From assembly GCA_017847725.1 (NCBI GenBank), contig JAGAXW010000011.1, positions 1-59,996 of the forward strand: a stretch of 59,996 nucleotides of DNA. The letters run 5' to 3'. Position numbers and translations under genes: made by a program. Shown piece after piece: positions 1 through 59,996 of this stretch (within the stretch, counting starts at the first letter, position 1; the number at the start of each line of letters is the position of its first letter). Below the pieces are notes generated by a model that did no database searches, was not told where the DNA came from, and saw nothing but the letters and a program-made list of their open reading frames with translations. This DNA comes from Prevotella sp. (lineage in GTDB: Bacteria; Bacteroidota; Bacteroidia; Bacteroidales; Bacteroidaceae).

Positions 1-342
1 CTCCTTGTCACGCTCCTTGTTTCTTCGAATCTTAGCTACCCAGAACTCACGATTCGTCTTCGGAATCTTGCAGCACTCAGAACTCTCGATGTTATCTTCC
101 GTCTTACATCTTACATCAGACATCACCTTGTGTCCATGCCAAAAGCATCCATTCACGAAGATACACGTCCTATATTTCCTCAGCACCAAGTCTGGATGCC
201 CAGGCAATCGCTTATGATTCAGCCTATATCGGAATCCTCTACTCCACAGCCCACGACGCACAATCATCTCAGGCTTCGTGTCCTTCGACCGGATGGCCGA
301 CATATTTTTATGACGTTGTTGTTCGGTGAGTCTGTCAGCCAT
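1..342 (-). CDS. vsr: Vsr-type DNA mismatch endonuclease (3' end cut off by window)
   Basis: The reverse strand reads 114 codons from an ATG at 342 to the window edge with no stop. The N-terminus contains the Vsr block MSAIRSKDTKPE, then GHPDLVL with Asp at residue 51 and NGCFWHGH with His at residue 69; these match the catalytic Asp51 and His69 of E. coli Vsr in position. TNREFW follows later. Vsr nicks T:G mismatches that arise when 5-methylcytosine deaminates, so it normally accompanies a cytosine methyltransferase; the one at 8052-9113 is the obvious partner. The start lies 10 bp after the stop of the upstream nuclease gene, so it is probably the last gene of the same transcript. Where E. 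coli has His64 this protein has Asn. Family identification is firm; the target site cannot be read from sequence. Confidence 0.93.
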   Translation of the reverse strand, partial: MADRLTEQQRHKNMSAIRSKDTKPEMIVRRGLWSRGFRYRLNHKRLPGHPDLVLRKYRTCIFVNGCFWHGHKVMSDVRCKTEDNIESSECCKIPKTNREFWVAKIRRNKERDKE

Positions 343-352
343 ATAGCATCGC

Positions 353-2650
353 CTATCGAGTTTGATAACGAAGAAGTTCCTCACCTTTAAATACAACGGG
401 GGCTCCTTCTTGATAATCGGTGTCTGTATCAAGACGACATTCTGTTAGTATTTTCGCTAGATTAACATCTGGGCTTATCGACACCTCCTCGTCGAACACA
501 AAACAGAAATAGTTACCCTGTGGGTTCGGATATAGTGCTTGACGCATACGTTCCTCCGACATGACTGCGTGGTGATGTACGTGGAATACGCGATACTCGT
601 TCTTGAAATCTTCACCTAACCGATAGAGTATGACAAACTTGATACCGCCTTGCTCCAACTGGCTTCGTTTCATCGTACCAGCACGCTTCAGACCCTTGGT
701 GAATATCCTCACATTGTAGAGGTTCGTACCTTTGTCGTTGGCACCCATTATCCAATTCAGTTGAGCTTCGTCTTTGTAGCACCCGATGAGGAAATTATCC
801 TTCAAATAGCGCTGTACATAATGCAAAGTGAGGAGTGACTCTGGTACAACTACACCCTTTGCCTGCTGTTCCACCTTGGGCAACACAGATTCCGGGTTAG
901 TACCGACAGGACATTTCTCCATATAGAAATATGGGGCCAGCAAGGAAAGTGTTCTCTCGTTCTCGTTGGCGAAGCGTTCTCCGTTGTCTAAGGCCACAGA
1001 GTAATACTCCTGACTTCCAGTTTCTCCGTATGGGGTGTACACTTTGCCCAACAGTTGCTGGAAATTCTGCTGCATAAACTGCTCTGCGTTGACACTCTCG
1101 CGTGGAGTGATGGCATAAAACGAATAGTTGCTGTTTAGTTCGTCTTGAATGTTTTTCCTGAACAATTCCCTAACCTGCACTTTCCATGATGCTTTCGAGA
1201 AAGCATTATTGCGGGCATAGAGCGACAATACGTACAGAAAATTCACGTCATAGTGGGTAATGATCAGAGTATCCCTATCAAACAGTCTGTTCTCAAACTG
1301 ACGTGCATTGAACACAGTCTCACGTCTTCTCAGGTTGTCGTTCTCGAAACTCAGTTTTTTATCTACGAATGCCGAGATAAAGAAATTGGGAATGATGTTG
1401 TAGCCTTCGGTTGTCTCGTCGCGCAGCCAGATGTTCTTGGGATTATCCTTCTGTTTCTTCGCTTCATCGCCTGAGAGGAAGAGGTCAAGGTTCCACTGAA
1501 TCACATTTCTAGCATAGGTGTACTGTTTGTACACTGATTCGTCACCTACAGTCGAACCTATCTTGTAGTATTTGCTGTCACCTATATAATATATCTCCTT
1601 TTGCACCTGCTTCTGCATGGCACCGGGGTATACCAGGTCGGCAAAGGTGTACATGTGGTCCACCCGTTTACCGTCTTTCTGTTCCTTAAGTCCCGATGGA
1701 ATGTCCTTGCTCCCCACCAGTTCGTCGATGATGGCCTCAAAGACGATATTGAAGTTCTGCGCCAGCAAGTATTCTTTCTGATCGTCACGCACATTGATGG
1801 CGTGCGACTTGTCGAAAAAAGCATAGCAGAGTTCCCATAGGCGCAATGCTTTATCAGAGAAATATTTGTATCGTATCTGACGCATACGCACTCGTCCATA
1901 TCCGTCAAGGTAATGTCTGAACTTGGAACCCGTTATCAGCTCGAACCCCATATTGATATTCACGCGGAATCCGTAGTGGTTCGAGATGTAGTTCAGAATA
2001 GAAAAGTAGATGATGAACAGCTCCTCGTCGAAATTGACCTGCTTTTTCTTGTTGACGGGTCGCAGATAGACGGGTACGCCGTCCTGCACGATGGCTTGCG
2101 AGTGGGCGATGGTGCGCCTCCAGTTGATTTTGTTATAGCCTGAGTGGATGCTCTTCAGCACAAACAGCACGTAGTCCTGGTTTTCACGGTTGAAACGTAT
2201 CAGTTCCAGAATGATGTCCAACAGCGTGTCGCTCAGCCGTTGCCGTCGGTTGCCTATCTGTGCGATGTTGCGTTCCAACAGGATGTTCTGGTCGGGATGG
2301 GTCTCACGGTAAATCATCAGCGCCCGGTACACCCATACTGCCAGTTCGCATACAAAACCGCGCTGTGCAGCATTCATCTTGCCGTCCTTGTCGCTCACGC
2401 AGATGATGTCCTCGGGCTTCTCGCCAAAAACCCTATCGTCGTCAACGCCCTCCGTACCTTTTTCCTCCAGTACCACCTTGGGTAGGAAGAAAATGTAGTC
2501 CTTCAGCATGGGAGAATAGACATGACCGACATAGTTGTAACACACGAAACCGTCGCTCGGGCGCCGGTGATACTCTATCAGTCCGTCCGTCACCTGCTCA
2601 CGCTCTAAGACAGCAGGGTCGTAGTAATATCCTTCTATCAGGACCTTCAT
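353..2650 (-). CDS. LlaJI/McrC-like restriction nuclease subunit
   Basis: A 765-residue protein directly behind the McrB-like gene (6 bp gap). I read a PD-(D/E)xK-type nuclease core: Asp331 in RVDHMYTF, then a strand ending in GDSKYYK with Asp358 and Lys360. This is the layout of McrC and of the second subunit of LlaJI-type restriction systems, which cleave DNA when driven by a McrB-like GTPase. The long N-terminal part (residues 1-300) has no motif I can name and may bind DNA or the partner. The C-terminal 200 residues may be a further recognition domain. Together with the 5mC methyltransferase this suggests a GTP-dependent restriction-modification system rather than a stand-alone methylation-dependent McrBC, but both readings are possible. 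Confidence 0.82.
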   Translation of the reverse strand: MKVLIEGYYYDPAVLEREQVTDGLIEYHRRPSDGFVCYNYVGHVYSPMLKDYIFFLPKVVLEEKGTEGVDDDRVFGEKPEDIICVSDKDGKMNAAQRGFVCELAVWVYRALMIYRETHPDQNILLERNIAQIGNRRQRLSDTLLDIILELIRFNRENQDYVLFVLKSIHSGYNKINWRRTIAHSQAIVQDGVPVYLRPVNKKKQVNFDEELFIIYFSILNYISNHYGFRVNINMGFELITGSKFRHYLDGYGRVRMRQIRYKYFSDKALRLWELCYAFFDKSHAINVRDDQKEYLLAQNFNIVFEAIIDELVGSKDIPSGLKEQKDGKRVDHMYTFADLVYPGAMQKQVQKEIYYIGDSKYYKIGSTVGDESVYKQYTYARNVIQWNLDLFLSGDEAKKQKDNPKNIWLRDETTEGYNIIPNFFISAFVDKKLSFENDNLRRRETVFNARQFENRLFDRDTLIITHYDVNFLYVLSLYARNNAFSKASWKVQVRELFRKNIQDELNSNYSFYAITPRESVNAEQFMQQNFQQLLGKVYTPYGETGSQEYYSVALDNGERFANENERTLSLLAPYFYMEKCPVGTNPESVLPKVEQQAKGVVVPESLLTLHYVQRYLKDNFLIGCYKDEAQLNWIMGANDKGTNLYNVRIFTKGLKRAGTMKRSQLEQGGIKFVILYRLGEDFKNEYRVFHVHHHAVMSEERMRQALYPNPQGNYFCFVFDEEVSISPDVNLAKILTECRLDTDTDYQEGAPVVFKGEELLRYQTR

Positions 2651-2656
2651 TCTTCG

Positions 2657-4426
2657 TCAGTCTTGGTTCTCTATCCTAATATTCCATCCGGCATTGTTCA
2701 CGGCATCCATAAACTTGCCAATGTTCCCGATGCCAAACTGTGTCGAAAGGTATATCTTCTCGCCGTTGGATAGTTCAAACTCCGTAGCTCTCTTGTTGCT
2801 GTCGGTGGAGTCTTTGGTGCGAGCATTGTATTCCGCTTCGGTTTCTACCAGATGTTGCACATAGTCCTTCAGCCCCAGCCCGTTCCACGCCTGTGCTATT
2901 GTCTGTGCGTCTGCATCAGGGTGAGCCTCAATGTATAGTCTGAACGCCTCACGGGTCATTTGGGCTTTGTTCAGGTTGTCTGTGCCGTTCACGCGGTATC
3001 TCGACTTGTCCCGCTGACGCTTGGTGTTGGGAGTGGTGTCGGATACCGCCGTCGTGCCATCATCCGAATGTTCAAAAGGAAAGACCTCCAGGTCTTGTAG
3101 GAATTTGATGACCATGTTGGTGTCAACCGTTCCGTCGTGGTGGAAGAACTTACGGAAAGGCAGCAGTTCTCCATCGCTGTCCTTGAACGCTTTGTGGTTT
3201 GTCTCGTTGTCCTTGAAGACATCGTTCCACAGATAGAAGATGACCTTGCTCACAAATGTCTCCACGGAGATTCTGCCGTTTTTGGCTTTTGCAAAGAAGT
3301 AGCCTAATTTCTTATCTTCCGAGTGGGTGGTGCTCTCTATGATAGCGTTGATTGCCTCCAAGAAGCTCCACCAGTCGTATTGGTCGTTGTCAATCTCGAT
3401 GACGTAGTTTTTCTTTGCATCAGCAATAGGCATATACACCCACTCCCAACGGCGCTTAAAGGCAGAGTCGATGGGAAACAGGCTTTGGTCGCTGGTGTTC
3501 ATCGTGGCCCAGATGTGCAGGTTGTTCGGCAAGAGTAACACTTCTCCACTGAGCACTTCCTGCACGATGTCTCTGCCGTCATATAGGCTATTGATGCTTT
3601 CTGCATTCTCGATATCTACTCCTCCAAACAGCCGTTTCAACTGTTTCTGCATGTCTGCGTCAGCCTGAATGGGATAATCGGAATAACCATAATCGTTGCG
3701 GTCAAGCAGTTGAAATAGGTCACCAAAGATTTGAGCACAGTTGCCTCGGTTGATTTCCTCAATCACGAGGAACTGTTTCTTCGGCATGCCACCTTTCGCC
3801 TCGGCAACCTTCTCCCATGCGGCGACGTATGCTTGCAGGAAGGCTTGACAGACGAACTCGTAACTGATGCGTTTCTCTTCTCGTCCTGTTTCTACAGCTT
3901 TGTCTCCGATGACGGCAAGCACGGGTGCGAACTCTGTTGTTGGCTTGTAAGTTCCGACAAATGTCGAATAGTCTGTGTCGGGATGGAAAGTCGTGCGTAT
4001 CACATCCTCGCCCTTCGTCTGCTCTTTAATGATGTGTGACTTGCCAGTGCCAGGTGCACCATAGAAAATTTGCTGTAGAGCTCTTGAACAAATGCCCTTA
4101 TTTGCTTTCTTTTCCTTCCGAGCGTCTATAAAAAGTTTCTTCGCATTAAGATAACATTGATAAAATGCAACAGCATTAGAATACTGATTCTTTCCTTTTT
4201 GATTATAATCTATATATTGTTGTAGTTTGTTTAATCTCTCCACAACAGAATTAAACTCCTCTGGATCATCAAAATCCAATATGGACAAATCGCCTCTATT
4301 GGGAAACAATAAAGTCAAGCATTCGTTGATGCGTTTGAAATCGCTATAATTGTTTGCACTATTGGGATTACGTGTACATTTTAAGAGAAATTCTCTATAT
4401 AGTTCTATTTGTTTATCTCTGTCCAT
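2657..4426 (-). CDS. McrB/LlaJI-like AAA+ GTPase restriction subunit
   Basis: A 589-residue AAA+ protein. Walker A is GAPGTGKS near residue 121; Walker B and the McrB-family signature follow in the stretch LVIEEINRGNCAQIFGDLFQ, and MNTSDQSLFPIDSAFKRRW holds the sensor-1 Asn and the arginine finger region. In this family the motor hydrolyses GTP and pulls DNA towards the McrC-type nuclease encoded next. Residues 1-115 are AT-rich and lysine-rich without a recognisable domain; the C-terminal 110 residues look like a small separate domain. The base composition changes near position 4080, between the N-terminal part and the motor, which suggests a mosaic origin. The gene has its own promoter-like sequence, so mcrBC-vsr may be transcribed apart from the upstream genes. 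Confidence 0.88.
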   Translation of the reverse strand: MDRDKQIELYREFLLKCTRNPNSANNYSDFKRINECLTLLFPNRGDLSILDFDDPEEFNSVVERLNKLQQYIDYNQKGKNQYSNAVAFYQCYLNAKKLFIDARKEKKANKGICSRALQQIFYGAPGTGKSHIIKEQTKGEDVIRTTFHPDTDYSTFVGTYKPTTEFAPVLAVIGDKAVETGREEKRISYEFVCQAFLQAYVAAWEKVAEAKGGMPKKQFLVIEEINRGNCAQIFGDLFQLLDRNDYGYSDYPIQADADMQKQLKRLFGGVDIENAESINSLYDGRDIVQEVLSGEVLLLPNNLHIWATMNTSDQSLFPIDSAFKRRWEWVYMPIADAKKNYVIEIDNDQYDWWSFLEAINAIIESTTHSEDKKLGYFFAKAKNGRISVETFVSKVIFYLWNDVFKDNETNHKAFKDSDGELLPFRKFFHHDGTVDTNMVIKFLQDLEVFPFEHSDDGTTAVSDTTPNTKRQRDKSRYRVNGTDNLNKAQMTREAFRLYIEAHPDADAQTIAQAWNGLGLKDYVQHLVETEAEYNARTKDSTDSNKRATEFELSNGEKIYLSTQFGIGNIGKFMDAVNNAGWNIRIENQD

Positions 4427-4480
4427 AATATTTGTTACTTATGAGTTTTAAATTTTGATTTTATTTCCAACTTATAGTTT

Positions 4481-4510
4481 CAAAAATAATAATAGACTTA
4501 ATTACACAAA
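4481..4510 (-). promoter_or_regulatory. Putative promoter of the McrB-like gene
   Basis: On the minus strand TTTG (4510-4507) is followed after 18 bp by TATTTTTG (4488-4481), which fits the Bacteroidetes -33/-7 pattern. Transcription would begin near 4475, about 50 bp before the McrB-like start. It lies within the fossil methyltransferase sequence, so it may have arisen when that gene was lost. Confidence 0.45.
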
Positions 4511-4581
4511 TGCCAAAAACTATCAGAGATCCATCCGCATCCTGCAAACAAATCAATTAATGTATATTTCTTCTTTGCCAT
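4498..4581 (-). pseudogene. Fossil N-terminus of a second C5-cytosine DNA methyltransferase
   Basis: A 27-codon reading frame starts MAKKKYTLIDLFAGCG and then runs into unrelated sequence and a stop. IDLFAGCG is motif I (the AdoMet-binding loop FxGxG) of C5-cytosine methyltransferases placed at the usual distance from the start Met. No other methyltransferase motif follows before the McrB-like gene at 4426, so the rest of the gene appears deleted. LlaJI-type systems normally carry two cytosine methyltransferases, so a lost second one is biologically reasonable. A 16-residue match could in principle be chance, but the motif, its position and the neighbours agree. Confidence 0.65.
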
Positions 4582-4604
4582 TTGCTATTTCTGATTTATC
4601 AACA

Positions 4605-4652
4605 TTTGAGTTACCCATTAAGTGTAAGGGAGTTACCCATTAACTCAAATGG
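4605..4652. repeat. Short direct and inverted repeats after the caspase-like gene
   Basis: GAGTTACCCATTAA occurs at 4608-4621 and again at 4630-4643, 22 bp apart. TTTGAGTTA (4605-4613) is also the inverse of TAACTCAAA (4641-4649), and CCCAT/ATGGG (4636-4652) can pair. The block lies just behind the stop of the caspase-like gene and could be a weak terminator or the scar of the deletion that removed the second methyltransferase. Confidence 0.5.
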
Positions 4653-4661
4653 GAACTATAC

Positions 4662-5315
4662 TTATAATGATGTATCAACGAGTATGTCATTAATTACTAA
4701 GGAACCATCTCCTTTGACTACCAGATTATCCCGATTAGTTTGGAATAACTGCCTCTGAAACGCATCCAAAGATTCATTATATATAGCATTGTCGTATGAG
4801 AGTTCCAAATCTGCCTTAGACTCATTTACAGTTTTACCAGAAAGAAACGCTGAGATAAAAGACGTTACAATCTCAGTAGTAACATCATCTATTCCATAGG
4901 GACAATTCGCATAGTCGGTATATCCTACAAATGCTTTTGCATTGTTAGCCATTATAGCATCAGCCAAATCATTGCCATTCAAGCATGAAAAGGTATATAT
5001 AAGTGCATTTGAGAATACGTAATAATTCTCAGTTGTCGTTACCACATCTTCATCAGCAATTCTAAAACTGTCTGCCTTACCATGACCATACCAGAAACAC
5101 AGAAAGGGTTCGCTATTAACAAGCGACATTTTCTCTGAAAGATTTTGCTTTGTAATAGAATCTGACAGATATGTGTTGTTTACTGAAACAATATCTTCAT
5201 GAGCAACAGTGTATTGCTCCAGCAATTGAATTGTGGAATTTTTCATCATCACAAAAAGTTCTGCAATGTCACACGATTCAGAGTCATCTGCAAGAATAAC
5301 TGAATTTAATTTCAT
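4662..5315 (-). CDS. Small caspase-like (clan CD) putative protease
   Basis: A 217-residue protein with no family I can name, but with the marks of the caspase/CHAT/gingipain fold: a strand ending in WYGHG (His78), then 33 residues later a strand ending in TFSCLNG (Cys111), followed by LADAIMANNAKAFVGY, the helix-and-strand pattern that in CHAT and C25 peptidases follows the catalytic Cys. No signal peptide or membrane segment is present, so it should act in the cytoplasm. Its ATG overlaps the stop of the receiver gene by 4 bp, which indicates translational coupling and a joint role. I infer that it is the effector of the kinase/receiver pair, perhaps cutting a cellular protein when the system is triggered. 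The fold call is fairly sure; proteolysis and substrate are inference. Confidence 0.7.
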   Translation of the reverse strand: MKLNSVILADDSESCDIAELFVMMKNSTIQLLEQYTVAHEDIVSVNNTYLSDSITKQNLSEKMSLVNSEPFLCFWYGHGKADSFRIADEDVVTTTENYYVFSNALIYTFSCLNGNDLADAIMANNAKAFVGYTDYANCPYGIDDVTTEIVTSFISAFLSGKTVNESKADLELSYDNAIYNESLDAFQRQLFQTNRDNLVVKGDGSLVINDILVDTSL

Positions 5316-5917
5316 TCCTTCCGCATATTATTAGTAAATAATTCTGTGGCAAGACTCAAGACGCCCCGTGTAGTCTCTTTTCCGAACTCATCTTGTTTGC
5401 GTATAGAGGCAAGAATTTCGTTCAGCGTATATACTTTGTCTCCAGAGCGCATATAGGGTTTATTCCTTTTTTCTTCACTCTGTTTCAATATCCATTTCTC
5501 CATCACTGAACGGATGTCGTTTTGTATCCGATCGTATGCATTACTGATTGCAGCAAGGAGTTCTTCAGTAGTAGCATCTTTAGGAACACAACTGAAGGCA
5601 TGGCCTTTAAACATCTTGCTTGCCTCAACGGCATCAATAGTTGCGCCAGTAAAGACAATCACCGGAACCAAGACGGAAATACTATCTATATCATTGAGCA
5701 CATCCGTTCCTTGCAAAGAACTACTATTGAATTTCCAATCGAGGATGACAACTATATTATGGTCGAGATGGCCTTTAATATATGACAAACCATCGGCCGG
5801 CTTTTCAAAACACTGAATATCGTCAACATCGTCCCTGACATCATCAAGAAACGCGTCTTCCTTCATTTTTGCATCATCGTCTATATAGACAATGGTTAAA
5901 TTCATTTTCTTTTCCAT
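5312..5917 (-). CDS. Receiver-domain response regulator without DNA-binding output
   Basis: Residues 5-120 form a receiver domain: acidic pocket Asp13-Asp14-Asp15 after strand 1, phospho-acceptor Asp60 in VVILDWKF, Thr90 in IVFTGAT and Lys113 in VPKDAT. The remaining 80 residues are helical, carry charged stretches and do not resemble any known DNA-binding output domain. The gene starts 3 bp after the stop of the kinase gene and overlaps the caspase-like gene by 4 bp. Without a DNA-binding domain it is more likely to pass the signal by protein contact, with the caspase-like protein the nearest candidate. A free-standing regulator that dephosphorylates or buffers the kinase is an alternative. 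Confidence 0.85.
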   Translation of the reverse strand: MEKKMNLTIVYIDDDAKMKEDAFLDDVRDDVDDIQCFEKPADGLSYIKGHLDHNIVVILDWKFNSSSLQGTDVLNDIDSISVLVPVIVFTGATIDAVEASKMFKGHAFSCVPKDATTEELLAAISNAYDRIQNDIRSVMEKWILKQSEEKRNKPYMRSGDKVYTLNEILASIRKQDEFGKETTRGVLSLATELFTNNMRKE

Positions 5918-5920
5918 ATA

Positions 5921-8062
5921 CTAATGTATTAATGGTATAACAATCTTAAAAGTAGCACCCGTAGGTTTGAACTCGTTGGGTTCAAGGGTAATTGTACCTT
6001 TTATAGAGTCCAATCTGGTACGTATAATATATAGTCCCAAGCCTGCTCCTCCCAAATCGGCAGTTGTTGTATAGAACACGTCGAAAATCCTGTCACGGCT
6101 TTCCTCTGGGATACCAGGTCCGTTATCTGAAAACAGCATGACAAGATTATCTTTATCCCTATAAACAGAACACTTGATTCTCTTGATTTCTGTATTGCGC
6201 AGTGCCTTAACAGAATTGTCAATCAGGTTGCCAAACATATCTTGAAAAGCTTTTTTGTTATATGACAATTCAAAGTCGTCTTCAACTACATATTCTGCTT
6301 TTATGCTCTCTTCTTCAAAAAGAAATCTGTACCTGTCTTCAAATAATTCTTCTATTGCTTCTTTGATACTAAAGAACTCAAACGTAGAATCATCTTCTGC
6401 ATAACTTAACATGAAGTTCATAGCCTTGGACAAATTATTCATCTCGTCAAAAACCCGTCGAGCATGCTTTACGGACTTGTCGTATTTTTGTCCTAAAGGT
6501 ATCCATTTGGCGACAAATTCAGCAGAACGTTTGATGATACCAATGGAAATCCGGAGAATATGAGATATCTGTCCAGCATAAGCCTGCAGAGAGACCAAAC
6601 TGAACATTATATTTTCTTGCTGCCGCTTATCTTCTTCCAATTTTTCATAGTCCTTGGATGAAGCGGAAACACTCTCTTTTATCGAACCAAGTCGTGATGT
6701 GATTTCCTCCAACTCTGCTTCAACCTCTGGAGAAGCAAAAAATGCTTGGCTTTTTATTCGGTTTATTTTTTGCTTAATATTTTCAATATCTCCATCAGCC
6801 TTCTTTAACCGCTCGGCATTTTTTTGTTTCTTAGAGTCTTTTTCATGCTTTAAATAAAGCTCAATCTGGTGAATCTGATCGATGACGAATGCTTTTAAAG
6901 CTGTCCATTCTTTATTGTCTACGAAATCTTGTCTATTCGTGGAATCCTTTATTTCCGGATTAAGCTCGTCCTTAATATCTACCCACCCTATAATGTCTCG
7001 TGTACTCAGTTTCTCAAAAAAGCCAGACCAACGGCGTTTGTCTATGCCAAATAAGTCTTTTTGTTCATCTCGGCTGGACTTGTATTCAGCAAAAGGAGTA
7101 GCAATGATGCTATCCCGATATACTTTAACGCCATCTATACGATCTTCTTTTGTAAAATGTTTCTTCCCTTCTTGGTCGTAATAATAAATGGTAAATCCGA
7201 TAGGTCCAAACACTTCTGCTTCTTTTTCCTTGACAAGAAGTTTTCCTTTTTCTTCCTTTAAATACTCTTGATAGTACTTGCCTTCATTCTCATCGTATCG
7301 ATAGTGCAATATAAAGGATAAAGTAGCCTTAGCCAAAACTACACTTTCCACAGACTTGTTATCATAATCCTTGTATTCGGGTACATGAAAACATATACCA
7401 AATGGATATTTGACATTTTGAGTCGGTCTGACAATTTTTGAAAGTTCACGATAGGCACGAATAACGTCTCTTTCAAGCCAAACATCATTTAACGCTGATA
7501 TCTCTAATCTTGTTCCTTGGACACCAATCTCCGCAGGCTCTGTCCAATACTTATTATCAATATCGGTAAACAATTTCTGTTCTTCTGGAGAATCTTCAAA
7601 ATTTAACTTTAGCTGTCGGTCTTCTTCCTCAGAATATTTAGTCCAGTCAGTCTCCAAGCAATGCCATACCGATGAGCCTTTCTTTTTGGTTTTCATCACC
7701 AACTTTCCACCGAGTTTGTCAACGGCAAAACGGCCTACTCCCTTTTTACCAGCGACAACACGATTGTAGGGTGCAGGGGACACTCTCTTCCTTCTTTTGC
7801 TACTAGTTCCAATTACCATCCATTTATCTCGGATATCAGCAAAAGCCATCCCCATACCATTGTCCTCTATGATGATACGGCTCTGATTTGATAAAGGATT
7901 CAAATGCTCAAATGTAACATCCACTTTTTCTGCATTGGCATCATAGCAATTTTTCACGAGTTCGAATAAAGCCGTGATTCTATCTGTTATCAGCTCTCTC
8001 CCCAACAAACGGAAGGTACTGACATCAAATTTGAAACGTAATGTAGAAGGATTATTCTCCAT
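5921..8062 (-). CDS. Double-GHKL protein: MutL/MORC-like ATPase fused to a histidine kinase
   Basis: 713 residues carrying two separate GHKL ATP-binding modules. The first (about residues 15-190) has ELVKNCYDAN, IIIEDNGMGM and GKKGVGRFAVDKLG, as in MutL/Hsp90/MORC ATPases. A middle region of about 200 residues and a coiled coil (about 400-480) follow. Then comes a DHp-like helix with QISHILR, in which His501 is the likely phospho-acceptor, and a C-terminal catalytic domain with FGNLIDNSVKAL, FSDNGPGIPEE and GAGLGLYIIR. There is no membrane segment, so it senses something in the cytoplasm. MutL/MORC-type ATPases linked to restriction-modification operons are known; a fused histidine kinase with a receiver partner is less usual. 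The start overlaps the methyltransferase stop by 11 bp, tying it to that gene. Confidence 0.85.
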   Translation of the reverse strand: MENNPSTLRFKFDVSTFRLLGRELITDRITALFELVKNCYDANAEKVDVTFEHLNPLSNQSRIIIEDNGMGMAFADIRDKWMVIGTSSKRRKRVSPAPYNRVVAGKKGVGRFAVDKLGGKLVMKTKKKGSSVWHCLETDWTKYSEEEDRQLKLNFEDSPEEQKLFTDIDNKYWTEPAEIGVQGTRLEISALNDVWLERDVIRAYRELSKIVRPTQNVKYPFGICFHVPEYKDYDNKSVESVVLAKATLSFILHYRYDENEGKYYQEYLKEEKGKLLVKEKEAEVFGPIGFTIYYYDQEGKKHFTKEDRIDGVKVYRDSIIATPFAEYKSSRDEQKDLFGIDKRRWSGFFEKLSTRDIIGWVDIKDELNPEIKDSTNRQDFVDNKEWTALKAFVIDQIHQIELYLKHEKDSKKQKNAERLKKADGDIENIKQKINRIKSQAFFASPEVEAELEEITSRLGSIKESVSASSKDYEKLEEDKRQQENIMFSLVSLQAYAGQISHILRISIGIIKRSAEFVAKWIPLGQKYDKSVKHARRVFDEMNNLSKAMNFMLSYAEDDSTFEFFSIKEAIEELFEDRYRFLFEEESIKAEYVVEDDFELSYNKKAFQDMFGNLIDNSVKALRNTEIKRIKCSVYRDKDNLVMLFSDNGPGIPEESRDRIFDVFYTTTADLGGAGLGLYIIRTRLDSIKGTITLEPNEFKPTGATFKIVIPLIH

Positions 8063-9113
8063 AACTCAATATTTTTTCAAACACAGCCTTAGCCAATAGC
8101 GGTGGTACTGCATTACCTATTTGTTGCTGTATATGCATTAAACTTCCTTTAAAGATAAATACATCCGGAAAACTTTGCAAACGTGCAGCTTCTCTTACAG
8201 ACAATCCCCTATCTTGGAAAGGATGAATCAGCATATTTTTCCGATAATTCGAAATAACTACCGACGGTTCATCTGCTCTCAATCGTCTATAAATGCCACT
8301 ATGACAATTTGCTTTGTTTGCATAGTTTTGCATCAGGTCATCGGGTATAGCCTCCCAATTCTGGCCCTGGGCAATAAAATGATATCTTTCAATAACATAA
8401 TCTGCATTCCGTGACACATAGTTTTGGCGACTTCGCTTTGAACCCTTACGCATTATCCTTGCATATTTGCTGGCTTTGTTTGCTGGCAGCTTATAAGATA
8501 AGGTATCCACCTGCTGGCCATTCGTGAGATCAGGTAAATCTCCTATTGCATCATTGACCGTAATCTTTGTTCCAAATGGCTCTGGATATTCAAACTTTAT
8601 TCCAAGTCTATTACCAACCATAAAGAAACGATTACGATGCTGAGGTACCCCATAGTCTGAGGCCCAAAGTACTTTAGGGAATACCAAATAACCCATGTCA
8701 CTAAAACGTTGTTCTACCAGATGCTGAATCTTTCCTTCCTCAAAATGAGCAAATCCTTCAACATTCTCAAACAAGAACCAATCAGGCTGGATTTCATTAA
8801 CAAAACGCAAGAACTCTTCAAATAGTGAATTATTAGGGTTCTTCATGTTTCGAGTCATTGTATTTGATAAAGAAAACCCCTGACATGGTGGTCCTCCAAA
8901 TACTATCGACACATGCTCATTAGGTAACAAATAATCTTGAGGATTAATATTGTGTATATCATTCTCTATAACAAGAGTATTAGGATGGTTATACCTATAT
9001 GTGTTCGCTGCGCTTTTGTCCTTTTCAACAGCAAACCTAACTTGAAAGCCTGCCATTTCAGCTCCCAAGCTTAGACCTCCAGCTCCGCTAAATATATCTA
9101 TTCCTATCGGCAT
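8052..9113 (-). CDS. dcm: C5-cytosine DNA methyltransferase (Dcm/HhaI type)
   Basis: 353 residues with the conserved motifs in order: I DIFSGAGGLSLG, IV GGPPCQGFS with the catalytic Cys, VI FENVEGF, VIII YGVPQHRNRFFMVG, a variable target-recognition region of about 100 residues, IX VREAARLQSFP and X QQIGNAVPPLLA. It transfers a methyl group from AdoMet to C5 of cytosine in a recognition site that cannot be read from the sequence. It is complete and looks active. The start follows the stop of the small HTH gene by 2 bp, a typical arrangement of control protein and methyltransferase in restriction-modification operons. Vsr at the far end of the operon fits a 5mC-producing enzyme. Confidence 0.96.
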   Translation of the reverse strand: MPIGIDIFSGAGGLSLGAEMAGFQVRFAVEKDKSAANTYRYNHPNTLVIENDIHNINPQDYLLPNEHVSIVFGGPPCQGFSLSNTMTRNMKNPNNSLFEEFLRFVNEIQPDWFLFENVEGFAHFEEGKIQHLVEQRFSDMGYLVFPKVLWASDYGVPQHRNRFFMVGNRLGIKFEYPEPFGTKITVNDAIGDLPDLTNGQQVDTLSYKLPANKASKYARIMRKGSKRSRQNYVSRNADYVIERYHFIAQGQNWEAIPDDLMQNYANKANCHSGIYRRLRADEPSVVISNYRKNMLIHPFQDRGLSVREAARLQSFPDVFIFKGSLMHIQQQIGNAVPPLLAKAVFEKILSYGE

Positions 9114-9115
9114 AC

Positions 9116-9316
9116 CTATTCCGTGATAAGTTCTCGTTTTTCACATCCAATCAATTCGGCAATCTTAGCCAATGTCTGTAAGTCGGGCTGATGCATATTG
9201 GTACACCACTTGCTGACAGTTACAGCAGAGACACCTAACTGTTCTGCCAACCATTTGCTCGTCTTCTGGTTCTCCACAAGAACTACTTTAAGCCTATTAA
9301 GAGGTCTTTCGTTCAT
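9116..9316 (-). CDS. Small XRE-type HTH control protein of the restriction island
   Basis: 66 residues from the ATG at 9316 (MNERPLNRLK); the frame remains open upstream to another Met at 9370, but that would overlap the promoter. The HTH is TSKWLAEQLGVSAVTVSKW followed by MHQPDLQTLAKIAELIG, the typical lambda-repressor/C-protein fold and size. Control proteins of this kind bind an operator in front of their own gene and set the timing of methyltransferase and nuclease expression. An inverted repeat ACCAA-5-TTGGT covers the -33 element of its promoter, in line with self-repression. It is the first gene of the operon. Confidence 0.88.
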   Translation of the reverse strand: MNERPLNRLKVVLVENQKTSKWLAEQLGVSAVTVSKWCTNMHQPDLQTLAKIAELIGCEKRELITE

Positions 9317-9339
9317 CTTTATTAAATTAAAATCGAGTG

Positions 9340-9380
9340 CAAATATAATAAAAGAATGTGATATCACCAAATTTATTGGT
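9340..9380 (-). promoter_or_regulatory. Promoter and putative operator of the defence operon
   Basis: On the minus strand TTTG (9371-9368), a 20-bp spacer and TATATTTG (9347-9340) give a well-formed Bacteroidetes promoter, with transcription from about 9335 and a leader of some 19 bases. The -33 element sits inside the inverted repeat ACCAA (9366-9370) / TTGGT (9376-9380), which extends imperfectly outwards on both sides. A protein bound there would block the promoter; the HTH protein encoded first in the operon is the natural candidate. Confidence 0.6.
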
Positions 9381-9520
9381 AATTATCTATCATTATTGTC
9401 ATTTTTGAGTGACCTTTTGTTGTCCCCGAAATGTTAAAATTTCAACTTTTTCTAATATTTCCTTAAAAAGTTATTTTTTTGTTGTTCTTTTGCAGCCGTT
9501 TATTAAGGATAACAAACTAT

Positions 9521-9859
9521 ATGGAAAGATTAAAAACATTGGAGGAGATGCCGGGTGCATTGTCCTACCTCATTGAGAAAGTGGAGGGTCTGGAAAAGAC
9601 TGCCCAAAGCTTGCTGAACAGGCAAGAAGAGAGTTGTTCACCACATTGGATGGATGTTGACGAACTATGTAACTACATCCCATCCCACCCTGTCAAACAA
9701 ACAGTCTATGGTTGGGTATCTGATAGGCAGATACCGCACCACAAGATTAGCAAAGCACTGGTTTTTCTCCAGTCAGAAATTGACGACTGGATGAAACATT
9801 GTGGCAATAAGCGTTTAGAAAAGCAAAGACAGAATTCACAAAAAGCGCAAACAATATGA
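9521..9859 (+). CDS. Excisionase-like helix-turn-helix protein
   Basis: 112 residues from the ATG at 9521. After a short coiled-coil-like start (about residues 1-35) comes a MerR/excisionase-type winged helix: WMDVDELCNYIP, then TVYGWVSDRQIPHHKISKALVF and the closing FLQSEIDDWM. Such proteins are common in Bacteroidales integrative elements and near integrases. It is divergent from the defence operon and marks the edge of the low-GC island. No integrase, relaxase or transposase is visible in the window, so whether this is an excisionase, a regulator or a remnant of a mobile element is open. Confidence 0.75.
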   Translation: MERLKTLEEMPGALSYLIEKVEGLEKTAQSLLNRQEESCSPHWMDVDELCNYIPSHPVKQTVYGWVSDRQIPHHKISKALVFLQSEIDDWMKHCGNKRLEKQRQNSQKAQTI

Positions 9860-10279
9860 AGAAGTAAACAGTTCCTGCTATCCTCATCCTGAGGTGTGGA
9901 ATTTTTCTTAAGGGGAAGCCTAATTCCCCAAAAGTCCAATTTTGGGAGGGAAAAAGGGTGTGGAAAAAGAGCAAGCTCACCACCCTTAGAACTCAAACGA
10001 GATGACGATATTGGGAATAGAGGCATTATAAAACTGACGGATTTGGGATTTTAATTGCGAAATTTGGTTAAATCACGCTAATTTTAAAAACAAAATTTGA
10101 TTTTATGACAGATTTGATGTCAACGAACGAAAATTATTCGTATCTTTGCGACGTAATTTCGCTCTTAGATATGCTACACCTTTGGACCGAGCGACCATTA
10201 CTGCCACCAATGGATTGACCACCCGTTGACAATCTCATTTCTGAAGCGAATCTCCTCATACAGCAAACAAACGTCCTCG
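9860..10279. other. 420-bp stretch without a supported gene
   Basis: I find no gene here. It is AT-rich and separates the island from housekeeping genes. A plus-strand -7-like box TATCTTTG lies at 10141-10148 and points into the antisense of the rhamnose mutarotase gene; only a 15-codon frame follows it. The stretch may contain the junction of the island with the older chromosome, but I see no clear attachment-site repeat. Confidence 0.5.
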
Positions 10280-10663
10280 TCATCTGTCGTAAAGGTGGAA
10301 CATGGGTTCCATCATCTGCCACTTCTCATCGCTGGTAGCCCCCTCGCGGCACTGCTGGAACATAGCCATATAGTCTTCCCACTCCTGCTGGCGGGGCAGC
10401 GTGGCCAGTCGCGCCATAGCGGTATCCCAGTCGAAGTCGAGTGGTGTTTCGACAATCATCACGAGGCGAGTACCCAAGATGAATATCTGCATGTCGAGGA
10501 TGCCCACCTCGCGAATGCCGTCGAGCACCTCTCGCCATGCCTCCTGTTCGCTGTGGCGGCGACGGTACTCTGCAATGAGCGACGCGTCGTCCTTCAAATC
10601 CATAGTCTGCACATAGCGCTTCACTGGCTGTCCATAGTCTTTTACACGGTATCCTTCTGCCAT
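10280..10663 (-). CDS. L-rhamnose mutarotase-like protein
   Basis: 127 residues of the RhaM/FucU-like dimeric alpha-beta barrel family: RYVQTMDLKDDASLIAEYRR near the start (strand 1 and the helix that in RhaM holds the active-site region), MQIFILGTRLVMIVE in the middle and QQEWEDYMAMFQQC with MMEPMFHL near the end. These enzymes interconvert anomers of L-rhamnose or a related sugar. L-rhamnose is released from pectin rhamnogalacturonan, in keeping with the pectinases elsewhere in the window, but no rhamnose catabolic genes are adjacent. A -7-like box TAATTTTG lies on the minus strand at 10699-10692. Confidence 0.82.
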   Translation of the reverse strand: MAEGYRVKDYGQPVKRYVQTMDLKDDASLIAEYRRRHSEQEAWREVLDGIREVGILDMQIFILGTRLVMIVETPLDFDWDTAMARLATLPRQQEWEDYMAMFQQCREGATSDEKWQMMEPMFHLYDR

Positions 10664-10719
10664 TATCGTATTTTTTTGAATGTTACGACTGCAAAATTAC
10701 GATTTTTTCTCCATTTTCT

Positions 10720-10750
10720 TTTGTATTTTAGACATTTCTTTGTATCTTTG
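10720..10750 (+). promoter_or_regulatory. Promoter of tRNA-Val
   Basis: TTTG (10720-10723), exactly 19 bp, then TATCTTTG (10743-10750). The predicted transcription start is near 10755, about 15 bases before the mature tRNA. Confidence 0.65.
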
Positions 10751-10769
10751 CACCCGATTTAGAAAAAAC

Positions 10770-10847
10770 AGGGGCGTAGCCCAGTTGGTTTAGAGCGCTT
10801 CAGTCACATTGAAGAGGTCCCCGGTTCGAGCCCGGGCGTCCCTACCA
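10770..10847 (+). tRNA. tRNA-Val (anticodon CAC)
   Basis: A complete cloverleaf can be folded. The acceptor stem AGGGGCG pairs with CGTCCCT (one G-U), the D arm is GCCC/GAGC with one mismatch, the anticodon stem CTTCA/TGAAG closes the loop GTCACAT, which gives anticodon CAC (valine, codon GUG), and the T arm is CCCGG-TTCGAGC-CCGGG. The discriminator base is A at 10844 and CCA is encoded at 10845-10847. Confidence 0.88.
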
Positions 10848-10855
10848 ACAACAAG

Positions 10856-10891
10856 AAAAGTCTTCTTGGGATCCCAAGAAGACTTTTTCAT
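10856..10891. terminator. Perfect palindromic bidirectional terminator
   Basis: A 32-bp perfect palindrome (10856-10887) centred on GGATCC, with A-runs on the left and T-runs on the right, follows the tRNA and faces the end of rny at 10910. It can stop transcription from both sides. Confidence 0.85.
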
Positions 10892-10909
10892 TTTATCTTT
10901 GTCTCGCCG

Positions 10910-12445
10910 TTACTTGGCGTAAGCCACTGAGCGAGTCTCGCGAATGACGGTAATCTTCACCTGTCCGGGATAGGTCATCTCATTCTGGATCTTCGAAGCA
11001 ATCTGTCCGCTGAGTGCTTCCGTCTCGGCATCGTCCATCTTGTCAGCACCAACAATGACGCGCAGCTCGCGACCCGCCTGGATGGCATAGGTCTTGGTGA
11101 CACCAGGATAGCTCATGGCGATGGCCTCAAGGTCGTTGAGTCGCTTGATGTAAGCCTCAACGATTTCGCGGCGGGCACCAGGACGGGCACCAGAGATGGC
11201 GTCGCATATCTGCACGATAGGTGCCAGCAGTGTCTGCATCTCCATCTCATCATGGTGGGCACCGATGGCGTTGCAGATATCGGGTTTCTCCTTATATTTC
11301 TCTGCAATCTTGGCACCATAGAGTGCGTGGGGCAGTTCGCTCTCCTCGTCGGGCACCTTGCCGATGTCGTGGAGCAGTCCGGCACGCTTGGCCTTCTTGG
11401 GATTCAGTCCGAGCTCCGAAGCCATCACGGCACAGAGGTTTGCTGTCTCACGAGCGTGCTGCAGCAGGTTCTGTCCATAGCTGGAGCGATATTTCATCTT
11501 ACCAACGATGCGGATAAGTTCGGGGTGCAGGCCATGGATGCCGAGGTCGATGGCGGTACGCTTACCCGTCTCGATAATCTCGTTCTCAAGTTGCTTCTTG
11601 ACCTTGGCGACCACCTCCTCAATGCGTGCGGGGTGAATACGCCCGTCGGCCACCAGCTGGTGGAGAGCCAGACGGCAGGTCTCGCGGCGTACGGGGTCGA
11701 AGGCTGAAATGACGATGGCCTCGGGGGTGTCGTCGACGACGATTTCCACACCGCAGGCAGCCTCCAGGGCACGGATGTTGCGACCCTCACGACCGATAAC
11801 ACGACCCTTGACGTCGTCGTTGTCGATATGGAACACGGAGACACTGTTCTCCACGGCTGTCTCGGTGGCCACGCGCTGTATGGTCTGTATGACGATTTTC
11901 TTGGCCTGTGCATTGGCGTTGAGCTTCGCCTCGTCCATGATTTCGTTGATATAAGCCTGCGCGTCGGTCTTCGCCTCGTCTTTGAGCGACTCCACCAGTC
12001 GGGCCTTGGCCTCTTCGGCACTCAGTCCTGAGAGTTCCTCGAGCTTGGCGCGCTCCTGCATCTGCATCTTCTCCAGTTCCTCCTGCTTCAGTCCGAGCAG
12101 TTTCTTCTCATTGTCGATGCGGGTCTGCTGGTTGTCCAACTCGTTCTTGCGACGTCCCAGTTCCTCCTGACGTTGGTTGAGGGAGATTTCGCGCTGTTTC
12201 AGTTTGTTCTCGCTCTGCTGGATGTGCTGGTTGCGCTGCTGCACCTCTTTCTCCAGCTCGCTCTTCTTGTTGAGGAATTTCTCCTTCACCTCTAAGAGCT
12301 TTTTCTCTTTGATAACCTCAGCCTCCTTTTTGGCGGCATTGACCATCTCGTTATATTTCCCTTTGATTACAAAGCGGAAAAGCATAAAACCACAGAAGCC
12401 TCCAAGTACGAGGGCCGCCGCGATTAGGATAATAATAATTGCCAT
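10910..12445 (-). CDS. rny: Ribonuclease Y
   Basis: 511 residues in the standard RNase Y order: an N-terminal membrane anchor (about residues 2-25, [20 protein letters not shown]), a long coiled coil rich in Glu, Lys and Gln (about 35-160), a KH RNA-binding domain with [15 protein letters not shown] (about 210-280), and an HD phosphodiesterase domain with LLHDIGK (about 335-430). It is an endoribonuclease that begins mRNA decay at the inner membrane. It is the third gene of a short operon behind the coiled-coil gene and zapA, an arrangement I believe is common in Bacteroidales. Length and motifs are normal. Confidence 0.97.
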
Positions 12446-12468
12446 AAATGTTTAATATATATAGTGAG

Positions 12469-12777
12469 TTAATGTTCTTCGCCCAGTGCATCCTCCATCT
12501 CAGCGGTCAACCGGGCAAGAACATCATCGTAAGGCATCGTATCGTTGTGACTATGCTCCTTCTGATACATGAGCGCAATGTCGACGAGCGTCATGAGCGC
12601 TATCAGATGATCACTCTTCCGACCCTTATATGCCTTGGCATAGGCATTGTACCGGTCGGTGATGAGCTTGGCTGCCAACCGATAGAACTCTTCGTCCTCG
12701 CGATTGATGACGACGTCTATCTCTTCGTCGTAGACGTGCAGCCTGATATGTAGTCTGTCCTTATTCTGTTCCGGCAT
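12469..12777 (-). CDS. zapA: Cell division protein ZapA
   Basis: 102 residues that match ZapA in length and pattern: a short beta-rich head (HIRLHVYDEEIDVVINREDEEFYR), the helix AAKLITDRYNAYAKAY, and then LIALMTLVDIALMYQKE leading into a coiled coil. ZapA tetramers cross-link FtsZ filaments at the division site. The gene lies 12 bp after a small coiled-coil gene and 23 bp before rny. Confidence 0.85.
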   Translation of the reverse strand: MPEQNKDRLHIRLHVYDEEIDVVINREDEEFYRLAAKLITDRYNAYAKAYKGRKSDHLIALMTLVDIALMYQKEHSHNDTMPYDDVLARLTAEMEDALGEEH

Positions 12778-12789
12778 GGCTTGTTCTCC

Positions 12790-13089
12790 TTACTGATCTT
12801 CATCGCTGAGGATAGCAATGCACTTATTGACATCACGGATGAGCCTCGACAACCGCTCCTTGGCATCGGCAAGATTGCCGTCGGTAATCTCAATCATCTT
12901 GGCCATCTTCAGTGAGTTATAGTCTTGCTGCTGTTGTTCCAACTTGTCGCGCAGTTCCCGGACAGTATTCTCACTCTCCTCCACCATCGCATACAACTCC
13001 TGATTTTCCTTCTTCAGCCCCTGAAAACGGAGAATCAACTGTCGGAAGCGGGTTTCGAACCTTGCTATAGTCTTCTCATTAGCAGTCAT
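12790..13089 (-). CDS. Small coiled-coil protein upstream of zapA
   Basis: 99 residues, predicted to be mostly one coiled coil (about residues 20-65, with heptad-like Leu and Glu/Lys spacing, QGLKKENQELYAMVEESENT). It is not a family I can name. Its position in front of zapA and its size suggest a division-associated partner such as a ZapB-like protein, but this rests on context only. A minus-strand -7 box TACCTTTG lies at 13117-13110, so it is probably the first gene of the operon. Confidence 0.75.
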   Translation of the reverse strand: MTANEKTIARFETRFRQLILRFQGLKKENQELYAMVEESENTVRELRDKLEQQQQDYNSLKMAKMIEITDGNLADAKERLSRLIRDVNKCIAILSDEDQ

Positions 13090-13120
13090 ACCTTTCTCAC
13101 TTTATCTTACAAAGGTAGAA

Positions 13121-13160
13121 ATTATTATTGACAATTAATAATTGACCATTGATAATTAAC
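13121..13160. repeat. AT-rich repeated ATTGA/TAAT motifs
   Basis: The stretch repeats ATTGACAATTAATAATTGA-like units, partly inverted. It lies between the promoter of the zapA operon and the next gene. Similar low-complexity palindromes are scattered in Bacteroidales intergenic DNA; function unknown. Confidence 0.4.
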
Positions 13161-13185
13161 ACTTGGATGTCCGATTTAAGCTTTT

Positions 13186-13806
13186 TTAATCTTCCGACTT
13201 CTGGCGAGGCTCTTTTTTGGCAAGCATCACCACACGGTAGACGAAGTTGGTGACCCACTGCTGTGAGAAACCGAGCTTCTGGTCATACTGACGGATGGCA
13301 ACAACGGTCTTCATGACGGCCGCGTCGGAGAAGTCGTTCTTGTTGAAGATGTCGTTCACCGTCTTCTCCGTCATGGTGTAGATGGCCTTCTTGAAGAAGC
13401 TGGGCACACGCAGCTTGAACTTCATAAGATTGCCTGTCAGCATCATGATATCCTGGGTGAAACCGCTGAACTGGTACATATAGGTCTGTATGTCCTGCAC
13501 CTTCTTGCAGCGCTTGCGAATGCTCTGATCTATCTCCTTGGTGAAGTCGTCGTCCATGCCATAGAGTTCCTTGAGCATCTTCTTACAGCGCGACTTCTCA
13601 GCCAGTCCGAGCCTGTTGTTCTGCGTAGGCACCTTCAGCGTGGCCTTGAACACCCGCAGGTCGGGCAGTGCCGCCAGATTGGTGATGCCGAGGTCGCTGG
13701 CCATTACAGCCTGGAAATATACGCGGATGAGGGTCATGAAGTCTTCCATGCCTCCCGCCTTCTGGTCTTCTTCTTTTTTACCAAATAGTTTACTGATAAA
13801 ACTCAT
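13186..13806 (-). CDS. Conserved-looking protein of unknown function
   Basis: 206 residues. It begins MSFISKLFGKKEED, followed by a helical, basic protein with many Lys, Phe and Met residues, no signal peptide and no membrane segment. I recognise no domain. The helices around FMTLIRVYFQAVMASDLGI and SGFTQDIMMLTGNLMKFKLR have amphipathic character. It is transcribed from its own -7 box TAACTTTG (13843-13836, minus), divergent from rfbA. Codon use is like the surrounding housekeeping genes, so it is not obviously foreign. Confidence 0.75.
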   Translation of the reverse strand: MSFISKLFGKKEEDQKAGGMEDFMTLIRVYFQAVMASDLGITNLAALPDLRVFKATLKVPTQNNRLGLAEKSRCKKMLKELYGMDDDFTKEIDQSIRKRCKKVQDIQTYMYQFSGFTQDIMMLTGNLMKFKLRVPSFFKKAIYTMTEKTVNDIFNKNDFSDAAVMKTVVAIRQYDQKLGFSQQWVTNFVYRVVMLAKKEPRQKSED

Positions 13807-13902
13807 GCTTTTTTGTTTTTTTAATTAATTGCGTGCAAAGTTACGAAAATATTCAAATATTTCGTATATTTGCAGACGAAAATGTCTCAAAAACCAAATA
13901 AA

Positions 13903-14790
13903 ATGAAAGGTATCGTATTAGCCGGAGGCAGTGGTACACGCCTCTACCCCATTACCAAGGGTGTGTCGAAGCAACTGATTCCCATCTTCGACAAGCCCAT
14001 GATTTATTACCCCATCTCAACGCTGATGCTGGCCGGCATCCGCGAAATCCTGATTATCTCGACACCCTACGACCTGCCTGGTTTCAAGCGCCTGCTGGGT
14101 GACGGGGCTGAGCTGGGCGTACGCTTCGAATATGCCGAACAGCCTTCGCCCGACGGACTGGCCCAGGCCTTCATCATTGGCGAGCAGTTTATTGGCGACG
14201 ATTGCGTCTGTCTCGTACTGGGCGACAACATCTTCTATGGCAGCGGATTCACCGGCATGCTGAAACAGGCCGTCAAGAGCGCTGAGGAAGAAGGACGCGC
14301 CACAGTCTTCGGATATTACGTCAACGACCCCGAGCGCTATGGCGTGGCCGAGTTTGATGCCAACGGCAACTGCCTCTCCATCGAGGAGAAACCTGCCAAG
14401 CCCAAGTCCAACTATGCCGTGGTGGGCCTCTACTTCTACCCCAACAGTGTGGTGGAGATTGCCAAGAACATCAAGCCCAGTGCCCGCGGTGAACTGGAGA
14501 TTACCACCGTCAACCAGAAATACCTGCAACAGAAGAACCTGCTGGTGCAGACGCTGCAGCGTGGCTTTGCATGGCTCGACACAGGTACACACGACTCACT
14601 GAGCGAGGCCTCTACCTTTATCGAGGTCATCGAGAAGCGCCAAGGGCTGAAGGTGGCCTGCCTGGAGGAAATCGCCTACAAGCGCGGCTGGATAGACCGC
14701 GACCAGCTGAAAAAACTGGCCGAGCCGATGGCTAAGAACGACTACGGCCAGTATCTCTTGCGTCGCGCAGAGGAGAACGCTGTCAGATAG
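13903..14790 (+). CDS. rfbA: Glucose-1-phosphate thymidylyltransferase
   Basis: 295 residues from the ATG at 13903. The frame is open further upstream, but the TATATTTG promoter box at 13865-13872 puts transcription near 13878, so the upstream Met at 13870 is excluded and 13903 fits the family start [16 protein letters not shown]. The nucleotide-binding loop LAGGSGTRL, the [11 protein letters not shown] block and VLGDNIFYG are all present. It makes dTDP-glucose from dTTP and glucose-1-phosphate, the first step to dTDP-rhamnose; rfbD is found at 35.2 kb but rfbB and rfbC are not in the window. Its end overlaps the convergent kinase-fusion gene by 8 bp. Confidence 0.96.
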
Positions 14791-16717
14791 CGTATTCCGC
14801 GACGCAGCGCTGCAGGGTCTTGGGATTGCCCATATCGTACATCACGCCGTTCAGGCGTACACCTATCATGCCGCTCTTCTGGCGCACCGCCTCAAGAGCG
14901 GCAGTCAGTTCTATCTCGCGCTGCGTGTCACCGCTGGCATTGGCCTGCTGGATGTCAGTTTCCAACTGAGCGAAGACCTCGGGCGTTAGGATATACTGTC
15001 CGAATACACTGTAATACTCCTTCTTACCTTTGTCGTTACGTACGCCCAGATAGCACTCGGCATAGCTGGACGAGGGTTTTTCCTGCATCTTGGAGACATT
15101 GAGCACGGTACGTTCCTTATTTTCCCATACACCAGACAGCAGACCGTAATGGTTTACTTCTTCCAATGGAATCTGGTGGATACTGACCAGCAACTGGTTG
15201 TGGCGCTCATACTCCTCTATCATCTGCAGGGCACAGGGTTTGTTGGAGTTGCTGTGATAGAGCGTGTCACCCAGCAACAGCATGACGGGCTCGTTGCCGG
15301 CAAACGCGGCCGCCTGGTAGACGGCATGCCCAAAGCCGCGCTTCTCGTTCTGGTAGACATAGCGCAGGCGTTTGCCGATGTTGAGGATGCGGTTCTCATA
15401 CTCCTGCGCCTCGGGCGTCAATTTGTGCAGGTGTTCCTCTGACAGGGGGCGCTCAAAAAATTCTGTATACAGCTTTCGTTCCTCCTTGGAACCCAGTACC
15501 AGACAGATTTCCTCAATGCCACTCTCCACCAGTTCCTCCAGCAGAATCAGTATCACGGGACGTACCATACCGTCGGGACAGGGAATGGGAAAGAAGTCCT
15601 TCTTCAACCCTCGGGTGGAAGGGTACAGACGAGTACCAAAGCCAGCCACGGGGATAATGGCCTTGCGCACCGCATGGACAGGATGTAGCGTGAGTGCATA
15701 GGCACGCATTCCCTGTGCGTTCAGATAGTCGATGAGCTGTTGCTGGGCCTCAGCGCCGCGCGCCAGGAACTGCACAGAGCCGTCGCCATGGGAACCGACA
15801 CCCTTGCCGCCATATACCAGCGGCTGTATCTGCGGGTCGGCCAGTACCTGATGCAGTTTGGGGGCAACTAGTGCAGGAGACATGGGGGTGATGTATTTCT
15901 CAAACATATCCTCTGCGTCAGTCATCAACTTTCCTAACGACTCGGCATCGCCCTCAGCGAGATACTTGACGGCCTTCTTGACGATTTTGCGGTTCCACTC
16001 GCCCAGCGCTTTATGCAGGAGTTTCTCTGCGTCGGTGGTGGCAAAGGGGTACGACTTGTTGAGGTCGGAGAGAATCCTGATAGTATCCTTCTCGGCACAC
16101 AGGTCGGCAAAGACCCAGTAGAGCGTCTTCTTCACGTTGAGCGTCTTGACCTCTATCTCGTCGCCGTCGAACATCATCAGGTTGGGTTTCACGCCAAAGG
16201 CGCACGCCTGGTCCAGACGGCCACAGCGCGACGAGGTGCGCAACTCGCCCAAATAGGCAATGTTCATCTCGCCCAGCGTGTTGAGGTTGAGGTTATACAA
16301 CAAGTTGAACGCGCGCGCCACGAGTACGCAGATGGCTGCCGACGACGACAAGCCGCTTTTCATGGGCAGCGTCATTTCCGTGATGCGGATGTGCACACCG
16401 CCCACCTTATACCACTCTAGCATATAGCTGGCTACTCCTGCGCAGTAGCAGAAGAAAGACCCCGACTTGGCGATGCGCTTCAGTTCGCCCTCATTCATAC
16501 GACACGAGAAATTGCTCCATACGCTCTTTATCTCGGGGGCGTCGCTGCTCATCTCGAAACGTGACGCCTTCTCTACCTCCGCATAGATACCCTGTTCGAT
16601 ACCCGTAACGATAGAGACACCGGGCTGAATGTCAGCATTCATCGTGCGATAATGGCCAGCCCAATCTGTGTGTTCTCCAAACAGGCACAAGCGGCCTGGA
16701 ACAAAAAGTTTTAGCAT
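14783..16717 (-). CDS. Fusion of GHMP sugar kinase and GalU-like nucleotidyltransferase
   Basis: 644 residues from the ATG at 16717 ([19 protein letters not shown]). The N-terminal half (about 1-340) is a GHMP kinase with the galactokinase-like GEHTDW start, the ATP loop GLSSSA and the third motif [11 protein letters not shown]. The C-terminal half (about 355-644) is a nucleotidyltransferase with [23 protein letters not shown], as in UTP-sugar-1-phosphate uridylyltransferases. One protein could therefore phosphorylate a free sugar at C1 and then activate it to an NDP-sugar, a salvage route. This resembles the fucose salvage enzyme Fkp in logic but has the opposite domain order and a GalU-like partner. 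Given the pectin genes, galacturonate, galactose or arabinose are candidate substrates; none is proven. Confidence 0.85.
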
Positions 16718-16722
16718 TGTCC

Positions 16723-16766
16723 TTTGTGTATCTTTGGTGTTGAAAATATGCACAAAGATACACAAA
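16723..16766. repeat. 14-bp inverted repeat over the kinase-fusion promoter
   Basis: TTTGTGTATCTTTG (16723-16736) and its exact reverse complement (16753-16766) are 16 bp apart. Each arm contains TATCTTTG, the -7 element, so on the minus strand the right arm is the promoter box of the kinase-fusion gene. It may be an operator dyad or a pair of opposed promoters. Confidence 0.6.
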
Positions 16767-16798
16767 ATATCTGAAAAAGTCATTTTTTCACAAAATTA

Positions 16799-16830
16799 TT
16801 TGGCAAAAATGATAAATTTGTATACTTTTG
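16799..16830 (+). promoter_or_regulatory. Promoter of the sigma factor gene
   Basis: TTTG (16799-16802), a 20-bp spacer and TACTTTTG (16823-16830). The mRNA would start near 16836, giving an 80-base leader before the ATG at 16917. Confidence 0.6.
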
Positions 16831-16916
16831 CATCCGGATTAAAAAAAATTGTTAATAACCGAAACAGCTTTTTGCCTATTGAGAGAAACTCTACTTCATT
16901 AAAAAAGAAAAACTTT

Positions 16917-17516
16917 ATGAAGGATTATGCAAGTTGTACCGACGAATCGTTGGCACTGCAGTACATAGAGGGAGACAATAAGGCTTTCGACGAGTTATTA
17001 GCACGCAACCAGCAGAAGCTCTACTCCTACATCATGTTTGTGGTCCGCGACCCGGAAGTGGCCAATGACGTCTTCCAAGAGACGTTTGTCAAGGTGATTA
17101 CCAAGTTGCAGGAAGGCAAATACATTGATTCCGGGAAGTTCTCGTTCTGGCTGACACGTATTGCCCATAATGTCATTATGGACAACTTCCGCCAACAGAA
17201 GTCAGCCCACATCATCGAGCCTACCGAGGACAACGACCTCAACAAGCTGAGTGGCGACGACCTGATGGACCACAACCGTGAGAACGAGTATGTCAACTCG
17301 CAGATTCTGGACGACGTGCGCCACCTCATGGACACACTGCCCGCCACCCAGCGCGAGGTTGTCTACATGCGCTTCTATCAGGAGCTGTCATTCAAGGAGA
17401 TTGCCGAGATGACGGGCGTGAGCATCAATACGTCGCTGGGCCGCATGCGCTACGCACTGATCAACATGCGGCGTATGGCCAAGCAGCACAGCATTCAGCT
17501 GAATCTTGAGCTATAG
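16917..17516 (+). CDS. ECF-like sigma-70 family RNA polymerase sigma factor
   Basis: 199 residues from the ATG at 16917 (MKDYASCTDE); upstream Met codons in frame precede the promoter. Region 2 is YIMFVVRDPEVANDVFQETFVKV with IDSGKFSFWLTRIAHNVIMD; region 4 is LPATQREVVYMRFYQELSFKEIAEMTGVSINTSLGRMRYALINMR, an HTH that reads the -35 type element. There is no region 1.1 or 3, as in ECF factors. No anti-sigma gene follows: the next gene, rpe, faces it. Its regulon is unknown; a free-standing ECF factor of this type is common in Bacteroidales. Confidence 0.93.
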   Translation: MKDYASCTDESLALQYIEGDNKAFDELLARNQQKLYSYIMFVVRDPEVANDVFQETFVKVITKLQEGKYIDSGKFSFWLTRIAHNVIMDNFRQQKSAHIIEPTEDNDLNKLSGDDLMDHNRENEYVNSQILDDVRHLMDTLPATQREVVYMRFYQELSFKEIAEMTGVSINTSLGRMRYALINMRRMAKQHSIQLNLEL

Positions 17517-17537
17517 CCCTAACAATACCTGTTATTT

Positions 17538-18188
17538 TCAGAGAGAACGGAGGGCACTGATAACAGCCTCAGGGGAAGCATTTCCGAAAACATAGCTTCC
17601 GCTGACCAGTACATCGACGCCCGCCTCTACGAGACGCGGGGCAGTCTCACCCTGCACACCGCCGTCGACCTCTATCAGTGCCTTCGAACCGCTGTCGGCT
17701 ATCAGTCTGCGCAGGCGTTTCACCTTCTGAATGGTGTTCTCGATGAACTTCTGACCTCCAAAGCCAGGATTAACGCTCATCAGCAGCACCATGTCGACAT
17801 CGCTGATCACATCCTCCAGCATCGACACGGGGGTCGAGGGATTAAGAGTGACACCTGCCTTCATGCCGGTCTGATGAATCTCCTGAACAACACGGTTCAA
17901 ATGAGTGCATGCCTCCACATGTACATTCATCATCATCGCCCCCAGCTGGGCCGTACGCTGAATATACTGTTCGGGGTGTACCACCATGTAGTGCACGTCG
18001 AGCGGCTTGGTACACTTACGGGCCACCGCCTCGAGGACAGGGAATCCAAAGGAGATATTGGGCACGAAGACACCATCCATGACATCCAGGTGAAGCCAGT
18101 CGGCCTCACTGCGGTTAATCATGTCTATCTCCTTGTCGAGATGCAGGAAGTCAGCAGCAAGCAGTGACGGGGAAATGAGAGTAGCCAT
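17538..18188 (-). CDS. rpe: Ribulose-phosphate 3-epimerase
   Basis: 216 residues from the ATG at 18188 (MATLISPSLLAADF). It has the TIM-barrel signatures LHLDVMDGVFVPNISFG, with the metal-binding His and Asp, plus VHVEA, VLLMSVNPGFGGQKF and EVDGGVQ. It interconverts ribulose-5-phosphate and xylulose-5-phosphate in the pentose phosphate pathway. It lies 172 bp behind fmt on the same strand and faces the sigma factor gene. Confidence 0.96.
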   Translation of the reverse strand: MATLISPSLLAADFLHLDKEIDMINRSEADWLHLDVMDGVFVPNISFGFPVLEAVARKCTKPLDVHYMVVHPEQYIQRTAQLGAMMMNVHVEACTHLNRVVQEIHQTGMKAGVTLNPSTPVSMLEDVISDVDMVLLMSVNPGFGGQKFIENTIQKVKRLRRLIADSGSKALIEVDGGVQGETAPRLVEAGVDVLVSGSYVFGNASPEAVISALRSL

Positions 18189-18360
18189 CCTTTGGGTTTT
18201 TCTTTGAATTACACATACGAGCAAACTGCTTGATGAAAAGCAATGTCGATGGGCTTGGCTGGAATTCGTCTTGGGTAAAATGCGTCATAGGCAGAAAATA
18301 TTATCCTTTGTATATCTATGAAACGCATTGGGCGGATTTTTATTATTTTACAGATGAAAA

Positions 18361-19338
18361 TTATTTCGCTCTGTATTCATCTATCTGTTTCATGCCGTTC
18401 AGGAAGTCGCGTGCCTGCATGCGTTTCTTGCCTGCCAGCTGCAGCTCGACGACTTCGAGCAATTCGTCGGCAGCCGTGACGAAGAGCGATTTTCCGTCGA
18501 CGACAATAGCACCACACTGCTGTCCCTTCCTGCCAGTCTTACGCGTCGCATAGATTTTCATCACCGTCTCCTTGCCGTCGGGTGCCACCAAAGTGGTCCA
18601 CGCGCCTGGATAGGGGCTCAGTCCGCGCACGAAGTCATAGATGCGCTTGGCGCTCTGTTGCCAGTTGATCTCACAGGTTTCCTTGAATATCTTAGGAGCA
18701 GGCTTGAGTGCTTCGCTCGTCGTGGGCTGGACATTCTCTTGTGCAACCGTTTCAGGATGACCGTCAGCTGCGACGATGGCATCGAGTGTCTCCATACAAA
18801 GCTGCGCACCGAGACGCATCAGTCCGTCGTAGACATACTCTACGTTGGCATCATCCGGAATGGCAAAAGACTTTTTCAGGATGATACGTCCTGTATCAAT
18901 GTCGTGGTCGAGGAAGAAAGTGGTCACGCCCGTCTCTGTCTCGCCATTGATGACGGCCCAGTTGATGGGGGCAGCGCCACGATACTGAGGCAGCAGGGCG
19001 GCATGGACATTGAACGTTCCATACTGAGGCATCGCCCACACCACCTCGGGTAGCATGCGGAAGGCCACTACCACCTGCAGATTGGCCTGATAGGCACGTA
19101 GCTGCTCCACGAACTCCGGGTCTTTCATCTTCTCGGGTTGTAGCACGGGCAGACCGTGAGCTACAGCATACTGCTTCACGGCTGACGGTTGCATCTCTGT
19201 CTGATGACGCCCCACAGGTTTGTCGGGCTGCGTCACGACAGCCACTACATTATACTGGTTTTCCACCAATGCCTGCAGTGTCTCCACCGCAAACTCTGGC
19301 GTACCCATAAATACAATTCGTAAATCTTCTTTTTTCAT
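18361..19338 (-). CDS. fmt: Methionyl-tRNA formyltransferase
   Basis: 325 residues. RIVFMGTPEFAVETLQAL opens the formyltransferase domain; the tetrahydrofolate-binding and catalytic stretch is FNVHAALLPQYRGAAPINWAVINGE, with Asn and His in FNVHAALLP, followed by TGVTTFFLDHDIDTG. The C-terminal 110 residues form the usual tRNA-binding OB domain. It formylates initiator Met-tRNA. It is the third gene of a minus-strand run (sua5, clc, fmt), starting 11 bp after the ClC stop. Confidence 0.97.
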   Translation of the reverse strand: MKKEDLRIVFMGTPEFAVETLQALVENQYNVVAVVTQPDKPVGRHQTEMQPSAVKQYAVAHGLPVLQPEKMKDPEFVEQLRAYQANLQVVVAFRMLPEVVWAMPQYGTFNVHAALLPQYRGAAPINWAVINGETETGVTTFFLDHDIDTGRIILKKSFAIPDDANVEYVYDGLMRLGAQLCMETLDAIVAADGHPETVAQENVQPTTSEALKPAPKIFKETCEINWQQSAKRIYDFVRGLSPYPGAWTTLVAPDGKETVMKIYATRKTGRKGQQCGAIVVDGKSLFVTAADELLEVVELQLAGKKRMQARDFLNGMKQIDEYRAK

Positions 19339-19349
19339 ACTATTGAAAA

Positions 19350-21134
19350 TCAGTCCTGACTCATGTCATGTACCATCTTACGATACATGTCGTACATTCG
19401 TTTGCGAGAGATATAGCCCTTCAGGTGACCGTCATTGTCCAGCACCGGCAGCCAGTCGGCCTGCGTGCGCTCGAAGGTTTTCATCACCTGTGTCATCGGG
19501 GTGTCGGTGCTGAGCACGGCAGCAGGCTCCACCATCAGCTGGCGAGCCTTGAAATGATGGTAAAGTTCTGTGCGGAACACCACGTGGCGAATCTTCAGAA
19601 TGTCTATCTCGCCCAACAGAGTTCCCGCGGCATCAGTCACTGGCAGCACATTGTTGCGACTCTGACTGATTCTGTGCACCATCTGCCCCAGCTCCATGTC
19701 AGGGTCCACTGCCTGATAGTCATGATTGATGACAGAGTCGAGATTCATCAGCGTCAGCACGGCATGGTCTGTATGGTGAGTCACCAGCTTTCCCTGACGG
19801 GCCAGTCGCATGCCGTAGATGCTATGAGGCTCGAAGATATTAATCGTCAAGTAGGCCGCCACAGACACAATCATCAGTGGCATGAAGAGATTATAGCCAC
19901 TGGTTATCTCGGCAATGAGGAAGATGCCTGTCAGCGGAGCATGCATAACACCCGACATGACTCCCGCCATACCCAGCAGGGCAAAATTCTTCTCCGGCAC
20001 ATAGACGCCAATCTGGTGGATATTCCACAGACGCGCAAAGAGGAAGCCCGTGAAACAGCCTATAAACAACGACGGGGCAAACGTACCGCCACAGCCGCCA
20101 CCACCATTGGTGGCACTGGTGGCAAACACCTTGGTCAGCAACACCAGTGCGAGATACAGGATGATGTATTCGCTATGCCCATAGAACAGCGACCCGTCGA
20201 GAATCTGGTTCCAGTCGGCCTCCGTACGACCGTTAAGCAGCAGGTTGATGCTATGATAGCCTTCACCGTAGAGGGAGGGGAACAGGAAGATGAGCGTGCT
20301 GAGGATGATGCCACCGACAACGAGTTTGACATAAGGTCTGTCCTTGAAGCGGGCAAACATGTCCTCGCAGACATTCATCGTGCGGATGAAATAGAGGCTC
20401 ACCAGTCCGCAGCAGATGCCCAGCAGGATGGTGGCCGGCACACGTTCCACCGTCCAGTCGCTATCGATATGGAACGAGAACAACACGGCGTTGCCACTGA
20501 ATATATAGGTAAAGCAGGTGGCTGTCACACAGCTCACCAAGATGGGCAGCAGAGAAGCCATCGTCAGGTCGATCATCAGTACCTCGAGCGTGAACACCAG
20601 TCCGGCGATGGGGGCTTTGAAGATGCCGGCAATGGCACCTGCGGCACCACATCCGACAAGTGTCATCAGCGTTTTGTTGTCCATCTTGAATAGTTTGCCC
20701 AGATTAGAACCGATGGCCGAGCCGGTCAGCACGATGGGCGCCTCGGCACCCACCGAACCGCCAAAGCCGATGGTGATAGCCGACGCAACGACCGAGGACC
20801 ACGTGTTATGGGCCTTCAGGCGTGAGCGGTTGGACGAGATGGCATAGAGAATGCGGGTGATGCCGTGCGATATATTGTCGCGTACTACATAGCGCACGAA
20901 GAGTGATGTCAGGTAGATACCCACTACGGGATATACCAGATAGAGCCAGTTATAGGTATTGATGGCGAAACGCCCTGTCAGCAGTGCAACAATCTGATTG
21001 ATAAGACCATGCAGGACGAAAGCGGCTACAGCAGAAAAGAAGCCTACCGCGAATGCCAGAATCAACAAGAACATCTTGTCGCTCACATTCGCCACACGCC
21101 ACTCATGCAACCGCTCCAGCCACGTCTTATTCAT
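19350..21134 (-). CDS. ClC-type chloride channel/antiporter with CBS domains
   Basis: 594 residues. About ten hydrophobic segments fill residues 20-430, with the ClC selectivity motifs GGSVGAEAPIVLTGS (the Glu in the position of the gating glutamate) and GGGCGGTFAPSLFIG, followed by a cytoplasmic pair of CBS domains (about 455-580) that bind nucleotides in related channels. It moves chloride, probably in exchange for protons. It sits between the sua5-like gene and fmt, 15 and 11 bp away, an operon without an evident functional theme. Confidence 0.95.
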   Translation of the reverse strand: MNKTWLERLHEWRVANVSDKMFLLILAFAVGFFSAVAAFVLHGLINQIVALLTGRFAINTYNWLYLVYPVVGIYLTSLFVRYVVRDNISHGITRILYAISSNRSRLKAHNTWSSVVASAITIGFGGSVGAEAPIVLTGSAIGSNLGKLFKMDNKTLMTLVGCGAAGAIAGIFKAPIAGLVFTLEVLMIDLTMASLLPILVSCVTATCFTYIFSGNAVLFSFHIDSDWTVERVPATILLGICCGLVSLYFIRTMNVCEDMFARFKDRPYVKLVVGGIILSTLIFLFPSLYGEGYHSINLLLNGRTEADWNQILDGSLFYGHSEYIILYLALVLLTKVFATSATNGGGGCGGTFAPSLFIGCFTGFLFARLWNIHQIGVYVPEKNFALLGMAGVMSGVMHAPLTGIFLIAEITSGYNLFMPLMIVSVAAYLTINIFEPHSIYGMRLARQGKLVTHHTDHAVLTLMNLDSVINHDYQAVDPDMELGQMVHRISQSRNNVLPVTDAAGTLLGEIDILKIRHVVFRTELYHHFKARQLMVEPAAVLSTDTPMTQVMKTFERTQADWLPVLDNDGHLKGYISRKRMYDMYRKMVHDMSQD

Positions 21135-21149
21135 CCCTCTTCTCCTCTT

Positions 21150-21719
21150 TTATTTTCTGATGACTGTCACCTCACCATCAGCACGCAGGCGGATGATGCT
21201 GGAGGGCTGGTGGGGCTTGTGTTCCTGACGGCGCGACCAGCAGACATAGTCGACAGCCTCCAACAGGCGTGGGTCAATGTCGCCGTAATTCTGGGCAGCC
21301 GGCTCACCGCTGATATTGGCTGAGGTAGACACCAAAGCCTTCTGAAAACGGTAGCACAGCTCCTTCGAGAAGGGTTCGTTGGTGATGCGCAGGGCGATGC
21401 TGCCGTCGTCGGCAATGAGATTGGGCGCCAGATTGACGGCACCATCCAGAATGATGGTGGTCGGCTTGTCACAACAATCTATCAATTGCCAGGCGACATC
21501 GGGCACATTACGTACATAGCGCTGCAGGCGGGCATCGCTGTCTACCAGGCAAATCAACGCCTTCGAGTCGTCGCGCTGCTTAATATCGTAGACACGTTTC
21601 ACAGCCTCAACATTGGTGGCATCGCAACCGATGCCCCATACGGTGTCTGTAGGATAGAGGATGACCCCACCCTTGCGGAGCACCTCCACGGCATTTTTAA
21701 TATCTTGTTCTTTCGTCAT
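21150..21719 (-). CDS. Sua5/YciO/YrdC-type threonylcarbamoyl-AMP synthase
   Basis: 189 residues with the YrdC fold pattern: GGVILYPTDTVWGIGCDATN near the start, KQRDDSKALICLV after it, and ALVSTSANISGEPA in the second half. These are the nucleotide- and threonine-binding signatures. The family makes threonylcarbamoyl-AMP for the t6A37 modification of ANN-reading tRNAs. It lacks the extra Sua5 C-terminal domain, so the short form applies. It is the first gene of the run that continues with the ClC channel and fmt. Confidence 0.92.
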   Translation of the reverse strand: MTKEQDIKNAVEVLRKGGVILYPTDTVWGIGCDATNVEAVKRVYDIKQRDDSKALICLVDSDARLQRYVRNVPDVAWQLIDCCDKPTTIILDGAVNLAPNLIADDGSIALRITNEPFSKELCYRFQKALVSTSANISGEPAAQNYGDIDPRLLEAVDYVCWSRRQEHKPHQPSSIIRLRADGEVTVIRK

Positions 21720-21729
21720 AATTTGACCG

Positions 21730-21760
21730 CAAAGATAAGCATTTTGTCACATTCTACAAA
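21730..21760 (-). promoter_or_regulatory. Promoter of the sua5-clc-fmt run
   Basis: Minus strand: TTTG (21760-21757), exactly 19 bp, TATCTTTG (21737-21730), 11 bp before the ATG at 21719. The predicted start lies close to the initiation codon, so the leader is very short. Confidence 0.65.
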
Positions 21761-21922
21761 AGAAAAATGCCTATTTCCACCTAAAACGACAAAAATCGCC
21801 CTATCATCAAAGCCCCTTTCCACTACCTTTGCAACCTGTAAAAGGGGCACTACAATTAGAAAGTCCTATAATCGGAAAGCAAAACAAACAATAACAATAA
21901 CACTAAAAACAATAATAAAAGC

Positions 21923-24900
21923 ATGGCAAACAAGCATTCCTTTAAGTTCCTGCTCTTTCTTCTCTGCATGACAGGAGTTACTCTCAGGGTATGGGCCGAC
22001 ACCGCCATACCACTCAGTGTCGACACCTACCTCACCACCAGTGAGTCGGCAACCACTGGCACCATCAACAACAATGACGGTGGCAATTTGGGCGGCATAC
22101 AGAACAATGCCTCGGCTACATTTATGCTGACCAATGCCTCTGCACAAGACATGGTGCTCTACTTCCTGACGGGAAACAACAACGACAGTTCGCCAAAGGT
22201 AACCGTCACGCTAAGCGACGGCAGCAGTGAAATCTTCATTAAGACTGTCGATGTCGAGAAGACTGGCGGTTGGAACCCCGTCAGCAAGCACATTTTCGAC
22301 CTCGGTACGGTTCCCGCTGGCAAACTTTCGCTAACATTTGCCTTCAGCAATACTGGCAGTTATGTATGCAACCTCGGCAGCATAGGCCTATACAACAAAA
22401 CTGCCTACATAGCCAACATGGACCAGATTCCCGGCAGCATCACCCTCGCCAACGGCACCTATAACGGTCCGAGGGTTGAGTCTGGTGGCAATGTGGGCTA
22501 CGTGCAGAACGGCGGCGCAGCCACCTACGTCGTCTACAGCAAGCACGACGGTGCCTACGACCTGACGCTCGACATCTACCGTTACAATCAGGGTGGAATG
22601 CTGAACGTGAAAATCACCGACCTCTCAACGGGAGCAACAGAATACAGCGACGACTACACCATTGCCCCAGACGCTCCCGCAACCTATACTACCAACACCA
22701 TTGCGATTCCCAGCATTTCAACGGGCTTCAAAGCCATGACTTTCACTTTCTCCAACGGCAGCAGCTACATTGCAAATTACAAGAATGTACAACTGGCTTA
22801 CAAAGGTGTTGCTTCCGAGATATCCGGCTATACCGTCACTGGTCAGACCGTCACCACAGGTACCGACACTGACTATCTGTGCAACCTGCCCGTGACCTGC
22901 AACGCCACGACGACCTTCGCAGTCAGTGCCACCAACGGCACCATCTCCGTAACAGCCAAAAATTCGTCCGATACTGCAGTGGCCGTTACCGACAATGGCG
23001 ACGGCACATACACCGTCAACACACCTGACATGAACGACTACATCATCGTCACCACCACGCTGACACCCGCCGCTGGAGCCAGTGCCGCGAAGACCATCTA
23101 TACGCTGAAACTGTTTCATATCGGTGACATCTCGCTGACTGCCATCACTGTAGACGGAGTGTCCATTGGCGTGCTCGATGACATCAACGCCAGCCCCTAC
23201 TCCGCTACATACAATGCCTGCTACACCACGGTTCCCACTGTTGAAGCCATGCAGATTGACGGTGCAGCAACCATCGTGGACGATCCCGTCGTCAGCGGCA
23301 GCACCTATACCTACACCATCCACGGTGCCATTGCCAACACGACAATTACACGCAACTACACACTCATATTAAATAATGTACACGTATTTGCTGCCACAGG
23401 CGACGAGACGCCGGTAGACATCAAGGCCAACGAGGGCACCATTGAGAACAACACCTGGACCAATGGCACCTACACGCTCTCAACCACCAGCCTTGACAGC
23501 TACAACCAGTTCTTCAAGATGAACGGCAACAATTACACCATCAGCGTACCCAGCGACGTAGCTGTCAAACAAGTCATCATGAAGGATTGTTCAAACAACT
23601 ATAGCGGCAACGATGCCCGTCTGACAGCAGTCACCTCGACAGGTGCGACGGTCTACATTCCCGTCGACAACAAATACTACCACGACACGGAGGGTAGCCG
23701 ACACGACATCATCGTCAACATAGACGGTCATACCGTCGGCACCGACATCGTGCTGACCCAACAGAAGTCGGGTCAGCCCATGGCCTGGATACAACTGACT
23801 ACCGTCAAACAGAATCCCGGCACAGCCCCCGTGAAAACTGCCGAGAGTGTCACCGTGGTGAACAACCATGCCGTCGTGGCCGTCACTTTCGACCGCGAGA
23901 TAGCCAATAATGTCACTGCTACCATTAACGGTGGCACCGTGACTGCCGAGGGTGGATCCGCTGTACTCTACTTCCCCATATGGAATCTGAACTACAGCAC
24001 CAACTACACACTGGCCATTGATGCCGGAGCTGCTATCGACTCGTATGGCAACGGCACGACAACGGCCATTGAGATAACCGTCAGCGTGCCCGCCAAAACC
24101 GCTGTCGAACAGAAGACCTACGACTATGTTGTATCAACTGCTGACGAGCTAAAGGCAGCCATTGCAGCCATCGATGCCACCAACACCTCGGCAACTGCCG
24201 AGCGCAAGATAGTCTTCCTCAAGGACGGCACCTACGACCTAGGCTCTACCGGCACGAATACCATACAATGGGTCAATGCGCACAACATTTCGCTCATCGG
24301 TGAGTCGAAAGAAGGTGTCATCATCTGCGGCGCCAGCCGCGACATCTCGAACCCCGTGCTGAACATCCGTAAGGGCAGTGGTCAGTATCTGCAGGACTTG
24401 ACTGTGCGCAACCTCACCGACTTTGACCAGTCCGAGCGTGCAGGTGTCAGCGTAGCAGTCTATGGCGGCAACAAGGCCATCTTCAAGAACGTGGCCATGC
24501 AGGCCCAGCAGGACACGCAGGTGACTGGCGAGCGCGCCTACCATGTGGGCTGCGACTTCTACGGTGCCGTTGACTTCCTCTGCGGCGGCGGCGACAACTA
24601 CTACGACCAGTGCAACTTCTACATCACCAACGCGGGCTACATCACCGCTCCCTCAACGAGCACGGCCAACAAGTGGGGCTACGTCATGCAGCAGTGCACC
24701 ATCAACAAGTACGAGGGCTCTTACACCTACGAGGCCGACGGCAACTTCTCACTTGGCCGCCCCTGGCAGAACGAACCGCGCAACTACTGGCTGAACACCA
24801 CGATGAACGTGCAGCCCAGTGCTGCCGGATGGGGAGGCATGGGGACACTACCCACTCACTTCTATGAATATAACTCCACCGACGGCAACGGCAATGCCAT

Positions 24901-25390
24901 CGACCTCTCGGTACGCAAGAACAGCAGCACCTCCACCAATTCGTACATCCCCGTGCTCACCGACGAAGAGGCCAAACGCTTCACAGTAGAGAACGTGCTG
25001 GGTGGCACCGACTCATGGCTTCCTACTGAGGAATGTATAGAGATTCCCGCTCCCATGGTCACAATGGGCAGCGACAAGGTACTCACATGGGAAGCTGTCG
25101 ACGATGTGCGCTGCTATGTTATCTTCAAGGACGGCAAATACCTGATCAACCAGACTGCACTGACCTATCAGGCTGTTGAGAACGGCGTATATACCGTACG
25201 GGCTGCCAACAAGAATGGCGGACTAGGACATGTCTCCAACGAAATTACCGTCAATGAGACTACCGGTATCCGCACCATTTCCGAAAACGTACAAAAAGAA
25301 ATGAACACACCATACAATCTGGCTGGCCAACGCATCAACTCAGGTACCAAAGGTATCATCATCGTAAACGGCAAGAAAATCATTCGCTGA
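21923..25390 (+). CDS. Secreted modular pectin methylesterase (CE8)
   Basis: 1155 residues. A signal peptide (about 1-25, ending VWA) is followed by two beta-sandwich modules resembling carbohydrate-binding domains (about 27-295), further beta-rich modules (about 300-725), and a pectinesterase domain (about 730-1045) with QQDTQ near 861, GAVDFLCG near 880 (catalytic Asp) and LGRPW near 942. A fibronectin-like stretch and a tail ending VNGKKIIR close the protein. It would remove methyl esters from homogalacturonan outside the cell, opening it to the lyase and hydrolase genes at 47-54 kb. A -7 box TACCTTTG at 21824-21831 gives a leader of about 85 bases. The next gene starts 42 bp downstream. 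Confidence 0.88.
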   Translation: MANKHSFKFLLFLLCMTGVTLRVWADTAIPLSVDTYLTTSESATTGTINNNDGGNLGGIQNNASATFMLTNASAQDMVLYFLTGNNNDSSPKVTVTLSDGSSEIFIKTVDVEKTGGWNPVSKHIFDLGTVPAGKLSLTFAFSNTGSYVCNLGSIGLYNKTAYIANMDQIPGSITLANGTYNGPRVESGGNVGYVQNGGAATYVVYSKHDGAYDLTLDIYRYNQGGMLNVKITDLSTGATEYSDDYTIAPDAPATYTTNTIAIPSISTGFKAMTFTFSNGSSYIANYKNVQLAYKGVASEISGYTVTGQTVTTGTDTDYLCNLPVTCNATTTFAVSATNGTISVTAKNSSDTAVAVTDNGDGTYTVNTPDMNDYIIVTTTLTPAAGASAAKTIYTLKLFHIGDISLTAITVDGVSIGVLDDINASPYSATYNACYTTVPTVEAMQIDGAATIVDDPVVSGSTYTYTIHGAIANTTITRNYTLILNNVHVFAATGDETPVDIKANEGTIENNTWTNGTYTLSTTSLDSYNQFFKMNGNNYTISVPSDVAVKQVIMKDCSNNYSGNDARLTAVTSTGATVYIPVDNKYYHDTEGSRHDIIVNIDGHTVGTDIVLTQQKSGQPMAWIQLTTVKQNPGTAPVKTAESVTVVNNHAVVAVTFDREIANNVTATINGGTVTAEGGSAVLYFPIWNLNYSTNYTLAIDAGAAIDSYGNGTTTAIEITVSVPAKTAVEQKTYDYVVSTADELKAAIAAIDATNTSATAERKIVFLKDGTYDLGSTGTNTIQWVNAHNISLIGESKEGVIICGASRDISNPVLNIRKGSGQYLQDLTVRNLTDFDQSERAGVSVAVYGGNKAIFKNVAMQAQQDTQVTGERAYHVGCDFYGAVDFLCGGGDNYYDQCNFYITNAGYITAPSTSTANKWGYVMQQCTINKYEGSYTYEADGNFSLGRPWQNEPRNYWLNTTMNVQPSAAGWGGMGTLPTHFYEYNSTDGNGNAIDLSVRKNSSTSTNSYIPVLTDEEAKRFTVENVLGGTDSWLPTEECIEIPAPMVTMGSDKVLTWEAVDDVRCYVIFKDGKYLINQTALTYQAVENGVYTVRAANKNGGLGHVSNEITVNETTGIRTISENVQKEMNTPYNLAGQRINSGTKGIIIVNGKKIIR

Positions 25391-25432
25391 CACATTCAAC
25401 AATAACTAATTTATATAAACACAATAAAAGAA

Positions 25433-27460
25433 ATGAAAACAAACAAAATCATCAAAAGCCTCCTGCTGACAGTAGCACTCGCAGGCGGCGCAAGCAATAC
25501 CTGGGCTGAAAGCCAAGCCATGATTGCCGGCACAGCTCTCGATGTGACAAAAGCCACGAAAAATGGCGACGAGACGGCTGTGGCTACGAAGACCAGCAAT
25601 AACTCCGTGACTTACATTGACGGAATGAAGAACACGAATACAGCTACCTTCCAGTTGACAGGCTTTGCAAATCAGAACTACAACCTGTCATTTGGCGCTG
25701 CAAGCAACCCCCAGAAATCCGGCACAGACGAGCCTACGGTGTCACTGAACTTCAAGATATACGACAATAACAGCAATCTTGAGGTTGACCGCGATGTAAC
25801 CATTTACAACAACGCCACATGGGATGATCAGTTTGCCTACTACACTTTCAATACCGGCACACTGACTGCAGGAGACAAGAAAATGGTCATCACCTATAGC
25901 TCAACAGGAGTAACCAGCGACTACACCTGCAACGTTGCCAACATCGTGTTCAAAGCTTCTGACATCAACAGCAACAATGTCATCAGCCTGCCCTCGACCA
26001 CAGCCGCCTTCGACCTTGCCAAAGCAACGGCCGTGACGACACACAGCAGTGCCAACGTGTCAAACGGCTATCTGGACTACTATCAGGCAGGCAACAACGT
26101 CACATTCTTCCTCAACGTTACGGAGGCTGCTGACTATGTGCTTTCTTTCGGCGAGTCGAACAACACAAGCGGTTATGATGGAACAGGCTATGTGCTGGTA
26201 GTCCTCGACAATATGGATTCCAACAACAGCACCATTACCAACTCCGTAGCTGTTCCCTACACCAGTTCATGGACTGCGTATGTGAACAAATACCTCTTCT
26301 TTGAGAATCTTCCTACAGGCAACTATTCGCTTAAGTTCCTGCTGGTGGGTGGCGGTCCGCGCGTTACAACGATAAAGATGTGCAAAAAGAGCAGCACCTT
26401 TGTAACGCTGCCTGCCACTTTCACCAACGACGACTACAGCAAGGGTACTTTTAATGATGGAACATACGTTGACAACTCAAATCTTGACTCCTTTAAGGAC
26501 GGCGGAACAGCCACCTATCTCTTAGATGTGAAATACAATCTGAATGCACTCTCTTTCAGTGGCGCTACTCCCAGAACTGATGCCAAGGCTACTTTCACGT
26601 TTACCAATCTAAGCACAAGTGCAGAAACGTCAAAAGAGGTTACTATCTCGCAGACTTCTACCAATTCCAGCGATTGGTCTACTTATCAAACCTTTACTGC
26701 CAGCGACTTTAGTCTTGCTGCCGGACAGTATCAGTTGGTAATTACCATGAACAGTACTTCCGGTCAATATACTGCCAATGTAAAAGACCTGAAGTTTGGT
26801 GCTACGGTGGCTCTCAGTGAAGATGCAACGAATACTATCTACGACTGCACGGCTGATGTAACGCTCACCCGCAGCATATCGAAAGACATGTGGAGCACCA
26901 TCGTGTTACCCTTCGACATTGAAAGCGATGCTGTAGAGACCATCTTTGGCACAGGAGCCAAAGTGGCTGAACTGACTAGCAGTAGTAATGCTACAACACT
27001 AAACTTCACCACTACACTGACCGATAACAAGATGAAGGCCAATCAGCCTTACGCCATCAAGGTGGCTACCGACTTCACATCGGCCACCATCGACAATGTC
27101 ACCATCATTGCTGGTACACCCACTCAGACTGTCGGCAATTGGAACTTCGTGGGCACCTACGAAAACGGCACCATCCCCGACGGCAGCTACTACTTCTCCA
27201 GCAACAAACTGTGGCAGGCCAGCAGCACAGGCATCCGCATGAAGCCCTTCCGCGCCTATTTTAACAGCGCTAGCGGTGCCCGTGAAATCAAATTCCTGAT
27301 TGACGAGGACGGTCAGACGACAGCCCTTGGGACCCTCCGTGCCGACGGAAGCATGAGTACACAGGCTGAAGGCATGTTCTACTCCATCTCTGGCCAGCAC
27401 ATTGCCAAACCCACGAAAGGACTGTACATCGTGAATGGAAAGAAAGTAATCATTAAATAA
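25433..27460 (+). CDS. Secreted multi-module protein of unknown function
   Basis: 675 residues with a signal peptide (about 1-25, ending TWA). At least three repeated beta-rich modules (about 30-180, 185-320 and 325-465) share the pattern ATFxL..., a run of polar strands, then AGxxxLxIxxxSxGxYTxNV..., which also occurs in the N-terminal modules of the pectin methylesterase just upstream. They look like CBM6/CBM35-type sandwiches. Residues 470-620 are a different domain containing SKDMWSTIVLPFDIE, which I cannot assign. No catalytic motif is visible. The tail ends IVNGKKVIIK. The 42-bp spacing to the methylesterase suggests co-transcription and a role in binding plant polysaccharide. Confidence 0.82.
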   Translation: MKTNKIIKSLLLTVALAGGASNTWAESQAMIAGTALDVTKATKNGDETAVATKTSNNSVTYIDGMKNTNTATFQLTGFANQNYNLSFGAASNPQKSGTDEPTVSLNFKIYDNNSNLEVDRDVTIYNNATWDDQFAYYTFNTGTLTAGDKKMVITYSSTGVTSDYTCNVANIVFKASDINSNNVISLPSTTAAFDLAKATAVTTHSSANVSNGYLDYYQAGNNVTFFLNVTEAADYVLSFGESNNTSGYDGTGYVLVVLDNMDSNNSTITNSVAVPYTSSWTAYVNKYLFFENLPTGNYSLKFLLVGGGPRVTTIKMCKKSSTFVTLPATFTNDDYSKGTFNDGTYVDNSNLDSFKDGGTATYLLDVKYNLNALSFSGATPRTDAKATFTFTNLSTSAETSKEVTISQTSTNSSDWSTYQTFTASDFSLAAGQYQLVITMNSTSGQYTANVKDLKFGATVALSEDATNTIYDCTADVTLTRSISKDMWSTIVLPFDIESDAVETIFGTGAKVAELTSSSNATTLNFTTTLTDNKMKANQPYAIKVATDFTSATIDNVTIIAGTPTQTVGNWNFVGTYENGTIPDGSYYFSSNKLWQASSTGIRMKPFRAYFNSASGAREIKFLIDEDGQTTALGTLRADGSMSTQAEGMFYSISGQHIAKPTKGLYIVNGKKVIIK

Positions 27461-27475
27461 GTGGAGGAACACACA

Positions 27476-27619
27476 ATGAAAAAGAAATATCAAGCACCTC
27501 GCATACACGTCGTCACCATAGCACCCCAAACTATACTGGCAAATTCCATACAGACCCGGAATCTTGATGGTTTCGAAGGCTATGGTGGTATCGGGGAAGA
27601 TGATGGTGAAATAGACTAA
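27476..27619 (+). CDS. 47-residue peptide gene of unknown function
   Basis: A short reading frame begins 15 bp after the preceding stop, with a purine-rich GTGGAGG 12 bp before the ATG. The product starts MKKKYQAPRIHVVTIAP, continues with TILANSI, and ends in a Gly- and Asp/Glu-rich stretch (GYGGIGEDDGEID). This pattern, a basic start, an aromatic and Pro, alternating Val/Ile, then LAxS and an acidic glycine-rich end, recurs in many short unannotated Bacteroidales proteins near surface-protein genes. It is therefore probably real, not random. No function is known to me. It lies at the end of the esterase operon. Confidence 0.6.
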   Translation: MKKKYQAPRIHVVTIAPQTILANSIQTRNLDGFEGYGGIGEDDGEID

Positions 27620-27760
27620 GAATTTCCCACGACACAAAAGAATGTCACAACAGAAGAAATAGAAGAAGAAGTGCGTTATTTCTCGTGAAAGATTTTGTCA
27701 CTTTGGCATTATTTCGTATTTTTGCAGTTAAGATACGAACCAAATGCTAAGACTATTGAT

Positions 27761-30472
27761 ATGACTCCGAGAATAGCCACCATACTTTGTGCCTTGACGC
27801 TTGCCACGTTATGTGCCGCCCAACCAACCGTAACACAACGTACCTTCACCGTGCACGATGGACTGGCGGCCAACATGGTAAGCGGCATGGCACAAGATAG
27901 TCACGGACTGATGTGGATAGCCACTTGGAACGGACTATGCTGCTACGACGGGCAGCAGTTCACCACCTTCAGGGGCGGACCGCGCGGCAGTGACAACGCC
28001 CTGTCAAGCAACCGCATCACCATGATACAGCCGGACAGCCGCGACAACATCTGGGTGCGCACCTACGACGGCGGGCTCTACCTACTGGACACCCACGCAT
28101 GCCAATTCGTGAATGTGGGGCGCATCGTGGAGCAACGCTACGGTAAGCAACCGTTACCGCGCAACTTTTACGCCATGCCGTCGGGACATACTTGGATTAC
28201 TGACGAACACGGGGATTTGAACCTGCGTGTAGACGACGCCCACCCCACCGACATAGACCATATAGAGGTGCTGGGTAAGATGGGAAAGCCTATACAGGGA
28301 AACGTCATACACAAGGTGGAGGCCGACAGCAAGGGACGCGAATGGATAGTGACCGACCGCAGTACCACCTGCTACGACAAAAAGGCTCCTACCCACATAG
28401 TACACGCGACGGCAGCACGGCAGCACGATGCAACAAAACTGGACCGTCTGCTGACACGCTGTGACATAAGTCGCGACGATATTGACAAGCATTATATCGA
28501 CCGACAAGGCAACCTGTGGTACTCGACGGCAAAAGGGCTGACACTGGCCACATTCCGCGAACAGCCATTCCATCTGCTGCCACTACGTGAGGAACAACCT
28601 ACACGGTCGGTGGTGTGCCGCCACAACGGCACCATTTGGGCGGGAACAGCCGATGGCTATGTGGCCATATACAAAGGGCACACACTGACTGGATGGCTCG
28701 CCCCGGCAGGACACATCAGCCCTCGGCCTGTACGCTTTTCCGACCGTATCTTCACACTCTACGAAGACGTGGAAGAAACGCTTTGGATTGGCACCAAAGG
28801 GCAAGGGCTCTACACCGTCGACCGACAAGGCCGGGTACACCACTACAAGGCTAATGGCGCAAACAGATATGCCATCAGCCACGACTATATCTACGACATC
28901 AACGACGACGGCAGTGGAAGACTTTGGATAGCCACCTACGGCGGTGGTCTGAACATGATCGACAAGCAAGGCGACGGAACCGTACGATTCATCCACAATG
29001 GCAACGACCTGAAAGGTTATCCAGAAAAAGACTTCCAACGAGTGCGTCGCATCACTCACAACCGGCAGGGCACCGTGCTGCTGTCCACCACCTCTGGACT
29101 GGTGACCTTCTCGCCAGACAGCAAACGGTCCACCGACATACCCTTCTACACTACATGCAGTAAACAAGCAGACAGTACATCACTGTTGAGCAGTGACGTG
29201 ATGCAGACACTGGCGAGTAGCAAAGGGACAGTGTACGTCACCACCATGGGGGGCGGCATACAACAGATGGACGACAAGCACCTACTGGACAACAACCTGC
29301 GGCTAAGCTACCTGCCAATCCTGAACAGGGAGGCCATCAACGCCCTTTGGTTAGCAGAAGACGACAAAGGGCACATCTGGATAGGACGTGAGAATGGTAT
29401 AGAGTGCTACCACCCCGACAGCAGGCAACTGCAGCAGTTCAGCACCAACAGCATGCCGGCAGGCATAGAACTAACTGAAGCAAAACCAGCTACCGACGGC
29501 AAAGGCTTGCTGTGGGCTGGCACAGTGGGAGGCATACTGACTTTTAAGAGCGACGACATCGAGCTGAGCAACTACCGTCCCGGCATCGTCTTTACCAGCG
29601 TTCAGTATCAGGGTGAGAACACCACACATCCACTACTATATGGCGGCACACTGACCATTCACCCCAACCGCCGCAATCTGACCATCAGTTTTGCGACACT
29701 CGACTATGGCGACAATTCACTAATACAGTATGCTTATAGAATTAAGGAAAGCAGCAAGGAATGGAACTACATAGGATGCCATGCAAGCATTGCCTTCAAC
29801 CAATTGTCACCAGGAAAGCACACCTTAGTGGTGAAAAGCACCAACGCTGACGGAGTATGGATCGACAACGAGACGGAACTGACACTCGATGTAACACCAA
29901 GACTATGGGAGCGCACCTGGGTACAACTGTTGTTGTTGGCCATTGCTATCACCCTTTTGATATGGGCTGTGTTAACATGGATGAACCACCGGCAAAGGAA
30001 CCGCGAGCGCGAGAAGCGACTGGAAAGCATCATGCGGCAATACCGTGAACTACAGGAAAGCATCGCCACTCGACAAGAGGAGGATACCACCGACAAACTA
30101 CATCAAGCCCTACATAAATATACCTTAGAAGAACCAAAAATCGTTGACGAAGACGAGGAAATGATGAACCGACTGATGCAGTTCATTGAGCAACGCATCA
30201 GCGACGAAACACTGAAGATAGACGAGATGGCCGAGGCATTGAACATGGGGCGTACAGCATTATTCAGTAAAATGAAGAGCCTGGTAGGCATGTCACCGAG
30301 TGACTTCCTGCGACAGGTACGCATGCAGCGAGCGCAGCAATTGTTGGCACGTAGCAAAATGAGCATCTCCGAGGTGGCCTACTCAATAGGCTACACCGAC
30401 CCGAAATACTTCACCAAATGCTTCAAGAAAGACACAGGCATGACTCCGTCGGAATACCGTGCCAAGAACTAA
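27761..30472 (+). CDS. Membrane-spanning AraC regulator with Reg_prop sensor, no kinase
   Basis: 903 residues from the ATG at 27761 (MTPRIATILCALTLATL, signal peptide). The periplasmic part (about 20-700) holds two-component-regulator propeller blades, seen as repeated motifs such as GLMWIATWNGLCCYDG, ETLWIGTKGQGLYTV and GRLWIATYGGGLNMID, then a Y_Y_Y domain with YAYRIKESSKEWNYIG. One membrane helix (about 725-745, VQLLLLAIAITLLIWAVL) and a coiled coil lead straight to an AraC HTH (about 800-903). Hybrid two-component sensors of Bacteroidetes have kinase and receiver domains between helix and HTH; here they are absent with no frameshift visible. It may sense a pectin product and control the neighbouring genes. 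Promoter box TATTTTTG lies near 27716. Confidence 0.88.
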   Translation: MTPRIATILCALTLATLCAAQPTVTQRTFTVHDGLAANMVSGMAQDSHGLMWIATWNGLCCYDGQQFTTFRGGPRGSDNALSSNRITMIQPDSRDNIWVRTYDGGLYLLDTHACQFVNVGRIVEQRYGKQPLPRNFYAMPSGHTWITDEHGDLNLRVDDAHPTDIDHIEVLGKMGKPIQGNVIHKVEADSKGREWIVTDRSTTCYDKKAPTHIVHATAARQHDATKLDRLLTRCDISRDDIDKHYIDRQGNLWYSTAKGLTLATFREQPFHLLPLREEQPTRSVVCRHNGTIWAGTADGYVAIYKGHTLTGWLAPAGHISPRPVRFSDRIFTLYEDVEETLWIGTKGQGLYTVDRQGRVHHYKANGANRYAISHDYIYDINDDGSGRLWIATYGGGLNMIDKQGDGTVRFIHNGNDLKGYPEKDFQRVRRITHNRQGTVLLSTTSGLVTFSPDSKRSTDIPFYTTCSKQADSTSLLSSDVMQTLASSKGTVYVTTMGGGIQQMDDKHLLDNNLRLSYLPILNREAINALWLAEDDKGHIWIGRENGIECYHPDSRQLQQFSTNSMPAGIELTEAKPATDGKGLLWAGTVGGILTFKSDDIELSNYRPGIVFTSVQYQGENTTHPLLYGGTLTIHPNRRNLTISFATLDYGDNSLIQYAYRIKESSKEWNYIGCHASIAFNQLSPGKHTLVVKSTNADGVWIDNETELTLDVTPRLWERTWVQLLLLAIAITLLIWAVLTWMNHRQRNREREKRLESIMRQYRELQESIATRQEEDTTDKLHQALHKYTLEEPKIVDEDEEMMNRLMQFIEQRISDETLKIDEMAEALNMGRTALFSKMKSLVGMSPSDFLRQVRMQRAQQLLARSKMSISEVAYSIGYTDPKYFTKCFKKDTGMTPSEYRAKN

Positions 30473-30508
30473 AAGGTGACGGACACACAACCAGTGCCCG
30501 TCACCTTT
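30472..30508. terminator. Bidirectional terminator between regulator and GH3 gene
   Basis: AAAGGTGACGG (30472-30482) and its exact reverse complement (30498-30508) form an 11-bp stem with a 15-base loop between two convergent genes. On the minus strand the stem runs into T residues. Confidence 0.65.
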
Positions 30509-30537
30509 ACTGTTATCTCTACCTCGGAAAGAAGCCA

Positions 30538-33519
30538 CTACTTTATCATCTTCTTACCATCAACAATATACAAGCCTTTCTGCAAGTTGCCGTCGGCAGG
30601 AAATTGACGACCGGACATATCGTAGACGACTCCGGCATGCGGTCTATCGACAGGTTTACGCTTAACATCATGTATCGCCGTCAGAATAGACGGGTCGCTC
30701 TTGTAGGTATCCTTCACCGTAGCAGGTTCAACAGCAATAGTGCCATTGAGACGGTCGTCGGCCGACGATGCACTGACATGGAAATTCACCGTACCCTGCT
30801 CCACACGGAAGGTATGGGTATCATCGTCGAAGTAGGCCAGCTGCTCATGCTTCAGGGGTATGGCTACGGTCTTTTCCTCGCCAGCCTTCAACTCTACACG
30901 CTCGAAGCCTACCAGACGGCGGTTCAGACGTTTTATATGATCTACTGTAGCATTGGGGAAGTCGACATAGAGCTGCACCACTTCAGCACCGTCGCGGCTA
31001 CCCGTGTTCTTGACGGTGAATGATATCTCTACTTCGCTACCGGCACGGAGTGTCGTAGTAGCAGGCGACAGGTTGGAATACTGAAAAGTGGTGTATGACA
31101 GACCATAGCCAAAGGGGAACATAGGTTTCTTGGCCTGACGGGCCACATTGGCACCGGTGCCTTTTCCATAATACATATAGGTGTACCCCCAGTCGTCGAT
31201 GTCGTATTCCAGCATGCCGTTGGCACTAAACTTGGAATCACTGGCTGCAGGAAGTTCGGCCAGAGAGTTATACCACGTGGATGTGAGTTTGCCGCCAGGG
31301 TTGTAGTCGCCGTAGATGACGTCACAGACAGCCTGACCTTGCGCCTGACCTCCATACCAAACATCCATGATGGCAGGAATATTGGCCTTGGCCCAAGTGA
31401 TGTCTAATGACGAGTTGGACTCCAGCACAAGTACAACGTTTGGATTGACGGCATAGACAGCCTTCAACACATCCTCCTGATTACCAGGCAGTGTAATGAC
31501 AAAACGGTCGTGGCTCTCGGTACCAGTCTCGTGGTTGTCAAGTTTCTCATAATTAGTACCGCCAAGAAATACCACGACATCGGCCTTCTGTGCCACGGCG
31601 ACGGCACGGCTGATGGCCTCTTCTGTGGCATTGACATTGACACTGCCCGAGGTCTCGACCATGTAGAGCGGACCAGCAGTCTCCAAGGGGTTGACGTCGG
31701 GATTGAAGAACTTGAAGTAGTCGTAGTTGCCCACATAGTCATTGGAGCCGGAGAACTTGACATATAGGTCGTGAGTGCCGCTGATAGCGGGGTCGATGGA
31801 TGCGGTGACGCTCTGCCACTTGGTCCAGCCGCCAGTGTCGAGATTACTGACGGTAAGAAAAGGAGTGCCGTCCTTGGAGTCGAGAATGAACGAAACCTGT
31901 CCGAGACCGCTCGACTTGGCTCCGCACGACATCTCAAAGTTGTTGCAGCCGTCGCCGAAGTTGACGTTCTTATAGAGGAAAATGTCGCCGGGGGCGGTAT
32001 TCTCCAGATTGCCTGCACCCTTATTGTTTTTGTCTGCTCCATGCTTCGACACGACAGCCTCGTCGAAGTTCTCAGCCTGCAGTGTGCCGTCGGTAACGGT
32101 GAAGTTAAGCTTTTTCGAGAAAGCCTCGAACGGGGTGGTGGTATAGGTGGGTGTACCGCTATAGTCGCCCAGCATAATCTGGTTGGCGTAAGGACCAATG
32201 AGGGCCACCTTTTTGTCGGCAGTGATGGGCAGCAGACCGCCATCGTTTTTCAGCAGCACAATACTCTCGCGGGCGGCTTTCAGAGCCATAGCCTGATGTT
32301 CGTCGCACTCTAAGCGGCTAGCAGCAATATTGCGCCAGGGGCAGTTGTCGTCGAACTCGCCCAGAGCAAAACGTGTCTCCATAACGCGGACAAGGGCACG
32401 ATCCAGATCGGCCTCAGTCATATAGCCGTCCTCAATGGCTTGCTGCACTGCGGTCTGGAATACACTGGTTCTGTTCTTGAATTCACAGTTCATATCATTG
32501 CCTGCTTTGATAGCATCAGCGGTGGCATGGGCCATATAGAGGTTGTTGATGTCACCGGCCTCATCGGTATAAGTGCCGTAGATGTTACCGTAGTAGAAAT
32601 GTTTCACACTACGATAGATGCACGACACACCGGCACAGTCGCTGGTGACATAGCCGTCGAAGCCCCATTCACGACGTAGGATATTGGTGAGCAGCCAGTC
32701 GTTCATGGCATTAGGCTTACCGCCCCACGCCTTTTTGACCGTCCAGCCGGTTCCCGCAGCATTTTTCTCGTTAAGGTCGGTACTCAGGGCATTGTACGAC
32801 GACATGATGCTCTTTACACCACCTTCCTTAACGGCCATTTCGAAGGCGGGCAAATAGTATTCGCGCAGATTATGTTCCTTCATAAACGAAGTAGATCCCT
32901 GACGACCTTGTTCGTAATTGTTGGCTGCGAAATGCTTGGCACAGGCCACTGTCTTCAGATAGGGATTCTCGGTAGTCTGTTCGCCCTGCATGCCCTTGAT
33001 GAACTGTACGGCCAACTGTCCAGCGAGGAAGGGGTCTTCGCCGTAGTTCTCCTCGTCACGCCCCCAACGGGGATCGCGAGCCATGTTGATGGTGGGACAC
33101 CAGTAATTAAGTCCCTTCTGGTACACATTATTATATATACGTGCCTCGTCGCTGATAACAGCGGCACAGTCGTAGATGAGCTGACGGTCCCACGATGACG
33201 ACATGCCCTTCGACTCAGGGAAACTTGTGGCAGCTCCCGAACGAGCCACGCCGTGGAGAGCCTCATTCCAATACTGATAGGCGGGAATCTTGACGTAGCC
33301 GTCGTCCCTATAGTCGCGGCGGTTAATGTCCTGGTCTACCATATTGCCCATCTGCCAGGCTTTTTCCTCCAAGGACAGACGGCTGACAAGATCAACGGCA
33401 CGCTCATGGAAACTCAGGGAGGGATTCTGATAGGGCAGCATCTGCGCCTGCAGGGTTGCCAAGGCCGGAGCTAAGGTTAGCAATGTGGCCAAAAGTAAGT
33501 TCTTTTTCATCTTTTGCAT
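30538..33519 (-). CDS. Secreted GH3 glycosidase with inserted CBM6-like module
   Basis: 993 residues (an alternative start is the Met at 33510, which begins a typical signal peptide MKKNLLLATLLTLAPALA). The first GH3 domain (about 35-370) has NMARDPRWGRDEENYGEDPFLAG and YVTSDCAG with nucleophile Asp294. The second (about 390-780) includes KVALIGPYANQIMLGDYSG and is interrupted by a module (about 480-620, GGWTKWQSVTASIDPAISG) of CBM6 type. A fibronectin-like domain and a tail ending IVDGKKMIK follow. GH3 members with this layout are beta-xylosidases or beta-glucosidases; the exact substrate is open. It is convergent with the AraC regulator. Confidence 0.88.
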   Translation of the reverse strand: MQKMKKNLLLATLLTLAPALATLQAQMLPYQNPSLSFHERAVDLVSRLSLEEKAWQMGNMVDQDINRRDYRDDGYVKIPAYQYWNEALHGVARSGAATSFPESKGMSSSWDRQLIYDCAAVISDEARIYNNVYQKGLNYWCPTINMARDPRWGRDEENYGEDPFLAGQLAVQFIKGMQGEQTTENPYLKTVACAKHFAANNYEQGRQGSTSFMKEHNLREYYLPAFEMAVKEGGVKSIMSSYNALSTDLNEKNAAGTGWTVKKAWGGKPNAMNDWLLTNILRREWGFDGYVTSDCAGVSCIYRSVKHFYYGNIYGTYTDEAGDINNLYMAHATADAIKAGNDMNCEFKNRTSVFQTAVQQAIEDGYMTEADLDRALVRVMETRFALGEFDDNCPWRNIAASRLECDEHQAMALKAARESIVLLKNDGGLLPITADKKVALIGPYANQIMLGDYSGTPTYTTTPFEAFSKKLNFTVTDGTLQAENFDEAVVSKHGADKNNKGAGNLENTAPGDIFLYKNVNFGDGCNNFEMSCGAKSSGLGQVSFILDSKDGTPFLTVSNLDTGGWTKWQSVTASIDPAISGTHDLYVKFSGSNDYVGNYDYFKFFNPDVNPLETAGPLYMVETSGSVNVNATEEAISRAVAVAQKADVVVFLGGTNYEKLDNHETGTESHDRFVITLPGNQEDVLKAVYAVNPNVVLVLESNSSLDITWAKANIPAIMDVWYGGQAQGQAVCDVIYGDYNPGGKLTSTWYNSLAELPAASDSKFSANGMLEYDIDDWGYTYMYYGKGTGANVARQAKKPMFPFGYGLSYTTFQYSNLSPATTTLRAGSEVEISFTVKNTGSRDGAEVVQLYVDFPNATVDHIKRLNRRLVGFERVELKAGEEKTVAIPLKHEQLAYFDDDTHTFRVEQGTVNFHVSASSADDRLNGTIAVEPATVKDTYKSDPSILTAIHDVKRKPVDRPHAGVVYDMSGRQFPADGNLQKGLYIVDGKKMIK

Positions 33520-33650
33520 ATCTTATAATAGAATTCTGCTACAAAATTAGCATTCATTCCAATATACAAAGGGTGAAAAAATGTCGTAATAAGAGGAATT
33601 ACACTATTTACGCCACTCGTAACCTCCTATAGGATACATCGACTTATCCA

Positions 33651-35237
33651 TTAGAATTCGCTGGTGAAATGGAACTTGATGTTTTTGAAGTCTTCCTGCG
33701 CCATGCTGAGCACATAGCCGGAATCGGCAAGGAACACGTCACGCCCCTCCTTGTCCTTAGCCATATACTGGTACTTACGCTTCTTGAAGTTTTCGAGTTC
33801 TGCGGCATCGTCACTCTCTATCCAGCAGGCCTTATACAAGTGGACTGGTTCCCAGCGGCACTTGGCATTGTACTCATTCTCCAGGCGGTACTGGATGACC
33901 TCAAACTGCAACTGACCTACCGTACCGATAATCTTACGGCCGTTGAACTGGTTGACAAACAACTGGGCTACGCCCTCGTCCATCAGTTGGTCGATACCTT
34001 TCTGCAGCTGTTTCGACTTCATGGGATCGTCATTCTCGATATACTTAAAGAGTTCGGGCGAGAACGAAGGCAGCCCGCGGAAATGCAGCTGTTCTCCTTC
34101 CGTCAAGGTATCGCCAATCTTGAAAATACCATTGTCGGGCAGACCTACGATGTCTCCAGGCCAAGCCTCGTCGATGGTCGACTTGCGCTGGGCCATAAAC
34201 TGTGTAGGACTGCTGAAACGCAGCGTCTTGCCCTGACGCACATGCAGGTAGGGCTGATTACGCTGAAACTTGCCGCTACACACCTTACAGAAGGCGATAC
34301 ACGAGCGATGGTTGGGGTCGATGTTGGCCGTAATCTTGAAGATAAAGCCCGTGAACTTCCGTTCGTCAGGCTGTACCATACGCTCCTCAGCCTTGGTGGG
34401 CCTGGGACTGGGGGCTATCTCCACAAAGCAGTTGAGAAGTTCCTGTACACCGAAGTTGTTGAGGGCAGAACCGAAGAACACGGGAGCCACCTCGGCACTT
34501 CGGTAGGTATCCACCTCGAATTCCGGATAGACACCGTCTACCAGTTCAAGGTCTTCGCGCAGCTTGGCAGCGTCCTGCTCCCCTACTCGACCATCCAGTT
34601 CGTCACTGTCGACATTTATTTCCACTTTTTCCGTAACGCGCTGTTTGTCTGGTGTAAAGAGGTCGAGCTTATGTTCGTAGATATTGTAGACGCCCTTGAA
34701 CTTGGCACCCTGGTTGATAGGCCACGACAGGGGGCGAACCTTGATTTCCAGTTCCTGCTCCAGTTCGTCGAGCAAGTCGAAGGGGTCGCGACCTTCGCGG
34801 TCCATCTTATTGATAAAGATGATGACGGGAGTGTTGCGCATGCGGCACACAGACATCAGTTTGCGCGTCTGTGTCTCCACGCCCTTGGCACTGTCGACCA
34901 CGATGATAGCCGAATCGACGGCCGTCAGCGTGCGATAGGTGTCTTCGGCAAAGTCCTGGTGACCAGGCGTGTCGAGGATATTCACCTTATACTCCACGTC
35001 CGATCCATCGGGCGTATAGTCAAATTCCATGACAGAGGTCGACACCGAGATACCACGCTGTTTCTCGATGTCCATCCAGTCGGAGGTGGCAGTTTTCTTA
35101 ATCTTATTATTCTTGACGGCACCGGCAACCTGTATCTGACCACCGAAAAGCAGGAACTTCTCAGTCAGTGTGGTCTTACCAGCATCCGGGTGCGAGATAA
35201 TCGCGAATGTCCTTCTTCTTTCTATCTCCTGATTCAT
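33651..35237 (-). CDS. prfC: Peptide chain release factor 3
   Basis: 528 residues of a translational GTPase of the RF3 branch. G1 is [13 protein letters not shown], switch regions include [13 protein letters not shown]3 is DTPGHQDF and G4 is NKMD. The C-terminal domains with [10 protein letters not shown] and [10 protein letters not shown] are as in RF3. It recycles RF1 and RF2 from the ribosome after termination. Its start overlaps the stop of rfbD by 4 bp, so the two are translationally linked. Confidence 0.97.
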
Positions 35238-36082
35238 AATTTCTCAATACAATCTTTTAGCGACTCTTCCCAGTAAGGAATCTCAATATCGTAGGTCTGC
35301 TTGATTTTGGTCTTGTCGAGCACAGAATAGTGTGGGCGTGCCGCAGGTGTCGGATACTCTGCCGTATGGAGCGGACGCACATGACAAGTGGTGATGCCCG
35401 CCAGCCGGTGGATGGCCATGGTAAAGTCATACCACGAAATGACGCCCTCGTTGGAGAAGTGGTATACACCCGGCCGGATGCCCTTCTCTATGGCGGTCAT
35501 AATGACGATGGCCAGGTCGCGGGCATACGTAGGCGTCCCCACCTGATCGAAAATGACGCCCAGCTCTGTTTTTTCCTTCCCCAGACGTATCATCGTCTTG
35601 ACAAAATTATTGCCGAAAGTGCTGTATAGCCATGCTGTACGGATAATCATGCTCTTCTTGCAGAATTTCAAGACACCCAGTTCGCCCGCCAGCTTCGTGG
35701 AACCGTAGACACTGTTGGGACAGGGCGTATCCTTCTCGACATAGGGCGTATGCTTGGTGCCGTCGAACACATAGTCGGTGCTAATCTGTATCATCCATCC
35801 GCCACGCTTCTCGACGGCAGCAGCCAGGTACGAAGGTGCCACCGTATTGAGTGTTGTACAGAGTTCCTTATTGTCTTCTGCCTTGTCTACCGCTGTATAG
35901 GCAGCACAATTGACGATGCCGTCAATATTATTTTCAGCAACATACTGCTCGACTGCCAACTGGTTACTGATGTCCAATTCCTGCACGTCGGTGTTAAACC
36001 ACTGATGTTGGGGATTTTCCTTCTCCAGCAACTGCATCTCATTACCCAATTGGCCGTTACAGCCTGTTATCAGAATATTCAT
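35234..36082 (-). CDS. rfbD: dTDP-4-dehydrorhamnose reductase
   Basis: 282 residues of the short-chain reductase family: [17 protein letters not shown] (NADPH loop), [23 protein letters not shown] and YGSTKLAGE with the catalytic Tyr-x3-Lys. It makes dTDP-L-rhamnose in the last step of the route that rfbA (13.9 kb) begins. It is the third gene of a run lysE-like, DUF4924-like, rfbD, prfC on the minus strand. Confidence 0.95.
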
Positions 36083-36097
36083 AATACGCTTCTTTAT

Positions 36098-36643
36098 TTA
36101 TTCAAACTCGAGTGGTTCTTGCTTGTCTTTCAGATAATAGTCGTTGAGCATGCCTATGAAGGTTGAGATTTCCTTGACGGCATGCTGGGTATTGGTAGAT
36201 ATCTCCTTCTTCTGCAGGCGCAGCACCATCACACCATAGAGGGAGTTGAAGCAGGTCTCCACCTCGTTCTCCTTCTTGTCTGCACCATGGTTGCGCAGTT
36301 CTACGATATAGGGCAGCACCTTATAATATTCGGCATTGTAGAAAGGAAACTTCGGACTGTTCAGCAGTTGCACATGCAGTTCTTCGAGTTGCTGCATGGT
36401 AACCTTGTTGATTTGCAGATGTCCCTTCTCACGGCATCCTTCCGAATTCATCATACGTATCAGGTTGCCAAACCAGTCGGCCTCCTCCTCTTTCTGCTCG
36501 TCCGTATAGTCAAAACGGTCGATATACTCACGGCGGATGCGGCTCAGCGAACAGTCGAAGGCACGGATGATGTCCTCTACCTGCCACATATAAAGAAGGT
36601 ATTCGGCAATATTGCTCTTACGTAATTGCTGGGCTATATACAT
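36098..36643 (-). CDS. DUF4924-like protein of unknown function
   Basis: 181 residues, all-helical by appearance, with no signal peptide or membrane segment. The start MYIAQQLRKSNIAEYLLYMWQVEDIIRAF and the block YVELRNHGADKKENEVETCFNSLYG resemble the Bacteroidales family DUF4924. It sits 15 bp before rfbD and 15 bp after the LysE-like gene, thus in one transcript. No function is known to me. Confidence 0.72.
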   Translation of the reverse strand: MYIAQQLRKSNIAEYLLYMWQVEDIIRAFDCSLSRIRREYIDRFDYTDEQKEEEADWFGNLIRMMNSEGCREKGHLQINKVTMQQLEELHVQLLNSPKFPFYNAEYYKVLPYIVELRNHGADKKENEVETCFNSLYGVMVLRLQKKEISTNTQHAVKEISTFIGMLNDYYLKDKQEPLEFE

Positions 36644-36658
36644 ATTATTAATAGGGAG

Positions 36659-37324
36659 TTAAAAGAATCGGAACAGATTTGTGACAGTACCGAAGAGGGA
36701 TACGACGGAAAAGATAATCACCACCATACCGATGACCTGATTGATAATGCGTATGCCAGCCTCGTCAAAGATGGCACGCACCTTGTCGACCAGCCAAGTC
36801 AGCCCATACCACCACAACAGGGCACCGCCGACAATGCTGGCAAAGCCGACCACCATCTCGAACGGACGGTCGGGGATGACGAAGGCAAACTGTGCGAAGA
36901 GGCCCATAAAGAGGAAGATGATGAGGGGATTGGAGAAGGTCACCAGAAAAGCCGTAAAGGCATTGTGCATCAGCGTTCCCTTCTGCTTGCCCGACTGGTG
37001 CATATTCTTAGTGGGATCGGTATGCCATGTATAGATGCCAAACGCCAGCAGCATGATACTACCGATAATCTGCAGATAGAACTTGTTCTGCTCGTCGTTG
37101 ATAATATCCATCACAAAGGCCATACCAAAACCCGTGATACCAGCATAGATGATGTCGCTCACAGAGGCGCCTATCCCTGTCACCAGACCATACCAGCGAC
37201 CCTTGTTCAGCGTGCGCTGCACACAGAGTATGCCCACCGGTCCCATGGGTGCCGAGGCAATCATGCCTATCAGCATACCCTTGAAAACCAGGTCTACGAT
37301 ATTGATATGTATTGGAAATACCAT
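36659..37324 (-). CDS. LysE-family exporter
   Basis: 221 residues with about six hydrophobic segments. The N-terminus ASAPMGPVGILCVQRTLNKGR is the LysE/RhtB signature; a hydrophilic loop of about 30 residues (HTDPTKNMHQSGKQKG) separates the two halves. The family exports amino acids or related small molecules; the substrate cannot be inferred. A -7 box TACCTTTG on the minus strand (37340-37333) makes it the first gene of the run ending with prfC. Confidence 0.88.
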   Translation of the reverse strand: MVFPIHINIVDLVFKGMLIGMIASAPMGPVGILCVQRTLNKGRWYGLVTGIGASVSDIIYAGITGFGMAFVMDIINDEQNKFYLQIIGSIMLLAFGIYTWHTDPTKNMHQSGKQKGTLMHNAFTAFLVTFSNPLIIFLFMGLFAQFAFVIPDRPFEMVVGFASIVGGALLWWYGLTWLVDKVRAIFDEAGIRIINQVIGMVVIIFSVVSLFGTVTNLFRFF

Positions 37325-37472
37325 TTCGATTGCAAAGGTACGAATTTTATTTGAGTTTTATCAGCAAACGATTAAGAAAGAAGTTAAAGGGAGTTAAAGC
37401 GGGGTGGTTTCCCTAAGAAATAAGTATCTTTGCAACGTATTAAAAACAGAAAAGTCTAATACTTAATATTAT

Positions 37473-38459
37473 ATGAACGAGCAACAGAAAATCAAACCCT
37501 ACGTCATCGGACTGGACCTTGGCGGAACCAACGCCGTATTCGGTATCGTCGACGCACGTGGCGAAATCAAAGCCACCACAGCCATCAAAACACAACAGTA
37601 CGACACAGCCGAAGCATTTGTCAATGCCTCCGTACAGGCTTTGGAGCCTATCATCGAACAGGTGGGAGGCATCGACAACATCAAGGCGATGGGCGTAGGT
37701 GCGCCTAATGGCAATTTCTATCATGGCACTATCGAGACTGCCCCCAACATCAAGTGGGCACACGACTGCATTGTCCCATTGGGACAGATGTTCAGTGAGC
37801 GTCTGAACGACATTCCCGTGGCCGTCACCAATGACGCCAATGCTGCAGCCATCGGCGAGATGGTATATGGTGTGGCTCGCGGCATGAAGAACTTCATCGT
37901 CATCACGCTGGGCACCGGCGTAGGTTCCGGCGTTGTTGTCAACGGCCAACTGGTGTATGGCAGCGACGGCTTTGCCGGCGAATTGGGACATGTCACCATG
38001 GTACGCGGCGAAGAAGGGCGTCTCTGCGGCTGCGGCCGCAAGGGTTGTCTGGAGACCTACTGTTCTGCCACGGGAGTAGCCCGTACAGCTCGCGAGATGC
38101 TAGAGAAGACCGACCGGCCCTCCCTATTGCGCGACATCAAGCCCGAAGAGATTACATCCCTCGACGTTGCCATCGCTGCCGGCAAGGGCGACGAAATGGC
38201 CAAGAACATCTATGAGTTCACCGGCCACATGCTGGGCGAGGCCTGTGCCGACTTCGCCACATTCTGCTCGCCAGAGGCTTTCATCTTCTTTGGTGGCATG
38301 GTAAAAGCCGGCGACCTGATTATGAATCCCATCAAGAAGGCATACGACAAGCACGTCATGAACATCTTCAAGGGCAAGGCCCAGTTCTTGGTCAGCGGTC
38401 TCGACGGTGCTTCGGCAGCAGTGCTCGGTGCCTCTGCCGTAGGCTGGGAAATCCAATAA
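37473..38459 (+). CDS. glk: ROK-family glucokinase
   Basis: 328 residues. The ATP loop DLGGTNAVFGIVD, the sugar site MGVGAPN, NDANAAAIGEM with the catalytic Asp, LGTGVGSGVVVNG and the zinc motif CGCGRKGCLE are all present. It phosphorylates glucose with ATP. A -7 box TATCTTTG lies at 37425-37432. A hairpin follows 20 bp after the stop. The gene stands alone between the divergent LysE run and the lipoprotein gene. Confidence 0.94.
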   Translation: MNEQQKIKPYVIGLDLGGTNAVFGIVDARGEIKATTAIKTQQYDTAEAFVNASVQALEPIIEQVGGIDNIKAMGVGAPNGNFYHGTIETAPNIKWAHDCIVPLGQMFSERLNDIPVAVTNDANAAAIGEMVYGVARGMKNFIVITLGTGVGSGVVVNGQLVYGSDGFAGELGHVTMVRGEEGRLCGCGRKGCLETYCSATGVARTAREMLEKTDRPSLLRDIKPEEITSLDVAIAAGKGDEMAKNIYEFTGHMLGEACADFATFCSPEAFIFFGGMVKAGDLIMNPIKKAYDKHVMNIFKGKAQFLVSGLDGASAAVLGASAVGWEIQ

Positions 38460-38479
38460 GAAACGATACAAACAGAAAA

Positions 38480-38514
38480 GAGGTTGGTGCAGGACGCTAC
38501 CAACCTCAACTTTT
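38480..38514 (+). terminator. Hairpin after the glucokinase gene
   Basis: GAGGTTGGT (38480-38488) pairs perfectly with ACCAACCTC (38499-38507); a TTTT follows after three bases. Confidence 0.65.
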
Positions 38515-38612
38515 GAATGACGATAAGTGACGTTAGCAATGGCCGACGTAAGGCTTATCGCTGGCAAATATAGGGATTAATTCCATAAAAAGCAAATTTT
38601 TGATACATTTTT

Positions 38613-38643
38613 TTTGGATTTTCCACTTTTTTTCCTATCTTTG
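38613..38643 (+). promoter_or_regulatory. Promoter of the lipoprotein gene, possibly leaderless
   Basis: TTTG (38613-38616), exactly 19 bp, TATCTTTG (38636-38643). The initiation ATG is at 38648, only 5 bases behind the -7 box, so the mRNA may start at or almost at the ATG. Confidence 0.6.
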
Positions 38644-38647
38644 TCTC

Positions 38648-39655
38648 ATGAAGTCATTATATAGGAAGTGGTTCTTATTGCTGTTACTTGTGAGTGTGCT
38701 TACCGGTTGTGAGAAAAACATCACCCCCGAAGAGGCAGAACAGCCGCAAGAGACAGAGACGGCATCGCTCATCACAGACGAGATGAAGCGTAACGCCCTG
38801 ACTGTCGAAGAGGCACAACAGGCAGAAGCCGGCGAGGACATCTGCGTCAAGGGTTATCTGGTGGCTGCAGGACAGAGCAGTCTTGGCAATTCTGATTTCA
38901 GGGCGCCCTTCGACGGTTCCACGGCGCTTATCATGGCCGACCGGCCGTCGGATGCCAGCGACGACCAATTCTTCAAAGACGAGTTGTTCCCCGTCAGTCT
39001 GTCCGATGCCGAGAAGGGCATCCGCAACAGCTATAACCTGGAAGACAATCCACAATACTGGAACAACTACGTATACATTCTAGGCAAGCGTACCAAATAC
39101 ATGAGTGTGGCAGGACTGAAAAAGATACAGGCCATAGCCATCGAAAGCAGTCATACGCCCGCTGCCGGAGACGGAAGTGGCGATGGAGGCAGCAGCGGAG
39201 GTGGCGACGGCGGCAGCGGAGGTGGTAGCGGAGGTGGCGACGGCGGAGGAGGAAATGGCGGCGAGACCTACTGCGGTCTGCCGGTGCAAAGCATTGCCCA
39301 GGTCATTGCCGCTTTCAGTCAGCAGCAGTATCTCTCCGTCAGCGTCAAGGCTTACATCGTGGGGTTCACCAGCAGGTCGATGTCGAACATGCAGTTCGAG
39401 AACGTCTCTGCCGACGACTATACTGCCCTCGTCTTGTCCGACACACCTGCCGGCGACGACTTCAAGAGCACATACGACAAGGCCGTACTCTTCCCCGTCG
39501 GTGTCAGCAAGAGTATGCGGCAGGGGTTAGAAGAAGTTGCCAATGCCCAGCTGCTGAACAAGCAGGTGTACGCCTTTGGGAGTCTCGACACCTACATGGG
39601 ACTGGCCGGCATCAAGAATGTCGTTGCCGTCACAATCGCCACCACTACTCCGTAG
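38648..39655 (+). CDS. Lipoprotein with two DUF6359-like repeats and a Gly-rich linker
   Basis: 335 residues from the ATG at 38648. A lipoprotein signal (LLLVSVLTGC) puts it at the outer membrane. Two homologous beta-rich modules follow: about 60-165 (VKGYLVAAGQSSLGN..., NNYVYILGKRTKYMSVAGLKKI) and about 220-335 (VKAYIVGFTSRSMSN..., NKQVYAFGSLDTYMGLAGIKNV). They look like OB-type DUF6359 domains. Between them lies a Gly/Ser/Asp linker of about 35 residues made of GDGGSGGG-like units. Function unknown; possibly a surface-binding protein. Its last 11 bp overlap the convergent thioesterase gene. Confidence 0.8.
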   Translation: MKSLYRKWFLLLLLVSVLTGCEKNITPEEAEQPQETETASLITDEMKRNALTVEEAQQAEAGEDICVKGYLVAAGQSSLGNSDFRAPFDGSTALIMADRPSDASDDQFFKDELFPVSLSDAEKGIRNSYNLEDNPQYWNNYVYILGKRTKYMSVAGLKKIQAIAIESSHTPAAGDGSGDGGSSGGGDGGSGGGSGGGDGGGGNGGETYCGLPVQSIAQVIAAFSQQQYLSVSVKAYIVGFTSRSMSNMQFENVSADDYTALVLSDTPAGDDFKSTYDKAVLFPVGVSKSMRQGLEEVANAQLLNKQVYAFGSLDTYMGLAGIKNVVAVTIATTTP

Positions 39656-40049
39656 GCAATGCCACCGCCTTTCGGTAGCCCACACCCGTCACATGACAGA
39701 TAAGCTGGCCCGTCTGGTTGGTCACGCGAACCTCCACACTCGGTATCTTATGATGGTCGCAGACGCTTACCGCCTCGGCCGTCAGCACATCGCCCTGACG
39801 CGCACTGGTGACAAACATAATGTTATTCTGAATGCCGAATGTCAGCTGTCCCCGATAGTTCATCACAGCAGCAATGGCCAGGTCGGCCAGCGTGAAGAGC
39901 GCCCCTCCCTGACATACATTCCCACCGTTCAGATGTTTTTCTTCTACAGTCATCACAGCGACAGCATGCTGCTCGTCGACTTCTGTTATCCAGCAACCGG
40001 CATAGGCTGCAAAGCGATCAGTCTTGTTTAATAGTTTTTGTATATTCAT
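39645..40049 (-). CDS. PaaI-type hotdog thioesterase
   Basis: 134 residues. The hotdog pattern is clear: HLNGGNVCQGGALFTLADLAIAAVMN (the HxxxGxxxQGGxxxxLxD active-site helix of PaaI thioesterases) and then the strands TFGIQNNIMFVTSARQGDVLTAEA. Such proteins hydrolyse acyl-CoA thioesters. The substrate is not evident and no phenylacetate genes are near. It is convergent with the lipoprotein gene and divergent from the trp operon. Confidence 0.88.
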   Translation of the reverse strand: MNIQKLLNKTDRFAAYAGCWITEVDEQHAVAVMTVEEKHLNGGNVCQGGALFTLADLAIAAVMNYRGQLTFGIQNNIMFVTSARQGDVLTAEAVSVCDHHKIPSVEVRVTNQTGQLICHVTGVGYRKAVALPTE

Positions 40050-40118
40050 GTTAAATTTTCTGATTCGTCGGCAAAATTACACTATTTCTGTCAAAATATA
40101 AAAAAAGGGACAGAAAAA

Positions 40119-40150
40119 TTTGCAGAATAAAAGCAGAATGTCTACTTTTG
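40119..40150 (+). promoter_or_regulatory. Promoter of the trp operon
   Basis: TTTG (40119-40122), a 20-bp spacer and TACTTTTG (40143-40150). Transcription would start near 40156, about 25 bases before the leader peptide. Confidence 0.65.
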
Positions 40151-40180
40151 TACTCGAATCAAGACAAAAACAACAAATAT

Positions 40181-40231
40181 ATGATGAGAACGAACAATAC
40201 ATGGTGGTGGCGCAACTCGAGATTTAAATAG
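40181..40231 (+). CDS. trpL: trp leader peptide with three consecutive Trp codons
   Basis: A 16-residue frame MMRTNNTWWWRNSRFK ends at TAG 40229-40231. Three TGG codons in a row (40202-40210) directly upstream of a trp operon are the hallmark of attenuation by ribosome stalling at low charged tRNA-Trp. The Trp-codon region (40193-40209) can pair with 40242-40258 in a 17-position stem with a single mismatch, and a strong terminator follows at 40274. The leader is too short for most gene finders. Confidence 0.88.
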   Translation: MMRTNNTWWWRNSRFK

Positions 40232-40273
40232 TCGCGGGCTACGCTGCCATATATTGTTTTCAAAGAATAGATA

Positions 40274-40305
40274 GAGGCTCGTCGACAACGCGGCGGGCCT
40301 CTTTT
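40274..40305 (+). terminator. trp attenuator terminator
   Basis: GAGGCTCGTCG (40274-40284) pairs along all 11 positions (two of them G-U) with CGGCGGGCCTC (40291-40301), loop ACAACG, then TTTT. It sits between the leader peptide and trpB, so it should stop transcription when tryptophan is plentiful. The antiterminator that must compete with it could not be settled by eye; GTCGCG (40231-40236) can pair with CGCGGC (40289-40294) in the loop and 3' arm. Confidence 0.85.
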
Positions 40306-40339
40306 CTATTTTATCTGACAACACTTTAACTATCAAAAT

Positions 40340-41542
40340 ATGAGTTATTTAGTAGATGACAAAGGATTTTATGGAGAGTTTGGCGGTGCATACGTTCCGG
40401 AGATTCTCTATGCCACGGTCAAGAAACTTCAGGAAGCGTATCTTCCCATCATCGAGTCGCAGGAGTTCAAGGACGAGTACATGTCGTTGCTGCGCGACTA
40501 CGTAGGACGCCCGTCACCCCTCTACTTGGCCCGTCGCATGAGTGAGAAGTACGGCTGCCGCCTCTACCTGAAACGTGAGGACCTCAACCATACGGGTGCT
40601 CACAAGATCAACAACACCATCGGACAGATTCTGCTGGCCAAGAAGATGGGCAAGAAACGCATCATCGCTGAGACAGGTGCCGGTCAGCACGGTGTGGCCA
40701 CCGCTACCGTATGCGCCTTGATGAACATGCCTTGCGTGGTCTATCAGGGGGCTCTCGACGTAGAGCGGCAGCATGTCAACGTGGAGCGCATGAAAATGCT
40801 GGGAGCCGAAGTGCGCCCGGTCAAGACCGGCAACTGGACGCTGAAGGATGCCACCAACGAGGCCATCCGCGACTGGTGCTGCCATCCTGCCGACACCTTT
40901 TATATAATAGGCAGCACGGTAGGGCCTCATCCCTACCCCGACATGGTGGCCCGCCTGCAGAGCATCATCTCCGCAGAAATCAAACAGCAGCTACAGGAGA
41001 AAATCGGGCGCGACTATCCCGACATACTGATGGCCTGCGTGGGGGGTGGCAGCAATGCAGCAGGTACCATCTACCACTACATCGACGACGAGCGTGTACG
41101 CATCGTACTGGCCGAGGCCGGCGGACAGGGTGCCGACACAGGACATACGGCTGCAACCATCCACGCCGGTCGACTGGGCATCCTGCACGGAGCCAAGACA
41201 CTGGTTATGCAGACCCCCGACGGACAGATCATCGAGGCCGAGAGCATCTCCGCCGGTCTGGACTATCCTGGCATCGGACCCATGCACGCCAATCTGGCCA
41301 CACAGCGCCGAGCCACCGTCTACAGCATCAACGACGACGAGGCCGTACATGCTGCTTACGAGTTGACCCGCATGGAGGGCATCATCCCTGCTCTGGAGTC
41401 GGCCCACGCCATCGCCACCCTGTCCAAGATGCAGTTCCGCCCCGACGATGTGGTCGTGCTGACCGTCAGCGGTCGCGGCGACAAGGACGTAGAAACCTAT
41501 CTGAACAACAAACAAATGGCTGGAGAATATGGAAACTTTTAA
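40340..41542 (+). CDS. trpB: Tryptophan synthase beta chain
   Basis: 400 residues with the PLP-lysine block KREDLNHTGAHKINN, the phosphate-binding GGGSNA and the catalytic-Glu region VLAEAGGQGA. It condenses indole with serine. It opens the structural part of the operon in the order B-E-G-D-C-F-A. The trpE ATG lies inside its last codons (14-bp overlap). Confidence 0.98.
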   Translation: MSYLVDDKGFYGEFGGAYVPEILYATVKKLQEAYLPIIESQEFKDEYMSLLRDYVGRPSPLYLARRMSEKYGCRLYLKREDLNHTGAHKINNTIGQILLAKKMGKKRIIAETGAGQHGVATATVCALMNMPCVVYQGALDVERQHVNVERMKMLGAEVRPVKTGNWTLKDATNEAIRDWCCHPADTFYIIGSTVGPHPYPDMVARLQSIISAEIKQQLQEKIGRDYPDILMACVGGGSNAAGTIYHYIDDERVRIVLAEAGGQGADTGHTAATIHAGRLGILHGAKTLVMQTPDGQIIEAESISAGLDYPGIGPMHANLATQRRATVYSINDDEAVHAAYELTRMEGIIPALESAHAIATLSKMQFRPDDVVVLTVSGRGDKDVETYLNNKQMAGEYGNF

Positions 41543-42980
41543 ATACAACACCGCGAGTCGTACCATCCTGGCCGACCTCTATACACCGGTTGCAGTCTAT
41601 ATGCGACTGCGCGACATCTACCCCCAGAGTGCACTTATGGAGAGTTCCGACTACCATGAGAAGGATAATGCACGCTCCTTCATCGGTATCAATCCGATAG
41701 CGAGCGTGGCCGTCGGACACGGAATAGCCACCGTCAGTTACCCCGACGGCAGCCAGCTCCAGCAGCCGCTTACAGCGGACTTCACGACGGCCGAAGCCAT
41801 CCACGCCCTTATCGACCGCATAGAGGTAGAGGGGGAGCATGCCCACTATTGCGGGCTCTACGGCTACACCTCATTCAATGCCGTTCGCTACTTCGAAGAC
41901 ATTGCCGTCAAGGACGAGACACAGGAAAAGAACGATGCCCCCGACGTGCTGTACATACTCTACAGGGACATCATTGTCTTCGACCATTTCAACAACCGAC
42001 TGACGGTGGTAAGCCTCTCGGAGGAAGCGGAGAGCACAGAACCCGACCAGATACTACGGGCCATGAACAAGGCCAACGTGCAGGCATACGACTTCCATCC
42101 CATCGGCGATGTCAGCAGTCCGCTGACCGATGAGGAGCACAAGGCCAACATCCGCCGTGGCATCCAGCACTGCCTGCGTGGCGACGTCTTCCAGATAGTC
42201 CTCTCGCGCCGTTTCATCCAGCGCTACGAGGGCGACGACTTCAAGCTCTACCGCGCCCTGCGCAGTGTGAATCCCTCGCCCTACCTCTTCTATTTCGACT
42301 TCGGCGGCTTCCGTATTTTCGGCTCCAGTCCCGAGACGCACTGCCGCATCGTCGCCACCCCAGCCACTCCTCCCGACGGTTCTCCGTCGGGCTCCATGTC
42401 GGACTCCTTCCTCGCCTACATCGACCCCATCGCCGGAACGACCCGCAGAACGGGCAATGCCGAGAAAGACCGCGAGGGTGCCGAGTTCCTGCGCAACGAC
42501 CCCAAGGAGAATGCCGAGCACGTCATGCTGGTAGACCTGGCCCGCAACGACCTCAGCCGCAACTGCCACCATGTGAAGGTAGACTACTACAAGGACGTCC
42601 AATACTATTCACACGTCATCCATCTGGTCAGCCGCGTCAGCGGACAACTCAACGCCGGCGCTGACCCCATCAAGGCCTTTATCGACACCTTCCCCGCCGG
42701 CACCCTGAGCGGTGCCCCCAAGGTGCGCGCCATGCAGCTCATCTCTGAGTACGAACCCCACAACCGCGGTGCCTATGGGGGCTGCATCGGCTACATCGGA
42801 CTGAACGGCAGCCTCAACCAGGCCATCACCATCCGCACCTTCGTGTCGCGCAATGGCGAGCTGTGGTTTCAAGCCGGTGGCGGCATTGTGGCCAAGAGCA
42901 ACGAAGAATACGAACTACAAGAAGTCAACAACAAACTTGGCGCACTGAGGAAAGCCATCCTCATGGCCGAACAACTATAA
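41529..42980 (+). CDS. trpE: Anthranilate synthase component I
   Basis: 483 residues of the chorismate-binding family: an N-terminal tryptophan-sensing part (LMESSDYHEKDNARSF carries an LLES-like motif), then FQIVLSRRF, SPETHC, YIDPIAGTTRRTG, LVDLARNDLSR and GAPKVRAMQLI. It makes anthranilate from chorismate with the TrpG amidotransferase encoded 7 bp downstream. Odd feature: between SSPETHCRI and AYIDPIAGT there are about 17 extra residues (ATPATPPDGSPSG and flanks) where relatives have only a few. They are encoded by an in-frame palindromic element at 42354-42391, also found in the GH28 fusion gene. The frame stays intact, so the enzyme is probably active. Confidence 0.97.
   Translation: METFKYNTASRTILADLYTPVAVYMRLRDIYPQSALMESSDYHEKDNARSFIGINPIASVAVGHGIATVSYPDGSQLQQPLTADFTTAEAIHALIDRIEVEGEHAHYCGLYGYTSFNAVRYFEDIAVKDETQEKNDAPDVLYILYRDIIVFDHFNNRLTVVSLSEEAESTEPDQILRAMNKANVQAYDFHPIGDVSSPLTDEEHKANIRRGIQHCLRGDVFQIVLSRRFIQRYEGDDFKLYRALRSVNPSPYLFYFDFGGFRIFGSSPETHCRIVATPATPPDGSPSGSMSDSFLAYIDPIAGTTRRTGNAEKDREGAEFLRNDPKENAEHVMLVDLARNDLSRNCHHVKVDYYKDVQYYSHVIHLVSRVSGQLNAGADPIKAFIDTFPAGTLSGAPKVRAMQLISEYEPHNRGAYGGCIGYIGLNGSLNQAITIRTFVSRNGELWFQAGGGIVAKSNEEYELQEVNNKLGALRKAILMAEQL
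42354..42391 (+). repeat. In-frame palindromic coding element, copy in trpE
   Basis: The 38-bp copy encodes ATPATPPDGSPSG. Its right half is the perfect hairpin CCCGACGG-TTCT-CCGTCGGG (42372-42391). Compared with the other copies the stem has A and T in place of C and G at paired positions, a compensatory change that keeps the stem. Confidence 0.8.
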
Positions 42981-42987
42981 CTGTCCT

Positions 42988-43551
42988 ATGAAAATAGTCA
43001 TCATCGATAATTACGACTCGTTCACCTACAACCTCGCTCATCTGGTGAGGGAACTGGGCACAGAGGTGACGGTAGTCCGCAACGACCGTTTTGAGCTCTC
43101 ACAACTGGAGCCTTACAGCAAGATCATCCTGTCGCCAGGCCCTGGCATTCCTTCAGAGGCCGGTCTGCTGCTCGACGTCATCCGCGCGTATGCCGGCCGT
43201 AAGCCCATCCTCGGCGTCTGTCTCGGCCACCAGGCCATCGGCGAGGTCTTCGGAGGTAAACTTGAGAACCTGAGTGAGGTATTTCACGGCGTAGCCACCG
43301 AAGGCAGCCAGTTTAACAACGACGACCTGTTCTACGGCTTGCCCCGCCGCATCGTCATGGGGCGCTACCACTCGTGGGTGGTGTCCAAGGAGGACTTCCC
43401 CGACTGTCTGGAGATTACTGCCGAGAGTGACGACGGGCAGATCATGGCACTCAAGCACAAAGAGCTCAACATCCGCGGCATCCAGTTCCACCCCGAGAGC
43501 GTGCTGACGCCCGACGGCCGCAAAATGCTACAGAACTGGCTCTTTCTATAA
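42988..43551 (+). CDS. trpG: Anthranilate synthase component II (glutamine amidotransferase)
   Basis: 187 residues of a class I amidotransferase: IIDNYDSFTYNL, SPGPGIP, the nucleophile in GVCLGHQAIGE and the His/Glu pair in QFHPESVLTPDG. It supplies ammonia to TrpE. It is not fused to TrpD here, unlike in enteric bacteria. Confidence 0.97.
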   Translation: MKIVIIDNYDSFTYNLAHLVRELGTEVTVVRNDRFELSQLEPYSKIILSPGPGIPSEAGLLLDVIRAYAGRKPILGVCLGHQAIGEVFGGKLENLSEVFHGVATEGSQFNNDDLFYGLPRRIVMGRYHSWVVSKEDFPDCLEITAESDDGQIMALKHKELNIRGIQFHPESVLTPDGRKMLQNWLFL

Positions 43552-43584
43552 TACAGGAATAATGACATTAAAAAGATAGCAGAC

Positions 43585-44598
43585 ATGACCAAACAGACAA
43601 TGAAAGACATCCTGAACAGGATGCTCAACCACGAGGAGCTCTCCCGCGAGGAGATGAAAAGCATCCTGATAGGCATCACGCACAGCGAGTACCCCAACGA
43701 GCAGATAACAGCGCTGCTGACGGCCCTGCAGATGCGCGGCGTCACCGTCGACGAACTCCTCGGATTCCGCGATGGCATCCTCGAGACGGGCGTGCCAGCC
43801 ATTCTCAGCGCCGACCGCTATATCGACGTAGTCGGCACGGGTGGCGACCGCAAGAACACTTTCAACATCTCGACGACGAGTTGCTTTGTCATTGCAGGCG
43901 CAGGCTATAAGGTTGCCAAGCACGGCAACTATGCCGCCACTTCTGTCAGCGGTGCCTCCAACGTCATTGCCCACCACGGCATCCGCTTCACTGATGACAT
44001 CGACCGTCTGAACCGCTCGCTCGACGAGGCAGGCATCGTCTACCTGCATGCCCAGCTTTTTGCCAAGGCCATGAAGTTTGTAGGGCCCATCCGCAAGGCG
44101 CTGCAGTTCCCCACCATCTTCAACCTGCTGGGTCCACTGGTCAACCCTAGTCAGCCCAAGTGTCAGTTGCTGGGTGTTGCCACCCTCGACCAGATGCGCC
44201 TATATAATAATGTATACCAGCGCCTCGGCATCGACTATGGCATCGTCAACAGCATCGACGGCTACGACGAGATTTCGCTGACGGGCGACTTCAAGGTGAC
44301 CACCAATCAGTACGAGCGCATCTTCAAGCCCCAGGATCTCGGATTCGACATAGCCAAACCCGAGGAGCTCGTAGGTGGTGCCACCGAGGAGGAGGCCGCA
44401 CAGATTTTCGACAGCGTTCTGGAGAACCGTGCCCTCCCCGCACAGAAAAATATTGTGCTGGCCAATGCCGCCTTCGGCATCCAGGTGCTCGAGAAAGGGC
44501 AGAAATCTATCGAAGAGTGCATCGACATCGCCCGCGAGTCCATCGACAGCGGTGCTGCCCTCCGTACCTTCCGGAAATTTGCCGAGCTAAACAGTTAA
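43585..44598 (+). CDS. trpD: Anthranilate phosphoribosyltransferase
   Basis: 337 residues. The PRPP-binding loop VGTGGDRKNTFNIST, KHGNYAATSVSGASNV and the anthranilate-site block GPIRKALQFPTIFNLLGPLVNP are present. It joins anthranilate to PRPP. It is followed by a 106-bp spacer with a hairpin, the only sizeable gap in the operon. Confidence 0.97.
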   Translation: MTKQTMKDILNRMLNHEELSREEMKSILIGITHSEYPNEQITALLTALQMRGVTVDELLGFRDGILETGVPAILSADRYIDVVGTGGDRKNTFNISTTSCFVIAGAGYKVAKHGNYAATSVSGASNVIAHHGIRFTDDIDRLNRSLDEAGIVYLHAQLFAKAMKFVGPIRKALQFPTIFNLLGPLVNPSQPKCQLLGVATLDQMRLYNNVYQRLGIDYGIVNSIDGYDEISLTGDFKVTTNQYERIFKPQDLGFDIAKPEELVGGATEEEAAQIFDSVLENRALPAQKNIVLANAAFGIQVLEKGQKSIEECIDIARESIDSGAALRTFRKFAELNS

Positions 44599-44649
44599 AT
44601 TGGCGATTAACGTAAATTAACTTGAAATTCACCCTATCTTAAACATCGC

Positions 44650-44687
44650 CCGAAAAGTTTGTTAATTCGCGTTAATTCGCTTTTCGG
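44650..44687. repeat. Hairpin with tandem decamer between trpD and trpC
   Basis: CCGAAAAG (44650-44657) and CTTTTCGG (44680-44687) are exact inverses. Between them GTTAATTCGC occurs twice in tandem (44661-44670, 44671-44680). No T-run follows on the plus strand, so it looks more like a processing or stability element, or a dispersed repeat, than a terminator. Confidence 0.6.
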
Positions 44688-44704
44688 ACATAAAAAGCTT
44701 CAAT

Positions 44705-45469
44705 ATGCAAGACGTCTTACAAGAGATTGTGGCCCACAAACGGCAGGAACTGGACCGCATGGTCAGGAAGAAGGTTTCCATGAGGGAGGCCCTGCTGTCG
44801 TCTGACAGTGGAATCATTGCCGAGTTCAAGCGCCGTTCGCCCTCCAAGGGATGGATCAAGGAAGAAGGTCGCGCCGACCTCATCCCCCTGAGCTATCAGC
44901 AAAACGGGGCTGCCGCTCTGAGCATCCTGACGGACAAGCGGTATTTTGGCGGTCACGACGAATTCATCCGCATGGCGCGACAGAGCGGTGTCGTTCTCCC
45001 CATACTCTACAAGAATTTCGTCATCAGTGAGTTGCAGCTCTACGAGGCGCTGTTGTGCGGTGCTTCTGCCGTACTACTCATCGCCGCCTGCCTGACTAAG
45101 TCGCAGTGTGCCGCACTGATTGAGAAGGCACATGCCTTAGGACTCGAGGTGCTGCTCGAGATGCACGGCGAACAGGAGCTCGAATATGCCGAACTGTCGC
45201 CCGACATGTATGGCATCAACAACCGCAACCTCGGCTCCTTCGTCACCGATGTCGACAACAGCTACCGACTGGCCGAGAAGCTGCGCGCTGCCGTTGCCTC
45301 CACGACGGGTTCGGCCACTCCCGTCCTCGTCAGCGAGAGCGGCATCTCCTGTCCGCAGACCGTTCGCGAACTGCGCCAGGCTGGCTTCCGTGGTTTTCTC
45401 ATCGGCGAGACGTTTATGCGCGAGCCCGACCCCGGCCGGGGCCTCGCCAGATTCATCAGTCAACTATGA
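44705..45469 (+). CDS. trpC: Indole-3-glycerol phosphate synthase
   Basis: 254 residues: IIAEFKRRSPSKG with the catalytic Lys, LYKNFVISELQLYEA, VLLEMHGEQEL, GINNRNL and LVSESGI, all standard for TrpC. It closes the indole ring. It is separate from TrpF, whose gene overlaps its end by 4 bp. Confidence 0.97.
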   Translation: MQDVLQEIVAHKRQELDRMVRKKVSMREALLSSDSGIIAEFKRRSPSKGWIKEEGRADLIPLSYQQNGAAALSILTDKRYFGGHDEFIRMARQSGVVLPILYKNFVISELQLYEALLCGASAVLLIAACLTKSQCAALIEKAHALGLEVLLEMHGEQELEYAELSPDMYGINNRNLGSFVTDVDNSYRLAEKLRAAVASTTGSATPVLVSESGISCPQTVRELRQAGFRGFLIGETFMREPDPGRGLARFISQL

Positions 45470-46098
45470 ACAGTGGAATTATCAAGGTTTGCGGCATGCG
45501 CGACGCCGACAACATCCGCGCTGTCGAGCAGTTAGGTATCGACTGGATGGGCTTCATCTTTTACGAGCGCTCCGGCCGCTACGTCAGTGAGCGCCCAGCC
45601 TACCTGCCCACCAGCGTCAAGCGCGTGGGGGTCTTTGTCGATGCCGCCATTGACACGGTCGGGGCGAAGATTGCAGAATATGCCCTCGACTTCGTCCAGC
45701 TGCACGGCAACGAGAGTGCCGACTACATCCGTCGACTCCGCAGCACATACTGCCCGTCGGTCGGCGTCATCAAGGCCATCAGCATCGAGACCGCTGCCGA
45801 CCTCCGTCGACACGAGCTGTACGACGGCACTGTTGACTTTTTTCTCTTCGACACCCGCTGCACAACGGTGGGTGGCAGCGGGCGCCATTTCGACTGGTCC
45901 GTACTCGACGGCTACGACGGCTCGGTGCCCTTCCTGCTCAGTGGCGGCATCGGTCCCGACGACGCCGGGCGCATCAGCACCTTCCGACATCCTAAGTTAG
46001 CGGGTATCGACCTCAACTCCCGCTTCGAGTCAAGCCCAGCCCTAAAAGATATCATAAAATTAAAACAATTTATCCATGACTACCAACAACATCAATAA
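45466..46098 (+). CDS. trpF: Phosphoribosylanthranilate isomerase
   Basis: 210 residues: IIKVCGMRDADNI with the catalytic Cys, GFIFYERSGRYV, DFVQLHGNES, FFLFDTR with the catalytic Asp, and LSGGIGPDDA. It is a TIM barrel that performs the Amadori rearrangement between TrpD and TrpC. Its last 23 bp overlap trpA. Confidence 0.96.
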   Translation: MNSGIIKVCGMRDADNIRAVEQLGIDWMGFIFYERSGRYVSERPAYLPTSVKRVGVFVDAAIDTVGAKIAEYALDFVQLHGNESADYIRRLRSTYCPSVGVIKAISIETAADLRRHELYDGTVDFFLFDTRCTTVGGSGRHFDWSVLDGYDGSVPFLLSGGIGPDDAGRISTFRHPKLAGIDLNSRFESSPALKDIIKLKQFIHDYQQHQ

Positions 46099-46858
46099 AC
46101 TCTTTTCCGAGAATAAAGACAACAAACTGCTGTCAATTTATTTCTGCGCAGGAGCGCCCACCCTCGACAGTACGGCCAACACCATTCTGACGCTGCAGCA
46201 GAGGGGCATATCAATGATAGAAGTGGGCATCCCCTTCAGCGACCCCATGGCCGACGGCCCTGTCATCCAGGACGCTGCCACCACAGCCCTGAAGAACGGC
46301 ATGACCCTGCCGCTACTCTTCAGCCAACTCAAGGCCATCAAGGAGCAAGTGCACATTCCCCTTGTGCTGATGGGCTACCTCAACCCCATCATGCAGTACG
46401 GCATCGAGGCGTTCTGCCAGTCGTGCGTGGCCAGCGGAGTGAGCGGCATGATCATCCCCGACCTGCCCTTCAAGGACTATCTGGAAGAGGTGAAACCCAT
46501 TGCCGACCGTTACGACCTGCGCGTCATCATGCTCATTACCCCTGAGACCAGCGACGAGCGCATCCGCTTCATCGACGACCATACCGACGGATTTATCTAC
46601 ATGGTCAGCTCTGCCGCCATCACGGGTGCCCAGCGGTCGTTCGACGAACAGAAGCAGCAGTATTTCCGCCGCATCGACCAGATGCAGCTGCGCAATCCGC
46701 GCATGATTGGCTTCGGCATCAGCAACGCCCAGACACTCAAGGCCGCCCAGGACAACGCCGCCGGCGCCATCATCGGTTCCAAGTTCGTAGCCCTGCTCCA
46801 AGAGACGCAGAACGCCGACAAGGCACTCGACCAGCTCTTCGACGCCCTGCGCCATTGA
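46076..46858 (+). CDS. trpA: Tryptophan synthase alpha chain
   Basis: 260 residues: MIEVGIPFSDPMADGPVIQ with catalytic Glu and Asp, PLVLMGYLNPIMQYG and GFGISNAQTL. It cleaves indole-glycerol phosphate and passes indole to TrpB. It is the last gene of the operon; a hairpin with T-run follows 20 bp after the stop. Confidence 0.97.
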   Translation: MTTNNINKLFSENKDNKLLSIYFCAGAPTLDSTANTILTLQQRGISMIEVGIPFSDPMADGPVIQDAATTALKNGMTLPLLFSQLKAIKEQVHIPLVLMGYLNPIMQYGIEAFCQSCVASGVSGMIIPDLPFKDYLEEVKPIADRYDLRVIMLITPETSDERIRFIDDHTDGFIYMVSSAAITGAQRSFDEQKQQYFRRIDQMQLRNPRMIGFGISNAQTLKAAQDNAAGAIIGSKFVALLQETQNADKALDQLFDALRH

Positions 46859-46878
46859 ATTATTTTATAAATAATGTG

Positions 46879-46906
46879 AAAGAGGGCGATGTTTCGCTCT
46901 TTTTTC
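46879..46906 (+). terminator. Terminator of the trp operon
   Basis: AAAGAGGGCGA pairs with TCGCTCTTT with a small bulge, followed by a run of T. The T-run leads directly into the TATCTTTG box (46908-46915) of the next gene, so terminator and promoter abut. Confidence 0.65.
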
Positions 46907-46945
46907 TTATCTTTGCATGCAGAAACTACTAAACGAATTAAAATA

Positions 46946-49900
46946 ATGAAAAGACTATTCCAGACGCTGCTGCTGTGCACGCTCGTCGCCCTCGGCCTAC
47001 AGGCACAGGGATGGAACGCCCAGCAGTACAAGCAGATTGAGCAGAGCATCCGCATGCCGCAATTTGCAAACACCGTGTACGACATCACCAAGTATGGGGC
47101 AAAGCCGACAGCCACCGCAGCAAAGAACCAAAAGGCCATCCAGAAGGCCATCGACAAGTGCTCGGCCAAGGGTGGCGGCCGTGTCGTGGTGCCTGCTGGC
47201 AAGAAGTTTCTTACCGCTGCCATCCAGCTGAAGTCGGGTGTCAACCTCGTCATCGAGGAAGGCGCCGTACTGGAGTTTGCCTTCCAGCCGGAGCTCTACC
47301 CCATCGTGCCCACCCGCTGGGAGGGGTTAGACTGCTGGAACCTCAGTCCGCTCATCTATGCCTATAAGGCCAAGGACATCGCCATCACGGGGCGCGGCAC
47401 CATCGACGGTGGCGGCTCCAACCAGACATGGTGGCCCTGGTGTGGCAACAAGAGGTTCGGCATGAAGGAGGGCGGCATCGCCCAGAACATGGGAGCCCGC
47501 GCCCGTCTGCTGAAGCAGGCCGAAGACGGTGTCGACATGGACCAGCGCCGCTTCGGTCCCAAGGACGGTCTGCGCCCGCAGATGATTAATTTCAACCAGT
47601 GCAACGGCATCCTCATCGAGAATGTCACCCTGCTGCGCTCGCCCTTCTGGGTCATCCACCCGCTGCTGTCGCAGGACATCACCGTGCGCGGCGTACATAT
47701 TAACAACGACGGCCCCAACGGCGACGGCTGCGACCCCGAGTCGTGCGACCGCGTGCTTATCGAGAACTGTTTCTTCAATACGGGCGACGACTGCATCGCC
47801 ATCAAGAGCGGCCGCAACAACGACGGTCGCGAGGGCGGACAGGGCCGCTTTGCAGGCACCCCCTCCAAGAACATCATCATCCGCGGCTGTAAGATGCAGA
47901 ACGGTCATGGCGGCGTGGTCATCGGCTCTGAAATCAGCGGTGGCTGCCAGAACGTGTATGCAGAGAACTGTGAGATGGACTCGCCCAGCCTCGACCGCGT
48001 GCTCCGTATCAAGACCAATTCGTGCCGTGGCGGCATCATCGAGAATATCAACATGCGCAACATCAACGTCGGCCAGTGCCGTGAGGCAGTGCTCAAGATC
48101 AACACCGACTACGAGCCACGCGAGATATGCTGCCGTGGCTTCTATCCCACCGTGCGCAACGTCACAATGGAGAACGTCACCTGCAAACGCTCCAAGTACG
48201 GCGTCATGATTGTAGGCTATCAGGACGAGAAGCTCTCCAACACCATCAACAACATCAACGTGCGCAACTGCCACTTCGACGGTGTCCACGACAAGCCCGT
48301 CCATCAGGTAGGCCGCGCCGAGAACGTCACCTACGACAACCTCGTCGTCAACGGCTCCCTCGTGCTCCAGAACCCGCCCTACAAGCACTATTCCGAGTGG
48401 CTCACCTACAGCGAGATGAAGCGCGTGCCCAAGAGCTACCTGCTCGACTTCTCCAAGAAGCCCAAGTGGAGCTACGTGATGGGCATCGAACTGGAAGGCA
48501 TGCTCGACACCTATCTGAAGTATGGTGGCGAGGATATCCGCAAATACTGTCAGGAGTATACCGACACCATGATCAACCAGAAGGGCGACATCCGCGGCTA
48601 TAACATCCTCGACTACAACCTCGACAACATCCGCACAGGCCACTTCGTCACCCGCATGTATCAGAACTGGCCCGAGCAGAAGAACCTGCTGGCCATGCAG
48701 ACCATGATGAAGCAGCTGCAGAACCAGCCGCGCACCATCGCCGACAAGGTATACTGGCACAAGGCCATCTACGCCTATCAGGTATGGCTCGACGGCATCT
48801 TCATGGGACTGCCCTTCCGCACGCTGACGGCCCCCATCACCACCCCCAAGGCCAAAGCCAAGAAGCACCGCGCCACCCCAGCCATCTCTCCCGCTGTCCT
48901 CGCCATCTACGACGATGCCGTCAATCAGCTGAAGATTACCTACCAGCGCACGCTCGACCCGAAGACCGGCCTCAACCGCCATGCCTACGACGAGACCCGC
49001 AAGACCTTCTGGGCCGACCGTCAGACCGGACTCTCACAGCACTGCTGGGGACGCGCCCAGGGCTGGTACACCATGGCCCTCATCGAGGTACTCGACGCAC
49101 TGCCCGCTGACTATGCCCGCCGTGCCGAGGTCATCGACCTGCTGCAGAAAGACTTTGATGCCATCCTCAAGTGGCAGGACAAGCAGACAGGTGTGTGGTA
49201 TCAGGTAATGGACGCTCCCGGCAGAGAGGGCAACTATCTGGAGTCCACCTGTTCCAGCATGTTTGCCTACGCCCTGCTGAAGGCCTACCGCAAAGGCTAC
49301 GTCGGTGAGAAATACCGCGACGCAGGCATACGCGCCTACAAGGGCATCATCAAGAACTTCATCAAGGTGAATGTCGACAAGACCATCTCGCTCACCAACT
49401 GCTGTGCCGTAGCAGGCCTTGGCCCGGCTGCTACGCCTGAGGTGCAGGCCGCCATGAAGCAGGTCAACCCCAAGGGCAGCGTCAAGGAGAACCGCAAGCG
49501 CGACGGCAGTTACCAATACTATCTGAGCGAACCCATACGCGACAATGACGCCAAGGGCGTCGGGCCGTTCATCTGGGCCTCGCTGGAAATGGAGATGCTT
49601 GGTTACACCACCGAAAACATAACAGCCTCGATTGATCGCGAGGCTGTTCTTTTTCGTAATAGTCCCGTCATCACCCAGGCCGACACGCTCGCATCCCTCA
49701 CCGTAGGCAACGGCCACTTCTGCACCACCGTCGACATCACCGGCCTCCAGACCTATGTCGACGACTACAAGAACGGCATCCCCCTCAACGCCATGAGCGA
49801 CTGGGGCTGGCACGCCTTCCCCAACACCGAGTCCCTCACCCCCGCCGAGACCGAGAAGTCCTACGACTTCGGCCACGGCCACCCCGAGGTCTACGCCATC

Positions 49901-51856
49901 GAGTACAAGAAGCCCAAGAAAACCACCCATGCCACCGCTGCCACCCCTCCCGCCGGTTCTCCGGCGGGCACAACAAGCTCTCCCGCAGCCCCCTCCCCCC
50001 GCAACATCGCCGCCACAGAATACTTCCGCGTCAATCCCCACCGCCTCAACCTCGGTGCCATCGGTCTCCGTCTGCAGCATGCCGACGGCCGTCCCGTAGC
50101 CCTGAGCGAGCTCACCGACATCCGCCAGCAGCTCTCGTTATGGAATGGCCAGATAGAGTCCGCCTATAAGATTGACGGCCAGCCCGTCAGCGTGGTCACC
50201 ACAGCCCACCCCGACCACGACGCCACCGCCTACCGCATCAGTTCGCCCCTGCTCGCAAGCGGCCGTGCCCGAGTCACCCTCCGTCTGCCCTATCCCACCG
50301 GCCGCCATGCCGACGATGCCAGCGACTGGACCGCCGTCAACAAGCATACAAGCCGCATCGTCGAGCAGAGTGCCGCCAGTGCCGTCATCGAGCACCGCCT
50401 CGACACCACCGTCTATTACATCCGCCTCAGTTGGGAGGGCCCTGCCACCATCGCCGCCACCGCCCCCCACGAATACACCATCACCCCCACCACCGCCGAC
50501 CTCTCCCTCGTCGCCGAATACACCGCCACCCCAGCCACCTCTCCCGCCGGTTCCCCGGCGGGCACAGCATCCTTCTCCGCCGTCCAGAAAGCCGCCCACA
50601 AGTTCTGGCACAAGTTCTGGACCACCACAGCCTTCGCCGACTTCGGCCGCTGTACCGACCCGCGCGCCAAGGAACTGGAGCGCCGCGTCGTACTCTCCCA
50701 GTACCTCACCCGCATCAACTGCGCCGGCAACATGCCGCCCCAAGAGACAGGCCTCACCTATAACACCTGGTTCGGCCGCCCCCATCTGGAGATGACGTGG
50801 TGGCATGCCGTCGACTTCGCCCTTTGGAACCAGCCGCAGGTGGTAGCCCGCATGCTGCGCTGGTACGACGACACCGCAGCCCCCATAGCCCGTAAGATTG
50901 CCGAGCGGCAAGGCTTCAAGGGCCTGCGCTGGATGAAGATGACCGACCCCTGGGCCGGCGAGGCACCGTCGAACACAGGCTCCTTCCTCACATGGCAGCA
51001 GCCCCACTACATCTACCTGGCCGAGGAGATGTACCGCGCACAGCCCGGCACAGAGACGCTGCAGCGCTATGCCGCCAACGTAGAGGCCACGGCCGACTTC
51101 ATGGCCGACTTTGCCGCCAGCGGCCATCTCTTCGGACAGACCGCCATGCAGGAGTGCATGACCAAGGACATCAGCTACGACCACCCCTTCGAGCTGGCCT
51201 ACTGGCGCTACGGCCTCAGCATCGCCCAGCAGTGGCGTGAGCGCAGGGGCCTGCCCCGTCGCAGCGACTGGGATGCCGTGATGGCACGCCTCGCCCCCCT
51301 GCCCATGAAGGACGGCATCATCACCGCCGGCCTTCCCAAGGGCAAGACCACCGGCCTCGCCCCCTTCGACCCCTTCGCCACCACTGCCGCCGGTTCTCCG
51401 GCGGGTCCCACCGAGACCTTCGCCGAGAAGACGCGCAACGACCACCCCGCCTGCATCGCCCCCTTCGCCATGCTCCCCGCCACCCCAACCACCCCTCCCG
51501 CCGGTTCTCCGGCCGGCCAATCCACCCTCCGCTGGGTCATGCAGAACTGGAACTGGCAGACCACGTGGGGCTGGGACTACGGCATGATAGCGATGGCCGC
51601 AGCCCGTCTGGGCATGCCTGACGTCGCCCTCGACGCCCTGCTTATCGACACGCAGAAGAACACCTATCTCAAGAACGGCCACAACTTCCAGACGGCCGAC
51701 CGCCTGCGCCTCTACCTGCCCGGCAATGGTGCCCTGCTCACCGCCGTCGCCATGATGTGTGCCGGCTGGGACGGCTGCACCGAGGTGCTCAACCCCGGCT
51801 TCCCCAAGGACGGACGCTGGCAGGTGCGCTGGGAGGGACTGCACCGCATGCAGTAA
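46946..51856 (+). CDS. Giant pectinase: GH28 + GH105 + third glycosidase-like domain
   Basis: 1636 residues from the ATG at 46946 (MKRLFQTLLLCTLVALGLQA, signal peptide). Residues about 30-470 are a GH28 polygalacturonase beta-helix with NGDGCDPES near 257, GDDCIAIKSG near 279, GHGGVVIGSE near 319 and RIKTN near 353. Residues about 500-890 are a GH105 unsaturated rhamnogalacturonyl/galacturonyl hydrolase (NLDNIRTGHF, GLSQHCWGRAQGWYTMAL). Residues about 892-1636 have a beta-sandwich followed by a Trp-rich helical part (TYNTWFGRPHLEMTWWHAVDFALW), like (alpha/alpha)6 glycosidases of the GH65/GH95 kind, family uncertain. Linkers hold PAGSPAG insertions from palindromic elements. One chain could cut the backbone and trim its ends. 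The C-terminal tail of the other secreted enzymes is absent. Confidence 0.88.
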   Translation: MKRLFQTLLLCTLVALGLQAQGWNAQQYKQIEQSIRMPQFANTVYDITKYGAKPTATAAKNQKAIQKAIDKCSAKGGGRVVVPAGKKFLTAAIQLKSGVNLVIEEGAVLEFAFQPELYPIVPTRWEGLDCWNLSPLIYAYKAKDIAITGRGTIDGGGSNQTWWPWCGNKRFGMKEGGIAQNMGARARLLKQAEDGVDMDQRRFGPKDGLRPQMINFNQCNGILIENVTLLRSPFWVIHPLLSQDITVRGVHINNDGPNGDGCDPESCDRVLIENCFFNTGDDCIAIKSGRNNDGREGGQGRFAGTPSKNIIIRGCKMQNGHGGVVIGSEISGGCQNVYAENCEMDSPSLDRVLRIKTNSCRGGIIENINMRNINVGQCREAVLKINTDYEPREICCRGFYPTVRNVTMENVTCKRSKYGVMIVGYQDEKLSNTINNINVRNCHFDGVHDKPVHQVGRAENVTYDNLVVNGSLVLQNPPYKHYSEWLTYSEMKRVPKSYLLDFSKKPKWSYVMGIELEGMLDTYLKYGGEDIRKYCQEYTDTMINQKGDIRGYNILDYNLDNIRTGHFVTRMYQNWPEQKNLLAMQTMMKQLQNQPRTIADKVYWHKAIYAYQVWLDGIFMGLPFRTLTAPITTPKAKAKKHRATPAISPAVLAIYDDAVNQLKITYQRTLDPKTGLNRHAYDETRKTFWADRQTGLSQHCWGRAQGWYTMALIEVLDALPADYARRAEVIDLLQKDFDAILKWQDKQTGVWYQVMDAPGREGNYLESTCSSMFAYALLKAYRKGYVGEKYRDAGIRAYKGIIKNFIKVNVDKTISLTNCCAVAGLGPAATPEVQAAMKQVNPKGSVKENRKRDGSYQYYLSEPIRDNDAKGVGPFIWASLEMEMLGYTTENITASIDREAVLFRNSPVITQADTLASLTVGNGHFCTTVDITGLQTYVDDYKNGIPLNAMSDWGWHAFPNTESLTPAETEKSYDFGHGHPEVYAIEYKKPKKTTHATAATPPAGSPAGTTSSPAAPSPRNIAATEYFRVNPHRLNLGAIGLRLQHADGRPVALSELTDIRQQLSLWNGQIESAYKIDGQPVSVVTTAHPDHDATAYRISSPLLASGRARVTLRLPYPTGRHADDASDWTAVNKHTSRIVEQSAASAVIEHRLDTTVYYIRLSWEGPATIAATAPHEYTITPTTADLSLVAEYTATPATSPAGSPAGTASFSAVQKAAHKFWHKFWTTTAFADFGRCTDPRAKELERRVVLSQYLTRINCAGNMPPQETGLTYNTWFGRPHLEMTWWHAVDFALWNQPQVVARMLRWYDDTAAPIARKIAERQGFKGLRWMKMTDPWAGEAPSNTGSFLTWQQPHYIYLAEEMYRAQPGTETLQRYAANVEATADFMADFAASGHLFGQTAMQECMTKDISYDHPFELAYWRYGLSIAQQWRERRGLPRRSDWDAVMARLAPLPMKDGIITAGLPKGKTTGLAPFDPFATTAAGSPAGPTETFAEKTRNDHPACIAPFAMLPATPTTPPAGSPAGQSTLRWVMQNWNWQTTWGWDYGMIAMAAARLGMPDVALDALLIDTQKNTYLKNGHNFQTADRLRLYLPGNGALLTAVAMMCAGWDGCTEVLNPGFPKDGRWQVRWEGLHRMQ
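48872..48896 (+). repeat. Degenerate left half of the palindromic coding element
   Basis: The sequence encoding ATPAISPA matches the left half of the copy at 50525 with about two differences, in the same reading frame. The hairpin half is missing. It lies in the GH105 domain, in a place where relatives have a short loop. Confidence 0.5.
49931..49968 (+). repeat. In-frame palindromic coding element, copy 1 in the pectinase gene
   Basis: It encodes ATAATPPAGSPAG. The hairpin is CCCGCCGG-TTCT-CCGGCGGG (49949-49968), an 8-bp perfect stem with a four-base loop. Confidence 0.8.
50525..50562 (+). repeat. In-frame palindromic coding element, copy 2 in the pectinase gene
   Basis: It encodes ATPATSPAGSPAG. 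The stem (50543-50550 with 50555-50562) is perfect and the loop is TTCC. Confidence 0.8.
51377..51405 (+). repeat. In-frame palindromic coding element, copy 3 (shortened)
   Basis: It encodes ATTAAGSPAG and is three codons shorter than the others. The stem keeps seven of eight pairs (51386-51405). Confidence 0.75.
51479..51516 (+). repeat. In-frame palindromic coding element, copy 4 in the pectinase gene
   Basis: It encodes ATPTTPPAGSPAG. The right arm is CCGGCCGG, so the stem has one mismatch. Confidence 0.8.
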
Positions 51857-51859
51857 GAC

Positions 51860-51871
51860 GTAAACGTTTTC
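51860..51871. promoter_or_regulatory. AAACGTTT palindrome upstream of the pectate lyase gene
   Basis: GTAAACGTTTTC holds the 8-bp palindrome AAACGTTT (51862-51869) just after the pectinase stop and 90 bp before the lyase start. The same core occurs at 54590 before the second pectin methylesterase. A -7 box TACCTTTG follows at 51917-51924. It resembles LacI-type operators. Confidence 0.45.
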
Positions 51872-51958
51872 AGCATTATTAACTCATTTTATGAAGCGAT
51901 TGCAGACAAAAAGCCGTACCTTTGCAACCAGCAAATAACACCTTATACTAACAAACAA

Positions 51959-54241
51959 ATGAAGAAATACCTATTCACGCTGGCCACAGCCCTCCTGTCG
52001 CTCGTAGCCATTGCGCAAGACCAAGTGCCCTCATTCCCCGGCGCCGAAGGCCACGGCCGTTACGTTACGGGCGGAAAAGGCAAGACGGTGGTTCACGTTA
52101 CCAATCTAAACGATAAAGGCGCTGGCTCGCTGCGCGAAGCCGTCGGCACCGCCAACCGCATCGTCGTCTTCGACGTGGCAGGCGTCATCCCCTTGGCCAG
52201 CGACCTGACATTCAAAGACAACATCACCGTCCTCGGACAGACGGCTCCCGAGCCCGGTATCACCATCCGCTACTACACCGTTCGCCCGGGTGCCAACAAT
52301 GTCATCCGCTTCGTGCGCTTCCGTCGCGGTGAGGAGAAAGACAAGAACGACGGTGCCGATGCCACTTGGCAGCGCCAGAAGACGGGCATCATCCTCGACC
52401 ACTGCTCCTTCTCGTGGAGCATCGACGAGGTGGCCTCATTCTACGACAACAACAACTTCACCATGCAGTGGTGCACGGTGGGCGAGAGTCTGGTGGATGC
52501 AGGCCACGGCAAGGGAGCCCACGGCTATGGCGGCATCTGGGGCGGCAAGCTGGCCTCCTTCCACCACAACATGATACTGCACGTAGCCAACCGCTCGCCA
52601 CGCTTCTGCGGCGCCCGCTACGACTGGACCGGCTATACCAGCAACAAGCTCTACAGCCAGTACAACTGGGCCAACGCCGTACAGGCTGAGAATGTCGATT
52701 TCCGCAACTGCGTGATTTACAACGCCAACGGCTGCTACGGCGGTCCTGGCGGCGGTCAAATCAACATGGTGGGCAACTACTACAAGAGCGGTCCTGCCGC
52801 CACTGTATCCCGTCTGACCACAGCCAGCTATGCCGACAGCGGCAACTCTGCCGACAACAGCAAATACTGGACCATGAACAGCCGCTACTATCTCGACGGC
52901 AACATGATTGACGGCAATGCTGCCGGCTGGGAGAAGATGAGCTACGACAGCAGCACGCCCACCAGCGGCGGCGAACGCTATACTTACGACGAGAACCACT
53001 ACTACGGTGCCGACAGCTACACCAAGGTGAACGGCAAGGACGCCCTGCCCATCCGCCTCGACGAGCCCGCTCCCGTAGGCGAGGTCACCACCCACAGCGC
53101 AGCAACGGCCTTCGAGAAGATTCAGCTCTACTGCGGTGCCTCCCTCTATCGCGACAATGTCGACACACGCTACATGACGGAGGCCAAGGACGGCACTACC
53201 ACCTACACAGGTTCTGTAACTGGCAAGAAGGGCCTCATCGACCGCGTCAGCGACCAGGGCACCTACGAGCTCACTTCCGCCTCGCGCCCCTCGGGCTTCG
53301 ACACGGACGGTGACGGCATACCCGACGCATGGGAGACGGCCAACGGACTGAACCCCAACAGCGCCAGCGACGGACAGACCTACACCATCGACCCCAAGAA
53401 ATACTATACCAACTTCGAGGTCTATGCCAACTCGCTCGTGCAGCACATCATGCTCGCAGAGAACAATGACGCCGAGAGCGCCGTCAAGGACTACTATCCA
53501 GCCTACAAGAAGGAAGACGGCACCGTGGTGCCCGCCATCAACGACGGCACAGGTACTAACGGCACCATCAAGTGGGTGTATGACGCAGCCACGGCAGCCA
53601 TCAGCCAGCCTGCCACCGTCGACGACGACATCGCATCACAAGTCAGCACATCTGTATCTGCAGGCGCGCATATCAGCTACAAGTCAAAGGGTACCGTCAG
53701 CGGAGTAACGGTCACTTACCTTGGCACCAATACGCAAGACGCGACGGCCAGCGACGACAACGCCGTCAAGTTCACCGTTACCCCTGCCAGCGGCTATACT
53801 TTCGAGCCCACCGGCGTCTCGTTCGTATCTAACAGTACCGTCAGCGGAACTAACGGTTGCCTGTCGGCCTACTGGCTGTCTGGCGACGGCACGACGACAG
53901 AGGTCTGCGGTGAAACAAAGTCGAATTATGGCTCAACTCTGACGGAAATATCCAAGAACTTCAGCGCCAATGCGTCAGCAAATCCCTCTTCACTCGTCAT
54001 CAACCTCTACAAAGTGCCGACCAGCAAGGTTATCAGCCTCGCGCAGATTGTCATCAACGGCATCGTGAAGTCGACAACAGGCATCGAGACGCTGACTGGC
54101 GAGAACGCTGCCACGCTCGTCGCCACCGAATACTACTCGCTGCAGGGAGCACGCGTCAGCCAGCCGCAGCGTGGCATCTGCATCGAGGTGAAACGATTCA
54201 GCGACGGCACCAAGCAGAGCCGAAAGGTTATCATCAAGTAG
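51959..54241 (+). CDS. Secreted PL1 pectate lyase with C-terminal modules
   Basis: 760 residues. The signal peptide (about 1-20, MKKYLFTLATALLSLVAIAQ) leads into a PL1 parallel beta-helix (about 23-380): FPGAEGHGRYVTGGKGG-like start, LNDKGAGSLREAV, NITVLGQTAPEPGI, IILDHCSFSWSIDEVASFY and HHNMILHVANRSPRFCG, all typical of Bacteroidetes pectate lyases. DTDGDGIPDAWE (about 448-459) is a calcium-binding thrombospondin-3-like loop. Residues about 530-700 form beta-rich modules of unknown type. The tail YYSLQGARVSQPQRGI...RKVIIK belongs to the shared C-terminal pattern. It would cleave de-esterified homogalacturonan by beta-elimination outside the cell or in the periplasm. Confidence 0.9.
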   Translation: MKKYLFTLATALLSLVAIAQDQVPSFPGAEGHGRYVTGGKGKTVVHVTNLNDKGAGSLREAVGTANRIVVFDVAGVIPLASDLTFKDNITVLGQTAPEPGITIRYYTVRPGANNVIRFVRFRRGEEKDKNDGADATWQRQKTGIILDHCSFSWSIDEVASFYDNNNFTMQWCTVGESLVDAGHGKGAHGYGGIWGGKLASFHHNMILHVANRSPRFCGARYDWTGYTSNKLYSQYNWANAVQAENVDFRNCVIYNANGCYGGPGGGQINMVGNYYKSGPAATVSRLTTASYADSGNSADNSKYWTMNSRYYLDGNMIDGNAAGWEKMSYDSSTPTSGGERYTYDENHYYGADSYTKVNGKDALPIRLDEPAPVGEVTTHSAATAFEKIQLYCGASLYRDNVDTRYMTEAKDGTTTYTGSVTGKKGLIDRVSDQGTYELTSASRPSGFDTDGDGIPDAWETANGLNPNSASDGQTYTIDPKKYYTNFEVYANSLVQHIMLAENNDAESAVKDYYPAYKKEDGTVVPAINDGTGTNGTIKWVYDAATAAISQPATVDDDIASQVSTSVSAGAHISYKSKGTVSGVTVTYLGTNTQDATASDDNAVKFTVTPASGYTFEPTGVSFVSNSTVSGTNGCLSAYWLSGDGTTTEVCGETKSNYGSTLTEISKNFSANASANPSSLVINLYKVPTSKVISLAQIVINGIVKSTTGIETLTGENAATLVATEYYSLQGARVSQPQRGICIEVKRFSDGTKQSRKVIIK

Positions 54242-54267
54242 ATTTTACGAAGAAATCACAGTTTCAC

Positions 54268-54310
54268 TTTCACGCCTATCTCTCTCACGTTTAGAGAGAT
54301 AGGCGTGAAA
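54268..54310. repeat. 18-bp perfect hairpin behind the pectate lyase gene
   Basis: An 18-base arm (54268-54285) and its exact reverse complement (54293-54310) enclose CACGTTT. It starts 26 bp after the stop. There is no T-run on the right; instead TATATTTG, a -7-like box, follows at 54312-54319. A third copy of TTTCACGCCTATC stands at 54465-54477. Confidence 0.75.
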
Positions 54311-54360
54311 CTATATTTGTACCCATCGACGTCCTTAAGAAGTCCAGGGCCAGTGTATCG

Positions 54361-54432
54361 GCATCGTGCGACGGCCGTGGAAAATATGTGCGACGGCCGT
54401 GAAATATATGTGCGACGGCCGTCGCACGATGC
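54361..54432. repeat. 22-bp tandem repeat inside an 18-bp inverted repeat
   Basis: GTGCGACGGCCGT occurs at 54366, 54388 and 54410, with a 22-bp period and AT-rich filler between. The outer 18 bp (54361-54378 and 54415-54432) are exact inverses. No coding frame of interest crosses it. Confidence 0.8.
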
Positions 54433-54589
54433 ATCGCAGCCTATGATAGTCGGTAAAAACATGGTTTCACGCCTATCATTCTGTGTATCAAGGAGATAAC
54501 GGCGCGCGTGAAACACAAAAAGAACACTGAATACGCTCTATATAGTTTCGCAAACGATTACGTGACTTTTCAGTAAAAAAAATGCACGT

Positions 54590-54623
54590 CAAACGTTTGT
54601 TTAAACATTATTTTGTACCTTTG
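54590..54623 (+). promoter_or_regulatory. Operator-like palindromes and -7 box before the second methylesterase
   Basis: CAAACGTTTG (54590-54599) is a perfect palindrome that shares AAACGTTT with 51862, and GTTTAAAC (54599-54606) touches it. The -7 box TACCTTTG lies at 54616-54623, giving a leader of about 60 bases. A protein bound at the palindromes would cover the -33 region. Confidence 0.5.
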
Positions 54624-54690
54624 TACCACCTTATTACTAAAACAAGCAAAATAGAATTCAATAACATAATTTACTAACAAACTAACATTT

Positions 54691-57600
54691 ATGACCAAAC
54701 AGTATTTTAAGACATTTTGTCTGCTGTTCCTGGCTATGCTCGGAATGGCACAGACTGCTGCGGCCGAAACCGTCACTGCGGAGTGGAGTTGGCAGAACAA
54801 CCTGCCTGCTGGTATCCGTACCATGGGCAACATTGAAGGGACTACAGGCAATGTTGCTTCTACGGTTGATGGTATCAATCTTTACGTTGATGCCACCAAC
54901 GGAAAGTTTTGGCCTAACGGTAACAACATTGGTTTCAACGATGGAACCATCCTGCATGTTCCTGTTGTCTCAACGAAAGACGTGGTAACCGTCTACGGCT
55001 ACACCAACCTTTCTAACTACAACTTCAATGGCGGTGAGACGCTCCAGAACGAGAACAGCTACACGGCCACCTCATTCGATGTCAACCGTGGCTATGTAGA
55101 AGTCATCTCCAAGGGCGGCTACCTATTCGGTCTGAAGGTCGTACAGGACAAGACGGCTGCCGAGACGGCATTCAAGAACATTGTTGTCAACCTTATCGAC
55201 AACACCCTGATGACAAGTGATGTAACCAGCAAGACAGCTTTCGGTATCAACGTAGCTGCTGATGGTACGCTCACTGTGGTAGAAGCTAATGCCACCAACG
55301 CCAACATTTCGTTCACTGCATCTAACTATAACGGCTATCAACACGGTTGGACTAACCTGGTTGCTACCGTGAAGGTTGACGGCCCAGTCAAGGTTACTCT
55401 CGGCGGTTGCAATTTTGGAAGTCATGACGCTACTATCACAGATGCAGCAAGCAACAAGACCGAATTTACAGTTGCTGCAACATGCTGGGACAGCAATAAG
55501 CCGACAGAAAACGTTGGTTACGCCTATTACAAAGGAACCGACGCAACCACGCTGACCATCAAATGCGCAAGCTGGACTCCTTATATCGCCATCGAGGCCG
55601 CTAACCCCGCCGACCTCAAGGACGAAGCCACCGTATCGTTCGCCTTAGGCGATGCCGCTGGTATGGTTCCTACCCCTATCAAGGACGAGGTGGGCAAGGA
55701 GATTACGCTACCTAAGAACTACACCATGTACGTGGAGGGCAAGACCCTGACCGGCTGGAGCGACGGCAACGACACCTATGCGCCGGGCGCCGCCTACACC
55801 GTTCCCGCCGCCGACATCACGCTGCAGCCCGTCTTCACCGCCAACACGGTGGCGCTGGGAGACCGCACGGAGGAAGTCACAGTGACCTTCCCTCTGGACG
55901 GCAATAATGGTCACCAGAAATATAACCAAAACGATGGTTTCATTGTCACGCAGGTTACCATAGGTACCGCTACTATTGACGTCAAAGCCGACATTACTGG
56001 CACCATACAAACCAACAATAACGGCTGGCACCAGGTGAAGAATAATTTTGCCATCACCGTACCGTCAGCCAAAGGAGCCACCGTGGCTATCAACACCTAT
56101 GGTGACCCAACGGGAAAGATTACCTTCGGCGACGGAGCATCAGCAACAACGACCGGAGGTTCGGGCAACTATACTATCACCTCCACCATCCTCGACGCTG
56201 CCGAAACACTGGTCATCAAGCAGGACGGCGCTGAATACTGGCGTAACATCGTTATCACTCTGCCCGTGGTGCAAAGCAGTGCCAAGACGTATACCAACGA
56301 GGCCGCCAAGGTGGTTTGGGCATTCTCAGACCCCAGCGATATTTCGAAAAACGAAGCAACTCCTGAAGGAGTATTCTCCACCATTGCAACCAATATCGGC
56401 AACCTGAGCATTGGCAAGGCTGATGGAACTAACAAGACAGGTACCAGCAAAACACTGAGTGGCGTTACTTTCGTTCAGCTCTGGAACCTAAGCGGAGCTG
56501 CAACCGACAAGATAGAATGGAGCGTTAAGCCAGCTGCTGGACTGACATTCACTCCGACTAAATTGTCTGCCTACATCGTACGCTTTGGCACTAATGTAGC
56601 CAACGGTGTTACCATCACTGCTAAGAAAGCCGACGGCACGGAAATCAACTTAGGCAATTTTACTGCACTGCGCAACAGCGAGACTTACGAGACTGACAAT
56701 AAAAAAGATGAGCCAAACATCACCAACAAGTTTGAAATAGAACTAACTCCTGCTCAGCAAGAGGCACTTTCTTCTACAGAAGGCTTCTTTATGTATGGTA
56801 CCATTGGCGTTGGTTCTGGTAAGTCTGCCGGCTATGCCGATGTCACCATCGAGGGTCTTATCAACGGCACCGCCGCCGATGTTGCCAAGTACACGCTCGA
56901 CATCGCTGCATCGCCTGCTGAGGGCGGTAGTGTGACAAAGTACCCCAACAGCGACGAATACGAGGAGGGCAGCACCATCAAGGTGACGGCCACAGAGAAC
57001 TTCGGCTATGACTTCGTGAACTGGACCAACGAGGCCGGCACGGAGGTGTCTACAGAACCCGTCTACCAGTTCGACATCACACAGAACGAGAAGCTGACCG
57101 CCAACTTCAAGGCCGTCAACACTTACGAGCTGAAGCTGACCGTCGACGGCACCAACGACTATATGGTGACCGTCAGCCCTGCAGGCACAGAGGTAGAGGG
57201 CAAGCAGATGTACGAGGAGGGCACAGCCGTCCAGCTGACTGCCAACCAGTATGAGGGCCTCGTAACCTTCACCAACTGGAGCGACGGCACCACCGACGCC
57301 AGCAAGCTCATCACGATGAACGACAACGTCACGCTGACCGCCAACTATAGCGAGACCGACATCATCGCCGGCTGGGACTTCTACACAGCAGGCAACAACG
57401 GCCGTAAAGCCGACTTCGCCGCTGCCGACAACGAGGCCGACGCACTGAGCCTCGTCAAGACCGACGACGGCACCACCAGCGGCTGGCTCGACAAGTCGAC
57501 CCTGGCCGCCGGCGGCTATGAGGGACTCAAGGGCGCCGCCGTCAACTGGCGCACGGGCAGCAGCAACGGCGACGTGGGCCACTACCACTGGCAGACCAAG

Positions 57601-59664
57601 GTGAACGCCGAGGCCTTCACCAACATCAAGGTACAGTTCCAGATGGTATTCAACTTTAATGCCTATACCATCTATGACGTGGAGTATTCGACCGACGGAA
57701 CTACATGGACCAAGGTTGGCAGCACCTCAACGATGGCGCGCCGCCAGATAGAAAACTTCAGTGTAACCCTGCCAGAAGCCTGCAACAACCAGAAAGACCT
57801 CTACATCCGCATGATTGCAGACAAGAACTCTACTGTTGATAATGGTGCCCCATCACCTAACGACGGTAACGCACTGGGTATGTTCTTCATCACCGGCACG
57901 CCGAAACTCGTCGACGACCCTGTGGCTCCCGCCCTGTTGTCCAGCGTTCCTGAGAATGGCGCCACAGGCGCTTCTGCTACTGGCAAGATTGTGCTCAACT
58001 TCGACAAGAAGGTACAGGTAGTAGAGGGCACCAAGGCTACCCTCGGCTCGATGGAGCTGACTCCTGCCGTCAGCGGCAAGGTCATCACCTTCAGCTACAA
58101 GGGTCTGGAGTATGCCACCGAGTACACCTTCACCCTGCCCGCCAACACCGTCAAGAACCTGACGGGCGCCACGCTGACCGATGCCATCACCATTAACTTC
58201 ACCACGATGGTACGTCCCAGCGTCACCAAGGCACTCTACGACCAGGTGGTCAGCACCACCGATGAACTGGTGGCTGCCCTCCAGGCAGCCCAGTCGCGTG
58301 CCGACAAGAACGTGCGCTACCGCATCTTCCTGAAGAAGGGCACCTACACACTGCCGCAAGGCACCGCCGACAAGACGTACACCGTCGAGCTGAAAAACGG
58401 AACCAAGACAACATTCACTAAGAAAGACCCCATCACCTGTTTCAACGCGCAGAACGTATCCATCATCGGTGAGGACCGCGATGCCACCATCATCACCAAC
58501 ACCATTCCTGCCGAAGACACCTTCGAGGGCAAATACGGCACTGCCAGCATCTATGAAGGCATCGGCAACAGCGACGTGTTCCAGCTCAGCGGCAGCGACA
58601 GCTATTGGCAGGACCTGACCGTGTCGACCGGCATGGAAGATGCACGCGGCCGCGACATCGCCATCGAGGACAAGGGCACCAGAACCATTTGGAAGAACAC
58701 CAAGCTGCACGGCTATCAGGACACGTGGGTAGGCCAGAACGACTATGGTCTGTTCTACTTCGAGGACGGCATCATCCGCGGCCGCACCGACTACATCTGC
58801 GGTAAGGGCGACGCCTACTACAACCGCGTAGAGTTCCAGCAGATTGCCGGCGGCTACTGCGCCGTACCCTCCAGACCGGCCAGCGTCGGCTGGGTCATGA
58901 AGGACTGCGTCATCAACGGCGACGGAGAAGGTGTTGACGGCAACTACACCCTCGGTCGTCCCTGGGGCAGCGGCACACCTGTGGCCCTCTGGATTGACAC
59001 CCGCATGAACGTCGTGCCCTCAGCCATCGGCTGGAACGAGATGAGCGGCGGCTATCCCAAGCGCTTTGCCGAATACAACTCGACCACCAAGACGGGTAGC
59101 GTCATCGACCTGAGCACACGTAAGAATACGTTCGACGCCTACGACGAGCGAAAAGAAGTCATCGTCGATGGTCAGAAGACCTATGAGTACACCAACCGCC
59201 GCAACGAGACCAACAATCCCGAGCTGACTCCTGCCGAGGCTGCCGAATACAGCGACATGTCGAAGATGTTCGGCGAGTGGGAGCCCACCCTGCTGACGGA
59301 GCAGGCCCCCATCCCGCAGAACGTGAGGCAGAACGCCAAAGTCTTGGAATGGGACAACAGCGACTACGCACTGCTGTGGGCCGTCGTGAAGGATGGCAGC
59401 ATCATCGACTTCACCATCACCAACAGCTACGAGATGACTGAGGACGGTACCTACAGCGTACGCGCCGCCAACGAGATGGGCGGTCTGAGCGAGGCCTCTG
59501 CCGAGGTCGCCGCCACCGGTGTCGTCAACGGCATCCAGACCGTTAAGAGCGACAGCGAGGCTCCCGTCATGACCGGCGACATCTACACCCTCCAAGGCAT
59601 ACGCGTCGACAAGGCTCGCAAGGGTCTCTACATCATCGGCGGACGTAAGGTCGTGATCAAGTAA
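54691..59664 (+). CDS. Large secreted pectin methylesterase (CE8) with many modules
   Basis: 1657 residues. Signal peptide (about 1-25, ending AAAE). Residues about 26-730 hold several beta-rich modules that I cannot name. Residues about 737-888 are two tandem bacterial repeats of about 75 residues (ASPAEGGSVTKYP..., YDFVNWTNEAGT and VSPAGTEVEGKQM..., VTFTNWSDGTTD). A further module (about 889-1070) begins IIAGWDFYTAGNNGR. An Ig-like Big_5 domain (about 1075-1172) precedes the pectinesterase domain (about 1174-1500) with GYQDTW near 1341, GRTDYICG near 1364 (catalytic Asp) and LGRPWG near 1420. The tail ends IIGGRKVVIK. It is probably a second esterase with another preference for methylation pattern or rhamnogalacturonan context than the one at 21.9 kb. 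Confidence 0.88.
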   Translation: MTKQYFKTFCLLFLAMLGMAQTAAAETVTAEWSWQNNLPAGIRTMGNIEGTTGNVASTVDGINLYVDATNGKFWPNGNNIGFNDGTILHVPVVSTKDVVTVYGYTNLSNYNFNGGETLQNENSYTATSFDVNRGYVEVISKGGYLFGLKVVQDKTAAETAFKNIVVNLIDNTLMTSDVTSKTAFGINVAADGTLTVVEANATNANISFTASNYNGYQHGWTNLVATVKVDGPVKVTLGGCNFGSHDATITDAASNKTEFTVAATCWDSNKPTENVGYAYYKGTDATTLTIKCASWTPYIAIEAANPADLKDEATVSFALGDAAGMVPTPIKDEVGKEITLPKNYTMYVEGKTLTGWSDGNDTYAPGAAYTVPAADITLQPVFTANTVALGDRTEEVTVTFPLDGNNGHQKYNQNDGFIVTQVTIGTATIDVKADITGTIQTNNNGWHQVKNNFAITVPSAKGATVAINTYGDPTGKITFGDGASATTTGGSGNYTITSTILDAAETLVIKQDGAEYWRNIVITLPVVQSSAKTYTNEAAKVVWAFSDPSDISKNEATPEGVFSTIATNIGNLSIGKADGTNKTGTSKTLSGVTFVQLWNLSGAATDKIEWSVKPAAGLTFTPTKLSAYIVRFGTNVANGVTITAKKADGTEINLGNFTALRNSETYETDNKKDEPNITNKFEIELTPAQQEALSSTEGFFMYGTIGVGSGKSAGYADVTIEGLINGTAADVAKYTLDIAASPAEGGSVTKYPNSDEYEEGSTIKVTATENFGYDFVNWTNEAGTEVSTEPVYQFDITQNEKLTANFKAVNTYELKLTVDGTNDYMVTVSPAGTEVEGKQMYEEGTAVQLTANQYEGLVTFTNWSDGTTDASKLITMNDNVTLTANYSETDIIAGWDFYTAGNNGRKADFAAADNEADALSLVKTDDGTTSGWLDKSTLAAGGYEGLKGAAVNWRTGSSNGDVGHYHWQTKVNAEAFTNIKVQFQMVFNFNAYTIYDVEYSTDGTTWTKVGSTSTMARRQIENFSVTLPEACNNQKDLYIRMIADKNSTVDNGAPSPNDGNALGMFFITGTPKLVDDPVAPALLSSVPENGATGASATGKIVLNFDKKVQVVEGTKATLGSMELTPAVSGKVITFSYKGLEYATEYTFTLPANTVKNLTGATLTDAITINFTTMVRPSVTKALYDQVVSTTDELVAALQAAQSRADKNVRYRIFLKKGTYTLPQGTADKTYTVELKNGTKTTFTKKDPITCFNAQNVSIIGEDRDATIITNTIPAEDTFEGKYGTASIYEGIGNSDVFQLSGSDSYWQDLTVSTGMEDARGRDIAIEDKGTRTIWKNTKLHGYQDTWVGQNDYGLFYFEDGIIRGRTDYICGKGDAYYNRVEFQQIAGGYCAVPSRPASVGWVMKDCVINGDGEGVDGNYTLGRPWGSGTPVALWIDTRMNVVPSAIGWNEMSGGYPKRFAEYNSTTKTGSVIDLSTRKNTFDAYDERKEVIVDGQKTYEYTNRRNETNNPELTPAEAAEYSDMSKMFGEWEPTLLTEQAPIPQNVRQNAKVLEWDNSDYALLWAVVKDGSIIDFTITNSYEMTEDGTYSVRAANEMGGLSEASAEVAATGVVNGIQTVKSDSEAPVMTGDIYTLQGIRVDKARKGLYIIGGRKVVIK

Positions 59665-59683
59665 ACACCCTTTTACCCCATTA

Positions 59684-59721
59684 AAAACAGCGGAAAGTGC
59701 AGTGCTTTCCGCTGTTTTTTT
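59684..59721 (+). terminator. Terminator after the second pectin methylesterase
   Basis: CAGCGGAAAG (59688-59697) pairs with CTTTCCGCTG (59705-59714), followed by seven T. It is a classic intrinsic terminator 20 bp after the stop. Confidence 0.88.
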
Positions 59722-59781
59722 GTTAATTTTTTAATTCTGTAGCACCCCTTCCGACACGCTGTAGGTATTATTCGGACTACT

Positions 59782-59813
59782 ATTGCAGACAAGGCAAAAA
59801 AGAATTAATTTTG
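59782..59813 (+). promoter_or_regulatory. Promoter of the SusC-like gene
   Basis: ATTG (59782-59785), a 20-bp spacer and TAATTTTG (59806-59813). The leader would be about 55 bases long. Confidence 0.5.
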
Positions 59814-59874
59814 TTCCGAATATGCTAACGCAAATCACATTATATTTTTATTAATTTTTAAAAACTACTAATTT

Positions 59875-59996
59875 ATGTCTGTTAATTTTAAGAGTATCTT
59901 TCGAACGGCGCTACTTCTGTGCCTGCTCTTAGTCGTGGGCAATCTGTCTGCACAGACCACTGCTAAGGGTACGGTAACAGACTCCAATGGCGAAGC
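59875..59996 (+). CDS. N-terminus of a SusC-like TonB-dependent receptor (cut by window)
   Basis: 40 codons are visible. MSVNFKSIFRTALLLCLLL starts a signal peptide that ends near LSAQ; TTAKGTVTDSNGE follows, the opening of the carboxypeptidase-regulatory-like plug domain (xxGxVxDxxGE) that precedes the barrel in SusC proteins. It would import pectin oligosaccharides across the outer membrane with a SusD partner beyond the window. With only 40 residues the family is clear, the substrate is not. Confidence 0.82.
   Translation, partial: MSVNFKSIFRTALLLCLLLVVGNLSAQTTAKGTVTDSNGE

Follow-up and report, generated by a model that had tools for sequence, protein, structure and literature searches.

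Kinase–receiver pairs encoded beside C5 methylases have already been published as the HEF_HK (PF19191) and Response_reg_2 (PF19192) families (Bellieny-Rabelo et al. 2021, PMC8011034). In the parts of that study drawn on here, as at the locus described below, a soluble kinase comprised of HATPase_c_3, DHp, and HATPase_c regions adjoins a receiver, often with a C5 methylase upstream and Vsr downstream; the same parts of its main text mention neither protease, peptidase, nor caspase. MORC/paraMORC ATPases are also found in R-M operons, where a GHKL ATPase is likewise encoded with a cytosine methylase and Vsr, and DNA looping with helicases and nucleases has been proposed (Iyer, Abhiman, and Aravind 2008, PMC2292703); the sections of that article used here contain none of the words "receiver," "caspase," or "peptidase." A GHKL ATPase domain is similarly paired with an effector domain in VcSduA, a Shedu protein with a GHKL N terminus in which both domains are required for phage defense, but there a fused PD-(D/E)xK nuclease serves as effector, and no phosphorelay is described in the sections used here (PMC12137116).

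The window (the whole stretch of DNA analyzed, 59,996 nucleotides) carries a four-gene cassette of methylase, sensor kinase, receiver, and caspase-like protein that is conserved in gut and environmental Bacteroidetes. By family match in Pfam and PADLOC, rather than by specificity, the locus has the C5 methylase, McrB-like, and LlaJI-like subunits of a LlaJI-type II R-M system; unlike in such systems, a kinase-receiver-protease block intervenes, and this block is found elsewhere without these subunits. Detocs, a defense system in which a kinase acts with a phosphate carrier and a receiver-effector, resembles the cassette by description in having a phosphorelay whose output would be a toxic effector. 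Detocs is not known to have a methylase or such a protease, and no Detocs-named model was among the PADLOC matches listed for the window. The HEF_HK family is a parallel one, where the parts of PMC8011034 drawn on here already link kinase, receiver, and R-M context, contrary to a sequence-only reading of this DNA that had R-M-linked ATPases and kinase-based defense known only separately. The window's kinase and receiver gave no match to PF19191/PF19192 at E values up to 1, nor did PF19192 match anything in the window's genome, and the receiver was rejected as a Response_reg_2 member on this basis. The families differ further in the H-box, which is mostly H-A/I-V/L-R in the cassette kinases and H-E-F in HEF_HK (PMC8011034, in part), and in the receiver, which is about 200 amino acids long here compared with 528 and 547 in two Response_reg_2 proteins.

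Organization and Conservation of the Cassette

All genes of the locus lie on the minus strand. The core cassette starts at the C5 DNA methyltransferase (8052..9113; Pfam DNA_methylase, E 2.4e-71), rather than at 8062, and continues with the double-GHKL kinase (5921..8062), the receiver-domain protein (5312..5917), and a 217-residue putative clan CD-like (caspase-like) protease (4662..5315). The coordinates and tight coupling first read from the sequence were correct, with a 4-bp overlap between protease and receiver, a 3-bp gap between receiver and kinase, and an 11-bp overlap between kinase and methyltransferase. A small Cro/C1-type HTH regulator (9116..9370; HTH_26, E 3e-9) lies directly 5' of the methyltransferase. 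On the other side are three optional accessory genes: a McrB-like AAA subunit (2657..4426; AAA_5, E 1.7e-8; PADLOC type II REase models; cluster c1), a LlaJI-type restriction endonuclease subunit (353..2650; RE_LlaJI, E 5.3e-6; cluster c2), and a gene cut by the contig start (1..342; cluster c3), named as a Vsr-type endonuclease by eye.

A scan with the kinase N terminus, from which the best 80 of 86 relatives were kept, revealed kinase, receiver, and protease adjacent and in this order in 71 of the 80 loci as well as in the window. These 72 loci form the basis of the counts below and include L060, L074 (where the contig end cuts the protease), and L078 (where receiver and protease are frame-broken), three loci that were excluded from protease alignment A5, alignment A7, and the identity comparison (68 loci); kinase alignment A6 was built from 61 of the 72 sequences. 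Loci L001–L014 stand outside the counts as duplicates of the window or of later loci, or as products of other genome searches, and L058, L067, and L068 were judged to be the same contigs as those in G050, G029, and G502. The trio genes are mostly separated or overlapped by a few bp throughout, and a C5 methyltransferase adjoins the kinase in 71 of the 72, the remaining contig beginning at the kinase. The co-occurrence on which the sequence-only reading depended was thus borne out, and a chance neighborhood is ruled out by the 72 loci. The nine scan loci lacking the trio comprise five distant kinases (L088 and L091–L094), two contigs that break off within the kinase gene (L030 and L036), a broken copy (L082), and L090, where the kinase ORF stops early near a contig end beside an antisense ORF that was read as a transposase fragment.

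Sensor Kinase and Receiver

The kinase contains an N-terminal MutL/MORC-type ATPase (approximately residues 1–400; HATPase_c_3 at residues 30–154, E 1.1e-23), followed by a linker, a DHp region bearing His501, and a second ATPase domain (HATPase_c at 604–711, E 6.5e-26). The residues characteristic of a paraMORC/MutL-type GHKL ATPase (Asn38, Asp67, Gly69, Gly71, Gly105, Gly108, and Gly110) are each present in 72 of 72 kinases, and the MutL homologue PMS1 matches the kinase profile at residues 12–72 (E 1.9e-6). As a BbrUII/HgiDII restriction enzyme (NF050001), by comparison, the protein does not match over its full length: its score of 64.1 bits lies below the 550-bit cut-off and comes from residues 9–144 only. 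The second half has the DHp phosphoacceptor His and CA domain of a two-component kinase: His501 and Asn616 are invariant (72/72 each), and solved histidine kinases are matched by the kinase profile across DHp and CA, with His501 aligned to the H-box His. HisKA kinases carry an acidic residue (Asp or Glu) next to the phosphoacceptor His, which the cassette kinases do not, position 502 being Asp or Glu in 0 of 72.

The receiver matches Response_reg (E 3e-6), with a score of 27.8 bits that lies below the curated cut-off of 30.2. Of the phosphorylation site originally read as Asp60, Thr90, and Lys113, the first two positions are upheld, since Asp60 is found in 72/72 and Thr or Ser at position 90 in 72/72 (as is Asp14, 72/72), but the switch Lys113 is present in only 30/72 and is consequently not a feature of the receiver family. 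Together with the lack of Asp/Glu after the phosphoacceptor His in all 72 kinases, this raises the possibility of an unusual or weak relay. The receiver ends in a conserved tail of ∼70 residues, including Glu140, Trp142, Arg173, and Gly179.

A Putative Clan CD-like Protease

The 217-residue protein is best read as a putative clan CD-like protease, an assignment made from its sequence family. His78, Gly79, and Cys111 are each found in 71 of the 72 loci, the single miss being the fragment in L078, so that the conservation of His78 and Cys111 anticipated by the sequence-only reading is upheld. A distant second family (type B) matches the profile of the window's family (type A) with an hhalign probability of 96.6 (E 4.9e-10) and retains the His and Cys in 5/5 members; HG and C are present in 75/75 aligned type A and B sequences, two type A fragments being excluded. 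The order methylase-kinase-receiver-protease recurs in type B loci L123 and L124 and kinase-receiver-protease in L163 and L164, while the fifth type B contig ends at the protease. By eye, a hydrophobic stretch leads up to the His and another to the Cys, the arrangement known from the caspase fold.

With strands placed by eye, the conserved HG and Cys follow successive core strands, an HG ... C arrangement after two hydrophobic stretches, in profile register, that is shared with gingipain (C25), CHAT, and the caspases. Unlike those families, the cassette proteins are short and single-domain, and the window protein falls below every Pfam cut-off, with nothing above chance; a weak Peptidase_C25 match was seen in 4 of 69 protease members (best E 6e-4), and a sequence search of solved structures with the protease returned chance-level matches only. 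Profile comparisons (hhalign) were judged against 74 decoys. Type B against Peptidase_C25 scored 35.5 and the merged A and B profile against CHAT 26.4, each with 0/74 decoys as high and at modest hhalign probabilities (37.6 and 8.1, respectively), and in both of these best comparisons His aligned on His and Cys on Cys. The merged profile against C25 was nearly at decoy level (2/74 as high), and type A alone (4/74 as high for C25 and 6/74 for CHAT) and type B against CHAT (32/74) were at decoy level.

A Proposed Methylation-guarded Relay

The cassette looks like a methylation-guarded defense or suicide switch, and one that may cut proteins rather than DNA. Judged from sequence, we give about an even chance to a phosphorelay guarded by methylation, with a clan CD-like protease as the enzyme it turns on, that most likely acts against phages or plasmids. 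The methyltransferase would mark the host's own sites. The ATPase family of the kinase's MORC/MutL-type half, and its link with the methylase, suggest an ATP-driven DNA clamp whose action would be permitted or prevented according to how the DNA is methylated. Engagement of unmarked or invading DNA would lead the kinase half to autophosphorylate on His501 and then to phosphorylate the receiver at Asp60, as the conservation of both residues suggests. The phosphorylated receiver could then bind and switch on the small His-Cys protease via its conserved C-terminal tail, and cuts made by the protease would stop growth or kill the cell. If right, DNA-methylation self-recognition, two-component phosphotransfer, and caspase-type proteolysis would be united in one compact mobile cassette, with a receiver-driven cytosolic protease that would give bacteria a counterpart of DNA-sensing cell-death pathways. 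The clustering of MORC-type ATPases with cytosine methylases would then be explained as well.

A related trio in G188 has a Sacsin-type sensor and no adjoining methylase, which indicates that methylation is not the sole possible input. A broader proposal, which we consider less likely than not, is that the cassette is a nuclease-free analogue of restriction, in which the methylase would mark self and a DNA-sensing kinase would signal through the receiver to the caspase-like protease; discrimination would be made on DNA and executed on proteins, with an exchangeable sensor (MORC, distant type B, or Sacsin) and a retained output.

Downstream Genes and the Role of the Protease

Restriction subunits are an optional add-on to the cassette. 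McrB/LlaJI-type genes are present in 16/72 loci, so that dependence on LlaJI subunits was rejected, and c4/c7-type genes in 9/72; restriction-type clusters lie downstream in at least 25/72, with single nucleases at others. Consequently, "when restriction fails," the trigger put forward in the sequence-only reading, cannot be general. What stands of that interpretation is that a phosphorelay-type pair precedes a clan CD-like protein and that these genes are inherited together with a cytosine methyltransferase; the restriction-failure trigger, Lys113, and the "known separately" claim do not.

The variable, effector-rich downstream slot favors an alternative in which the relay switches the protease on to clip and activate a neighboring effector (the McrB/LlaJI complex, a PDDEXK_7 nuclease, a CHAT protein, or others), much as an initiator caspase would. 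Genes found there at single loci encode a CHAT protein (L050), AbiH (L041), EcoRII (L033), and HD-CE with an ORC-CDC6-like protein (L029), and a protein kinase with TPR is found in L049 and, by cluster, L056. In addition, L059 and L060 have 100% identical proteases and different downstream genes. Against this, several cassettes are followed by housekeeping or transfer genes with no recognized effector in that slot; no recognized nuclease was found among the downstream genes scanned in L024, L026, L031, L035, L040, L044, L053, and L086 or, by eye, in L124 (type B). L079, considered as a further stand-alone cassette, was rejected because a Mrr_cat nuclease is present. We regard activation of a neighbor as unlikely.

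Mobility and Remaining Alternatives

The cassette is mobile. Parabacteroides goldsteinii and Hoylesella timonensis carry near-identical copies, in both cases next to the same recombinase clusters; recombinase cluster c5 lies near 8/72 loci, and Phage_integrase, TraG, and relaxase are among the families listed for downstream genes (25 of 55 families). On plasmids, no match was found to the receiver or to two protease queries, nor did the receiver match phages; viral contigs yielded 13 distant GHKL proteins to the kinase N terminus, none with the trio, and no relative of the type B protease. These mobile contexts, and the coupling of an antidote-like methylase in 71/72, would fit an addiction module, a selfish R-M-like element maintained because, once the methylase is lost and chromosomal sites go unmarked, self DNA would trigger the kinase and the cell would be killed by the protease. 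Such a module uses the same parts as the methylation-guarded relay and differs only in selective benefit, and we consider it quite unlikely.

It is more doubtful again that the 217-residue protein is some other α/β enzyme or receptor domain that keeps its His and Cys otherwise. The lack of a family match for the window protein, the chance-level structure matches, and the decoy-level scores of type A alone point that way, but the HG and C common to both types, their register with C25 and CHAT, and their by-eye placement after hydrophobic stretches argue for the protease. A regulatory circuit, in which the pair would govern when or how strongly the methylase and restriction genes are expressed, with a repressor removed by the His-Cys protein, is highly improbable: two-component pairs usually regulate genes and an HTH regulator (cluster c8) is present in 7/72 loci, the window included, but in Pfam the window's receiver shows no output domain of a DNA-binding kind, and several cassettes have no recognized restriction gene downstream.

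Divergence of the Protease

Among the cassette products, the protease diverges fastest, with a mean identity over 81 close pairs of 0.65 compared with 0.80–0.86 for the other parts, a pattern that also fits weak constraint. Median dN/dS values, from the usable pairs of 45 and with dS near saturation, were 0.14 for the protease (28 pairs), 0.06 for the receiver (9 pairs), and 0.04 for the kinase (7 pairs).

Organization and Distribution of the Cassette

The window genes around the putative protease all lie on the minus strand and comprise, in order, an HTH gene (9116–9370), a C5 methyltransferase (8052–9113; Pfam DNA_methylase), a double-GHKL kinase (5921–8062; HATPase_c_3 and HATPase_c), a receiver (5312–5917; Response_reg at 27.8 bits, below the cut-off of 30.2), the 217-residue putative protease (4662–5315), an McrB-like gene (2657–4426), an LlaJI-like gene (353–2650), and a Vsr-like gene truncated at the beginning of the contig (1–342), the last named by eye and by cluster membership. 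The 11-bp overlap, 3-bp gap, and 4-bp overlap claimed for the coupled genes in the sequence-only reading are exact in these coordinates. The 217-residue protein produced nothing above chance in Pfam and no match in NCBIfam or PADLOC; the receiver matched no PADLOC model, and its NCBIfam matches were all far under the cut-offs.

Kinase residues 1–404 were used to scan contigs of 84,980 species, the best 80 of 86 relatives being retained, and ORFs called on these loci were searched with profiles of all three proteins. The kinase, receiver, and protease genes were found in order at 71 of the 80 scan loci as well as in the window, with gaps of a few bp at most loci; the trio originally proposed thus holds, more widely than first thought, and the cassette is real and conserved. 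One trio is frame-broken with a 136-bp gap (L078) and one protease is truncated by the contig end (L074). Of the nine scan loci lacking the trio, L088 and L091–L094 have distant kinases (25–35% identity) and other receivers, the contigs of L030 and L036 stop within the kinase, the kinase frame is split and the receiver short in L082, and in L090 the kinase ORF ends prematurely, near the contig end and beside an antisense ORF read as a transposase fragment. Carriers are mostly Bacteroidota, together with Treponema (L031), another spirochaete (L069), Kapaibacterium (L063), and Aminicenantes (L080).

The protease is rare and patchy. Besides the window's own copies, it was found in 3 of 199 related genomes and the receiver in 2 of 395 class genomes. 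The protease profile matched 4 of 149 relatives of genome G188 (G188 itself, G766, and, as the distant second family termed type B, G230 and G800) and, among 395 phylum genomes, the window's own copy and one type B member.

Conserved Residues and Probable Relationship to Clan CD

In alignments of the 72 loci (window numbering), the kinase residues Asn38, His501, and Asn616 are invariant, as are Asp14, Asp60, and Thr/Ser at position 90 of the receiver, with Lys113 present in 30. The protease retains His78, Gly79, and Cys111 in 71 sequences each and Gly131 in 70. Solved kinases align to approximately residues 483–702 of the kinase profile with the H-box histidine in register; the acidic residue that follows the phosphoacceptor histidine in a textbook HisKA kinase is absent from all 72. 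The receiver tail, ∼70 residues beyond the receiver fold (window 5312–5530), matched no family and holds four of the eight invariant or near-invariant columns of the receiver alignment A7 (Glu140, Trp142, Arg173, and Gly179); it is a likely contact to the protease.

For comparison with clan CD, alignments of 14 Peptidase_C25 and 19 CHAT domains were built from genome searches (one C25 row was removed for a frame problem), with 74 decoys consisting of 72 neighbor families and two reversed alignments. The window's family (type A) scored 19.8 against C25 (4 of 74 decoys as high) and 19.6 against CHAT (6 of 74); type B scored 35.5 (none) and 14.1 (32 of 74), and the merged A+B profile 20.0 (2 of 74) and 26.4 (none), respectively. 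The hhalign probabilities of the two best pairs, type B–C25 and A+B–CHAT, were 37.6 and 8.1. Histidine fell on histidine and cysteine on cysteine in both of these pairs and in A+B against C25, and a weak Pfam C25 match was present in 4 of 69 protease members. The 217-residue putative protease very probably belongs to clan CD.

A Second Family and an Alternative Kinase

Weak protease-profile matches led to loci with another kinase followed by a 231-residue receiver-like protein and a His-Cys protein of 240–250 residues. Two of these, L123 (3010–8734) and L124 (3861–9049), begin with a C5 methylase and have the same four-gene order as the window cassette. L123 also carries Vsr and two extra C5 methylases, and L124 is surrounded by integrase- and transposase-like genes; the L124 kinase was identified by Pfam, its receiver and protease have no Pfam match, and the other gene names at both loci were assigned by eye. 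Matches in 6 of 295 order genomes added three members: L163 and L164 keep the kinase-receiver-protease order, the contig of L165 stops at the protease, and the sixth match, L166, has no intact ORF. The type B and type A profiles align with a probability of 96.6 (E = 4.9e-10, 170 columns), and histidine and cysteine are present in all five type B proteases; by eye, the kinase H-box differs.

G188 contains a third arrangement (L009, 7060–11849), in which a 1172-residue kinase with a Sacsin-type N terminus (PF25794) precedes the receiver and protease with no methylase adjoining. A second trio in G188 has a frame-broken protease and lies near a gene resembling, by eye, a type IIG enzyme. Replacement of the MORC-type by a Sacsin-type N terminus suggests exchangeable sensors with a fixed output.

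Genes around the Cassette

A C5 methylase lies −76 to +16 bp from the kinase in 71 of 72 loci. Within ∼9 kb are found McrB/LlaJI clusters (16 of 72), clusters c4/c7 (9 of 72; the c7 representative is DUF2357 with PDDEXK_7 and that of c4 has no Pfam match), Vsr (13 of 72), and extra downstream C5 methylases (16 of 72). McrB/LlaJI or c4/c7 occur in 23 of the 56 loci having at least 3 kb downstream. Single-locus neighbors are EcoRII (L033), MutH-like (L076), ResIII (L025), Mrr_cat (L079), AbiH (L041), and HD-CE with an ORC-CDC6-like protein (L029). Because the downstream genes scanned at one group of loci are housekeeping or transfer genes (tryptophan synthase, TonB receptors, ClpP, TraG, relaxase, and integrase), the nucleases look optional and methylase, kinase, receiver, and protease the core. 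In Segatella copri (L050, 13601–15799), a 732-residue CHAT-domain protein 262 bp 3′ of the cassette is a possible substrate of the small putative protease.

Evolution and Probable Transfer

Pairwise distances over 68 loci correlate at 0.90–0.92 among the kinase halves and receiver, at 0.80–0.88 between these and the protease, and at 0.65–0.77 between the methylase and the other parts (highest, 0.77, with the kinase N terminus), values that include shared ancestry and hence show co-inheritance, not contact. Mean identity over 81 close pairs is 0.83 and 0.86 for the kinase halves, 0.82 for the receiver, 0.80 for the methylase, and 0.65 for the protease. Median dN/dS in the window's close group of ten is 0.04 (kinase), 0.06 (receiver), and 0.14 (protease), rough values since only 7, 9, and 28 of 45 pairs, respectively, were usable and dS is high.

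Parabacteroides goldsteinii and Hoylesella timonensis belong to different families. Their cassettes (L065 and L067) share 99% identity in the kinase N terminus and 95% in the protease and lie beside the same recombinase clusters, a sign of recent transfer. Loci L059 and L060 have identical proteases and different restriction genes behind them.

Precedent and Proposed Mechanism

The kinase-receiver-methylase linkage has precedent: in PMC8011034, HEF_HK kinases and Response_reg_2 receivers are described with 91.6% linkage in 644 regions, around which C5 methylases are prominent, and the terms protease, peptidase, and caspase are absent from the main text. The MORC/paraMORC frame comes from PMC2292703. 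Passages of PMC7159879, PMC12137116, and PMC12839542 do not describe the cassette. In the literature searched, which covered few subscription papers and no supplements, a cassette with a protease is undescribed, and neither the caspase-like partner nor the nuclease-optional four-gene core has precedent. We give roughly even chances to a mechanism in which a methylation-guarded phosphorelay would switch on the clan-CD-like putative protease.

Related GHKL Proteins and Other Window Features

At L088, L091, L092, L094, L096, L097, and L099, other GHKL proteins with a kinase half are followed by receiver-like proteins of 360–375 residues with no separate protease behind; the C-terminal parts of these receiver-like proteins, without a family in the four of seven scanned, may hold fused effectors. 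Viral contigs (L098, L101–L105, and L107) encode GHKL proteins of ∼630–740 residues adjoining C5 methylases, some also with a Vsr-like gene (by eye), and the kinase-half profile did not match these proteins at E up to 1.

Elsewhere in the window, a single minus-strand ORF (14783–16783) contains both a GHMP (galactokinase-like) and a nucleotidyltransferase domain. A 61-nt GC-rich sequence is present in five copies (42354–42414, 49931–49991, 50525–50585, 51368–51428, and 51479–51539; 64–80% to the reference copy). By eye, it encodes an in-frame AGSPAG-like linker, with four copies inside a 1655-residue pectin-degrading protein and the fifth inside a trp-type gene, and might be a dispersed in-frame repeat.
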